DNA of 64,000 nucleotides from Selaginella tamariscina (lineage: Eukaryota; Streptophyta; Lycopodiopsida; Selaginellales; Selaginellaceae): positions 62,001 through 126,000 of the forward strand of contig PUQB01000331.1 in NCBI GenBank assembly GCA_003024785.1, read 5' to 3'. This document shows, in pieces, positions 1 to 64,000 of this stretch (its first letter is position 1; each line of letters starts with the position of its first letter). A program made the translations under genes and the position numbers. Below the pieces are notes generated by a model. That model worked only from the letters and a program-made list of their open reading frames with translations, was not told the origin of the DNA and searched no databases.

Positions 1-83
1 AACAAAATTTAATTAGTTTTACTATACCTGTCATATATACATGTGTGTATCATATATATACACATCTAAATACGTATGCATAC

Positions 84-440
84 CTCGTATTTGTACAGCA
101 CGTTGCTTGTATTCTTCAGGGAATACCTTTGACAGCAATATATGAAGCAATTCGCATATTCTGGAGAAGTGGATATATGGGCTCCTGCACGTCGGACATA
201 ATGACACCCCAATGTCATTCATCGCACGGTGTACACACCAAAAACAATATAAATGTCCACATGCTGAAAAATCAAATGAATAACATTAATAACAATATAG
301 AAATCAGTATATACAATTACCGTGAACAATGGGCTTAAACACGAGCTCCCTGCGAATTAAACATTAGCTGTGTGTGTGTGTGTGAGAGAGATGTATTGAG
401 GACTTACAGGCATACCGCATTGAAACGTCCGGTCGTCCAT
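84..440 (-). pseudogene. 5' part of a second PRT1-like RING gene copy, running off the left edge
   Basis: Three exons on the minus strand match the first three exons of the PRT1-like gene at 916-2514: exon 1 at 408-440, exon 2 at 321-349 and exon 3 at 84-263. Exon 3 is exactly as long (180 bp) as its partner and keeps the second half of the first RING finger (ACGHLYCFWC, then CPTC). Exon 1 is shorter than in the partner, lacks the CxxC start of the RING, and joins to exon 2 out of frame, so as written this copy is broken at its start. The two copies are head to head about 480 bp apart. The rest of this copy would lie left of the window. A functional gene with an assembly error in exon 1 is the alternative. 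Confidence 0.7.
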
Positions 441-569
441 GTTGTAAAAGCCCTAATTAGGGTTCTTCGTTTTATTTTAATCTGAGCTGCCAAAGTGTCA
501 CCACGTTGCAATATTTTATGATGAGATACTTCTTTCAACATGTACGTACATCATACATCACCTCAATCT

Positions 570-792
570 TTACGTGTGTGTATATGTGTGTATGAGAGAG
601 AAAGAGATGTGATATCCACATTTCCTTTTAAAATGTGTTTATATATACGTGTGTGTATACATGTGTGTGTGAGAGAGAAAGAGATGTAATATCCACATTT
701 CCTTTTAAATATGTGTTTATATATACGTGTGTGTACATGTGTGTGTGAGAGAGAAAGAGATGTGATATCCACATTTTCTTTCTTTATATATA
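570..792. repeat. Tandem repeat, three copies of about 73 bp
   Basis: Three near-identical units, each made of an acgtgtgtgta tract, a gagagagaaagagatg tract, atccacattt and a short AT stretch, lie in tandem between the two divergent PRT1-like copies. The unit combines (GT)n and (GA)n runs like the microsatellites elsewhere in the window. No coding function is apparent. Confidence 0.8.
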
Positions 793-915
793 CGTGTGTG
801 TACACGCATACATACTTGTGAACCTTGAACCTTTTCCAAAGCAGCAATAGCTTAATGACACGTCGCAGCAAATAAAAACTAAATAATCCGAACCAGAAGG
901 TTTAGGGTTTCTGTA

Positions 916-1637
916 ATGGATGAAGACAGAACGTTTCAATGCGGGATATGTCTGTAAGTCGATGTATATGGCGTGCGCGTGCGGTGTGCGCGTGTGTAGA
1001 ATTAACTTGCTAAATTCATGTTTAATTTGCAGAGAGCTCGTGTTTAAGCCCATTGTTCATGGTACATTGTTCTTATTAATCATTACTTGTTAATCTGATG
1101 TATATATATTTGCAGCATGTGGTCATGTATATTGTTTCTGGTGTGTGCATCAGGCGATGAATGGCATTGGGGTGTCATTATGTCCGATGTGCAGGAGCCC
1201 GTATACTCACTTCCCCAGGATATGCGAATTACTTCATATATTGCTGGCAAAGGTTTTCCCTGAAGAGTACAAAAAACGTGCTGTACAAACACAAGGTATA
1301 TAATTTATGTACATATACATACACATACATATGTATATGTGTATGTGTATGTGTTATATGCATGATACTGTTAACATTTGCAGAAGATGAAAAAAGGGAC
1401 ATGTTTGCTCCTGAATTGAAAGAAGTTCCTGGTGGTGTTCCTATAGTATCGGATTTACTTTGTTTATCATGCAAGGAGCTTATACACCGGCCAGTGGTAC
1501 TGAATTGTGGACATGGTAAGCTGTCTTATGTGTGCGCGTGTGCGTGTGCGTGTGCGTGTACAGCATATATGTAAGCTACAAGCGTTTACTTTCCAAGGTC
1601 TAAATGCTGAGAATCATCCTTTCTAAATATCTTCCAC

Positions 1638-1682
<45 letters not shown>

Positions 1683-2239
1683 GTCTCATTCTCTTTGTGA
1701 GGACATAAGAGACGTAAAACAGCAATTAGTTTTCTTTTTCCACTCTTTCTATATACCTATATACATATATCGCTTTTGTTAAACACACACATATGTTTAA
1801 CTAACTATTACTTGTTTCATGAACAGCTTATTGTAAGGATTGCTTGCAAGCTAACGAGGGTGTTGAGTTAAAGTGTTCTTCATGTATGATGCCTCACAAG
1901 AAATACCCATTACAAGTCTGTCTGGAGCTAGATGAATATTTGAAGAAAACTTTCCCAGCCGAGTAATAAAGGAAAGAGGCAGAGGAAAGGAAGAAGATGG
2001 TGCAAGAGTTGCAAATTAATCTCTCAAGCTCAGGTTATTCCATCGTATACATACACACATGCATATGTATTATTAACTATGTATTAATACATTGTTTCAG
2101 CATCTGCTTCTGAGGGTGGAACTAAAGCAAATGATGGTAATCCTCTTGATATTGATATTGTAGTACCAGGACCTGTTCATTTACTTGTGGGTTGCGATGG
2201 CTGTGGGGTGAGTCTCAGTATTGAAACCCACAGTATTTA

Positions 2240-2274
<35 letters not shown>

Positions 2275-2514
2275 GAGATGTACTTACACATATGACTATG
2301 TCAGGTTAATCCAATTGTGGGAAAGAGGTACGGATGTAAAGATTGTGAGGAGAAGGTTGGATATGATCTTTGTGAAGATTGCTATACAGAGCTTAACAGG
2401 AAGGTTTAACCAGAACACACACCTGATCATCACATGGAAGAAGTTGAATATCTAAGGGCTCTTATTGCACCTGAAGGCTATACTTCAACTGAAGAAGAAG
2501 ATGAAGAAGGGTAA
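916..2514 (+). CDS. PRT1: PRT1-like E3 ubiquitin ligase (RING-RING-ZZ), N-degron pathway
   Basis: Seven exons with GT-AG borders: 916-953, 1033-1061, 1116-1295, 1384-1515, 1827-2033, 2101-2207 and 2305-2514. The product opens MDEDRTFQCGICL. It has a first RING (CGIC, ACGHVYC, CPMC), a second RING (CLSC, NCGHAYCKDC, CSSC) and a ZZ zinc finger (GCDGCGV, CKDC, DLCEDC), followed by an acidic tail after HTPDHH. That order is the signature of plant PRT1, which recognises N-terminal aromatic destabilising residues and ubiquitinates the protein. Odd: a doublet of in-frame TAA codons lies in exon 5 just after the second RING, and another TAA follows the ZZ finger, each beside otherwise conserved sequence. 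Assembly indels or a decaying copy could explain them. Introns 4-6 hold long (GT)n, (GA)n and (CA)n runs. Family call is strong; integrity is uncertain. Confidence 0.85.
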
Positions 2515-2523
2515 ACTTCCTGT

Positions 2524-3162
2524 TTATATTATAACTATAATATGCAAATTAATCTCATAACTAATTACAATGCTTATAATCTCATATGTACTCTGGAGGG
2601 CACTGTTTGTGTGCGTTTCCTGAGAGCCAATCCACTGCTTGATTGTAACAGGAAGCTGTTCCCTGCAAACAAATCCTTGAGGTAAGGAGTGTAGTGTGAC
2701 GCTTGCATAACCATCTTCCTCATAGAAACCATCACTCTCCTCACTCGCATTCCTCTCTTCTTTCTCCGCAGTCTCGTATAGGAACATCTGCTCCCATACT
2801 TGATGCTTCTAGTCACAAGAATCCCCCAATCCCATAGACTCCCACAACTAAACGCTACAACAAGGTGGACTTTATATATGAATGAAATAATGGAAAAGGT
2901 TGACACACAGTTTGACCTCAACTTTGCAGGCCGGTCTTTATAGTCGTTCACGCGGCAAAGACCATCTCCACCCACCCACACGCTGTGGAATGGATGCACA
3001 CACACATGTACACACACATATGTACACCATGTGATGCAAGGCAGTTTTATATATATAATATGTGAGAAAAGTGCACCATACTCCTCCCACCTTTCTTATA
3101 TATATATATATATATAGTCTACTTGCAAGTGTCAGAGCTGATATCCTTTGAAATGTCCACAT
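2524..3162 (-). other. Unrecognised open frames between PRT1-like and ATL genes
   Basis: Overlapping open frames of 74 to 147 codons lie on the minus strand in two phases. One carries an acidic stretch (EEDGYASVTLHSLP), the other an arginine-rich stretch (RLRRKKRGMRVRR). No domain is recognisable and no clear splice pattern picks one frame. It may be an exon of an unidentified gene or spacer. A (TA)n tract lies at about 3101-3115. Confidence 0.2.
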
Positions 3163-3204
3163 CTCTATGAAAAACTAGCTATTAGCATGTTAATATAATG
3201 ATAA

Positions 3205-3840
3205 TCAGTCAGAAATCACAACGTAATCCCTGTACACAGTACTCTGATCATCCTCCTCCCCGTGACGACCGTGGCCAACATTCTCATCTCTCGAAAGGGT
3301 CTGTGGTTTCTCAAAACCGAAGTACAGTACGAGTGCGTGCCGGCATATCGGACACGAGTTGTGCGACAGGAGCCACTGGTCTATGCATTTCTTATGAAAC
3401 CCGTGTCCGCAGTGAGGGAGAACCCGTATCCGTTGTCCGTTCCGAAACTCACATAGACAGATCATGCATTCCGACCAGCACCCGCCGGTTCCTTCCGACT
3501 CCGCCTTATCTCGGAGTGAGGAGATACCGTACCTGACCAGCTCGAACGACTTGATAACCTTCTTGGTCAGTCCCGTCTGCCTGCCGTCCTCCTCGTCCAC
3601 GGTGGTCGCTACCGGATTCTCCTGTTGCTGTTGGTTCTCTCCACCGCTCTCGGAACCAGCACTGCTCTTCCCACATTTGAGGTTGTCCCACGGAATTGCA
3701 CAGATTATGACGCACAGAAGGATGGCAACGAGTATAACCGCGACATGGAGGGCCGTGAATCTCATCTGTGTACTGCTGCTCCTCGGATCTTGCATAGGAG
3801 GAGCAGCCAGATCCCCTGTGTGCACCAGGAGGATGAACAT
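3205..3840 (-). CDS. ATL-family RING-H2 E3 ubiquitin ligase, membrane anchored
   Basis: A single intact frame of 211 codons without introns, as is usual for ATL genes. A hydrophobic segment at about residues 31-50 (LHVAVILVAILLCVIICAIP) is the predicted membrane anchor. A GLTKKVIKSF motif at 90-99 corresponds to the family's GLD-like element. The RING-H2 finger spans residues 125-166 with ATL spacing: C125-x2-C128-x15-C144-x1-H146-x2-H149-x2-C152-x10-C163-x2-C166, plus the conserved Trp at 156. ATL proteins transfer ubiquitin from E2 enzymes to targets near membranes, often in defence or hormone responses. The first Met gives a 26-residue extension before a second Met (MRFTALHVAV) close to the anchor; that second Met is an equally good start. 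Target unknown. Confidence 0.92.
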   Translation of the reverse strand: MFILLVHTGDLAAPPMQDPRSSSTQMRFTALHVAVILVAILLCVIICAIPWDNLKCGKSSAGSESGGENQQQQENPVATTVDEEDGRQTGLTKKVIKSFELVRYGISSLRDKAESEGTGGCWSECMICLCEFRNGQRIRVLPHCGHGFHKKCIDQWLLSHNSCPICRHALVLYFGFEKPQTLSRDENVGHGRHGEEDDQSTVYRDYVVISD

Positions 3841-3849
3841 GTGTGTACA

Positions 3850-4944
3850 ATGTATGAAGTTTAGCAGTTGACTACCCCTCCTTACATGTGTGGTAACTTG
3901 TGATATCTAGCAAAACAACAAAGAGAGACATCTCAACAAACACATAAGTTACTCATATCTGTCCTAAATTTTCCTTATATCTGATGTTGATATTAATCTC
4001 CTGAGCAATTGGTTGCAAAACTCCCTGTCCAATATACACATACGTATACGTATACGTGTGTGTATTACGGCTAAAGGTGTTTTAGATTAAACACCAGAGA
4101 GTCCGTGGAGTCGTGCCTAAAGTAATTGAGAAAGTGACTGTCTTTTTTTCTCCTCGAGCCTTTAAACCCTTAATATACCCTTATAAACATCATATGCATT
4201 TGTGAAAGAGACTTGAGAAAAGTTTGCAAGACGTGGTGTGTATTGAATTCTCGAAAATGAAAGGAGTTTATACACATACATACATGTGTGTGTGTGAGCG
4301 TGTGTGTGTTAAGAAACGTATATACGAGAAAAATATAGTTTTATTGACACTGAGACAAACATTCGTAGGTGGCCCCAATATTGATTGAAAGCGAAACAAT
4401 GTGGGCTCATTACATTGTTAAATATAAATTATACATGGTTGATGATTTCGGACATAAAGTGGTACAAGAGGCCCCTTATTTTCTTTGCCCTTTCCGATAA
4501 CTGTTCTGTAAAAGCCTCCAAAAGCCAGTAGTTAAGCCGTGGGCGTGCTAGTGCGTGTGTGTGTGTATTTTATATTATAATATATATATATATATATTCT
4601 TTATGGCAAATGGAAATCTAAGAACGTAGCAGTAACCATGTGATCTTCGACGACTCGGACACGAAATTTGTGAATACCAAGAAAGGCCACCGCAACAATT
4701 TGCACCATGTTCGAAGCTCAAGTACAATAGAACCTCTATAGATGCACATGGTGAACCCAAGGAAGAGAGAAGAGAGACGAATATAACCATGTGTATAATG
4801 ATACTTATCTTCTCTATTAAAGTAAGATCCAAAGAGAAATCTCACAGCAGGTGAATAACAAGCTTATTCTAGTTAGGGACCGGAAGACCTGCATCAAACA
4901 CACATGAATAATATCAGTACTCGTATTAATGAATACAAAATAAT

Positions 4945-5004
<60 letters not shown>

Positions 5005-5045
5005 AGTATATATACTCTCAGAACACAAACACACACACACACGAC
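3850..5045. other. Spacer without a recognised gene
   Basis: Apart from short overlapping minus-strand frames at 4575-4845 with no recognisable domain, this stretch holds simple sequence: (GT)n near 4283 and 4553, (TA)n at 4578-4597, and a (GT)n(GA)n tract at about 4943-5000. The last tract would lie in the intron of the lipid transfer protein gene to its right. Confidence 0.5.
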
Positions 5046-5049
5046 ATAC

Positions 5050-5343
5050 CTGCACATGTGGTGCCTGGAGGAACAGACAGGCCACACTTGAGAGGCATGA
5101 TGAGGGTCTTGTTCATATTAATCCCCGAGTTACGAGCGTCTGGACCCGAGATAGCTTGACAAAAGCAGTCAGGAGTGATCTTGGAAATGAGTGTACAGCA
5201 CGCATTGCTGGGAACGGCAGGACCCGTCCCGACCCTGCAGGGATACAAGGCTGCATATCTGCTAACAAACAGTACCCTCTCACTCTCGTAGTTAACATCA
5301 ACATGGCCACAAGAAAACATAGCATAACCATTTGCCTCTTCAT
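5050..5343 (-). CDS. Non-specific lipid transfer protein (8-Cys), first exon
   Basis: The frame from 5343 begins with a signal peptide (MKRQMVMLCFLVAMLMLTT) followed by YCLLADMQPC. A second phase continues with SNACCTLISK, DCFCQAI, LKCGLSVPPGTTCAG. Together they give the eight-cysteine lipid transfer pattern C-C-CC-CxC-C-C. The phase changes in a GC-rich stretch around 5215-5240, so one base appears lost or gained there. The exon ends at a good donor (CAG then GTATGT) directly after the last cysteine region, where plant LTP genes usually carry their only intron; the small last exon was not found. Such proteins are secreted and carry lipids in the cell wall or cuticle. A seven-residue extension to a Met at 5364 is possible. 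Confidence 0.75.
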
Positions 5344-5614
5344 CTTTTCCGAGTTACTAGACACACAGTATCCAGTATGTGTATATATTCATCTGATTAA
5401 AACACACACATGCATGTGGACTCAAACATGTTATGAACGTGAGTAGCTAACCTGGCTGTTTGTATCCAACTCCCCACACTCCACGTTGTCTGTGTGGGCT
5501 TGTAGATGTGCCTGCTTGTAAGTCTCTCTCTCTATACAATTTACCAACCAAGACTTTCTACGCTTAGCTCCACTTCTTCTCCAATATCTTTCACTAAACC
5601 CTTCTTAAACCTTG

Positions 5615-7129
5615 TTACACCTTTGTTTTCGACTTAGCTTCAATAATCTCCTTATAAACCTTAGAAACCACTAGCCTGCTCTCTTTCGTCTCCCTCTTAT
5701 CACTTATCAAGTGATCAAACACAAGCTCGGCTTCCACAATTCGGTTAAGTCCACACCCACTTACCCAAGTCTTGCATATAGCAGCATTTGGAACGAGCTC
5801 AAAGTCTCCAATAGTGAAGAATAGCTCGTAAGCATCCATCACTCTCCCCCCTTTACAAGTGCATGGATAATAATTTCTCGAAAGTGTCAATAGTTGGCCA
5901 TCTTCCTGATTTAACCATGTTATCAAACAGCTCTAGTGCCTGACCAACGTCCAGCTTCCTGTGTAGAACACCGTGTGTGTGTGTATCTACTCGTATTGTG
6001 TGACTTGACTCCCGATGGTCTCTCTCTCTCTCTCTCTCTCACAACACACACACACGCACGCACGCACGCACGCTTTATGATATCATTCTTATTATAAACT
6101 ATTAAGTACCTCGAGTAAAATACTCCAAAGCAGCAGTAGCTCGATAACAAGCAGTTATAAGTTCTCCACATTTGGAACGACATTCTAACCTTGGTAACCA
6201 CCTGTTCAAGATACCTGTGTGCATCCTCTACCTTGTCCTCTACAAAGACAACCCACAAACTCCTGAAACAACTTCTGGTCTGGTCCATAGCCATCTTTGA
6301 GCTTCTTTCGTACACTTTGCTTGCGTCTGTTGCTCTGTTTCATCTTCGAGAGACGACACACAAGAAGACTATACTTTCCCTTGAAGGAACGTACCCTGCC
6401 TGAAACATTTCCTCGTACACTAGAAGTGCATCTCGACTCGAGGCGGACAAGCAAAAGCATGAATCATGGTTGGAGTAGACTTGTAAAGAAGGCCTAAATC
6501 CTTTAGAAACCATCTCCTTCATGAGCTTCCATGTATCATCCACCATTCTGGCATCCCATAGTCCCCGAACCATTTCCTCATATATATGAACCTGTGAGCT
6601 CATAACCATCTTGCTCCATGTTTCTAAACACTTCGTAGCCATATTCCCTCTCCAGTTCTTCAAGTAGCAATCATAAGCAAGTGATACGTCTCAAAGCTTG
6701 GCTTGTATCCTCTCTCCAGCATAGCATTGACATAGCTTGCAGCTTCATTATCCATGTATACTCTACAGTAAGCCTGTATAAGAATCTCATACGTCTCCAT
6801 GTCTGCATCCATAACCTTCTCGAAGAAGAACTTCACTTTGGAAACTCGGAGGCTCTCTCCAAAACACTTCATGAGAATCTTGAAACTCGTGAGGTTAGGC
6901 TCGAGCATGGACTCCATAGCATGGAACACTGTTTCTTTTGTTCCAAGGGAGCCCTCTCTATCACCACGTTGAACATGTTTGCAGTGACGGTAACTTTCGT
7001 TTACATCTGCTCTTCAGGTTCTCAATGCCTCTGACCATCCACCCGTATCGCATATCCCTGCGACTGCAAGGCAGAATGCATACTCATCTTCATCAATGCC
7101 TAAGAAAGTAGGTACATCAGTCATGTTAC

Positions 7130-7166
<37 letters not shown>

Positions 7167-7575
7167 GCACACACACCTGCCCGGACCATGTCCTGATACT
7201 TAGTATGAACAAAAGAACCTCTATCACCTCTAACCAAAGCTTCAAGAAGGCATTGATATGTAGAAAGTGTGTGTATGCACTGTTTTTCATGCTTGGCCCA
7301 TCGAAGATGAAGCACGCGACATGAGCATCGGATACTTGCTTCAAAACCTCGCTGAGCATGTGTGGATGAATCTCTCCAGTATATTTGGTTGCAGATTGTT
7401 CGAGGTTCTCACCTTGACACAATCCTTGCCTGATGATATTTACAAGAGCTGAAGATGACGATAATAAAGGGATGCTCTTTCTGTTTTCTGTGAATGCTTT
7501 GAGAGCTATATAACCCATAAAACGTGCCTTGACAGCTCTTCTGAACAAAACTGTGGTAGATCGCCACCCAAGCAT
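5615..7575 (-). CDS. P-type pentatricopeptide repeat (PPR) protein, frame-broken
   Basis: Three exons are inferred: 7177-7575, 6110-7099 and 5615-5958. The first encodes MLGWRSTTVLFRRAVKARF and the segment HPHMLSEVLKQVSDAHVACF. The second carries PPR-like units such as LTSFKILMKCFGESLRVSK, ETYEILIQAYCRVYMDNEAA, KPSFETYHLLM and VDDTWKLMKEMVSKGFRPSL. The third carries DVGQALELFDNMVKSGRWP and RVMDAYELFFTIGDFELVPN. PPR proteins bind organellar RNA one base per repeat; with no E or DYW end seen this is the P type, usually acting in RNA stability or splicing. At least five phase changes interrupt the frame, several beside homopolymers, so it is either a pseudogene or an error-rich copy. Both introns consist mainly of (GT)n(GA)n-type sequence on the sense strand. 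Confidence 0.7.
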
Positions 7576-7613
7576 GAAACTAATCCACACACACACGTGT
7601 GTGTAAAGCGCGT

Positions 7614-7744
7614 GCGTATGCAAATGTATATATAAATACCGAATGGGTATACAAGAATTGACAAAATTATAATATATGATGACCACTCGCTTGCATTTGG
7701 TTCCTAACTGATGTAAAATGTTCAGTTTATCAATGTTATTTATG

Positions 7745-7841
<97 letters not shown>

Positions 7842-8262
7842 GTATGCAAATGTATATTAAAAATAAAAATACCAAAATGGGTTTACCTGTAGCAACAAGA
7901 ATTGACATAATTATGATATATGATGAAAACTCGCTTGCATTTGGTTCCTAGCTGAAGTAAAATGTTCAGTTTATCAATGTTATGTACGTATGTATGTATA
8001 TGCATTATGTGTATGTGTGTGTGTGTGTATATACAGAGAGAGAGAGAGAGGGAGAGAGACGTATGCAAATACGTATGCAAATGTATATAAAAATATCGAA
8101 TGGTTTACCTGTAGCAACAAGAATTGACAATAATTATAAAATATGATGACCACTCGCTTGCTAGCTGGAATGTTCAGTTTATCAATGTTATGTATGTATG
8201 TATGTACGTATATGTGTATATGTATATGCAATATATATGTGTGTAGGTAAATCAAGAAGCAC
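7614..8262. repeat. Tandem triplication, period about 220 bp
   Basis: Three diverged copies begin near 7614, 7841 and 8062. Each runs from cgtatgcaaatgtatat through aagaattgaca, actcgcttgc and atgttcagtttatcaatgtta, and ends in a (GT)n, (GA)n or (TA)n tract. The first copy lies just upstream of the PPR gene that starts at 7575. No coding signal is visible. Confidence 0.8.
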
Positions 8263-8442
8263 AATTAATACAGAGATAGAGAGAGAGAGCACGCATGAAC
8301 AAAGACAGAAAATGTATACCATGGCGTCTTGAAATGTTGATCGAGTGGTTCCCAATCTCTGCTGCTCATCCTTGCCCAGAAGAAACCCTAGGGTTTAAGG
8401 AACCCTAAACAACAACAGATGTTCATTAAACATGTGTGTGCG

Positions 8443-8445
8443 TCC

Positions 8446-8526
<81 letters not shown>
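8443..8526. repeat. Long (GT)n(GA)n microsatellite
   Basis: About 30 bp of GT repeats run directly into about 45 bp of GA repeats. It is one of the longest examples of the compound microsatellite seen across the first 12 kb and lies just beyond the 3' end of the B3-domain gene. Confidence 0.95.
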
Positions 8527-8527
<1 letters not shown>

Positions 8528-8553
8528 TTGGTGTAAAAAAGATTAGACATTAT

Positions 8554-9658
8554 TTAAACACAATTAAGAAAAACAAATCTAATGTAACATTCAGTTCCAT
8601 TTAGCTGCCTGTTTGGAGTTTGAGAATTATCTATATCTACATCAAACTTCTTCTTCTCGGACATATTACCAAAGAAATCGACCAATCTGTAAATCTTCAC
8701 CTTGAAACATTTCTGTTTTGGCAAACTCTTGAGCTGGAACAAACATATATCGTGTGCTTGTATCTTGTGGTAATGAACAAAGTTCCTCCATCCTCTCGTC
8801 AGCACACAAGTTTTCATCCCTGCCCACCTCACAGGCCATGTTCCCCTTCTTCATCATACAAGTTCACTTTCGCAAACCTCGAAGGCAAATATTCACGGGC
8901 AAACTTGCACTCAACTTCCTATAGCAACTCCGAGTTAAGAAACACACGCACGCACACGCACACACATACCACTTTGTCAATATCTGGGTCCTTAACAACG
9001 AATACAAAGCATGCACAGTTCGAAGCTATCTTGTCCGAGATGACCGAGTTCATGGCTTCCGCTGTGGCAAACTCTAGCATGATATGTTTTTGACCTCACA
9101 AGCCGGGGCCTCCTCTTGAAGTTCCGCTTGAGAAACGGTCTGTCCGTCCTGTATCCTCCCCACAACTCTCTAAGAAAGCACTGTCCGAAGCATCATTATT
9201 CTCGCTCTCTCTACTGTCTCCCTTCTCAAAAGATTTCTCGAAACCATCCTTAGAACTAAATATCTTTACCAAGAAAGTCTGCTCCCCAATGTAATCAAAC
9301 ACTACGGTGTCGCCTAGCTTAATGTTGTTATCACTCACAAACCGCCCCCAACCGGGTCTGAAAGACAGGTTCCCGTCCGAGTTCATGATCACACCAACGA
9401 CCCTGCAAACTCACATGAAATTTATATATAGAGATATTAATACTCACCATTTAGAGCCATCTTCTATCTGCAAAGTGACTGAATCGTTCTTCCGGATTGT
9501 GGGGAATTCCTCACTGAAATTCTTGTGTAAAGACTGCATACAAGAAAATAAAATAGATATATAAAACAAGTAATTTCACAAGACTTTACCACTATGGAAG
9601 CATATTTCTTAGCCACCATACACTTGGAAATCACCTTCAAGAACGAACCATTTCCCAT
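8554..9658 (-). CDS. Protein with two B3 DNA-binding domains (REM-like)
   Basis: First three exons on the minus strand are 9590-9658 (MGNGSFLKVISKCMVAKKYASIV), 9448-9533 (SLHKNFSEEFPTIRKNDSV) and from 9402 (VVGVIMNSDGNLSFRPGWGR). They form one complete B3 fold with the typical GWGRFVSDNNIKLGDTVVFD end. An acidic linker follows, then a second B3 domain: ACFVFVVKDPDIDKV, FAREYLPSRFAKVNL, KTCVLTRGWRNFVHYHKI and FKVKIYRL. B3 domains bind DNA; two in tandem is common in the plant REM group, whose known members act in meristem or reproductive development. One base appears lost near 8838, before the KTCVLTRGW segment, and the junction between the first domain and the linker (a TGA near 9096) may be an unrecognised intron. 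The domain call is strong, the exon structure in the middle is not. Confidence 0.8.
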
Positions 9659-10051
9659 TGTACCTTAGAACCCTAAACCCATGTTTAGCTTGTCTAAACA
9701 TGTATAACACTTAAAACGATATATATGTCATTATGGTACGGATCTCTTGGGGAACGCGAGCTGTTCTCTTTAAATGCCAAGGTACAAACGCGTGCGTGCG
9801 TGCATGTGTGTGTGTTATATATCGTTGTGAATTCAGAACAGCTCGTGGTTAATTAGTTCAAATGAGTTACAGAAGCTCTACGAAGTTCCTAGAGGTAACT
9901 CATGCTTCCGGTCCCTTCTTACCTGCTTAAATGTGTTTCATATGCATATAAACATTTTAATACATTAATTATTATTTACATACTTGTATCTTTCTCCTTA
10001 CGGACTTCAGCTTTCTTTCGGACCTCGCCCTGTTCCTGAGCTCAGGAACAC

Positions 10052-11087
10052 CTAGTTCTTCAGCAAGGTCCCCTTGATGTTCTTGTCAAATGGATTTACA
10101 GTCTTGGCACCATATCGCTCCCCAAATGCGTCGTCCCCTCCTGCCCTTGTTGCATATTTATCACCGTATGCTTCGAACATCATATCCCCGCTGCAAAAAC
10201 ACACAGTGTGCGTGCGTAGGTTGATTCATATCCATATATAAAAGTTTATGACGAATGCATGTGTTCAATGTATTTACATGCATGTATTCAGAAAACTATA
10301 CAGGATGTTCATTGTGTGTGTGTGTGTGTGTGTACTATCTGTTGTATGGGTAGACTCGTATGTATATCTCGTGGACATCTTCAAAAAGTATGACTGACTG
10401 AAGCTAAAACCACAAGCGTATGCAAGCTCAAGAATATACTATATAGTTTGTGTGTGTGTGTGTTTTGGGAGGGCCTCGGCACTTATACTTTTTACAACAA
10501 AATAAACATAGTGAACATTATCCATTTTTCTACCAATATTAGTATGTGTGTAAGTGCGTGTGCATGCTCACATAGATATATGACTGAAGTCCCAGAACAT
10601 CACATGTGTAAACTTAAATATCTCTCTCTCTCTTCTATGCTACCTCACTCTATATGCCTTTTAAACTTTCATATTTTACCAATAAAACGTCATGCGTGGC
10701 ACACACACACACACACACACACACACAACACATGTCGGTTAAGCCCCTATTATATCAACAAAATCACAATGCAATATATCTATGATAAAATCATATAATA
10801 AATCTGAAGGTATTACATCCCTCGTTCATACCAAAATCTACTAATCCAGTTATAATTATGCTAAATTACCTTGATTTTGCGCCCTCTTTGCCGGCATCAG
10901 TGGGCTGCTGATTAGACGGATTCTTGGGCCGGTGCGTGTGATCGTCCTGTTCTTCAGATTCCTCACGCCCGTCCGGACTCCGACAAAATGCCCGCATATG
11001 CGCCGAATTGTTGTTATAGCAAACCCATGAAGAAGGCAACCTGTGATTAACGAGTAAACCAGTTCTGGCGAAGCAACAGGACAGCAT
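10052..11087 (-). CDS. Small plant protein with YATR/FGERYG motif, probably organelle-targeted
   Basis: Two exons: 10870-11087 and 10052-10190, joined by GT-AG sites across a 679-bp intron full of CA and GT runs. The roughly 118-residue product begins MLSCCFARTGLLVNHRLPSS, a basic, serine-rich, acid-free stretch like a mitochondrial or plastid presequence. A charged linker follows (DGREESEEQDDHTHRPKNP). Its end reads SSGDMMFEAYGDKYATRAGG, then DDAFGERYGAKT. Short plant proteins of unknown role that I recall share the GDxM...YG..YATR...FG pattern, so I place it with that uncharacterised group. No frame problem. Function unknown. Confidence 0.65.
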
Positions 11088-11394
11088 TTCTCTCTCCCTT
11101 CGTCCTCGTTCGCTTTAGGTCTGTCACCACTATTTCCCGCCTCGTGGCCGTTTGCATGTAGACACGTGTCGTGTCATTACTATTTAACGCTGACAATGCC
11201 ACGTGTATTCTTAACATAACCTCTGTACTTAACCCATTATGTCTGCTCCCTTCCTCTGTGTGTGCGTGTGCGTACGTGCGGCGTGCGTGCGTGCGTGTGT
11301 GGAGAGTGTTGACTATACAAATTGTACAACACCATCCCCCACAAGCAAAGCATGTCGTCCATATGACAACAAAGTCTATTAAATGCATAAATCT

Positions 11395-11512
11395 CTCTCT
11401 CCTCTCTCACACACACACACACGCAAACACACCTGCTGAGGCTGATCAAGGTACGTCTCTCTCTCTCTCTCACACACACACACATACACCTGTTGAGGCT
11501 GAGCAAGGTACG

Positions 11513-11566
<54 letters not shown>

Positions 11567-11580
11567 CTGATCAAGGTACG

Positions 11581-11612
<32 letters not shown>

Positions 11613-11640
11613 CTGTTGAGGCTGATCAAGGTACGTGTTG
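11395..11640. repeat. Minisatellite built from an exon-intron junction
   Basis: Four units of about 50-65 bp each hold a (CT)n(CA)n tract followed by acctgttgaggctgatcaag and gtacgt. On the minus strand the non-repetitive part reads as the end of the neighbouring PPR gene (TYLDQPQQ) followed by a GTGTGTG donor-like start. The array therefore looks like tandem copies of the last coding bases plus the start of the intron. Confidence 0.75.
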
Positions 11641-13508
11641 CATCTCAGTTTTCAAGTACGTGTTGGCCAAGAGCACATAAGGAGCAGCATTAGCAGGTTC
11701 AATTTCAGACATCTCCTTTGCAGCTCCAGCTCCAACTTGCACATCGTTACAGGCCCCGAAGCAAACACGTCCATCCTCGACCATCAGGTACATAAGGCAT
11801 GTTCTTCAGTAAGTCACTAACATACGCTGGGTATCCTGCTCGTGCTAGCATATCCACCATGCAACCATACTGCTGCTTGCTCGCTACCAATCCATAGTCT
11901 GCACTCATCTTGGTAAAAACACTCTTGGTGTTCTTCAGGTCGCCCGAGTGTATACACCCAAGAAGAAGAGAAGTAAACGAAACCTCGTCTAATCTATAAC
12001 CTTGGATTAACATCTGTTTAAGCACTTCCATAGCCATCTCAAAGTTGTTTACATACATAGACAACATGGAGTTCCACGAGACTAAGTTCCTCTCAGGCAT
12101 CATATGGAAGACTCTGAGAGCGTTTTCCCGATGCCCCTTCCTTGCATATGCAGAGAAAACAATGTTCCAAGAGAGGTGATCCCAATCCGGCATGATACCA
12201 AACAGATTATGCATCTCACTCACATGACCATTCAAGGCATATGCATAAAGCATGACGTTCCAGCACACCAGGTCGATGCATGGCATTTCGAGAAACACAT
12301 CTCTTGCCTTGTTTATATACCCACCTTGTGCATATACAAACACCATTGCAGTCCACGATATCAAGTCCCGCCTCGGCATGGCATCGAATACATTCTTTGC
12401 ATCGGTTATATGTCCATTGTGTGCATATGTGTTTAACATTGTGTTCCAGCAACCTGGTCCTTCTCCACCGGCACCAGTCGAACAAAGCCTTGGCAGCCTC
12501 TACTTCTCCATTCCTTGAAATGCTGCAATCATCATTGAGGTGGAGTAAGAATCACACTCCTGCATTCCTTGAAAACAAGCTCGGCCTCCTGAAGACGACC
12601 ATGTAGAGCATATCCAGCTAGAAGTGCTCCCCATGAGATCATGTTCCTCTCTGGCATCTCATCAAAGAGCCTCCTGGCCTCACGTAGATGCCCGTCCTGA
12701 GCATACGCATCCAACATAGCTGTACACGAGACTGTGTCGTGCTCCGGCATGCAGTTGAAACACCTTCTTGCTTTCTCTAGCTGCCCAAGGTGGCATAACA
12801 CAAACAAGTACAGTCCAGGAAGTGAGATCCCAAGCCGGCATTTCATCGAAGAGCTCCTTACAAGGCTGCAGATGGCCAGTGTTTGCATATGCAGATAGCA
12901 TGGCAGTGTATGCGACCAGGTCCTGTGTAGGCATTCGATCGAACATACACTTGGCTTCTTCCACTTTACCATTCTCAGCGTACACCAGGATCATGCTAGT
13001 CCAGGAGCCGAGGTTGTAAAGCGGCATAGACTCAAACAATGCTCTTGCTTTACTGAGATGCCCGCACTGGGCATATGCGGAGATCATGATGTTTCCATGT
13101 CACTGCATCTCTTCTGGGCATTGAATCGAATACTCGTTCAGCTTCTCTGAGGTTTCCCGCCTTCGCATACGCATTCAGCATTACTGTACATGAGAAGAGA
13201 TCAAAATGTGGAATGGTTTCTAAGAGCGACATGCCCTGCTGCAGATGCCCGCTCTGGGCATATGCAGTAACCATGAAGTTCCATGAGTAGCGGTCTTTGG
13301 TAGGATGGTATCGAATAACCGGCGTGCTCGATCGATGTCTCCCAGCCTTCCGTACATCTGAAACAAGCAGGTTGTGGAGATATGTAGACTTGTCTCTCTC
13401 CAGGTGAGCAATAGAAACAACCGTACATTCAACATCCTTGGCTTGAGAGAGGGTCGTACAGGAAGTGATCAAATCAGTGCACTGCTGCTTAACATCCGTG
13501 TTTGGCAT
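11626..13508 (-). CDS. PLS-type PPR protein with E-like domain, frame-broken
   Basis: The frame starts MPNTDVKQQCTDLITSC at 13508. About fifteen PPR units follow, rich in AYAQxGHLxxAxxxFxxMP: for example SWNFMVTAYAQSGHLQQG, AYANTGHLQPCKELFDEMP, AYAQDGHLREARRLFDEMP and SWNSMLSMYVNNF. The end resembles the E domain region (QQYGCMVDMLARAGYPAYV, DGRGWTCLL, then PANAAPYVLLANTY). Land-plant PLS proteins of this kind act in organellar C-to-U RNA editing, usually with a DYW domain supplied in cis or in trans; no DYW is visible. Around six phase changes interrupt the frame at about 13350-13420, 13095, 12800, 12540 and 11757. No introns in the repeat region. The 3' end runs into the adjacent minisatellite. 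Confidence 0.75.
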
Positions 13509-13716
13509 ATCAAAAGCTTATTATATACATCCTGTTGCCGCCGGCATACGCGTGGTGTGTAGACAGACACGCGTGGTCACGTGTATAACACAAACTGCAG
13601 TCCTTAAAAGTGGTGGTTACCTTTTGATCACTGTCAGTATGGGTTTAATAGTATATTGCCATAGGTTATTCTGGATCCTCAGTATCCAGTACATTTGTGG
13701 TGCGTTCGGAGGAGGG
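13509..13716. promoter_or_regulatory. Short divergent promoter region
   Basis: Only about 200 bp separate the PPR start at 13508 (minus) from the first ATG of the lactonase-like gene at 13717 (plus), so the two must share upstream sequence. No clear TATA box or known element was picked out. Confidence 0.4.
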
Positions 13717-14781
13717 ATGGGAGGAGGCATCTGTTTCTGATCGGCGGTTACGCCGACGAGATCGTGGTTGCGGCGCTACAGGAAGAACAGATGCACAGGA
13801 TAGCGTCCTACCCGTCGGGCAGAAACCCGAGCTTCCTGACCGTGCATCCCTTCCTCCCCATTGTGTATTCTGTGAACGAGATAGAGAATGGAACAGTCGA
13901 GGCGTTCGAGTTCCACGGGAAAACCGGTGAGATTTCGCCTCTGTGCAGGGCTGTTCCCACCCAAGGCTCGTCCCCGGCTGCTATCAGTGTAGATCCGACT
14001 GGAAGATGGCTATTCTTTGCAAATTACAATGGTGGGGAGCTACGGGGCGGTGCGCATTGATCCTTCGGGTAAGCTAGAGGGGACACAACCGGCGTCTCTT
14101 GTTCGGGTTCCCAAGCTAGGAAGGAACACTGATAATCCCCGTCAGGAAGGTCCACATCCGCACCAGATCCTCTTGGACTGCCGCACGAATCTCGTATACG
14201 TGTGCGATCTTGGAAGCGACCAGATCGAGATCAACAAGCTTGACAGGGAGACTGGAAAACTGATACCGCACGGCGCTGCTACAGTCCGTGCCGGATCCGG
14301 TCCTCGGCACATGGTATTCACGTTGGACAGGCGGTTTGCTTATGTCGTAAACGAGCTCAGCAACACGGTGCATCAGTTTGTGCATGATTCTCTGCATGGC
14401 GCCTTGCATTTTGTCAAGGAATGGCCCACTCTGGACGACACTGTTCCGAACAAGGCGAACTGTACTGCTGCAGAGATTGCACTCTCGCCGGACGGCAGGT
14501 TCTTATACGCTTCTAACCGAGGTAATGAACAGGATACCATTGCCGTGTATAGAGTGGAGTTTAACAGTGGGGAGCTTGAGTTTCTCGGTCTGGATTACGT
14601 CGGAGGTTCCGGACCGAGGCACTTTACGTTTGATCCATCTGGTCGTCTGGTGGTTGTTGCTCTTGAAAAATCCAACCGGATCACACTTCACCGCCGGAAC
14701 AAGCGTACCGGACGTCTCTCTTTGATATCCAGCCTTGAGTCTGTGCAGGCTCCCACTTACATTCAGTTCATTGAAACTTAG
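13717..14781 (+). CDS. 6-phosphogluconolactonase-type seven-bladed beta-propeller protein
   Basis: An intronless gene encoding about 355 residues of the YbhE/Pgl-type lactonase family. Visible blades include HLFLIGGYADEIVVAALQ, NPSFLTVHPFLPIVYSVNE, SSPAAISVDPTGRWLFFANY, GPHPHQILLDCRTNLVYVCD, GSGPRHMVFTLDRRFAYVVN, EIALSPDGRFLYASNRGN and GSGPRHFTFDPSGRLVVVAL. Cytosolic family members hydrolyse 6-phosphogluconolactone in the pentose phosphate pathway; others act on different cyclic substrates, so the substrate is inferred only. One extra base in a GGGG run near 14035 shifts the frame after FFANYNGG. The ATG at 13717 is one base out of phase with HLFLIGGY, suggesting a second length error in the G-rich start. 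The GC content is higher than in its surroundings. It ends with TAG at 14779. Confidence 0.85.
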
Positions 14782-15405
14782 CTTCTTTGCTAAGTAGAAT
14801 ATAATTTATAAATTCATAAATCTTTGGAATTAATCGCAACCCTAAATTTCAAATTAATCTTTTCTTATACTTGTGTATCTACTCTGAAGTTTTAAAAAAT
14901 TAGGATTATAATTTGAAAATTATAAAAAATTTAAATTAATTTATAATTGTAGTATTTAACTCTAAAACATAATCAAATTAAATATATTGCATTATTGACA
15001 TTTTTTTAAAATTTATTTTATTCATAGGTTTTTATTTATTTCATTATGTAAGGTCTACATGCACACGTATTATTGTATTATTACTAGTGTAGCAGAATGT
15101 TAATAACAGTTGGATTGGTTTAAATCTAAATCACTCACCCTCTAAGGTTTGGGCTAATACAAGATCACATGTCTATGTTCTGATCTTTCACATTGGTGAA
15201 GGTGAAGGGCACTTTTAATTATCTTTACGCAGTACTTAACTTTGTGTTTTTTTTAATAAATCTTCCTTATCTTTTTAGATTGCTCTTCATTGTTTAGATT
15301 TGTTTCATTTTCTATAGATTATTTTTTCTTTCTTTTATCCATGGATGCGTAACTTGTAAATCTTTTATTTGTGAAATAGCTAGTGTAGCTGAATAATCAT
15401 TCTCA
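14782..15405. other. AT-rich spacer
   Basis: No gene, repeat structure or RNA gene is seen here. It separates the lactonase-like gene from the retroelement block. Confidence 0.5.
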
Positions 15406-16902
15406 GTTAATGGCAGTGCTCACAACCCATGGTGCTACTCTTGTTCCTGCTGCGAATCCTCGAGTCCGATTAGATTTTTTCTATGAAAATCTTGAAAATG
15501 ATGTGGACCATTGGTTTGATCACTTCACCATGATTGCCACATATCATTCATGAAATAATACTCGATGTTTGTGAGAGTTTTCTACTTGTCTTAAAGGGAC
15601 AGCATTACAATGATATAATAGTCTGGATGTAACAACTTATGGGAATTGGAATATTCTTTTAGTGATCTTCAAACGTGGGTTTGGACATGCTGACGAATGT
15701 GACAATGCTTTTCAACAGTTACATCGTATTCATCAGAAGCCGTTTGAGTTAGTGATGCAAGTTGGGTTTGCTTTCATAGTGTTTTGCTATATACAGACCC
15801 TAACATGTCAGAGCGTATCAAGTTAGATATGTTGTGGCAAGCACTTACATCAAGACATTATGAGGCTTGTGCATGCACTGGCTCCAGTGACTCTTGACAA
15901 TGCTCTGTGGTTGGCACAACGATATGAGACATTGCCTCTCCCACTTGCAGCTTCACGTTCTCTAACTCCACTTCATTTTGGGATGGTCCGGCTCCAATTG
16001 ACGTTGATGTTGTTGTTGCATGTGTACCAGCACAAGGTTGAGGCCATGGACATGGACGTGCAGTCTATTGTTGGATGTGTGATGAGTTTAGACACACGTA
16101 TCGGTGCTGTCAATGTTTTCCCGATTGGCATCCTCCATTTCTGGGATGGAGGCTTGGCATCAACAACATCCAGTTGGCACCATTGTAGTGGAAGGTCTTG
16201 AGGTGGTCGATCTTTTGGGACGAAGAATCGCATGAATAGAGGAGGGTCTTTGTGTGAATAAGTTGGGGGCCCCTTCATCTTTCTTTTAGGAGTATTATCA
16301 AGGGGTTCACTCGGCACTAGTTCATCCGGTCTTTATATTTCAAGCTTAATTCAATAACGCGACACATCTTGTTTTCCTTTCAATGTTAATTGATACATGT
16401 TCGAGTTTGTTTTTTATTTTGCAGTCTATTGCTACACGCTAAAGTCTTCATTTGTGCTGTGCAATAGAATTAGTCTTTATTCTTTACGGCAATGGACACA
16501 CTCATGCTTGTTTGCAGGATGAGACTAACATTGTTGTTCGCGTGGACGATTATGAGCTTGAGTTTCAATCTTTGCAGGTGGTGCTAAGTCAAGCTTTTGA
16601 CCTTATTCTTGGTATGCACAATTATGCCAAGTGTGACTTTGAAAAGTTTCCCCTTGTTTGACTCTCTTTCATCTTTTTTCATTCATCTTACTTATATTTC
16701 ACTTCGTCCATTTGCTTCTACCTCTGCTTCAATCATTTTTATTTCAACTTTACTTTCTACAGTCTTTTCTTCATGCTCTTACATTTCCTCTTTGAATCCC
16801 TCAGATAATCGTTGTGATGTAGTCATTAATCAACTCAAAAAAAAGTATGCTAATTTTTCAACTTTGACTTATTGTCTGAAGCCAAGATTGTAACATGTCA
16901 CA
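15406..16902 (+). mobile_element. Old Ty3/gypsy element, left part (gag and protease region)
   Basis: Remnants of a gag region (for example ENDVDHWFDHFTMIATYHS and FQQLHRIHQKPFE) are followed by a weak protease-like area ending in LILGMH near 16600. The element is a heavily broken fossil. It is cut at 16902 by the younger chromodomain element, and its pol part resumes at 24083 on the same strand. Its own LTRs were not identified. Old by eye, since little reading frame survives. Confidence 0.65.
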
Positions 16903-17536
16903 TGTCACAACCCGATATAGGATACAAGATTTCGGATATAGGATATGGGTTACAGGATATGCCACAGAATATGCCCAGAGGATAAGGGACATGTGGACTC
17001 ATCTTAGCCTCTACATGCATGTAGCCACTTTTAGATGCATGTAACCACTTTTAGCACTCATGCCTATATTAGCTCTTGGAGTTGTGAGCATAAAAGCTCC
17101 GACCTAATTGTTGTACAATCAGTTACTATCAACACCAGTTATTCTACGATCATTCTTGTTCTTGTCTTGTTTGTATCTTGTTCCTTGCCTCCTGCTCTCA
17201 TCTTGCTCTTGGATCTTGTCCTATTCCTGTCTTGCTCCTGGATCCTATTCTGCGCTTCCTATCATGTTCCTGTCTTGTTCCTGGATCCTATTCTATTCAT
17301 GTCCTGCTCTTGGATCTGTTATGCGCCTTCTTGTCCTGCTCTTGGATCCTGTTATGCGCCTTCCTGTCCTGCTTCCTGTCTTGTTCCCGGATCCTATCTA
17401 TCCTGTCTTGCTCCTGGATCCTGTCTTGCCTTGATCTGCTCTAGTTCCTAGTTCTGTCTGCTCCTGTCCTGCTCCTGAGTCAAGCCTTCTTTCTTGGAAT
17501 CCTCTCTCTTCCTGGTTCCTGGATCGTGGCTTGACA
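16903..17536 (+). repeat. 5' LTR of the chromodomain element
   Basis: It spans 634 bp from TGTCAC to TTGACA. It contains a stretch of short aggatatg-type repeats near its start, a TATA-like ataaaag box near 17090, and a run of short imperfect repeats around tcttgctcctggatcctg in its second half. Confidence 0.85.
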
Positions 17537-20500
17537 GTTTGATAGTAACTGCTTTCATAGCTCTCCGTTTTCCAGCTACTTTTTTTTCCTTGATTCTTTT
17601 CCTTCTTTCCTCCTTTTTCTTTCATAGATCATGGCTGATTTTGAGCACTTTCAACGCGAGCACCAAATGTTGCTTCATGAGCTGGCCACTTTGCGCCAAG
17701 TGGTCACCGATCTGCAAGGTTCCACCAATGCGGCACATGCAGCTGCTGATGCATCCTCCAAGGCTGCTGCAGGCTCTCTCAGGCATCGGTGGTTCCCTCT
17801 TCATCGAACTTTTCTTCGGAGCCGAAGATAGCATGCCAGAAAAGTTCAGTGGCAATCGTGCCGATTTCCAAGGTTTCCTGAATCAGATCCGGCTCTTGAT
17901 CCGCATGCAACCACGCCGCTACTCGACTGATGCACAAAAGGTTGGCCTTTTGGCATCCTTACTAAGTGGATCTCCACGGGCTTGGGTTGCCCCTTGCTGG
18001 AGCGTGACGACCCATTGATGGAAGACTTTGAAGGTTTCGTGGCTGCCTTTGAAGCCTGCTTTGGAGATCCTGATAAGTACCGTTCGCATGCACGAAGTTA
18101 CGGAAGCTCACTCAAGGATCCCGACCAGCTTCCGTCTATGCATCCGAATTTCAGCAACTTTGCACGAACATTCCATGGGACGAGACTGCATTGATCGAAC
18201 ACTTCCGTTTTGGGTTGAGGGATGACGTGAAGGACCTTCTCCTTACGTTACCGGATGCCCAAACATTAGCGGAGATCATGCAACAAGCTGTTCGTTGCGA
18301 CAACCGTTTGTTCGAGCGTCGTCAGGAAAGATCCCGTCAGCAGTTCCTGCAAACCAATCCTGCTGTGGTACATGTTCCTGCACCACCTTCTGGAGTAGTT
18401 CCTATGGAGGTTGAGAAATCCAAGCGTGGCTCTCTTTCCGCTGCTGAGAAGCAACGTCGCCGCAGTGAGAACCTATGCTTGTATTGTGGTGAAGCAGGAC
18501 ACAAGGTGGCAGAATGTCCTATTAAAGCCAGGAAGTTCAAGACGCGTGAAGTTGAAGCTGAAGTTCAGTCGGAAAACTTCAATGTCCACTTCGTCTAGGA
18601 GCCGCGAAGTTGGACGTAGGTGCAGGCTCCATTGGTGCTGCTCATACCATTCCATCACTAAGTTTCCTGTACACATTCATCTTAATAATCGAGAGCTCAA
18701 GGAGTTTGCCCTGTTAGACACTGGTGCAAATGCATGCTTCATGGATGACACTTTTGCAACTCAACATGGCATTTCGGTGGTGAAGTTGAAGCGTGCAGTT
18801 CCTGTAGAGGTGGCCGATGGGCGTCTGATTGCTTCTGGCGCAGTTACCCATGCTACCGAACCTCTCTCTTGCAGTCATGGCACATTCAACTGTTCAATTT
18901 CCTTCAACTTGATCAAGACTCGGTCGACTCCCATCATTTTGGGCATGCCATGGTTCGTTGTTGCAAATCCGCAGATCGACTGGAGGTCTAGGACGCTCAC
19001 GTTTTCCTCTCCGCAGCTAGGATCAATCCTGTACCTTCCTGCGTGCAGGATACATCCTTAGTATCTGAGGCAGTACAAGCTACAGGATTGACCGTGCCTG
19101 TTCCTGTACCAGTGTTGAAGACTCCTCCTCGACAGGATTCACCTCATGTCAGTTCCTCAGCACATCCGCAGGCTCTCTCCACTCCTGTAAGTTTGCGGTT
19201 CCTGTACAGGGTTCTTCCAATCCTGTATCAGTGTCGAAGGTTCCTCCTCAACAGGATCCACCTCCTGTTGTTCGTCAGCACACTCGCAGGTTTCCCACTC
19301 CTGCGCAACCACGGACTCCTGTACAGGATTCTTCCAATCCTGTACACTCGTCAACATCCACACAGGTTTTTCCAATCCTGCCTCTTTCTGTTACCCCCCA
19401 AGATCCTTCCTCTTTTTCAGTCACAGCTCCCTCCTTCTCCTCTCCGAGTTCTTACCACTACCATGCATGAACTTGCCACTGATCCTGCTCCTTTCCACCT
19501 TTTTGCCTTTCAAGTAACTCCTACGTCCTCTTCTACCTTTTGTCTGACTCTCCTGTTTTTCAATCTCTCCTTCTCCTTCTCCTTCTTCCTTCTCCTCCTT
19601 CTTCCCTACCATCCAAGTATCACTCCTTTAAGGACGTTTTTGACAAGCACAAGGCTGCAGTTCTTCCTGTTCACAGGTCCTACGACTGTCCTATTGATCT
19701 TGCGGAAGGAAAGACTCCACCGTTCGGACCGATTTATGCATTGTCACCCACAGAGTTGGAGGTTCTTCGTCAGTACATCGAGGACAACTTGGCATCCGGC
19801 TTCATTCGTCACTCAAAGTCCCCTGCAGGAGCACCTATCTTCTTTGTCAAGAAGAAGGATGGGAGTTTACGTTTGGTTGTGGACTACAGGGGTTTGAATC
19901 AAGTCACCATTCGGAATCGGTACCCGTTGCCATTGATCCCGGAACTTCTCGATCGGCTGCGAGGAGCAAAGGTGTTCACGAAGATCGACTTACGAGGGGC
20001 CTACAACCTTGTACGGATTCGTCCAGGCGATGAGTGGAAGACTGCCTTTCGTACAAGGTATGGACACTTCGAGTACACGGTGATGCCTTTCGGCCTTACC
20101 AATGCCCCAGCCGTGTTCCAACACATGGTGAACGACATCTTTCGTGACTTCTTGGACCAGTTTGTGGTGATCTACCTCGACGACATTTTGATTTTCTCCA
20201 AGGACCAGGCGGCACATGACAAGCATGTACGATTAGTTCTACAGCGGCTTCGCGAGCATGGCCTGTACGCGAAGTTGGAGAAGTGTTTTTTCGATAGGGA
20301 TTCTGTGGAGTTCTTGGGCTACATCGTCTCTCCTGCTGGCGTTTCCATGGACATGCACAAGGTGAAGACCATCGTGGAGTGGGAGAGGCCCAAGTCTGTA
20401 CGAGATGTACAATGTTTCCTTGGCTTTGCAAACTTCTACAGGCGGTTCATACAGGACTTCTCCAAGCGTGTACTTCCACTCACGGAACTCACCAAGCGCA

Positions 20501-22562
20501 CAGGGTTTTCTCTTGGTCCGACAAGGCGGAACATGCATTCACAACACTCAAGGACGCCTTCACGACAGCTCCGATTTTAGCACATCCTGATCCTTTCTTC
20601 GTTGAAGCAGATGCCTCGGATTTTGCAGTAGGATCCGTCCTATCACAAGTTGGAGAAGACAAGTTGCTTCATCCTGTAGCTTTTCACTCTCGTAAGTTCC
20701 TTTCGGCGGAGATCAATTACGAGATTCATGACAAGGAACTCAAGGCCATTGTGGATTCGTTCGAGGAGTGGCGGCATTTCCTGGAAGGTGCTGCGCATCC
20801 TGTACAAGTTCTTACGGATCACAAGAACCTGGAGTATTTTCAAACGGCTCGAGTTCTCAGTCGGCGACAGGCTAGGTGGGCGGAGTTCCTATCACGTTTT
20901 GATTTCGTCATCGTCTACAGGCCCGGTTTTCGGAATGGCAAGGCGGACGCATTGTCTAGGCGCTCTTACCTTGCACCAACCCGGGCGATCCTGCATATGA
21001 CTGTCAAAGCAAGTGTTGTTGGGTCCTGATCGATTCCGGCTTGCGGCACTACAGGTTCATCAGGCTCCAGCAAATTCAACACTCCTACAGGACATCCGTT
21101 CGCAGTTGGCTACAGACGACTTGGCAAAGAATGTGTTCTCACACATTCATCCTGACATTGCAAGTTCCTCTTCCTCCAGTTCCCGTTCAGACTACAAGTT
21201 GTTCACCATACAGGATGGACTCCTGTACCGGGAAGGTCTCCTGTACGTTCCTGTTGGTATTTCCAGGACTCGTGTGGTACAGGATTGTCATGATACCCCG
21301 GCTACAGGACATTTTGGTGTGGCCAAGACAGTGGAGTTGGTGACTCGCAACTATTGGTGGCCTGGGTTGCGAGGTTTTGTGGAAAGGTTTGTACGGAGTT
21401 GTGACACTTGTAACAGGTCGAAGATGCCTCATCATGCACCCTCTGGTCTTCTTCGTCCTCTTCCTGTTCCTTCTGCTCCTTGGAGATCCATTTCTATGGA
21501 TTTCCTCACAGATCTTCCTCCTTCTCGTGGATTCGATGCAGTTCTTGTGGTGGTTGACCGTTTCACCAAGCAGGCTCATTTCCTACCCTGCAACAAGACA
21601 GCTACAGGTCAGACAACTGAGTTGGTGATCCGTGAAGTGTTCCGACATCATGGTCTTCCTGAGAGCATTGTTTCCGATCGAGGTCCACAATTCATGTCCA
21701 AGTTTTGGCGAGAGCTTCTTCGGAGTCTACAGGTTAAAGCGGATCTTTCTTCAGGATATCACCCAAACTGATGGGCAGTCGAACGCACAATTCAGACCTT
21801 GGAACAGTATCTTCGTTGCTTCATCAGTTACCACAGGACAACTGGTTGGACCTTCTTCCAATGGCGGAGTTTGCCTACAACAACTCCGTTCACGCATCTA
21901 CAGGACAGACACCTTTCTTTGCTCTTACAGGCCACCATCCACGTTTTGACTTTGCTCCTCCGCTTCTCCTTCTTCCGCTCCTGCAGTACAGGATCGTCTC
22001 AGCATTTCGTCAGGTACAGGATGATCTCCGGTTCATCTTCAGCAGGCACAGGAACGATACAAGCATCATGCTGATGCTCACCGTCAGCCGGCACCTGCAT
22101 ACAAGATTGGTGATCTCGTGTGGCTTCTTCGTCGACACATTCGCACCAACAGGCCTTCTTCTAAGTTGGATTTTCAACGATTGGGCCCTTACAGGATTGT
22201 GGCGGAGGTAAATCCTGTAGCTTTCCGACTCGAGTTACCATCTACGGTGAAACTTCATCCTGTGTTTCACACCTCCTTGTTGGAGCCGTATCATCCTTCT
22301 TCTCTTCCGGTCGTGCTTCTTCTCCTCCCCCTCCTGTGGTCATTGACATGAACCTGAGTACGAAGTTGCAGCCATCCTTGATTCTCGTCTTCATCGCCAA
22401 CTCAATACTTGGTGGATTGGAAAGGTTATTTGCCTACTGATCGCACTTGGGAACCTGCATCCAACTTACTCCATGCTTCTTCCAAGTTGCTGCCTTCCAT
22501 CGGCATTATCCTGCTAAACCAGGTCCCAAGACTCGTGGAACTCGTCTTTAGGGAGGAGGTGC

Positions 22563-24082
22563 TGTCACGACCCGATACAGATACAGGATTCCGGATACAG
22601 GATATGGGTTGTAGGATATTCCTACAGGATATGCCACAGGATATGCTAGAGGATAAGGACATGTGGACTCATCTTAGCCTCTGCATGCATGCAGCCACTT
22701 TTAGATGCATGCAACCACTTTTATGCCTAATTAGCTTTGGAGTTGTGAGCATAAAAGCTCCGACCTAATTGTTGTACAATCAGTTACTATCAACACCAGT
22801 CATTCTACGATCATTCTTGTTCTTGTCTTGTTTGTATCTTGTTCCTTGTGTCAAGCCACGATCCAGGAACAAGGAAGTGAGCAGAATTTCGAGAACAAGG
22901 AGGCTTGACTCAGGAGCAGGATAGGAACTTGGAACTTAGGAGCAGAACAAGGAGCAAAACAAGGAGCAGGATAGGAACTGGAGCATGATAGGAACTAGGA
23001 ACTCAGGAGTAGGACAAGGAGTAGGACATGAACTAGGAACTCATCAGCAAGACAAGGAATAGGACAGGAACTAAGAACTTAGGAGCAGGATAGGAACTAG
23101 AGTAGGATAGCGGGATAAGGAGCAGGATAGCAGGACAAGGAGCTGAATAGGAACCGGAGCAGATAGCAGGACTAGGGAGCATGACAGAAACTGGAGCATG
23201 ATATAGGACAGGGAGCAGGACAGGAACTAGAAACTCAAAAGTAAGACTAGGCGCAAGACAGGATCCAGGAGCAAACAGGAACGGGATAGGATCCGGGAGC
23301 AAGACAGGAAGGCGTAGGACAGGATCTAGGAACAAGAAAGATTCGGAAGCAAGACAGGAGCAGGACAGATCCAGGAGCGAGACAAGGAGAGAACAAGAAA
23401 GCAAGGAGCAAGACAAGAATAAGACAAGACAAGTTGATCGTAGTAAGACTAGTGTTGATTAGTAACTGATTGTACAACAATTAGCTCGGAGCTTTTATGC
23501 TCACAACTCCAAGCTAATCTGGTCATGAGTCTAATCTAGTCATGAGCTAAGAATAGTGACCCTTATCCTCTAGGCATATCGTGTAGCATATTCTATAGGC
23601 ATATCTTATAGGAATATCCTGTAGGATATCCTGTAGGAATATCATGTAGGCATATCCTATAGGTATATCCTGTAGGAATATCCTGTAGAAATATCCTGCA
23701 TGCCGTATCCTGTATCCAGAAACCTGTATCCTGTATCAGGTCGTGACACCTTGCCTCCTGCTCTCGTCTTACTCTCGGATCCTGTCCTGTTCTTGTTTTG
23801 CTCCTGGATCCTGTTTTGCGCCTTCCTATCCCGCTCATGTCTTGTTCTCGGATCTTATCATGTTCCTGTCCTGCTCCTAGATCCTGTTTTGCGCCTTCCT
23901 ATCTTGCTCTTGTCTTGTTCTGGATCCTATCCTATTCCTGTCTTGCTCTTGGATCCTGTCCTATGCCTGATCTTGCTCATGAGTTCCTAGCTCCTGTCCT
24001 GCTCCTTATCTTGCTCCTGAGTCAAGCTTTCTTGTTCTTGAAATCCTTGCTTTTTTTCTTGTTCCTGGATCGTGGCTTGACA
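22563..24082 (+). repeat. 3' LTR of the chromodomain element, split by a solo LTR
   Basis: LTR sequence runs 22563-22848 and resumes at 23749/23754-24082, for about 615 bp in total. Between these pieces lies an inverted solo LTR with its target duplication. Confidence 0.85.
22849..23748 (-). mobile_element. Solo LTR of the same chromovirus family, inverted, nested in an LTR
   Basis: It begins TGTCAAGCC and ends GTCGTGACA, the reverse complement of the family's LTR ends. It is flanked by the 5-bp duplication CCTTG at 22844-22848 and 23749-23753, and the host LTR has a single CCTTG at the same place. It is about 900 bp, longer than the LTRs it sits in, because of expanded short repeats. It must be younger than the element it split. 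Confidence 0.9.
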
Positions 24083-26640
24083 TTACCTTATTCCAATTGG
24101 AGATGCTAGGCCGATCAAGGTACCTATTCAACATTGATCACTGAAAGAACTCAAGATTTTGCGAGCAAATGTTAAAAAAATGTTGAAAAAAGGTGTTATT
24201 CAAAAGTTTTGAAGTCCTTGGGCATGCAAACTTTATCTTGTGACGAAGCCAGATAGGAGCACTCGATTCTACATTGACTATCACCTATTAAATAATATGA
24301 CTATTTTGAATATTTACCCACTTCCTTATACTGTAAATTTTCTAGATTGACTACGATAGAGCCCTTGGTTCACTAAGCTAAATTTTGCATCTGGATATTA
24401 CAAGTTTCAAATGGCTGACATGGAATACCTTTTTTCGAACACCATTTGGCTTTGATGAGATGATGATGGTGATGCTTTTCGGTTTGAGTAATGCTTCAGC
24501 AACTTTCCAATGTATGATGGACAAGGTATTTTGTGATTGTTATAGGTGGACTGCTGATTTCATCAATAATGTTTTGATTCACTCAGAAGAAATTGGTGGA
24601 GGAGCATGTATGTGATGTACGCAAGGTTTTAGATTAGTTATGGGAAGTTGGTTTTAAATTGAAGCGGTCTAAGTGTGTGTTGGATCCAAGACACCACTTT
24701 GTTGACTATGGCATTCCTGTGAAGGTTTGTAAGTCGATCCTGACAAACTTGTTGCAGTTTTGAAGTTCCCTACATCAAAGTGTGTGAATGATGTGCAACG
24801 CTTTCTTGACAAGGAATATCTTGGCCATTTTGTAAATCATCTTTCAGATCGTACTGCGCCATTACGGGCGTTGCTAAAGTCATCAATGTTATCTCTTTGT
24901 CTGGCCTAAGAATTGCGAGCATGCGTTTTCAGATCTTAAAGAGCTATTGATGACTCTTCTAGTTTTAGCATACTATGATTACACTCATCCCTTCATCTTG
25001 CACATGGATGCTTCTGACATCGGTCTCGGAGGCGTATTGATGTAGGAAAGTAAGATTGTACATGGTCAACGTCATCCCATTGCGTACATTAGCCGTACAT
25101 AATAGCCAGCAAAGGTGAACTACTTCACGACAAAATAAGAAGTGCCTAACAATAGTTTGGGGTTTTAAGAAGCTCCATGCCTACTTGCATGATTCTCAAA
25201 TGCTATTGGAGCAATCATGCTACAATCACTTTGTTATTGAAGCAAAGAACTTGGTTGGCCGTACTACTTGGTGGGCCTTCAAATTTATGACTTCGAGGTT
25301 GTTCATCGCCCAAGGATTTTCATGGCTGATGCTGACGCTTTTTCTTGAGCTCCTCTTTTATCTTCTCTTTCTTGTTTGTTCATGAGTCAATTGTTCCAAC
25401 ATCAGTGAATTTCTATACGAGGATTTGGTACCATTAGTAATTGTTGTGCTTGACATCAATGTTCGCAGGGTGTAGAGTTAAATTTGTCTTATTTGGATGA
25501 GGTTTAGAAAAGTTCAAAAGGTTGAGCTGTGGATTCAAAGGCTTTTTAATGGATTTAAGATCACTTGCTGATGACTTGCCTTTCAGGCACTTACATTTGT
25601 ATATCGCTTTTAGGATGACCTTTTTATTTTGTGGGGATTGTTCTATATGATCATTTGTGATTGGTGATGCCTTCGGTCTTTGTTCTACGCTTCCTTCACG
25701 CTTACCATGACTCTCTTGTTCTCGGCAGGCACATGGGACATTGTTGTTTGATCCTTTGTTTTCTATTAGCCAGAGCTGCAAGGAGATGTGATCATGTGCA
25801 TAGTTGTGTGTGGTATTAAAGCTCGCAACACTCCCCATATACTTCAGAAGTACAGTTAGAGTCAATTTTAGTTTCTCGTCTATTTGAGTTTGTGGCATTG
25901 ATTGATAAGACTTTTTTATGTGGTCAACTATTAACAACGAGTACATTATTATCGCTTCTGACTATCTAACTCATTGGGCGAAAGTTGGTGTTCTTGTTAG
26001 TGTGATTGCCTCTGTTGTGACCATTTCTTCTTAATTGAGTCATGTTTCAACATTCTTGTCCGGAGCGGATTCTCTTGGATAATGGTTCTACGTTTATGGC
26101 TGAGGCATTTTCATGTTTTAACATCTAGGTACGTCACACTTTCACAAATACTTACCATCCTCATACATATGGTTTGGTGGAACAACTTGTTAGGACTTTC
26201 AAAGGGATTAATCAAAAGTACATGAACTTTCAATATTTGGATGGGATGATTATCTATTGTCTCTTTGATATGCTTATGTCATTGGAATATAGAATTTAGT
26301 TGGTTTCATCATATAAGCTTTTATATGGTCATGACCCAATGTTGTCAACGGAGTTGGGTCTACCTTCTCACTTGCCATAAACTATTGATGCTCGGTCCTG
26401 GGATAGCATTATTCCATTAGTCTGAGTGAAGTCTACAGAACACTTGGGCTGCATACAAGTGGGACACTATAACTCTCATCATCATCCACCTGTAGAGTAC
26501 AAGAGCTAGTGTTGGTTTGTTTTCCTACGCTTATGATATGTGGTTTAGCCAAGAGTCTCCTTGCTCAATGAAAGGGACCTTATCGAGTACAATAGGTAGG
26601 GCCGTAAGTTTATGAGGTCTAGCAACATTCAACCCGATAT
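24083..26640 (+). mobile_element. Old Ty3/gypsy element, right part (pol region)
   Basis: Continues the fossil left at 16902. A reverse transcriptase area is recognisable from about 24085 (GDARPIKVP, VKKMLKKGVIQK, NIYPLPYTV), then RNase H-like and integrase-like areas up to about 26280 (ERILLDNGSTF, NTYHPHTYGLVEQLVRTFKG). It is heavily broken throughout and much more diverged than the inserted element. A tataaat motif at 26713 and the sequence after it could belong to its 3' LTR, but no partner LTR was found. Confidence 0.75.
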
Positions 26641-26889
26641 TCCAAATTTGTGCATGTGCAATGACTGAAGTGTTTTGTACAATGGGGTTAGGAACAAGTT
26701 TTGTTGCCTATATAAATCCACCAGTGCCTCCTCCTATATTCTTCCAGATCCGGGCCCATATACCAAAGAACCCTAACTACCTTCTGAGAGGAGGGATGAT
26801 TAAGGTCCATTGTATAGCTGCATGCACACATATTATTATTAACGTAGTGGGATTTTGATATTTGTAGTATTGGTTTCAATTTGGATTAC

Positions 26890-28370
26890 TCATTGTGTAT
26901 ATAGTTAGGGTTTTCGACTAATATATACACATTTCTATATTCCAAACTTCACAATTCTATTTTATTATTAATTATTATATATATATAACTAATATATATT
27001 TATATCAACTGAAATTTCCAACACAATTAAATCAAATAATAACAGGAATATATTAGTAAATTTTAGATAAAGTGACTATTATATTAAACAATGTTAGAAA
27101 TATTATATGATGTTATATAATGATTTTATTTTATTTGTAAGTATCCTAAAAAATTATTTATTTAATTCTTTTGTTGGTAATGGTTAAAATCTTAAATTTT
27201 AATATTAAATTAAACTTTCTTATAATATATTAAGTTTTAAAATCTGTTAAAGTTTGGTAAGGATATTTATATAATTATAACTAAAAGATATATGGAATTA
27301 CCTTAAAAGGGGAAACTTACATTAATGAGGAAATTTAATAACATGATATTATTAAAATTATTAAGGAAAAATACGATTCCAAATCGTATAACCGTATTTT
27401 TCATCTTTCATCATTTTTATATATAAATATCAACTTTTTGCAATAGTATATTTCCTGAAAATAATAAATAAATAGATAAATAATCTGTTTTTGTCACGTG
27501 TTTGATTGAGAAGAATATATCTTTTTAATATATTGTTTATAGAAAATCTAAATATGGTCAAAAGCTACACAAAGTAAATTGAATATGTGAATTCAATCGC
27601 ATATGAGATAAATATAATTAATAACTCTTAACGTATTAAAATTATTAATATAATAGGTCCAAAATTGAGCGTGTGTGTGTGTGAGAGAGAGAGAATGTAT
27701 GTGTATGTGTATTGTGTACATGAATGAATGTATGTATGTATTGTATACTAGTCTCTGAACATTACTGAGGAAATCTCGAGCTATCCTGCACGTGTCTGGT
27801 ACCATCCAACTTGCTTCAAGTAAGGGGGAATATACAAATATAAATATACGAGCATTGTCGCTTAAAATTCACACACGCGCACACACATACACCGCACACG
27901 TCACGGAAGATAGTGTGTTCCTTGGTTTCGATAATACTTGAGAATCAGATTCACTGCAGTGTTCTTTACTGGCGAATTTAAGGCACGTGGTAAATTTTAA
28001 AATGGTATACAAATTTCCACGTGGCCCTGAATAACCCCTTAACATGTTTACTGTAGCCAATTGCTTAAATACGCTAATTAATTTAAATAGTTTAAATGTG
28101 TTCTCCCTATGTATATATTTATTTTTTCACGCACACACACACCACACAGTTGTTGTTTACCTAATATAGATTTTGTAGCTCAAATGAGTTAATAAACTCG
28201 TAAAAAGAGGCCTTATTATAGTGTTGTCTCAAAGTTCAAAATCTACGAAGCCTTCAGTTCATCTAGTCTAAAGCTTTTCTGTTAACAGCAAACAAAACGA
28301 AAGTTATATATGCTTAATCTGTTCATGTAAATGTTGAATTATATGTGTGAGTGCGTGTGTACATATGGGT
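26890..28370. other. AT-rich spacer, no gene seen
   Basis: Very AT-rich between 26900 and 27650. A short (GT)n(GA)n and (ATGT)n tract lies at 27670-27740. No recognisable coding or RNA gene. Confidence 0.5.
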
Positions 28371-28372
28371 TA

Positions 28373-29462
28373 TTATAATATGGCAGACATGCCGACATTA
28401 ACATACTAATAACTGTATTATAATATAATACATGTGGTAAGTACAAATTTATATAAGTTACTAAATCTACACAGTACGTACCAAAAATTGATGGTTCTCC
28501 TGAAGAAGTGGCGAGAAGCTGGCAACGAATTTCTCAATGTCCGCATTCAAGTTTTCACCACCACCAAGCAGTTCCATGAACTTCTTTCTTTCAGGAGTCA
28601 GCTTCATCGCCATCTACAAATAAATGCTTCTAGTCAAACTAAAGATCACACACACACACACATCTTACCGTGAAAGCTCCACTTGCTATCCACACATGAT
28701 ATTTCTTTAGTGTACCTCCATAAGCCTCAGTAGATGCTTGTGTCATGGTCCAGTCTGGATGGAGAAGGAGATTGTTGAACAACGCTACCAAAAGTCCATG
28801 GCTCTTAATCATCCACACAAAAGCATAACAGTATAAATATATATTCATGAATGACCCACATACATGTACATTTTCCATATGTGGGTTTTTATATATAATA
28901 TATTGCGACTGTTATATGATGTAATCACTATTTACGCGGATGCATACGGTATATATAAATATCATGTACTACATAAGTTACATATATACTACCTTGTGAG
29001 CCACAATAAACCATTGCTGCAGCTTTTGGAGCCCTTAGCAGTCTTTTCCGCAATCTCCTTGCGAACAATCATACAAGATGTAAGCGCTGGTAGAGTCCTC
29101 GTTAAAACGCGCCTCAAGCCGCTGAAAAGTACAAAGATGAGACCCGCATTTCACACACACTACGCACGCGCACACGCACACACACAAAACTTACGGAAAT
29201 GTTTCCTCCTATGTCCGATTTCACCATAGCCATGGCAGAGCCGAATTTATCTGGAAAAAGAGCGTTTTTCATACATAAATCTTCACAAATCAGATCTTCC
29301 GGAGAGGAGCATATAAGAACACATACCTATAACCGGAAGAACAAGGCGGCATACATCCAGGAACGGCTTGGTAAGAATGTCACCAGAAGGAGATCGCACC
29401 ATAGGAATAGCCTCGATTGCTTCTGTGAAGACGCTTACCTCCATTGTCGTGCTCGTCGCCAT
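28373..29462 (-). CDS. GLTP1: Glycolipid transfer protein, GLTP1 type
   Basis: Six exons on the minus strand: 29327-29462, 29195-29250, 28993-29121, 28669-28803, 28482-28613 and 28373-28405. The roughly 207-residue product fits GLTP1, a cytosolic protein that carries glycosphingolipids between membranes. Diagnostic segments are ILTKPFLDVCRLVLPVIG, DKFGSAMAMVKSDIGGNIS, KSCSNGLLWLTR, a lysine-rich turn before YHVWIASGAF, MAMKLTPERKKFMELLGGG and a short last exon YVNVGMSAIL. The expected glycolipid-binding set (D and K of VKSDIGG, the W of LLWLTR, the H of KKYHVW) is present. Two small length differences break the frame as written: two bases short near 29070 and one T short in a TTTT run near 28790. 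Both sit in otherwise conserved sequence, so assembly error is likely. An upstream in-frame Met at 29582 is less likely as the start. Confidence 0.9.
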
Positions 29463-29599
29463 TGCTCCTCTCTTGGCGCTCTCTGCTTGCCCTAATGCGC
29501 TGCCAACGTGGCTAGATCGCGTGGCATATTCCCTGGCATCTATTACGTTTTCTACTTTATACGTAGTGGCCCCGACGTGCACATGTATACGTGTATATG

Positions 29600-32200
29600 A
29601 AATATCGGATAATTACATTGACAATTTTTACCTTACACAGTGTTTAATGGAAACATTTCCCTTCACTTTTTTCATGTGATTTCACATGACGAACATTCTC
29701 GTGAAGTTAGTGGAAGTTGTACTCTAGGGTTGACTTCGCGGTTTGTTGAGATTCAAATGCAGAAAAATATAAAGTCCGAATATTCGATGGGATATTATGT
29801 TTAGTGGTTCGATTCGCTGTCACTGCCCTAAACAGGTGACAACAAATGTGGTCAAACTGGAATGATGGCGGCTACAAAATTGACAGTCCACTAACCTAGG
29901 CAAAAGAATGGTGGTGTGGGAAATGGACAATTCACGTACACTCACATATATGATAAGTTACCTTGTGGGAGTTGCACAAAGTACATGCAAAGCCTGCCGC
30001 TTCTTTTACCCTTTGTCCCCTTATCACCCTTTAACCCTTATTTCACCCTTGTTGTCCCCTTATGAACCTTTATAGACCAGCTTGGGGTATAGGAATCATG
30101 CAGTCCACCTTGGTGTTAATTGAGGGCACAAGGGGTTCATGATACCTATTGTGGGCTATTTGGTGAGAGGTTAAGTGTGTGTACTTTTGTGATCTTTCTT
30201 TGGGTGTGAGATATGTGTGAGCATTCATAGGCATATATGTGTGTGTGAGGTGTATGATATAAACTTGTGTGTAGGTAAATACACCCATCGGTAGGCGAAT
30301 TTTCACAATCTAATGATTAATCATGATTGTGGGTACTTAATTGCAGTCTTAAACTCTGAGTCAACGTTGGTAGCAGTTTAAACCCCATACGTACTATATC
30401 GAGTTAAGGTCTAAGAAGAGATGTACAAGGCGGAATTGAATGCCCTGATCCGTCCGTGCTAAGACATTTACCATTCTCCCATGTTATCATGCGCTTTTGA
30501 TTCTCCAATGCTGCCTATATAGCTAGTTTAGCATTCACAAACTAAGATGCCAAGCCTTAATCGAGTTGTTACATTGATGGGTTGGAAATGAATGTATTTG
30601 ATGCAACACGAGGATGTGCCATCCTATGTGTGTGTGAGAGTTTGCATTACATATATATATTTTCCGCCTACCTTATAGCTTTCCGTTGAAGTCCCATGAT
30701 AGTAAAGCCGTCCCGTACTGTCCTTCGTTCCGTGCTCCTGAGGTCACGGGGAAGGTTGGTTCTGTCAATATACAGCTATACTATACGTCCTTAACCTCAT
30801 TGTTTAGGTGGTAACCCTAATCCTAAGCTTTGTTTATCGTCTCCACACGCACGCGTAGTTTGGCGCCTGGGTCATCCATCAGGCGGGAGTGGTATGTACT
30901 GTTTTTTTCTTCAACCCTAGTCAAGGCATGCCAGTTGCATGGACTGGAAGAGGTATATGATGAGCTTTTCCTGCACCGTTGATCCGATGCAGTGCTCTCA
31001 AGTATAAGCTGCAAGGTTCAGTAACGTATACTACTTTGCTTCTTGCTATCGGTTTTTCACTCAATACAGTATATATGTACAGTGTGTATATATAATATAT
31101 ATATATATAGAGTTTGCTTGTTGGAAGGATACTTGAAGAGCTGGGTAAAAGTGGTCCAATATAGACCTGAAGACTGACCTACCAATGTATCCACTTACTT
31201 AAGGGGGGGTGCTTGTCCAACGGTCGGATCAGATCTCACAAGTATTTTTACCACCCGAGTGCTTACACACGCCATTGAATTTTGAGTACAGAGAGATATA
31301 CATAAATATGAAATAATTATATAATAGTGGTATTTGGTGGCTAGCCAATTCTCCTGATTAAGCAAGATTCCACGGCAGCAGTATAACGTTCGTAGAGTAA
31401 CATAAAGAAATGGTTTTCAAGATGATTCGTATTATAATATAACCCTGTATTGAATCTGGAGACAAAAGCCAACAACACATCTCGTAAGTGGAGGAGAAAA
31501 AGAAAGCCCCTCCGTGCTCATAAAATTATGTGTATTTATATACTCGTAGAATGCGAATCGACACCCGTTTGTTGGAGTTAAACAAGTCGGTTTATGTCGG
31601 GTTTAGGGTGGGTTTTAAACCCTCCCCCGCATATGTTCCTCATGCATGAAGTGACCAAAGTGCAGAGAGGGCTGTGCTTCCGTTTTTGTTGTGCTGACAG
31701 AGGGGATTCATGAAAGCAACTGCTTCTGCAGTGGATTTACTTTATTAAGCTGGCTGCTAACAATAAGCATTTAATGCAGCAGCAGTAATATAATAAAGTA
31801 AAGCTTTTTTTTAACCTTTAGGTAAAAATTAAAAAAAAAATAACCTTTAATTTTTACAGTCAACTACTTTTGTTACGAGTACGTAATAGACCTAAACCAA
31901 CCAACCACAGGATACCACGAGTACCACCATGGTGGTGGACGCCAGCCGCTTTTCTATTGCGGGTGATCTCGTGCATGCGTACCGCGTAGAGATTATATAC
32001 AAAGCATTATCGGTATAATAGAATAATAAAAAGGCGAGGGTAAAAATCAATTTTTTTTGTTTACCACCCACCATAGCAACATATATATATGAAATATATT
32101 TCTCTGTTTCCGTGTACAACTTGTCAGTGCATATGCGTGCGTGCGTTGCGTGCGTGCGTTTTCTAGGCCTTCTGGCTTTTATCGAGTTTTTTAAATTAAA
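29600..32200. other. Spacer without a recognised gene
   Basis: Mixed-composition DNA with short frames of 60-80 codons and no domain. Small features: a run of short cccttatt/acccttgtt-type repeats at 30008-30070, a (TA)n tract near 31095, and (GC)GTGCGT runs at 32135-32160. No tRNA or rRNA was recognised. Confidence 0.45.
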
Positions 32201-32618
32201 AAGAAATAAGTTTGAAAACTCAAGTACCTACTCCCTGTTGCTTGTGGGTATATACTCCTGAAGCCAGGAAGGAAGAGAAAGAAAGAGGGTCTCTCCCAAA
32301 AATATCCTCGTGGTTATTTGTTTTTGTTTTGGTTTGGGTTGTTGTTGTTGTTTTGTCCTCCAATCCCTCTCTCTACCCGAGCCGAGCCAAACCAGATTAC
32401 TTTCTCTTGCCGGGGAAGAACAAGTTAGGTATATTCATACTGGTCACAATTCGTGGGGAAAAGCTTCATGGAGATCCCCTCTCCAGGCGCCAAGAACAGC
32501 TCCCTGTGGGTTTGTTGCACCGCTGAGTGCATTACCTGATGAGGGACAGGAGGAGGAAGTGCAATTCAGGGTCGATTGAGGAACAGAGAAAAAAAATCCA
32601 AATTTTGTGTGATCGGTC

Positions 32619-34991
32619 ATGGCTACAGCAGCAGCTACAGGAGGTGCAACAGCGCCGGCGTTTGCCTGCTCCCGGACCGGCGCTCGGGGAAGAGGATCTC
32701 TCAGTGAAGACAATGAGGAAACGCTACGAAGGGCTGTTGTTGGTGCGGAGCAAGGCGGTGAAAGGAAAGGGGGCGTGTACTGGTCTCATCTGGAGCCGAT
32801 CTTGGTACAGAATCCGGAGACGGGCATGCCCAAGGCGGTCAAACTGCGGTGTGGGCTGTGCAGTGCCATGTTCTCGGCTTCTAATCCTTCTCGGACTGCC
32901 TCGGAGCATCTCAAGAGGGGACATGCCCTAATTTTAGCGGGGCGTTGCGGGCCTCTGGGATCCTCGGCTCCTCCCACCGAAACCCTCTGGCAGGAAGCGC
33001 GGAGCGGCACAGTTGCAACACCAGCAGCAATCCCAACAGCAGCTCGCGCTAATACCCGCCGGACAAGCGGCAGCTTTGTCCGAGGATGCAGCGCGGTTAC
33101 CGCTCCATTTGTCAGGGGGAAAAGAAGATTTGGGAGCACTGGCTGTTCTCGAGGACAATGTGAAGGATCAAAAGCCCCGGACTGAAGCCTGGTTCTAGTC
33201 ATCACGGACTCAGCAAGGAGCAGATCGACGCCGCGCTCAACCTCCTCGCCGAGTGGCTCTACGAGTCTTACGGTACTGTCTCGCTCAGCTGCGTGGAGCA
33301 TCCCAAATTCAAGGCGTTTCTTCAGCAGGTCGGCATACCCCCGGTGAGCAGGAAATTCTTAGCCGGTGCCCGCCTAGATGCACGGTTTGAAGAAGTGAAG
33401 AGGCAGTCCGAGGCGCGGCTTAACGACGCTTTGTTCTTTCAATTGTGTGCGGATGGGTGGAAGCGGAGAGGAGTGTTGAACACTCCAGCTATCCCGGGCT
33501 CTGATCCTTCCTCTTCCTCTTCTGGAATCAGTGATCTTGTCTACATCACGCTCAATCTCCCAACGGGAGCAGTCTCTTCTGGAGAGCAGTCCCTGTGGGA
33601 GGATCATCCACAAAATCGGTAGACACAATTCTTGAAGACGCACTGTCGACCTTGTGTGGAGGATCACCCGAGCGCTGCGTGGGGATCGTCGCGGACGCAA
33701 CGAAATTCGCTGCCAAGGCGCTGCAGGAGGTGGAGGCTAGGCGTCCCTGGATGGTCAATGTGCAGTGCCAAGCACAGGCGTTCTCCAGCTTGCTCAAGGA
33801 TCTTGCCAAACGCTCGTCTCTCTTCAGGTCCGTGGCCTCAGACTGTCTCAAGCTGGTGACGTTCTTCTGCAACAACGCTCCCGCTCGCAATCTGCTTCAG
33901 AGGTTCCAGCGTGACGCCTACATCCGGATCAAGCAGCTGGCCGATTATGCAGAAGCGGCGACTGCTTCGGGAGGGAGCTCCGCTCCGCTCCTCGCTCTCA
34001 TGCTTCCAGAAGACATTGCGCAGTGCGGAAGAGCACTGCATTCGATCGTCTCCGAAGCGTCCTTCAAGATGATGTACGGGGACGACCCAGCAGGGCGGGA
34101 GGTGATGGAACTGGTGGTGGCACAGGGATTCTGGAAAGACGTGGAGGCGGTGCAAGCAATGGTACGCGTCGTCCGCACCATGATCCGGGACATGGAGCTG
34201 GAGCGTCCGCTGGTAAGCCAGTGTCTGCCAATGTGGGAGGAGCTTCGTGACAAGCTCATGGAGCAGTGTGCTCGCTACGGTAAGGACTCGAGCTCGATTC
34301 TACGTTTGATTCAGGAGAGGTTCTCGAGGAATTACCACCCGGCGTGGTCCGCGGCGCTGGTGCTGGACCCGCTCTACTTGGTGAAGGACAGCAATAACAG
34401 GTACTTGCCACCTTATAAGATACTCAGTCCGGACCAAGAGAAAGACGTAGACAGGCTGATAACACGGCTTGTGTCGCGGGAGGAAGCACATATAGTTCTC
34501 ATGGAGCTCATGAAGTGGAGGTCCGAAGGGCTGGATCCGCTGTATGCACAGGCGGTTCAGGTGAAGGAGACGGACCCGGCAACAGGGAGAGTCAAGTGTA
34601 TGATGGACAGAGCAGGAGGCTTGTATGGGAGACTTGCTTGAGTGACTTCCGGCTGCTGGGTAAGGTTGCTGCGAGGCTGATATTCTTGCATGCGACCTCT
34701 GTCGGGCTGAAGAGCTGGTCTCTCAAGACGGCAGCTGCGTCCAGTGCGGTGACCGGGGTGAATGCTTCCCGGATGGCAGTGGAGAGGGCGGGGAAGATGA
34801 TGTACATAGCTGCTCATGCGAAGCTGGAGAGGCATGATTTCATGACTGACGAGGAACGGGAGGCAATGTTTGCAATGGAGGACGACGAGCCGCTTAATAT
34901 GACACCACTTAACTTAAGAAACATCAACGGGGATAACACGCAACAAACAGCAACAGCAGCAGCAGCAGCAACAGGCTGTTCATCCAGATGA
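32619..34991 (+). CDS. Domesticated hAT-transposase-like protein (BED finger, DUF659, hAT C-terminus)
   Basis: An intronless plus-strand gene, GC-rich compared with its surroundings. A BED-type zinc finger comes first (VYWSHLEPILV, LRCGLCSAMF, then SEHLKRGH). Next is the segment LLAEWLYESYG, EHPKFKAFLQQVGIPPVSR and a DUF659-type region (DGWKRRG, LVYITLNLP, CVGIVADATKFAAKALQEVE). The hAT dimerisation region follows (YHPAWSAALVLDPLYLVKD, DVDRLITRLVSREEAHI, LVWETCLSDFRLLGKVAARL). This order and wording match a conserved single-copy plant family derived from hAT transposases, which I recall as resembling Arabidopsis At1g12380/At1g62870; function there is unclear. Four or five phase shifts occur, at about 32940, 33190, 33600, 34600 and possibly near the end, in GC-rich or homopolymer sequence. 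A CAG run at about 34945-34972 gives poly-Gln in one phase. Confidence 0.8.
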
Positions 34992-35566
34992 TGCTTATTT
35001 AGGAGCTCACTTGTAACCCCAGGAAGAAAGAAGAGAAGAGAAGAGAGTGACAACAGAGGCTTCTAATAACAAAGAGGGAGAGAGTTCACATAGGCTGCTA
35101 CAAATTGCATCATTTTTGATTCATTTGCTCTTGGTTTACAAGGCAAATTGTATATTTTAGTTCCTTTTGCTCTTTTATATGTCTAGTTGGCTTCTTGAAT
35201 TCATTCTGCTTACACTTGGGGAACGCGTGTGCGTGTGTGTGTGTGTGTGGATAGTGATAGATTTAGGGAGCTTGGATAATCTTCAGGTAGATATGCAGGC
35301 TTGGCCCGATCTGTGTTCATTCTCCCTGGACATGGACGTCTAATGTTGGCATTACTATACACATACAACACACAAACCTTGTATAACTTAATACCGGAAG
35401 TTGATGGGAGTTGCGATCATGAATCCCATGTTCTATACATTGTCAGTTGTACAGTGACACGTAAAAATGACGTCTACTTATTGTATATAATCTAAATTGC
35501 AAGAAATTATATATGCAACGGTCTCTTCGGTGTCCGCAAATATTATTATAAGAGATCTATTATTAC

Positions 35567-36656
35567 TCAGAGACTGAAACGTTGATGGACGGGTACGATG
35601 GGTGGTGGATGCATACGTGGTGGTCGTGGGGGCAGTGGAAAGATCTGACGAGTCTCCTTAGCAAGACCTGCGGTAGGTGGTTTCGATACGTTTGAGACGG
35701 AGGAAGAGGAAACCGAAGAGGTGTTCCTCTTGCTGTCACTGAGTGGTCTCCCGGATTTGATAGCGGCGAGCTCCCTGACGACGTCGTCCATGGTGGGTCT
35801 CTTGGCGGTCTTGGATCTGATACACCTAGCTGCAACAACGACCATCCTGCGTATGCAATTGGTCCGGGAGGGCAGCTTCACGCGCCGATCACATATGGTA
35901 AGGTACTTACCGGCACGTATAAGCGGGAGGACCCAGTCGACCATGCAAGTCATGTTGTTGTTCGCGTCTGCATGCACAGGTTGTGCTCCAGTAATAATCT
36001 CGAGGAGGAGCACCCCAAAACTGTAGACATCTATCTTGGGGCCGACACGGTCTGCTCTGTTGTAGCGGGGATCAATGTAACCGGTCGTACCTGCCGGAGT
36101 GCACTGTATGTCTTCCTTGTTCCCTTGTAGAGCAAGGCCGAGGTCACCGAGACGAGCGTTCCATTTCCTGTCGATCAACACATTAGTCGACTTGATGTCC
36201 CTGTGTATGATCTGGGGAGATGAGCCATGAAGAACAGCAACAGCCTTTGCGATCTGGTAGGCGAACTTGATCCTGGGGGCCAGCTGAGGACTGTCTCAGA
36301 GTGAAGGGCGTCGTAGAGAGTTCCGTTCTCCATATACTCTACAACGAGCAGTAGCTGTTCCGGCCTCTGACAGAACCAATCAAGTTCACAACGTGTGAGC
36401 ATTCTATCTTGGACAAGATGTTGAGCTCAGGATTCGACCACGGGTTTGGATTGGAGCTTCTCAGTCTCTTCACAGCTAAGAACCTACCGTTCAGATAAGC
36501 CTTGTACACTGATCCATAGCTGCCTCTACCGAGGAGTCTGTCCTGGGAGAAGTTGCGAGTCGCAACCATGAGATCTTCGTATCTGTACATAGAAACTAAC
36601 CGCGACCTGTTTCGACAGTTTCTCGTCCTGATGCAAGATAGACTGAAGCAATCCAT
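35567..36656 (-). CDS. Receptor-like cytoplasmic kinase (CR4-like/At3g51990 group)
   Basis: Intronless, about 360 residues. It starts MDCFSLSCIRTRN, then RYEDLMVATRNFSQDRLLGR begins the kinase domain with a glycine loop GRGSYGSVYK, the ATP lysine in FLAVKRL, the catalytic loop HRDIKSTN, and DLG in place of DFG (ARLGDLGLAL). The activation segment is GTTGYIDPRY and the C-lobe has DVYSFGVLLLEIITG, VDWVLPLIRAGK and KTAKRPTMDDVVREL. The last segments are typical of a small plant kinase group that includes At1g28390 and At3g51990. No membrane span, so probably a cytoplasmic signalling kinase. A serine- and proline-rich tail follows. Two single-base length changes (a TT run near 36376 and a CCCCC run near 36275) break the frame as written. 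The start is only 170 bp from the CENH3 stop on the same strand. Confidence 0.85.
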
Positions 36657-36827
36657 GTTAAGACACAGATGAAGAACATGCTAAGCATACTAAAAACTGA
36701 CTCTTAGCATATGGCAAGAAGAGAAAACAAATTCTGCTCAATGACATTATATGTCAAAAACATCGGTAGTTCCGTCGCTTCGACAAGGTACATCGAACAA
36801 TACTTTACCAACCAGATGGCTCCTTGT

Positions 36828-37405
36828 TTAAATCATGTGTTCACACGCGCCCCTTAGCCGGCGAGCAAATGCAAGTCTTTGGGCACTACAACAATGGGAA
36901 AGGTCAGTAATGTATATACATATGAACAATATTGAGAGAGTGAGAAGATCCTCAAAATCTCTTATCACTTGAACTATGGATCAAAACCTTAAAGGTGCAA
37001 TCGATAATGTATCTTGTATACTGCAGTGGTGATAGTATGTGTGTACGTTCGTGATATGACATGTAATCCCTTGTTTCTATGTGTAGTACAAAGACAAATA
37101 CTAAACTAATACAGGTGTAGTATATATATTGATATTGTATGTGTTTGAGTATACATATTATATAGCGACAAAACATTCTTGTGTCTCAAACCTAAACTAC
37201 AATATGCTCCACTAATCTACCTACTACATGTGTCATCACATGTTAATCGTATAACGTCCCGTCAAAGTACGTATACACATACGTATGATATCGTGTTATA
37301 TGTGTCTGTGCATAACCTGGCTTTATATGGTCACAATATACGTCTACTAAATCAACTTTTTAGAACATTCATGTTCAGCTTTATCTAGACTAAGTCTGAA
37401 ACGAC

Positions 37406-37455
<50 letters not shown>

Positions 37456-38146
37456 CACACACATACGTAACTTACTTATTGTCACTCTTTTCCCGTGGAT
37501 GGCACAAAGATTGGTGTCCTCGAACAAGTGCACAAGATAATCTCAGCAGCCTAAAGGGCATTAAAAGGGAACACTTCTACAAAACTTACAAGTATAAAAT
37601 TACCTCTTGGAGTGCAATCAGGCCTCTGCTGTCCATCTTGAAACGTCCGCTGAACACTTACCGGTTATTTGCTCACCTGGGCATATGCACAGTTATGTAT
37701 ATATACATACACAAAGGGAAATAAGAGAACTTACAAGTCTTGCAAATGGAAGGGGCCTGAGAAGAAGCTCGTAGCTTTTCTGAAAGCGTCGAATCTCACG
37801 TAGTGCAACTGTTCCCGGCTTGAAACGCTTACGGGGCTTCTGTTTGTTCTGTTGGCACCCGCTCTGCTTGTTCCTGCTCCATCATTTCTAGCCGCTGCGG
37901 CTGCAAATAGAGATTTTGGATCAAACCCATCAACATTGAATAAGTGTTCTTGTGAGGGTATGATGTTATAAACATTTTTGGACCAAACAACAACAGATTT
38001 CAGACAGAACCCATCAGATTTGGATCGAGTAGGATGAACAAGTGTTCTTGGAAGAGCATGCATATGCCATCAATGACGGCATTACAAATGATCTACAAAG
38101 ACCCACCTTGGGACCGCTTGCTGGGTGTTGTTTTGCGCTTCGCCAT
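36828..38146 (-). CDS. CENH3: Centromeric histone H3 (CENH3)
   Basis: Five exons on the minus strand: 38107-38146 ([13 protein letters not shown]), 37735-37900, 37604-37676, 37476-37550 and 36828-36885. The tail is short, basic and unlike canonical H3. The fold begins [20 protein letters not shown] and continues [15 protein letters not shown], then SRWTAEA plus [28 protein letters not shown] and MPKDL...[12 protein letters not shown]. The RWTAEALxALQEAAEDYLV-type helix and the divergent [11 protein letters not shown] are plant CENH3 marks; canonical H3 has FQSSAV there. CENH3 replaces H3 in centromeric nucleosomes and specifies the kinetochore site. Each of exons 2 to 5 shows a one-base length difference against the expected frame (for example CC for CCC near 37617). 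As CENH3 is essential, assembly error is the likely cause. The last intron carries a long (TA)n(CA)n tract. Confidence 0.9.
37408..37463. repeat. (TA)n(CA)n microsatellite in the last CENH3 intron
   Basis: About 35 bp of TA repeats followed by about 20 bp of CA repeats, just downstream (in the sense direction) of the exon 4 donor site at 37475. Confidence 0.9.
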
Positions 38147-38289
38147 CGCCCAAATGCCCTCTTTGAGCTACCAAGCATCTCCGCTTGCTCCTCTTTCCCG
38201 CCCTGCGCTGCCATGCCGCAACAAGACAGAATATCTCAGATAGGCTTTGTAGCGGAATATGCGTGTAATCTTCTACGTAATATGCTATA

Positions 38290-40572
38290 ATATACGGGTT
38301 TCTATCTGCCGTCGGATCTCAGTGCTTTGTTGTGATTAATGATTAACCTGGTAATTAGATTATTTATTAAATAGAATTTTATATATGGCGGAGCATAACC
38401 TATGTATATATTTAAACAAATATTCATATTAAGTAAGGGTTGTGTATATTGTAATCAATATTCATATACATCATGCTTTATGTTTAAACCCTTACACAAA
38501 AAAATAGTATATTCTAAATTTTTTATGTTTTATTATAACCGTTAGTTTCTAATAAATCTCAGTGTTAACATTTTATGAATTAAAGTGACATATTCTAAAA
38601 TTATGCGTTTGTAATGATTAATGTCATCTATTAAATTGTTTTTTAAATAATATTCTAGATTTACATAAATATATTTTGAAGAAACTGTTAATTTGTTGTT
38701 TTTTCTATTCTTACTAAAATAAGAGATTGCTAATAAGTTTAAACATATTTTAAAATAATAAATTAATAAATATTAAAAACATGTTATGCAATCCCTCTAC
38801 ATCATCGTGTGCCACGTTCACAAATTATATATAAATAAAGAACAAGGTGTATATTTGTGTGGGGTGTAAGTTATGTTTCTTTTATATTATTTATTTTAAT
38901 TTTATAGTTGAAGGAGATAAAATTAAAACATAAATATAATAAATTTTTATTTAATCAAGGGCATGACTAAGAACATAATATGAATTCTAATATCCAACTT
39001 TCTTATGAAATAAAAAAAGTGAAAAAGAAGCCTAATTACTAAAAGAGAAATTACTTAAAACTTATTACTCGTTATAATAAGAGATGAAACAATTTATGTC
39101 TCATGTATTTAGTTTTGCAATCTTTTTTAATTGTTAAAATATTTTAAATAAAAACTAACCAAATGCTTATTAAAGTAACATATAGTTCATCTTCCATTTC
39201 TCTTAAATTATATAGTGGGTCAACAAAACAATTAATATTATTCATTAATATAATCATTAACTTTAACAAGATATATAACAAATTTCACTATACCTTTAGC
39301 ATTCAAAACCTTATCCCAACTTCTTATAGTAACAAAACACTCGATTTCATTTTTAATGTTTGACAAATAAATTAATAGTATAAACTCTCAATTTTTTTAT
39401 TTCTCACTTGCAAAGAGAACATGTATAATTAAAATCTTTAAAAAATTGCAACCTACATGGTTATTTATCTCTTCGTAAAAAACATTATACAGTTCATAAG
39501 AAGCTTTTTAAGTTGTCGAAGTCTATAAGTTACATATCTACTCCACCCTTCACTTATTGCAAAGTCTATTGTCATAGTTTTTATTGGAAAGTCTATTGTT
39601 ATAGTTTTTATATATTTTTGTTTTGGAGTTCACTATTATTACCTATTGTAATTCGGGTTGAGCCTCTAATGAGTGAGAAACATCCCCAATCGGTGCACTT
39701 AGGCTAGTTGCCAAGTGCCACATTATAAGCAGTCATAATAATATTGTCATGTGGTCATTGTATGTGTCATGATGAGTTTGGTGTGTTAAATATAGTTAGA
39801 GACACTACTAGGGTTGACTAACTAAAACCCTTTCCTTAGGGTTGGGTTTAGGGTTAGATAACACTGGGGCTAGTTGTATGTGCTAACCCACTAACACAAG
39901 TAGGAAAAAAGGTAAGGTAGTAGTAAAGAGAGTTCATGGGTTCATAATTAAGTTAATTATTCTCTTACCAGTTCAAGCTTTAACTTGTGTTGTTTAGACA
40001 CAACCCATATTGTGTTGCCCTAACTTCTAGTCCATAGAGTATGTCACTTGTCCAACCCTTATCGTTGACAAATCTAGGGAGGTTTTATTGGAAAATACAT
40101 TTCACTAGTCAAAGAATGAACTAGTCTCCTCCATGTTAAGCTAAGAGTAACACTCACAATTAAGCAGGACACATCCGTGTCCTTATCCAAGTATGGGTGT
40201 GGAATGATTGATAAGTTTTTTTTACCAAGTTCTTGAGGGTTCACAAAGGGGTTCTAGAATTAACATTTACGAGTCACATTCATAACATTAGGTGTAGCTC
40301 TTTGAGTCTGAAGGGTTATGGCAAGATAGCCCACATCTTATAAAACAAATGTCACTTGAACATGTAACACTAGACTAGATAACACATGTTATAACCCTTG
40401 AGACATGCACTTTGAGCTTATGTTATGGGTCTAATGTCGAGGGATTAGATACTCTAACAAGTAGGCATGTTGTGCTCACACCAGGGTGCTAAGCCTTGGG
40501 CATCTACTCAAGGGAGTTGTATTCTTGTATGAGGGTATTCTTTAAGAGGTAAGTGATGATGCCTTAACTCTA
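38290..40572. other. AT-rich spacer
   Basis: Strongly AT-rich from 38340 to 39640 with no coding signal. From about 39650 the composition becomes more mixed and resembles the sequence on the far side of the retroelement (46593 onward), which it joins once the element is removed. It may belong to an older repeat, not identified. Confidence 0.45.
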
Positions 40573-40577
40573 TCATG

Positions 40578-43500
40578 TGTCACGACCTAATACAGGATGC
40601 AGGATTCCGGATACAGGATACAGAATACGGGTTACAGGATATGCCTATAGGATATACTTACAAGATATTCCTACAGGATATGCCTATAGGATATGCTACA
40701 TGATATGTCTAAAGGATAAGGGTCACTATTTTAAGCTCATGGCTAGATTAGACTCATGACCAGATTAGCTTGGAGTTGTGAGCATAAAAGCTCCAACCTA
40801 ATTATTGTATAATCAGTTATTATCAACACTAGTCTTTTTACGATCAATCTTGTCTTGTCTTGCTCATTGCGTCCTTCTCTTGTCTTATTCCTAGTTCTTA
40901 GTTCCTGTTCTGCTCCAGTTCCTATCTTGCTCCATGTCCTGCTCCTTGTTTTGCTTCTGAGTCAAGCTTCCTTGTTCTCGGAATCCTGTTCACTTCCTTG
41001 TTCCTAGATTGTGACTTGACAGTTTGATAGTAACTGCTTTCATAACTCTTCGATTCCCAACTACCTTTTTTTCTCTCTCTTGTTTTCCTCCTTCGTTTTT
41101 CCTCTTCTTTTTCCTTTCATAGATCATGGCCGATTTTGAGTACTTTCAACGGGAGCACCAAATGTTTCTTCACGAGTTGGCCACTTTGCGCCAAGTGGTT
41201 ACAGATCTGCAAGGTTCCACCAACGCAGTGCATGCAGCTGCTGATGCATCCTCCAAGGCTGCTGGCAGGCTCTCTCTCAAGCATCTGTGCTTTCCTTTCC
41301 ATCGAACTCTTCTTCGGAGTCGAAGATCAGCATGCTAGAAAAGTTCAGTGACAATCGCACCGATTTTCAAGGTTTCCTGAATCAGATCCGGCTCTTAATT
41401 CGCATGCAACCACGCCACTACTCACAAAAGGTTGGCCTTTTGGCATCTTTACTAATTGGATCTCCATGGGCTTGGGTTGCCCCCTTGCTGGAGCGTGACA
41501 ACCCATTAATAGAAGACTTTGAAGGTTTCGTGACTACCTTTGAAGCCTGCTTTAGGGATCTCGATAAGTACCGTTCCGCATGCACGAAGTTATGAAAGCT
41601 CACATAAGGATCTCGACCAGCTTTTGTCTATGCATTCGAATTTCAGTAACTTTGCACGAACATTCCATGGGACGAGACTGCATTGATCGAACACTTCCGT
41701 TTTGGGTTGAGGGATGACGTGAAGGACCTTATCCTTACGTTACCGGATGCCCAAATATTAGCGGAGATCATGCAACAGGCCATTCGGTGCGACAACTGTT
41801 TGTTCGAGCGTCGTTAGGAAAGATCCCGTCAGCAGTTCTTACAAGCCAATCCTACAGCTATGGTACATGTTCCTGTAACACCTTCTGAAGTAGTTCGTAT
41901 GGAGGTTGAGAAATGCAAGGGTGGCTCACTTTCCACAACTGAGAAGCAACGTCGTCAAAGTGAAAACCTATGCTTGTATTGTGGTGAAGCAGGACACAAG
42001 GTGGCGGAATGTCCTGTTAAAACCAAGAAGTTCAAGACGTGTGAAGTTGAAGCTGAAGTTCAATCAGAAAACTTCTATGTCCACTTTGTCTAGGAGCTGC
42101 GAAGTTGGACGTAGGTGCAGGCTTTATTGGTGCTGCTCATACCATTCCATCACTCAAGTTTCCTGTACACATTCGTCTCAATAATCGAGACTCAAAGAGT
42201 TTGCCCTGTTAGACACTAGTGCAAATGCATGCTTCATGGATGACACTTTTGCAACTCAGCATGGCATTCCGGTGGTGAAGTTGAAGCATGCAATTCCTGT
42301 AGAGGTGGCCGATGGTCGTCTGATTGCTTCTGGCGCAGTTACCCATGCTACCACACTTCTCTCTTGCAGTCATGGCACATTCAACTATTCGATTTTCTTC
42401 AACTTATCAAGACTCGGTCGACTCCCATCATTTTGGGCATGCCATGGTTCGTGGTTGTAAATCCTCATATCAACTGGAGATCTAGGACGTTCACGTTTTC
42501 CTCTCCGGTAGCCAGGATCAATCTTGTACCTTCCTGCGTGCAGGATACGTCCTTAGTGTCTAAGGTAGTACAAGCTACAGATTGACTGTGCCTATTCCTG
42601 TATCAGTGTTGAAATCCTCCTCGACAGGATTCACCTCATGTCAGTTCCTCAGCACATCCGCAGGCTCTCTCACTTGTAAGTTTGCGGATTCCTGTACAGG
42701 GTTCTTCCAATCCTGTATCATCTTCAACAGGATCCACCTCCTGTTGGTTCGTCAGCACACTCACAGGCTCTCCTCACTCCTGTGCATCCACGGACTTCTG
42801 TACAGGATTCTTCCAATCCTATACACTTGTCAACATCCACACATGTTTCTCCCAATCCTGCCTCTTTTCGTTACTCTGCTTCTGTTCCACCCCCCAAGAT
42901 CCTTCCTCTTTTTCAATCACAGCTCCCTCCTTCTCCTCTCCGAGTTCTTACCACTACCATGCATGAACTTGCCACTGATCCTGCTCCTTTTCATCTTTTT
43001 GCCTTCCAAGTAACTCCTACGTCCTCTTCTCTATTTCCTATTTGACTCCCCTGTTTTTCAATCTCCTTCTCCTATTCTCTTCTCCTCCTTCTTCCCTGCC
43101 ATCCAAGTATCACTCCTTTCAGGACGTTTTTGACAAGCACAAGGCTACATTCTTCCTGTTCACAGGTCCTACGACTGTCTATCGATCTTGTGGAAGGAAA
43201 GACTCCACCATTCGGACCGATTTATGCACTGTCACCTACAGAATTGGAGGTTCTTCGTCAGTACATCGAGGAAAACTTGGCATCCAGCTTCATTCATCAC
43301 TCAAAGTCCCTGAGCACCTATCTTCTTTGTCAAGAAGAAAGATGGGAGTTTATTTGGTTGTGGACTACAGAGGTTTGAATCAAGTCACCATTCGGAACCG
43401 GTACCTGTTGCTATTGATCCCAGAACTTCTCGATCGGCTGCGAGGAGCAAAGGTGTTCAAAGATCGACTTACGAGGGGCTTACAATCTTGTACGGATTCG

Positions 43501-46500
43501 TCCAGGCGATGAGTGGAAGACTGCCTTTCGTACAAGGTATGGACACTTTGAGTACACGGTGATGCCTTTCGGACTTACCAATGCGTTTCAACACATGGTG
43601 AACGACATCTTTCGTGACTTCTTGGACTTTGTGGTAATTACTGATGACATTTTGATTTTCTCCAAGGACCAGGCGGCTCATGACTAACATGTACGACTAG
43701 TCCTACAGAGGCTTCGAGCATGGCCTATTGCGAAGTTGGAAAGTGTTTCTTCGACAAGGATACTGTGGAGTTCTTGGCTACATCGTCTCTCCTGCTAGCG
43801 TTTTCATGGACATGCACAAGGTGAAGACTATCGTGGAAGTGGAGAGAGGCCCAAGTTTATGAGACGTACAATGTTTCCTTGGCTTTGCAAACTTCTATAG
43901 GCGTTTCATATAAGACTTCTCCAAGCGTGTACTTCCACTCACGGAACTCACCAAGTGCACAGGAGTGTTCTCTTGGTCCGACAAGGCGGAACATGCATTC
44001 ACAACACTCAAGGACACCTTCAACAGCTCCGATTTTAGCACATCCTGATCCTTTCGTCCTTCTTTGTTGAAGCAGATGCCTCGGATTTTGCAGTAGGATT
44101 GTCCTATCACAAGTTGGAGAAGACAAGTTGCTTCATCCTGTAGCTTTTCACTCTCGTAAGTTCCTTTGGCAGAGATCAATTACGAGATTCATGACAAGGA
44201 ACTCAAGGCCATTGTGGATTCGTTCGAGGAGTGGCGGCATTTCCTAAAGGTGCTGCGCATCCTGTACAAGTTCTTACGGATCACAAGAACCTGGAGTATT
44301 TTCAAACGGCTCGAGTTCTCAGTCGACAGGCTAGGTGGGCGGAGTTCCTATCACGTTTTGATTTTGTCATCATCTACAGGCCTGGTTTTCGGAATGGCAA
44401 GGCAGATGCATTGTCTAGGCGCTCTTACCTTGCACCGACCCCAGGCGATCCTGCATATGACTGTCAAAAGCAAGTGTTGTTGGGTCCTGATCAACTTCGG
44501 TTTGCAGCACTACAAGTTCATTAGGCTCCAACAGATTCACACTCCTACAGGACATCTGTTTGCAGTTGGCTACAACAACTTGGCAAGGAATGCGTTTTCA
44601 CACATTAATCCTGACATCGCAAGTTCCTCTTCCTCCAGTTCCCGTACAAACTACAAGTTGTTTGCCATACAGGACGGACTCCTATACCGGGAAGGTCTCC
44701 TGTACATTCCTGTTGGTGTTTGCAGGACTCGTGTGATACAGGATTGTTATGATACCCCGACTACAGGACATTTTGGTGTGGCCAAGACAGTTGAGTTAGT
44801 GACTCGCAACTATTGGTGGCCTGGGTTGCGAGGTTTTGTGGACAAGTTTGTACGGAGTTGTGACACCTGCAATAGGTCGAAGATGCCTCATCACGCGCCC
44901 TCTGGTCTTCTTGTTCTCTTCCTGTTTCTTCTGCTCCTTGAGATCCATTTCTATGGATTTCCTCACAGATCTTTTCCTTCTCGTGGATTTGATGCAGTTT
45001 TTGTGATGGTTGACCTTTTCACCAAATAGGCTCATTTCCTATCATGTACAAGATTGTTACAGGCCAGACAGCTGCTGAGTTGGTGATCCACGAAATGTTT
45101 CTAACACCATGATTTTCCTGAGAGCATTATTTCTGATCGAGGTCCACAATTCATGTTCAAGTTTTGGTGAGAGCTTCTCTGAAGTCTACAGGTTAAAGCG
45201 GATCTTTCTTAAGGATATCATCCGCAAACTGATAGGTAGTCAAAACGCACAATTCAAACCTTGGAATAATATCTTTGTTGCTTCATCAGTTATCAACAGG
45301 ATAATTGGTTGGACCTTCTTCCTATGGCGGAGTTTGCCTACAACAACTCCGTTCACGCATCTATAAGCCAGACACCTTTCTTGCTCTTATAGGCTACCAT
45401 CATGTTTTGACTTTGCTCCTCCTGCTTCTCCTTCTTCCGCTCCTGTAGTACAGGATCGTCTCTAGCATCTTGTCAGGTACAGGATGATCTCTAAATTCAT
45501 CTTCACAGGCACATGAACGGTATAAACATCATGCTAATGCTCATCATCAGTCAGCACCTGCATATAAGATTGGTGATTCGTGTGGCTTCTTCATTAGCAT
45601 ATTCGCACCAACATGCTTCTTCTAAGCTGGATTTTCAACAATTGGGCCTTACAAAATTGCGGCTGAGGTCAATCCTTTAGCTTTTCGACTAGAGTTACCA
45701 TTACGGTGAAACTTCATCATGTGTTTCACACCTCTTTGTTGGAGCCGTATCATTCTTCTTCTCTTTCTGGTCGTGCTTCTTCTCCTCCCCCCTGTGGTCA
45801 TTGACGGTGAACATGAGTACAAAGTTGTAGCGATTCTTGATTCTCGTCTTCATTGCTGCCAACTTCAATGTTATTTGCCTACTGTCGCACTTGGGAACTT
45901 GCATCCAACTTACTCCATGCTTCTTCCAAAGTTGCTGCTTTCCATCAGCGTTATCCTACTAAACCAAGTCCCAAGACTTGTGGAACTCGTCCTTAGGGAG
46001 AAGGTGTTGTCACGACCCAATATAGGATGCAGGATAAAGAAGAGCTCAAAGATCTCCCACTCCTTAAGCTCAGTAACATCTCTGGAGGCATGGGCTGGGG
46101 GGCGCAACAAGTACGTCAGATACAAGATACAGGATACAGGATACGGGTTACAGGATATGCCTATAGGTTATACCTACAGGATATTCCTATAAGATATATC
46201 TACAGGATATACCTATAGGATATGCCTATAGAATATGCTACAGGATATGCCTATAGGATATGCTACAGGATATGCCTAAAGGATAAGGGTCACTATTTTA
46301 GCTCATGACTAGATTAGACTCATGACCAAATTAGCTTGGAGTTGTGAGCATAAAAGCTCCGACTTAATTGTTGTACAATTAGTTATTATCAACACCAGTC
46401 TTTCTACGATCAATCTTGTCTTGTTTTGCTCCTTGCCTCCTGCTCTTGTCTTGTTCCTGGTTCCTAGTTCTTGTCCTACTCCAGTTTTTGTCCTGCTCCC

Positions 46501-46587
46501 TGTCATGCTCCTTGTTCTGCTTCTGAGTTAAACTTCTTTGTTCTCAAAATCCTGCTCACTTCCTTGTTCCTGGATCGTGGCTTGACA
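40578..46587 (+). mobile_element. Second chromodomain Ty3/gypsy element, same family
   Basis: LTRs at 40578-41021 and 46008-46587 begin TGTCACGACC and end TTGACA. The 5-bp target duplication TCATG lies at 40573-40577 and 46588-46592. Internal order matches the element at 16903: gag from about 41126 with a CCHC knuckle near 41980, protease near 42210, reverse transcriptase about 43160-43970, RNase H about 44050-44430, integrase about 44700-45370 and chromodomain about 45800-45940. It is broken, with roughly twenty or more interruptions, and looks more decayed than its relative. The LTRs differ from each other and the 3' LTR holds an extra insert of about 80 bp. Confidence 0.9.
46036..46119. 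other. Short foreign insert in the 3' LTR
   Basis: About 80 bp (starting aaagaagagctc, ending aagtacgtcag) replaces a few bases of the LTR's repeat-rich start and has no match in the other LTRs of the family here. On the minus strand it is open and reads RPPAHASRDVTELKEWEIFE, so it could be a captured piece of host sequence. Confidence 0.5.
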
Positions 46588-46592
46588 TCATG

Positions 46593-47520
46593 AGGGTATG
46601 TGTGAGACATATCTCTTTGGTGAGGTTAAGACATGAGCCTATCTAGGTCTCCTAATACATGACCCAAAAGTCTACTCGAATTACATGCTAAGGTTTGGGG
46701 GATAGTCATTTTAAGAGACTTAGGGTAGGACCCTAAGTCTTGTGTCTATTTTAGGCATCTGAGTCAGGCTTTCAAGATTATTTTGGAAGACTTAGCTTAT
46801 CTCACATAAGAGCTGACATTGAATGGCTAATTGGCAACCACATGTTGGACCTTTGGGTTAAAACTTTAACATCTACACTAAGATACTTGTAAACATTGAC
46901 TTAATGAAATGTCTCTCCTCGATAAATGCAAGTTGTAACTAAAATGGGCATGGCTATAGTCCCATTTCCTAATAATTAGCAATTTTAGCTATTTAATTAG
47001 CATTTTCTAATATTAAAGAAATATTCTTTAGAATATATGTTTGAAAAGAGAATATTCTTTAGAATATTCTATTTTGTATTCTACCCTTTAATAAATTATA
47101 GCATTCATTGAACAAAAATTAATAACATTATAAAAGTAGAAGGTATTAAATTATATAATATATTGCCTAATATAACAATTAAGGAAGAGCATAAGAGGTA
47201 CATTATATAAATATTGATGTTGTTATTAAAATATTAATATTTAAATATAATATTATTAATTAAAAATTTGTAGTAGATAATATATATATAAAATCCTATA
47301 ATAATATAGTCAATCTTCCATATCATTTTTTAAATTTATATAGTTAAGTATACAATTTGGTACTATTATTAAAAGTTTATAATAATTATGAATATTAAAT
47401 ATATGATATTTTATAATTTTGTAATTGCTTTAAGCTTCAGAAAACATACATTCCCTTGCAGTTTTGTTAATCGTGACTTTATCAACGCTTCTTGACATCC
47501 ACCCATATCGAATGGATTTA
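46593..47520. other. Spacer without a recognised gene
   Basis: Mixed sequence to about 46960, then very AT-rich to 47430, including agaatattc motifs also seen near 52270-52750 and 61680-61730. It separates the retroelement from the divergent gene pair. A boundary of the proposed composite element may lie here, but no terminal repeat was recognised. Confidence 0.4.
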
Positions 47521-47524
47521 ACAT

Positions 47525-50500
47525 TTATAAAACATGCTGGGTCTTTTGATTGGGAGACCATGTTTTCTCTAGGCATCCATTATATCTTTCGCTCTCCTTC
47601 TCGTGTCGCCTTTTTTGTGGTTTGAACCATGCAACCTTAACAATACTATTTTTTGTGATTACTTCAGGTGTGTCGATAATTTGACCCATCCAAATAGGCT
47701 GATTATATGACGCATCTGGAGTAATGAGAACCATCATTAGTTTTTGAAGATCCTTGCAGCAATCAAAGTATGCTTTAGGTTTTGGTTCCTTTGTCCAACA
47801 AAGTGTGGGGTTTGCACTTCCACATCACTACTGGCTTCTATGTCATCTATGCTCAGTGATGTCATTTCAATCTCCTCTCGCCACCTTGTTTTAGGCCAGA
47901 AAGGGTGTTGCAATTCTGTACTTGTGACAGTAGGCCCTTCCAACTCTCGAACAACAGTCTCCCAATAGTTGACCACATGCTTATATAGTTCTGAGTAACC
48001 AGTTGCCTTATCAGAATTCTTTGGCATCGATTTTTGAACCCATGCCACATATTTTTTGATGCCATCAATAATAACCTCTTGTTCCTTGAGCTGGGCACTC
48101 AATGGAATAGGGTCTGGTTGTCCTTCTGGGAGAAGTGGCTTTCCATCCTCTCCACTTTTGAAGAGCATTAAGCCTCTTTCGGTAACCACTCCTGCTCTGA
48201 TGGCCGTAACTTGTACTGCATAATAGGTATACCATCTCGTATGGAGAAAAAGAATTGTAGCGGCACAAGGTGACCAACTAAAGAATCACTCCCTTCTTTT
48301 ATATACTCCTTGAGAAATTTTTTGAAGTCTGGCACCTCAGTCACAAGCAAAGCACAACTTTTTTTGGAGATGCAATTTTCAAAAAGATTCATCATATGCG
48401 GTAAGGTAAGTGCACTTGTCCTTTTTGTAGAGTTGGAGACCTTGCTGAAGAACGCATCAATATCTTCATGAGTGTGACCAACCATAAGGAAACTGAGCGT
48501 GATTGTTTCAAACACACCTTTGGCAACAAGCATTGACAAGTATGCTAGCACATATCTAGAAAATAAAAGTAAGTATGAGCTTGAGAAACCCTTAAGTAAA
48601 ATGATTTACCTATTTTTGTTCTCGCCTGCACAATTATCCATCTGTAAAAGCAAATGACGAGGAAGCTTATTTGATGTTGAGGACACATGTACACTATTTG
48701 AGCTAGATCCCTCCACTGAACCAGAACTCTCAACAGGGCCATTTGTTTTTTGTGCAGGTTGCTGACAATGCCTCTCATATTCCCAAGTAGCCTCAAGTGC
48801 AGATGTGTTCATGAGAGCATTATGTAAAGGTTGAAGATGTTGTTTCTTCACTTTGAGATCACTGATAGGACTTGTCTGTGAGTGGGCTTCAAGGTTTCTG
48901 AAACACATGGCTAACGACCCAATAGTGAAATTGGAGTCGCTAGACCAATGTGGAAGTGAAAAGTGTCCATATGACTCACAACCGTGTCCATGTGTTAGCA
49001 CACCTGTCAATGAAATCTGAAGTTTCATGACATTTCCAAGGCACTTTGGTGTTGCAAAGAGCTTTGGAATGCTGGTCTTTGAATGATCCATCTTGTCATG
49101 GATCAAGCACAGGTACTCTGATGGGCGTGACACAGAAAGCATGCGGTGTGTCATAGTACTGAGACCGGCAAGTTTGTTGTGCATCATGTGGGCCTCCATC
49201 TTCCTTTGAATGGTAGTGATCTCCACCAAGGTTTTTGCACAAGCCTCTGCAGCCTTCAATGATGTACAAGTGTCACACTTAGAAAAGCTAGAGTGTTTTG
49301 CAATCTCCACATCCTTAAAATGAGTATTCCATATGTTGTTGAAGGTACCAGTGCAGATTGCTTGGAGCCCCATCAAACTGAGGCACTTGTTCACATGTTC
49401 ACACAGTTTCAATTGAGTGTAGATTGAAGGTAAAACCTTGAGATTTTCCCTGACCCCTGCATTTGTGGTTCGGCATTTGTGAGGCATCCTGTCTGCATTT
49501 GCTTCCACAAAAGCCTTGAGTATCTCTATGGCTGCCATGATGTGAGAGCGGGTTTTGACCAAGCCAGTGTTCCCATGAACTGAGGTTCGCGCTCCATCTA
49601 GCCACTCATCCCTCCGACGGTAGAACGTGGTCTTTGGGATCCCGTATATACTGTACCAAGCTTTGAAGCAGATGGCCACCTTATTAAATACCATGGATGT
49701 ACTCTGATAACCTGTGTCCGAGGCCATTCCATCAATACACCCAGTTAGTGCAGCATATACAAACTCATGCCTTTGCTTTTGGGTGAGCATACGAAAGACA
49801 TGTCTACATTGGGTAATTTCATTCCGGTCTGCCATCTGACAACACTTCTTCTTGCAACAGTCAATCGTGGAAATGCTCGTAACACTTTCGGAAGATGTAG
49901 GATCCATCTTTACCCTCTTGCTGAAACTTGCAGGGGAAGATCTACAACCCATGAATCGCCTTTTTCTTACAATAGGACCAATGCAAGGAACCTCTTCAAA
50001 TATGAGTTGTTCTTCCGGGTTGTTATTATTGAAATCCAACCCAGAATATGTTGAACCATCTTGCCGTCTTAATTCAGATGTTCGCCACCTCACGAGGGAT
50101 CCAGGATACAATGTGCCATTAGGTGAAACCTCTGTCACAACTACACCCACGAAGTCGGACCCTAGTTTCTCTTCTGACACTGCTTCCATTGGATTTATAG
50201 CTGTGATGATGCCTCTTCCGACTTCAATCTCACGAAGAAAGAGAATCACCTCATCCATCACAGCAGGCAAGCCATCATCTGGTAAACTCGTGCTACTATT
50301 TGTTTGTGACTCTGCATATTCTGTGTCAGCCTTGACTTCATCCAAATTCCACAATACAGGAGAACCCTCCTCAAATTCCATTCCCAGAACCTCAACATGC
50401 TTGTAAATGGTGTTCACCCATACGTACACACAAGATCCTTGGGCAATATTGTGACATGATGCATTATTATCTCGAACTTCCACAGTTCCAGTGCCAACTA

Positions 50501-50552
50501 TCTCGTTGTTCCGAAGAAGACATACTTTATCTCCAGTATTAAACATATTGTC
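47525..50552 (-). CDS. Putative transposase-like protein with DUF7869-like RNase H fold
   Basis: Two exons are clear: 48610-50552 and 47525-48555, joined by GT-AG sites. The first ATG is 50546 (MFNTGDKVCLLRNNEIVGTG). Residues 1-75 look like the small beta-rich domain of plant transposase-associated proteins. A second beta-rich block follows (REIEVGRGIITAI). Next come CCKKKCCQ, an HTH-like IPKTTFYRRRDEW, a zinc pair FSKCDTCTSL and an RNase-H-like core with acidic residues in LIHDKMDHSK (about 484), LLLQMDNCAGENKN (about 635) and VGHTHEDIDAFFS (about 675). The last two motifs are typical of DUF7869 proteins, widely regarded as transposon-related. The C-terminus has another beta-rich block (QPIWMGQIIDTP). 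Two homopolymer-sized shifts, near 48182 and 47742, break an otherwise long frame. The array of palindromes lies in its probable first intron. Confidence 0.7.
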
Positions 50553-50700
50553 CTGCACATAAATAATTGTATTATTTATGATATCTGTTTATGCAATATT
50601 TCTAAGAAATCTGAATTACGGTTACTTAATAATATGCATATGCAATAATACATAATTATGTTTAGAGATAATATCTCATGTTTGATTAATACAACTGATG

Positions 50701-51540
50701 GGCGGGATTAATCCCGCCCACGAATCCCTCCGACGAGGAACGGTCGGCGGGATTAATCCCGCCGCCGACTCAACCCCTTCGGAGAGAGTCGGCGGGATTA
50801 ATCCCGCCTTGGACTCCCTCCGACAAGGAAGAGCCGGCGGGATTAATCCCGCCGCCTCTTCCTCCTCGGGGAGTCCGGCGGGATTAATCCCGCCGACTCT
50901 CTCCGACGAGGAAGGTCGGCGGGATTAATCCCGCCGCCGACTCAACCCCTTCGGAGAGAGTCGGCGGGATTAATCCCGCCTTGGACTCCCTCCGACAAGG
51001 AAGAGCCGGCGGGATTAATCCCGCCGCCTCTTCCTCCTCGGGGGAGTCCGGCGGGATTAATCCCGCCGACTCTCTCTCGCCGGAGAGAGGGGCGGGATTA
51101 ATCCCGCCGGACTCCCTCGCGAGGAGAGGCGGCGGGATTAATCCCGCCTCCCCGGAGGGAGTCCAAGGCGGGATTAATCCCGCCCACAATTCTTACGACG
51201 GGGAATGGGTGGCGGGATTAAACCCGCACATAACTCTCTCCAAAACTATGATTTCAAAGAGATCTCGGGATAAATCCTGTCCCCAAATCTTTAAAACAGG
51301 GTGGTGGCGAGATTAATCCCGCCACCCCTTCCCTGCCTCCTAAAATGGTTGGCGGGATTAATCCCGCCGACAACTCTTTCTAATAAATTCTGGTAACTCT
51401 TCATCAGTTGAGAAGGTTATCGGGATTAATCCCGCCACTCTTTTTCAGTGGCGGAGAAGCATTGCCCGGAGATGGTGGCGGGATTAATCCCGCCACTCTT
51501 CGAAGAGGCGAAAAAGAAATGGCCGGATTAATCCCGCCGC
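50701..51540. repeat. Palindrome array 1: about 18 copies of GGCGGGATTAATCCCGCC
   Basis: Copies start at 50701, 50746, 50791, 50836, 50877, 50918, 50963, 51008, 51050, 51091, 51131 and 51167; degenerate copies follow at about 51211, 51306, 51351, 51419, 51477 and 51522. The 18-bp unit is a perfect palindrome. Spacing is about 41-46 bp at the conserved end. Spacers are GC-rich, differ from each other, and themselves contain complementary arms (GACTC...GAGTC, TCCGACG and so on). A block of about 172 bp (50746-50917) is repeated almost exactly at 50918-51090. Copies decay toward 51540. The array lies between a likely leader exon donor (51707) and the acceptor of the first coding exon (50553) of the DUF7869-like gene, hence probably intronic. 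Confidence 0.95.
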
Positions 51541-51707
51541 CCCGGTTAACCTAGAATATTAAGTTAAAAGGATATTTAAACGGATAAATCCCTAACGGAA
51601 TATATTATAATCCTAATGCATTCCTAAACCCCTAAATTGTAATTTTAAGAGAGAATGTAAGAGAGTGAATCTTTATAAGTATTTTTAAATTTGTTTATAA
51701 TACTTAC

Positions 51708-51890
51708 TTGTAAACAGCACTGAAGGCGCCGTGCTTTCCTATAAAGAATAGCACCCAATTTAATCTCGCTCCTGAGATGATCACTATGAAGAAAAAAGAA
51801 GATCTAAAGAGTGAAAAATACAGAAATGAAGAAACCCTTGCCGGAGAAAGAACCAGATCTGAATTTGAGTGGGAAATTAAATGCATTTTC
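51708..51890 (-). other. Probable 5' leader exon of the DUF7869-like gene
   Basis: The minus strand reads a plant-like leader (agggtttcttcatttctg) and ends with ACAA followed by a perfect GTAAGT donor at 51702-51707. The nearest good acceptor is TGTGCAG at 50553, giving an intron of about 1150 bp that holds palindrome array 1. The exon is open but has no convincing coding content; its upstream limit is a guess. Confidence 0.45.
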
Positions 51891-52239
51891 AAATTTACAT
51901 GTCAGACCGACAATACATATGTCAGAAATTCAAATTTTTTAAAAAGAACAGAAAATAAAATTTAAGATGAGTTGACACAAATATCCGACACTCTGACATA
52001 TATACTCTCCAGTTCCAATGAGTATTTTAAAATTGCATTTAATGTTATTCAAGTGATTCAAGCTGTTTAATATTACGAAATTTTAGACTATATTCTACAT
52101 TCTTAGTATTCAAGTATATATATTATATATATATATATAATATATACTTATACAATAAATAAATTGATATATTATTATGTATCATTTAAAATATATTCAT
52201 AGTCTGTTTATTATTATTATTTTCTTAATTACTCGAGTA

Positions 52240-52866
52240 TTTAGTTTTCATTTCCTAGTATCAATGGGATATTCTTTAATATTTTTAATATTTGAAGAAT
52301 ATTCTAATATTAAACCTGATTATCATAATTAAATTAGTCTTGTTCTTAATTATTGCAGTAATTATTCTACATTTGTATATATTAATGGGATTTTCTCAAT
52401 TAATTTGTTATTATTTCAAGAATATTCATGTGTTAAACCTTATTATCAATATTAAATTAATACACACTATGAACATATTTTAAATTATACATAATAATAC
52501 ATCATTTTATCTAATATATAGTCATATATAGTTTTAATAATATATATATTAATATCATTTCCTTAATTACTTGAGTAATTAATCTTCTTTATATTAATGG
52601 GATATTCTTTATTATTTTCTTATTATTCCAAGAATATTCCAATATTAAACATGATTATGATAATTAATTTAGTTAATTATTTGAGTACTTAATTTACATT
52701 TGTATATATTAATGGGATTTTCTCAATTAATTTCTTATTATTTCAAGAATATTTCAATGTTAAACCTTTTTATCAATATTAAATTAATATATATTATTAA
52801 AACTATATATGGCTATATATTAGATAAAATCATATATTATTATGTATAATTTAAAATATGTTCCTA
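52240..52866. repeat. Diverged tandem and inverted AT-rich repeats
   Basis: A block with ttaatgggatattctt, aagaatattc and ttaaacctgattat occurs several times between 52240 and 52800. Separately, about 75 bp around taatacatcattttatctaatatatag at 52478-52557 is repeated in inverted form at 52785-52862, giving a possible large stem-loop. Confidence 0.6.
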
Positions 52867-53132
52867 GTGTGTTTATTAATATTATTTTTTAATTATTCGA
52901 TGTTTGTTTTGCACACATATATAAACACAATCATAAATTTACACACGCATTACAAGAACTTACAAAAACACATATGCACACACATGCACAACCCTAAACC
53001 AAACTGAAGAAATATGTTGCTTCTTTATTGAAAACATCATGTTCAACGCATGTATGATATATGTACTCAATCTGTGTGTATGTAACACATTGAATTTACA
53101 TGTGTAATATTTATATTAAGCTTGTTGGGAGC

Positions 53133-53160
53133 AAACCCTAAACCCTAAACCCTAAACCCT
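53133..53160. repeat. Interstitial telomere-type repeat (AAACCCT)n
   Basis: Four units of the plant telomere sequence. Similar runs occur at 53225-53250 and, less perfectly, 53653-53683. They recur as part of a longer diverged repeat, so they are more likely promoter boxes or an amplified motif than a healed chromosome end. Confidence 0.85.
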
Positions 53161-54000
53161 GTGTATACATGTGTGTACAAAAATAATTTTTCAACACTCT
53201 CTCTTCACACCATGCATGATCCATCCTAAACCCTAAACCCTAAACCCTAATATGTAACACAATGAATTTACTCATGTAATATGTATGTATGTCTGTGTGT
53301 ATACACGTGTGCATGTATATATGTGTACTTTCTCTGTCTTCTCTCATACATACACACCATGCATGATCCATGTTAATATGTACTGTCTCTCTTCTCTCAA
53401 ACATACACACCATGCATGATCTATAATATGTACTCGGTCTCTAATATTATGTACTAATATGTATGTATGTCTGTGTGATAATACACACCATGCATGATCC
53501 ATAATATGTACTGTCTCTCTTCTCTCATATACTATGTATGTATATCTGTGTATAATATGTGTAAGTATATGTGTACTAATATATGCAATGTGTACAAAAA
53601 TAATTTTTCAACACTCTCTCTTCTCTCATACATACACACCATGCATGATCCATCCTAAATCCAAAACCCTAAACCCTAAACCCATGTAATATGTATGTAT
53701 GTCTGGTGTATACACGTGTGTATGTATATATTATGTGTATTAATATATGCAATGTGTATGTATGTATTGATACACAAAACTTTAACACTCTCATGGACAC
53801 ACACATGTTAAATCCCTGCATGATTTATATTTTGGGGTGTATGTGATACCCACGCACACGCACGCGCTAATAATATAATAAAGAATATTCGTTTAGGGCG
53901 TCTATATTTTATTCTTTTTAGGGTTTAAGTATATTCTCAGAAGGAATATTCTATTAGGGTTAATATATATATTTAATTCCTTTAGGGTTTAGGTATATTC

Positions 54001-54055
54001 TTAGGGTTTCAAGAGGCGGCGGCTGTGAAATCGGCGGCGGCGGCTGTGCACACAG
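54001..54055 (+). other. Probable 5' leader exon of the ParB/methyltransferase-like gene
   Basis: A GC-rich stretch (gaggcggcggctgtgaaatc and so on) after repeated tagggttt motifs ends in CACACAG followed by a GTGAGA donor at 54056. The first good acceptor before the coding sequence is TTTGCAG at 57026, so the intron of about 3 kb would contain the microsatellite field and palindrome array 2. Inferred from splice signals only. Confidence 0.4.
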
Positions 54056-54059
54056 GTGA

Positions 54060-54363
54060 GATCTGTGTGTGTGTGTGTGTGTGTATGTGTGTAGTATGTA
54101 TAATGTATAGGAGTGTGCGTATAAATTTATTTATTAGTTTTATCTCTCGCACACACACGCACACTCCTGTGTATGTATATGTGTGTGTGGGTGTGTGTTT
54201 GTTTATCTGTATGATTTTATTTGTTTCGCTCACACACGCATACACACGATATACATATACACATATATATATATACCTATATATATACATACATATATTA
54301 TGTGTACCAGTATCTGTAAATTTTTTTTTATTGATCTATCTCTCCCACACACACGCACACTGC

Positions 54364-54419
<56 letters not shown>

Positions 54420-55055
54420 ATCAATGCATATTAACAAATAGTATACAACACTAGTTTATATATATGCTTATATATTCATATGGGTTATATATCTATATAC
54501 ACACATATATATATGTGTGTGTTTATCTGTATAATTTTATTTATTTATTAGTTTTATCTCTCGCACACACACGCACACTCCTGTGTATGTATATGTGTGT
54601 GTGTGTGTGTGTGTTTGTTTATCTGTATGATTTTATTTGTTTCGCTCACACACGCATACACACAATATACATATACACATATATATACCTATATACATAT
54701 ATACATACATACAACACTAGTTTATATATATGCTTATATATTCACAGACTCTCTCTCTTTCTCTATGGATTATATATCTATATACACACATATATATGTG
54801 TGTGTTTATCTGTATAATTTTATTTATTTATTAGTTTTATCTTTCGCACACACACGCACACTCCTGTGTATATATATGTGTGTGTGTGTGTTTGTTTATC
54901 TGTATGATTTTATTTGTTTCGCTCACACGCATACACACGATATACATATACACACATAATATACCTATGTACACACATATATTATGTGTACCAGTACTGT
55001 ATAATTTTATTTATTTATCTATCTCTTGCACACACACGTACACTCCTATACATAC

Positions 55056-55088
<33 letters not shown>

Positions 55089-55160
55089 CACACACATATA
55101 TATATGTGTGTGTTTTTATCTGTATAATTTTTTTATTTATTAATTTTATCTCTCGCACAC
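54060..55160. repeat. Microsatellite field, (GT)n, (CA)n, (TA)n in about four repeated blocks
   Basis: Blocks of roughly 250-300 bp repeat the order (GT)n, gtttatctgtatgatttta, tctcgcacacacacgcacactcctg, (TA)n. Copies begin near 54065, 54190, 54510 and 54800 and are partly nested. The long frames here read only CVCVCV and IYIYIY and are not genes. Confidence 0.85.
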
Positions 55161-55178
55161 ACGCTAAGCCCCTCGAGC

Positions 55179-56733
55179 GGCGGGATTAATCCCGCCGCTA
55201 TAGGTTTATGGCCTCGGCGGCGGGATTAATCCCGCCGCCGAGGCCCTTCACGCAGGCTATGGGCGGCGGGATTAATCCCGCCGCTCTACGACAAACCGAA
55301 GAGCGGCGGGATTAATCCCGCCGCCCATGGCCTGCGTGAGGGGCCTCGGCGGCGGGATTAATCCCGCCGCTCACCCATGCCCTGCGCGGAATGCGGCGGG
55401 ATTTATCTCGCCGGCAATGGCCTGTGTGAAGGCCCTAATGGGCGGGATTAATCCCGCCGGATTCCGCGCAGGGCATTTACAGGGGATGGGCGGCGGGATT
55501 AATCCCGCCGCTCATGAGGCTAACCGAAGAGCCTGCATGAAAGATCCTGCACGGAAGGCTAACCGAAGAGCCTGCATGACATGTCCTGCGCGTAAGGCGG
55601 CGGGATTAATCCCGCCGCCCAGGGAATTCACGCAGGACATGAACGGCGGGATTAATCCGGCCCCACGCTCATGCCCTTCGCGGAGGGCGGCGGGATTAAT
55701 CCCGCCGCTCAGGCACTTCCGCAGGATATAAGCGGCGGGATTAATCCCGCCCCCACCCATCCCTGTTGTTCAAAATGCCGCAGCCAATATATATGTGTGA
55801 GCGCATGATTTACGAGAGGGCGGCGGATTAGTCTCTCCGAACCTTCATTACCCGGTGGCGGGATTAATCCTCCATTGGTATGTTGAATCAATCCCGACTA
55901 ACTCTGTCTGAGACGGAGAAGGTTTACAAAATACCAATGGAGGGAACTGAGAAGGGTGGTGGGATTAATTTCACCATCCCTTACATGGTGGGCGGGATTA
56001 ATCCCGCCGCGTACGCATGCCCTGCGCGGAATCGGGCGGGATTTATCCCGCCGCCATTGGCCTTCCTGAAGGGCCTAGGCGGCGGGATTAATCCCGCAAG
56101 ATTTCGCACAGGGCATTGGCGTTCGGCGGGATTAATCCCGCCGACTAAGGCCTGAGTGAAGGGCCTGGGACGCGGGATTAATCTCGCCGCGTACGCATGC
56201 CCTGCGCGGAATCGGGCGGGATTTATCCCGCCGCCATTGGCCTGCCTGAAGTGCCTAGGCGGCGGGATTAATCCCGCCCGGTTCCGCGCAGGGAATTGGC
56301 GTCCGGCGGGATTAATCCCGCCGCATAGGGAGAGTGAAGGCCCTGGGCGGCGGGATTAATCCCGCCGAGTCTTCAATGCCTGTTGGAGGAATGAATCCCG
56401 CCACCCTTCCTTTGTTTTCTCCATTGGTGAGTCGGACCAATCCCAAACGTTTCTGTCTGAGACGTAGAAGGTTTTCAACATACCAATGGAGAGAATTGGG
56501 AAGGGTGGGGAAATTCATTTAACCATCACTTACATGGTGGGCGAGATTAATCCCGCCCCCTTTCTGGAGTCACTGAAGGGGTGTGAGAAATAAATCCTGC
56601 CCAGTTCTCTCTGAACCGAGAAGGGTGGCAAGATTAATTCCGCACTCCCGTTCAAGGCCTCCAGAAAGGTGGCGAGATTAATCCCGCCCACTCTTTCAGG
56701 AGGCATTGAAGGGGTGGCGAGATTAATCCCGCC
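55179..56733. repeat. Palindrome array 2: about 29 copies of GGCGGGATTAATCCCGCC and variants
   Basis: Exact or near-exact copies start at 55179, 55219, 55264, 55305, 55351, 55395, 55441, 55492, 55599, 55645, 55689, 55734, 55991, 56035, 56081, 56125, 56171, 56215, 56261, 56305 and 56349; degenerate ones continue at about 55857, 55960, 56390 and 56541-56733. Spacers are not those of array 1; they carry catgccctgcgcggaat, cctgcgtgaggg and their complements. A block of about 180 bp (55991-56170) is repeated at 56171-56350, and one of about 130 bp (55880-56008) recurs at 56420-56557. Variants often read GATTTATC or change CCCGCC to CTCGCC. The array precedes the acceptor at 57026, so it is probably within the first intron. 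Confidence 0.95.
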
Positions 56734-56839
56734 GCACCTTCCATGTGAATATATATGTGTATTAGTATATATAAGTTGCATATCTCATTTTATTTACTTT
56801 TATCAATATTTCGAGTAAAAGCTAGGAATCTATGTAAAA

Positions 56840-56922
56840 CTGTCCAGAGCTCACATTTGTGGTGGTTCTAAAACGAAATGTTATCTTTCTTTTGCACTAA
56901 CACAAATGTGAGCTTCGGACAG
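56840..56922. repeat. Inverted repeat (stem-loop), 22-bp arms
   Basis: Arms at 56840-56861 and 56901-56922 (CTGTCCagAGCTCACATTTG side) match at 20 of 22 positions around a 39-base loop. It lies between array 2 and the first coding exon of the ParB/methyltransferase-like gene. It could be a small transposon remnant or an RNA hairpin in the intron. Confidence 0.75.
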
Positions 56923-57026
56923 TTAATTACGTCTACTTCTCTCTGTGTATTATTTTTGTATATTCGGGTTTATACAAGTGTGTGTGCGTTTTTATATAAT
57001 TTTATTTATAGTGTATTATTTTGCAG

Positions 57027-60000
57027 AAGGACGATTTGATCAAACAAGGAGATCGAGTCATTAGTATGGAGTCGTCGTCAAATTCTGGGTAAGAATTAAA
57101 ATAAACTGTTATACTCGGATACTTGAACTAATCATTTTTGTATTCAGATGTGGAATTGAGGTGACATTAAAGACAAGAGCAGGAGAAGAGATGGGCAGGG
57201 GGATTCTGGAATCAACTTGGCCATATTTTAAGATAAATGGGAAGCGCATTGGAGCAACCATGGCTGCTGTCAAATTAACCTCTGTCACATCTCATGGACA
57301 AGCAAAACAATGGAAAGTAGATTCGCTAGTCAAGCACCCGAAAGCAGGCTGCGAACCCAGATTGGACGATGCTCGACACATATGCCTTGTTCCATCCAAT
57401 GTCACGTTCTCGGATCCAGAGGTCGTCAGTTACAACATTAATTTCGGGTGGTTTTGTCGACTTGTGGATAATGACGTTCACGTGTTCACTAATGATGTTG
57501 ACCTTGGAGTTCTTCTTCAACTCAACGAAAGCCCATCTATGGAGGGGATCCATCTGGATGTCTACTTCGAAAATCTTCAGACTCATCGAGTAGGTGTATT
57601 GTCAGGAGATATTGCTTCACAATACAGAAAATCAGCAAGTGGAGCAATCGTCCCTCTTCACATTGAAGAAGAACAACAGCGACATCATAATGGAGATTGA
57701 GAGGGTGGCTCGGTCTCAGGTTCTCTACAGATCACGTTCAATTTGCTTAGGGAGCTTTGGGAGCTGGAAGAGTGTACCGAGAACACTAGAACAGCTGCAG
57801 TCGGGGATCACACATGTTGATTCGGATCGCAAAAGAAAATCATCAATCGTTTTGTCAGCTGCACCTGTGGCATCTCATGCTGCAATAAGTCACAAGGAAA
57901 TGATGTTGGATGATAAGATTTATCCTTGTAGGGTTAAATATTGCAGCGTCAACCCAAACTTCAATTACAGGCCACTCAACCAGGAACGTGTAGCTGAGCT
58001 CATGGAGAAGATGAAGGACGACAATTCTTATACCGTTCCACATAATGCTGTTTTGTGTCCATACTATGAAAGAAGGAAGGGCGCTGACAAAGTCTGGATC
58101 ACAACACCAGAACAACTCATGAAGATTCAGACGGAGAATAAAAAATCTATCAAGTACTACATCATTAGTGGCCAGCACACAATAACGGCAGCCCAACGAC
58201 TTCTCGAGGAACACAACAAAGGAACGATGGCAACAAAACTTTCCGAGCATACCCGTGAGAAGCTGACAAAAAGATCGGCGTTTTTAGCTAAGCCGAATCT
58301 CACAATCGAGCAGTACCATAAGTTATCGGCGGAATGGGACGCTGCCGACACCAACCACTACAACAGCAAAATATGGGAGAAGTTTAAACACACGCGAGCC
58401 GTGTGGGAATCTCTTCAGCGACCACAAAGAGCTACCGCAGGGAATACACAATCTGCGGAATACCGGGTAAGCAAATTGTTTGGGCGGGATTTATCTCGCC
58501 GGTATATTAATCTGTCTTTTTCCTCAGAGAGTTGAAGAAATTGCAGCAGTTGATTTTGCCCAGGTGGGCGGGAAGGAAACATCCTTTCTGATGATGTTGA
58601 TTTCTTGCCCCGAAGATAGATCTTTGCCAAATGGTTGGGGATTATGGAATCCTTTTCAAAAGGAACACTGAAGAAGAAGCAGACAAGTGAAGGGGAGCCC
58701 TCAGAAAAGTCTGCAAAGAAACCCAGTAAGACGCCGAAGGCTAAGTCTGTTCAATCTACAAAGGATGTAGACAACGATTTCAAGCTCACATGGTTGAAGC
58801 CTTTAAATGGAACAACGATGGAGGAGATGGAAGTCTTGGCTGATTTGGTGATCGATGGCAAACTACAAATTAATAACAGCAGCCCAACCTCTCCTTTTCA
58901 TCTCAAGGCAATGGAGTTGAAGACGGTCAGGCATTTCAAGGAGTGGTTGGGAATACACTGCCACAAACTGGGTTGGACCTCGACTTCAACATATGAAGAG
59001 GTCAGCAAATATTTGCATGTGACGAACGATGATATGCTTGTCGAATGGGTGAACCAATCGGAAGATCTGGGCAAGAATCTATTGCACGCCAACGCCAAAA
59101 AGGAGAACATTGGGATGACGCCTTCTCTTATGGCAGTCCTTCAGCAGCGGAGAACCGAATTGAACCTTATAAAGGAGGATGCTACAAATCACGACAAGCC
59201 CTACAGATGTTTGTTGTTAGATTCGGAGACTTTATGGGGTAACATCACTGCTTGTAGGAAACCGTTTCAATTGTTCGTGATGGATCGGCGGGTGTCAAAA
59301 AATCTTTCGACAGATAGGGCACTAGAGGATCTGGTGGAGAAACTTAGCCGTGCAAGCATATACATAGAAGGTATTTATTATTGAATTCATGCTTGCGCTC
59401 TTCACTGATACCTACTTTTTCAGGTATTTATTTCTTGATTCTTGCTCATGTCACCGATACTTTTGCCTTCGCCTTCGCCAAGAAGAATAGAATACATCGT
59501 TGGACAGGATTTTATATGAACGATGCTAATCCCAAGTGCATTGATACCGTTGTTCACTTGGTTGTTAGGAATGCGCCAAACAATTTCAAGCTTCCAAATG
59601 ACTGGCCAGGCATCTGTTTGCACTCCAACGGCCCTGAACCTCCATCCGATACACCGATAGGTATGAGTGACGTATTCGACAATGTACGTTATCCAAACAT
59701 TACAAGTCAAGCGGCACGGAGCATCGTCAACTTGATTAGGGGTCCTCACAGTGATGCGTGGGTTTTTGACTACTGCACTAGGGGGTCCGTCTTGAAGGAG
59801 TGTTACCTTCGGCATACATGTGTGTTTGCCGTTGAAAAGGATAAGACCATGGTTGAGGACCTGAACAAGTGGATAGATTGGGTCTCAACTGAGTACCCCA
59901 ACGATTCCATAAAGGCGTATTTGAGAAAGTTCCCTCCAGATAAGTGCGATAGCTCTGAAGGTGAATCTGGTTCAATCTCGGAGTCTGAGAACGAACTTCA

Positions 60001-60172
60001 ATCAGATATTAGACCGGAAGTTATCTCGAGGAGTACAGAACATTCGCACACTCCAGGACCCATGGAAACATCAATAGAAGATGCAGAAGATCTTGAACCA
60101 TCTCACAAGCGGCTTAGACCTTCTTCGCCTCACTCAGAAGGTAATAGCGAAGAAGAATTGATAATGAATTGA
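57027..60172 (+). CDS. Composite protein: beta-rich domain, ParB-like domain, DNA-methyltransferase-like fold
   Basis: Exons with GT-AG borders: 57027-57088, 57148-58466, 58528-59370 and 59424-60172; first ATG 57066 (MESSSNSG). The N-terminal block (EVTLKTRAGEEMGRGILEST, MAAVKLTSVT) resembles the GRGI block of the divergent gene. A ParB-like domain follows at about 57930-58230 (VKYCSVNPNF, RPLNQERVAELMEKMKDD, IKYYIISGQHTITAAQRLLE). After a lysine-rich linker comes a beta-class methyltransferase-like layout: LFVMDRRVS where DPPY is expected (about 59278), a FLILAHVTDTFAFAFA segment, then PNITSQAARSIVNLIRG and VFDYCTRGSVLKECYL, HTCVFAVEKD where DPFxGSGT...GIE is usual. Catalytic motifs are altered, so enzyme activity is doubtful. 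An acidic tail ends at TGA 60170. About three phase shifts occur (57650-57700, and 58575-58625). Confidence 0.6.
58483..58500. repeat. Single palindrome copy inside an internal intron
   Basis: The 61-bp intron 58467-58527 of the ParB/methyltransferase-like gene contains GGCGGGATTTATCTCGCC, a variant that also occurs in array 2. It takes up about a third of the intron and is the only copy outside the two arrays that I found. Confidence 0.85.
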
Positions 60173-60283
60173 TAGAGTGACGAATAGTTGTAAATGAGTG
60201 TAACATAAGGCATTTTTGTATATTTCTTTTATATTTGTACAGAAAATAAATTCTCAAGGATTAATGAAGCTTTTAGTTCAAAC

Positions 60284-61602
60284 ATGGGTCACACATTAAC
60301 AAGGTAAATAATATACCTTGATAATTTTAAGGTCAGCTAATTATCATTTTGCAGATGTAATGAAATAATTGAGAACATGGATTTTCAGCATTGCCATGAG
60401 GTAAGAGAGGGGTTTGGCGACAATTTCTTGTGCCACATGTCAGAATGACAGAGTTCATGCAGGAAATGGATAATAATGCAGCTCAAAACATCGTTACCAT
60501 GGGGGCCACTTCATCATCATTTTTATTGGCTTCAGTTCCGAAATCAATTTCTTCAGCGCATGCAATATCTGAATCTTGTAAGGATGATGTACAATTAAAT
60601 GATGAAGGGATAGGCAACGAGATAGTGGCAACGGATAAATGTGAAAGGGAGCAAACAAGTGATTTGCAAAGTATTCAAGAGGCAACGCATCTCATGTTAC
60701 TCATGGCCATATTGTGTTGTTGGATGTCAATGGTGTTCTGCTTCATCGACAAAGGCCCCAGGATAGAAAAAAGAAATCAAACAAGGAGATTTCATTCCTT
60801 GTCATGGTAAATTTCGATATGATATTATTTTTCGTCCAGGGTTGGATCGTCTCTTTCAAAAGCTTAAGGAGATGGGTGCGCTTGTGGGGATTTGGTCATG
60901 CATGCAGATTCATAACTTAACACCGCTGTTGAGTTTACTTAAGAAACATTGTAGTGTTGCAGAAGAGGTGATTCGTAAAGATTGGATTTTTGACCAGCGA
61001 ATGTGTCATAAACCTCTCGAATTTCACAATATAAGAAAGGAAAGCAAGCCATACTTCTTCAAGAATGAAAGAATAATTGGGACTCATGGGGAGATCAGTC
61101 GCTTAAGGATAATGCACAGATGTTAGTAGTAGACGACTCTCCTCAGAAGGCTATGCTCAACCAAAACATTGCTTGTATTCATCCAATCACTTTCGATCCA
61201 TATTCTGATACCGATATCATGGATGAGCTAGTGAACTACTTGGATACGTGCCTCAGAAAGAAGAATCTCGAAAATTTTTGTGAGCAGTATCCACCGTATC
61301 ATACATTTCCTGAAGCTTTTCTTTCTCGTGATATTGAATTTTATAAAATGAAGGATAGCAACCGGGCGCTTTATAATATTATTCTTAAGGAACGTCAGTT
61401 TTTAGATGAGCCTTTATGCAGACCTTCTCTTATCACATCTTATGTATTAACAAGGATGGCAACTCCCAATTGCATTCGTGAGAGTGTTAAGTGGTGGCAA
61501 CAACATCAAGATATTGACCAAAATGATTTGATTAATCCGGAGAGTGATGATTTAGACAAAATGAAAAGATTTCTTTGTATGATAGAAAGAAAGTATTTAT
61601 AA
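60284..61602 (+). CDS. HAD-family, NIF/FCP1-like phosphatase domain protein
   Basis: Exons begin at 60284 (MGHTLTR, donor at 60304) and 60355. The HAD core shows motif I LLDVNGVLLHRQ (near 60714), then GLDRLFQKLKEMGALVGIWS with the motif II serine, KPYFFKN, and motif III/IV MLVVDDSPQKAMLNQNIACI near 61118. That pattern, with VDDSPxK, is typical of FCP1/NLI-interacting-factor phosphatases, which dephosphorylate proteins such as the RNA polymerase II tail; plants have many uncharacterised members. The usual DxDxT is DVNGV here, so the second Asp is replaced and activity is uncertain. A C-terminal region of about 150 residues (CEQYPPYHTFPEAFLSRDIE) has no recognised domain. Around four phase shifts appear. 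It starts 110 bp after the ParB/methyltransferase-like gene on the same strand, so it may share its transcript or element. Confidence 0.65.
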
Positions 61603-64000
61603 AAAATTAACATGTTGATAAGAAAATGATTTCATTTGTAATTATGTTTGATAGTATTTCTTCATTATTGTAAACTATTTTTAGAATAATATGAATATTC
61701 TAAGATATTTTAGGAATATTCCTTACTAAGTAAGGTTATTGAAGGATTAATTAATTAATTAATTAATATTTAAGGCTTAATTACATATTAATTAAATGAT
61801 TAATTAATAATTAAAACTTAAGTATTAATTAGTAATTTATTTTATATTCCCATTTTCACGTATCATGCCACTTTAGTTACAACGTGCATATAAGATGGAT
61901 TTACACACATATTTTGTTGTAATTATTTACGAACTCTTGAGGTACACAATATGAATTACAAATCCTCATGTACAATTTGGACCATATTATTAGTGTTGTC
62001 TCTGCACATCATGGAGAAACTTATAGATGTTAGTACTATTTTGTTACCTTATTTAGTAGGCAAAACAAGCACCCACACACACATGTGATATACATGCATG
62101 CATACACACACACACATGTTTATTTAGTTACCACATTCTAGAGGATATATTATAATGAAGATGGTTTTGATGCATTGAAACTCTTGCATTTAAAGGAAAT
62201 GAAATCATAAAGGTGATTCATTTAGTATATAATAATTTGATATTTACTTTCATTCATGAAAAAAACTAATATTGTTATACAAATAACCTCTTTATTTAAG
62301 TTTAAACACCATGTGTATGTGTTTGTTTTCATGATATTTACTTTATAACAATGCTTAACATGAATAATTTATATAATATATTTAATTTTCATAATTTTAC
62401 ACTATATTCATTATATACATTACCATAATTGGTTACTCTTCTCATGACTACCTTGAATGGTTACTCTCCTCAAAATCAACAAATGTTTGTGTGTGGGTTG
62501 TTAGAAAAACTCACACATGACAACTCACATATACTCATTCAAAAAACCACTAAACCCTTGCATGGTTAATCTCTTCATAACCACCAAATCTTTTATATGG
62601 TTTCTCTATGTCTCTATGTGGATTTTCTAAACAAACCATACACATGAACTCACACATACTCCCAAAAACCACACAATAAAATTGACCATTGCATATATCA
62701 TAAACCACATGTTAAAACATTTGAAAAGCCATTAAAATGACCATTTGCTATGTCATATCAAAAACAATATGTTTTACCCATGTGGTGACTTTAATGATTA
62801 GTCTTTTCATGATCACCAGATGTTTTGTATGTATTTTTTTTTCTTAAAAAATCACACTCGCTGCTCCTTATGTAAGTTCTTGAAGTATTCTATTTCTTTT
62901 CAAATAACACGTTTAAATTTTACAAAGAGTTTTTAGTCTTGAAATCTATAATTCTTCAGAACAACACTTGCTTAGTAAATGGGTGTGGGTTATGAACTAT
63001 AATGTGAAAAGTAGAACTCAAAAGGCAACTTTCATATTGCATACCCAAGTTACTTTACGTTATGTTTTTTCCAAGTTCACATTTGCCTAGATTACTCTAC
63101 CTTATCTTTGTGTAGGTTAATTTACCATACACTTTTACAAAACATGGCAAGTTAGTTTGTGTTGTCTTACAAAACTAAGTCTTATAACGTGGATCATGTG
63201 ATATGTTAAGTCTACACATTATTATAAAATTTTTTTTCTGTCTTTTCTTTAAGGTGTATGAAACTAAAATAATACATGCTTTAAAAAATTGACAATATCC
63301 GTTGAGTTTTGGCTTAGGCGAAGGTTCAATGTTAATTTTGACAATGATGTTTAAATGAGGAAAGGTTTATGTTTAAATGTGGATCTTTGACTTCGGATAA
63401 AGAGACATGTTAAACATAAGAATGAACGATATAGTCTCGCCTTCTAGTAAGTCCATCATTGTCTCTTTGACATAGTAAAACATCTTATTATCGGAATAAT
63501 TATCTGGTGTTAATCTTATGGTACAACGAAAAGTTGAGTATTAGCATATCATGAATATGTTAATAAGATTGTTCAAAGTTAATAATGTAGTCTAAATATT
63601 ATTTAATATTCATAGTATTTCAATAATGCTAGTTATAAGTAGCATTAGGTTGAATAGTTTACTAATTCAAATCCCTTGATTTGGACAACTATAACATAAA
63701 ACCTTAATTAGTTGTAAGAGCGCACTTTGTGTTTAATGTTAATTAATACAACTAACTTGAATATGGTTTATGTTTTATGTGGGATCATGTGAAAAACTAA
63801 GTCATAATAACTTATTGCAATAGAGGGATTTAAGATTACATTCCTATTGGTGCAATTTAGAAGTAAATGGCATGATATACCAAAATGGAAGTGTTTAAAA
63901 CATACATTTACATTTCTAGTTTATTGAGTATAGGAGGACTTACATAGTGAAGGCATTTAGTGCACATTTGTTCATTTCATTACTAACTCCTTAAGCTTAA
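61603..64000. other. AT-rich spacer with diverged tandem repeats
   Basis: No gene seen. A (TTAA)n run lies at 61745-61770. Three diverged copies of a unit built on ggttactcttctcatgaccacc and caaatgtttgtgtg lie at about 62430-62545, 62560-62665 and 62785-62870. The right boundary of the proposed composite element was not recognised. Confidence 0.45.

Follow-up and report, generated by a model that had tools for sequence, protein, structure and literature searches.

Arrays of an 18-bp palindrome lie upstream of the two divergent genes of a high-copy DNA transposon in Selaginella tamariscina

The window analysed here, a 64-kb stretch of Selaginella tamariscina DNA (contig PUQB01000331.1), contains two arrays of an 18-bp palindrome that are a genuine feature. 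Both arrays belong to the interior of a ~15-kb, high-copy DNA transposon with terminal inverted repeats (TIRs), many copies of which are still very similar. By analogy with known systems, the best reading, with perhaps an even chance of being right, is that the arrays serve as cooperative binding sites for a dimeric, element-encoded protein that would control the promoters of the element or its silencing.

Palindrome arrays and the transposon that carries them

Within the window, the palindrome GGCGGGATTAATCCCGCC has 45 matches with three or fewer mismatches, 29 of them exact, where 100 dinucleotide shuffles predict none by chance. Allowing four mismatches yields 47 sites, with 18 in array 1 (50701..51538), 28 in array 2 (55179..56733), and a lone palindrome-like site (58483..58500) in an intron of the plus-strand gene that is identical in six other aligned copies. 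A sequence-only reading of this DNA had counted about 47 perfect copies, a total that holds, but 29 are perfect and 18 are variants. The distance of 3.6 kb that it gave between the arrays agrees with the measured 3.64 kb, and its description of GC-rich arrays in AT-rich DNA is borne out by GC contents of 0.58 in the arrays and 0.28 between them. However, the proposed arrangement in which the arrays flank a gene pair must be inverted: the genes flank the arrays, with array 1 just upstream of a minus-strand DUF7869 gene and array 2 just upstream of a plus-strand orphan gene. The AT-rich centre between them (51539..55178) is rich in microsatellites and includes plant-type telomere repeats (CCCTAAA) at 53136-53156, 53231-53244, and 53667-53680.

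The most common site-to-site spacings are 45, 44, and 46 bp, with spacers of 22-28 bp separating the palindromes. As had been suspected, the palindromes are conserved and the spacers divergent. Mean identity is 0.96 (array 1) and 0.91 (array 2) for palindromes compared to 0.56 and 0.55 for spacers, the latter little above the 0.48 and 0.49 obtained with shuffled spacers. The palindrome had also been thought to occur nowhere else, which is true inside the window, where it is confined to the arrays and the one intron site. Genome-wide it is not: the search proposed at that time, with the 18-mer and its one-mismatch variants, returned 46,888 occurrences in the 300.7-Mb genome, and thus the palindrome is not a single-locus feature. 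In a sample of 20 stretches, all 264 palindromes (three or fewer mismatches) reside in copies of one gene-bearing repeat. The sampled arrays thus accompany the same genes, and the idea of a gene-free satellite scattered through the genome finds no support in this sample.

This repeat is a DNA transposon whose window copy spans 14,984 bp (46926-61909). It begins with the left TIR ATGCAAGTTGTAACTAAAATGGGCATG (46926..46952, plus strand) and ends with the right TIR ATGCACGTTGTAACTAAAGTGGCATG (61884..61909, minus-strand reading), which lacks one G that the other copies displayed possess. Identical ATAA target-site duplications (TSDs) are present at 46922..46925 and 61910..61913. A search with the ~26-bp TIRs at two or fewer mismatches found 4,125 ends genome-wide (2113 and 2012 places), from which we estimate a copy number of ~2,000, whereas the reversed-sequence control gave no matches. 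The ends read ATGCA[A/C]GTTG, and 8 of 15 paired copies carry a 4-bp TSD, a number reached in none of 20,000 shuffles (shuffled mean 0.73). Pieces that match between copies are 81-99% identical. Distances between the arrays and the ends of the element are 3.8 kb and 5.2 kb. In one copy (L072), array 1 is retained, whereas array 2 is missing, as is a normal right end.

A sister family with a different palindrome was not found among the 44 candidates scored, of 6,894, when a DUF7869 relative (P0006) was used as the query. The scores of these 44 are nearly equal, and two of them (C80 and C84) lie inside TIR-paired copies of the palindrome-bearing family. A viral origin was considered and rejected, as searches of viral contigs recovered relatives of neither the orphan protein nor DUF7869. 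One viral contig (L071) contains the exact 18-mer once.

Genes of the element

The minus-strand gene (47528..50546, with an ATG near 50546 and an approximate 3ˊ end) is transposase-like and has one intron at ~48552-48608 as read by eye. Its product matches the DUF7869 profile (PF25273) with an E value of 1.2e-27, and this is the sole Pfam family above the cut-off. Among its motifs are IHDKMD (49086-49103), LQMDNC (48630-48647), and GHTHEDIDAFFS (48444-48479), and invariant CC..CC and C..C cysteines are found across six aligned DUF7869 proteins. Two relatives, P0006 and P0010, exhibit weak similarity to Transposase_23 (TNP1/EN/SPM) that falls below the cut-off (E values of 0.0007 and 0.003). 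The structure model of P0006 has a low-confidence core (mean pLDDT 48). The DUF7869 protein is the putative transposase of the element, a role that falls to a DDE/D enzyme in TIR DNA transposons. A literature search for the name DUF7869 returned no paper under that name.

The plus-strand orphan gene (57066..60172) encodes a protein of ~976 amino acids after splicing by eye. Its reading frame is broken twice in the window copy, at places where the six other aligned copies are intact. Inspection by eye suggested a ParB-like GQHT motif at 58155-58202 and, at 59759-59842, a tail resembling methyltransferases; profile and fold searches support neither. Sequence searches detected no homologues, and profile searches against Pfam, NCBIfam, and PHROGs revealed no recognized domain above the cut-off. 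The model of the middle domain is of low confidence (pLDDT 42), and a PDB fold search with it returned nothing at E ≤ 0.001, with a best E value of 0.52 that we regard as meaningless. Farther downstream is an ORF (60400..61602, plus strand) resembling FCP1/NIF phosphatases (PF03031; E value of 1.5e-7 in copy L044), which is possibly a passenger.

The pN/pS values of two orphan-gene exons (0.22 and 0.10) and of the DUF7869 exon (0.35) are below that of the noncoding control (0.51), and this coding constraint counts in favour of the binding-site reading. Signs of constraint are lacking in the last orphan-gene exon (0.48) and in the phosphatase-like ORF (0.93).

Variation among sites and alternative readings

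Array size and unit order vary between copies through block duplication and fold-back. An oriented count, in which 39 of the spacer pairs within loci are direct and 13 inverted, supersedes a count from unoriented stretches (347 direct, 280 inverted), and a 17-site array in copy L042 that is assignable to neither array was excluded from the size ranges and from the wobble sums given below. Over all 13 rows compared, changes in palindromes versus spacers number 47/1818 versus 374/3300 for array 1 and 55/1979 versus 237/4171 for array 2, with the opposite trend in array 2 of L042 (27/360 versus 27/714). When only the seven rows (of 13) selected for good registration are pooled, recent copies give 18/1889 versus 127/3834; array 1 of L034, L035, L040, and L042 and array 2 of L042 and L045 were dropped. 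By side, palindrome changes in the recent copies are 1/774 and 17/1115, compared to 8/1535 and 22/1198 in flanking noncoding DNA. Palindromes in these copies therefore change more slowly than spacers, but their rate is not clearly below that of the flanks, and for this reason the slower-than-spacer rate is no proof of selection. The gap in rate may come in part from misregistered spacers. Spacer CpG values (0.72 and 0.64, versus 0.36-0.74 elsewhere) are not enriched, and hence there is no hypomethylation footprint. Per-position variability is symmetric (r 0.92), which was dropped as a sign of dimer binding because a palindrome produces such symmetry under strand-symmetric mutation.

The near-flank rates of recent palindromes, together with the variable, duplicated, and folded-back blocks, are in keeping with a passive GC-rich minisatellite that is homogenized at the palindrome by recombination or template switching and has no function. 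We consider this unlikely, given that homogenization of only 18 bp while the 22-28-bp spacers stay divergent is hard to obtain, and that one motif is retained in two arrays and an intron. Furthermore, in a genome-wide count covering this position alone, position 8 (with position 11, counted on the other strand) is nearly fixed, having 78 single variants against 46,888 sites. It is also doubtful that the arrays are bound by the transposase for synapsis or to restrain transposition, rather than for gene control. The precedent is piggyBac/piggyBat, in which palindromes are held by a dimer of zinc-binding domains. For the left end of piggyBat, the structural report (PMC11707139) describes three imperfect-palindrome sites ~44 bp apart, the first palindrome being gripped by two cysteine-rich domains. 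The Selaginella sites have a similar spacing, and the invariant cysteines of the DUF7869 proteins fit such a role. So does the 4-bp TSD. However, piggyBac and piggyBat have a TTAA target, and their sites are terminal, few, and transposase-bound, whereas the arrays here are internal and numerous, with site numbers that appear to be well above the needs of a transpososome, and L072 retains array 1 without its partner or a normal right end.

Capture of sites from the host, such that an E2F/DP-like or homeodomain/GARP-like factor activates the element, is a distinctly remote prospect. The GGCGGGA half of the palindrome resembles an E2F half-site, as the sequence-only reading had suggested, and the arrays occupy promoter positions. 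E2F sites have a conserved GCGG/CCGC core, but the most variable palindrome positions include 3-5 and 14-16, which form the GCGGG/CCCGC core, as well as the two outermost bases (1 and 18). The ATTAAT bases, taken as a group, vary least. This pattern disfavours E2F half-sites, and the location of all sampled sites within the element likewise speaks against a host factor. Hairpins in a transcript, another earlier suggestion, are hardly credible. On paper, each unit could form a hairpin in which a UUAA loop caps a stem of 7 bp. However, none of 36 distinct double variants is compensated (symmetric), and transitions that keep or break a wobble pair are about equally frequent by hand sums (21/21 in array 1, 34/35 in array 2). 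No Rfam family reaches its gathering threshold in 46900-62000. The lack of compensation, together with balanced G>A (61) and C>T (63) transitions, argues for a site that acts as DNA and not as RNA.

Possible docking sites for an element-encoded protein

For the reading in which the arrays are binding sites of an element-encoded protein, the palindrome would be bound by a protein dimer, for which the candidates are the orphan protein and the DNA-binding part of the transposase. With many sites at 44-46-bp spacing, the element could have its non-coding DNA recognized in a density-dependent manner, and the bound protein would set the expression level of both divergent genes. The most likely route would be that promoters are kept open against host silencing, as with VANC, which binds its motif and removes methylation, and an alternative would be autoregulation. 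The anatomy of the element supports this VANC-like reading; binding itself, the identity of the binding protein, and an effect on methylation are what we infer.

For Arabidopsis VANDAL elements, a published account (PMC5735166) describes a short, TE-specific motif that is densely arrayed in non-coding DNA of the element itself, with rapid gain and loss of units, and places VANC21 motifs upstream of a gene and in introns. Similarly, the Selaginella element has dense, element-specific arrays of varying size upstream of its genes and a site in an intron. However, the VANC21 motif is a 9-mer in one orientation, whereas the present site is a perfect 18-bp palindrome. VANDAL elements encode a Mutator-type transposase, unlike the minus-strand gene, which has no Pfam family other than DUF7869 above the cut-off. 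As for a possible VANC homologue, the orphan protein matched no Pfam family above the cut-off in the profile search. Bacterial ParB-parS systems also have clusters of a palindrome similar in length, and here too palindrome clusters adjoin a gene in which a ParB-like motif can be discerned by eye, but the orphan protein lacks ParB support from Pfam, NCBIfam, and PHROGs profiles, from sequence, and from PDB folds. More speculatively, a DUF7869-type transposon may have independently evolved anti-silencing or self-recognition, with the orphan protein, possibly a ParB/methyltransferase-like pseudo-enzyme, loading at palindromes and spreading to protect the ~2,000 copies via their promoter arrays.

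CACTA elements (En/Spm, Tam1) carry multiple subterminal TNPA sites for an element-encoded binder, and have CACTA termini and a 3-bp TSD. The Transposase_23 similarity of P0006 and P0010, although below the cut-off, recalls these elements, but the ends and 4-bp TSD differ, and the earlier comparison with subterminal TNPA sites fails on the internal position of the arrays. Short TIRs and 4-bp TSDs are described for Sola2 transposons (PMC3627910), and the present element shares these two features. Set beside Sola2, its TSDs are mostly but not exclusively AT-rich, with CGTT and TGGT as exceptions.

The DUF7869 protein is now linked to a gene content, to termini, and to a 4-bp target duplication. 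If the arrays are docking sites, they would represent a second, unrelated case of the VANDAL/VANC logic, in which a dense motif private to a transposon labels the promoters of that transposon. The abundance of copies and sites would then make the evolution of transposon self-recognition testable. Paired with its cognate protein, the 18-bp palindrome could in that case also offer a new sequence-specific epigenome tool.

The palindrome belongs to a high-copy transposon family

At up to three mismatches, the 18-mer GGCGGGATTAATCCCGCC has 45 matches in the window where chance would give none. The sequence-only reading counted about 47 copies, and 47 sites are indeed present when four mismatches are allowed, although only 29 are exact. 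These comprise 18 sites in array 1 (50701-51538), 28 in array 2 (55179-56733), and a single intron site at 58483-58500. Array 1 is located 155 bp upstream of the ATG of the DUF7869 gene on the minus strand, and array 2 lies approximately 330 bp upstream of the ATG of the plus-strand gene. Therefore, the arrays are flanked by the genes, which is the reverse of the arrangement first described.

A genome-wide scan for the 18-mer, which the same reading had proposed, yielded 46,888 copies with no more than one mismatch (300.7 Mb, 1,391 contigs) and none for the reversed control. This replaces the single-locus picture with one of a high-copy family. We compared the window with twenty 10-kb stretches, most of them surrounding the first 100 listed copies of the 18-mer and some of them neighbours. 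The arrays sit inside a repeat whose ends coincide across many copies, and long matching pieces of these copies are 81-99% identical. Among the 264 palindromes found in the 20 stretches (at most three mismatches), 258 have element sequence from outside the arrays no more than 1.8 kb away, six are inside such sequence, and none is found elsewhere. Three stretches lack an element match of at least 200 bp, and the same three lack the palindrome. One exact 18-mer without an array also occurs in a viral IMG/VR contig (L071, 146-163).

The repeat starts with ATGCAAGTTGTAACTAAAATGGGCATG and ends with its inverted repeat ATGCACGTTGTAACTAAAGTGGGCATG, relative to which the right end of the window copy is one G short. 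This terminal pattern, with up to two mismatches, occurs at 2,113 and 2,012 places in the genome (reversed control, 0), suggesting approximately 2,000 element copies, a figure that includes solo ends. Identical 4-bp flanks are present in eight of 15 copies with paired ends, whereas shuffled flank pairs gave a mean of 0.73 and never reached eight in 20,000 trials. The other seven may be rearranged or mutated. Because ATAA is found on either side of the window copy, the element spans 46926-61909 (14,984 bp). Short runs of CCCTAAA, the plant-type telomere repeat, are present in its AT-rich centre (53136-53156, 53231-53244 and 53667-53680) and would point to a source in the green lineage. Elsewhere in the window, 17406-22848 and 40578-46039 resemble Ty3/gypsy retrotransposons by eye, with matches of ~85-89% in two sampled stretches (L041, L044). 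Several element copies lie close together in L042-L045 (C2:142-182 kb), apparently inserted in or next to each other.

Genes carried by the element

The minus-strand gene matches DUF7869 in its large exon (E 2.5e-12) and the next exon (E 1.2e-27), and no paper was found under that name in the literature searched. Its product has five relatives in the protein collection (27-35% identity), conserved IHDKMD, LQMDNC and GHTHEDID blocks, and cysteine pairs that are invariant across six aligned proteins. A low-confidence structure model of one relative, P0006, has a strand order that fits an RNase-H-like fold. Together, these features suggest that the protein is an RNase-H-like transposase. At the 44 places that were scored against P0006, the reading frame stays open for 948-1,092 codons when one TAA is read through, and this codon presumably falls in an unspliced intron, as in the window.

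The plus-strand gene, read by eye, has four exons, and the window copy carries two frame breaks that are absent from six other copies aligned at each place. Searches for homologues and for domains of its product found none. ParB-like YYIISGQHTITAAQRL and methyltransferase-like WVFDYCTRGSVLKECYLRHTCVFAVEKD were noted by eye, and profile searches support neither; a single-sequence structure model of the YYIISGQHTITAAQRL region was too poor for use. A third ORF, close to the right terminus (60400-61602), has similarity to FCP1/NIF phosphatases (E 1.5e-7 in the copy in L044) and is perhaps a captured host gene. Among copies, two exons of the plus-strand gene have pN/pS values of 0.22 and 0.10, and the last exon of that gene has 0.48; the DUF7869 exon gives 0.35 and the phosphatase-like ORF 0.93. 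Compared with 0.51 for a noncoding stretch read as code, only the DUF7869 exon and the first two plus-gene exons tested appear constrained.

Array variation and base-level variability

As initially proposed, the palindrome is kept while the spacers differ: mean palindrome identity is 0.96 or 0.91 within the two arrays, and spacer identity is 0.56 and 0.55 (shuffled spacers, 0.48 and 0.49). Units are most often 45, 44 or 46 bp long (78, 62 and 36 of the spacings measured). When copies are compared, the spacer families follow the same order and usually point the same way, although some blocks have been duplicated or folded back; similar spacer pairs number 39 direct and 13 inverted within loci, and 538 direct and 37 inverted between loci. 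Arrays contain 9-19 sites (array 1, 10 arrays) or 6-28 sites (array 2, seven arrays), some being cut by stretch ends. A 6.7-kb derivative bounded by two left-type terminal repeats (L072, C84:1341-8060) retains the DUF7869 gene and array 1 and lacks array 2 and the plus-strand genes. The arms of its sites are worn, yet ATTAAT is intact in 14 of 14.

When 215 different site contexts are tallied, six variants in all fall at positions 7, 8, 11 and 12, and 12 fall at positions 9 and 10, with 5-32 per position in the GC arms. Genome-wide, single variants at position 8 or 11 number only 78, where an even spread over the 18 positions would give an estimated 2,200 or so if the one-mismatch share matches that of the sample (98/235). 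Compensated double variants in the palindrome number 0 of 36. G>A and C>T changes are about equal (61 and 63), and CpG transitions are no commoner per site than others (10.5 versus 10.25). The CpG content of the spacers gives no sign of hypomethylation.

In closely registered copies, changes affect 18 of 1889 palindrome bases versus 127 of 3834 spacer bases (7/13 rows), with the palindrome slower in GC and AT bases alike. However, flanking noncoding DNA is about as slow (8/1535 and 22/1198), so the spacer rate partly reflects misregistration and recent purifying selection is not demonstrated. The long-term contrast holds, and its source could be selection or local homogenisation.

Comparison with known systems and likely role

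The nearest working analogue of the palindrome arrays is the VANDAL/VANC system. VANC21 motifs are dense in VANDAL21 non-coding DNA, where they occupy fast-changing tandem repeats on the upstream side of VANA21 and inside introns of both VANC21 and VANB21 (PMC5735166), and VANC induces methylation loss (PMC5735166; PMC10398659). Motif placement agrees, including the intron site, whereas the motif type and the proteins are not alike. In piggyBat, transposase dimers grip palindromes ~44 bp apart in one end (PMC11707139), but the palindrome sites of this element are far from its ends. A target site duplication of 4 bp is also a feature of Sola2 elements (PMC3627910). In the literature searched, GGGATTAATCCC occurs in a single paper, which concerns invadopodia.

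The original observation is real and wider than first reported, reflecting a high-copy transposon family with promoter-side palindrome arrays that, judging by the searches made here, is new. In the best reading, to which we give about an even chance, the arrays would be docking sites for a protein encoded by the element.
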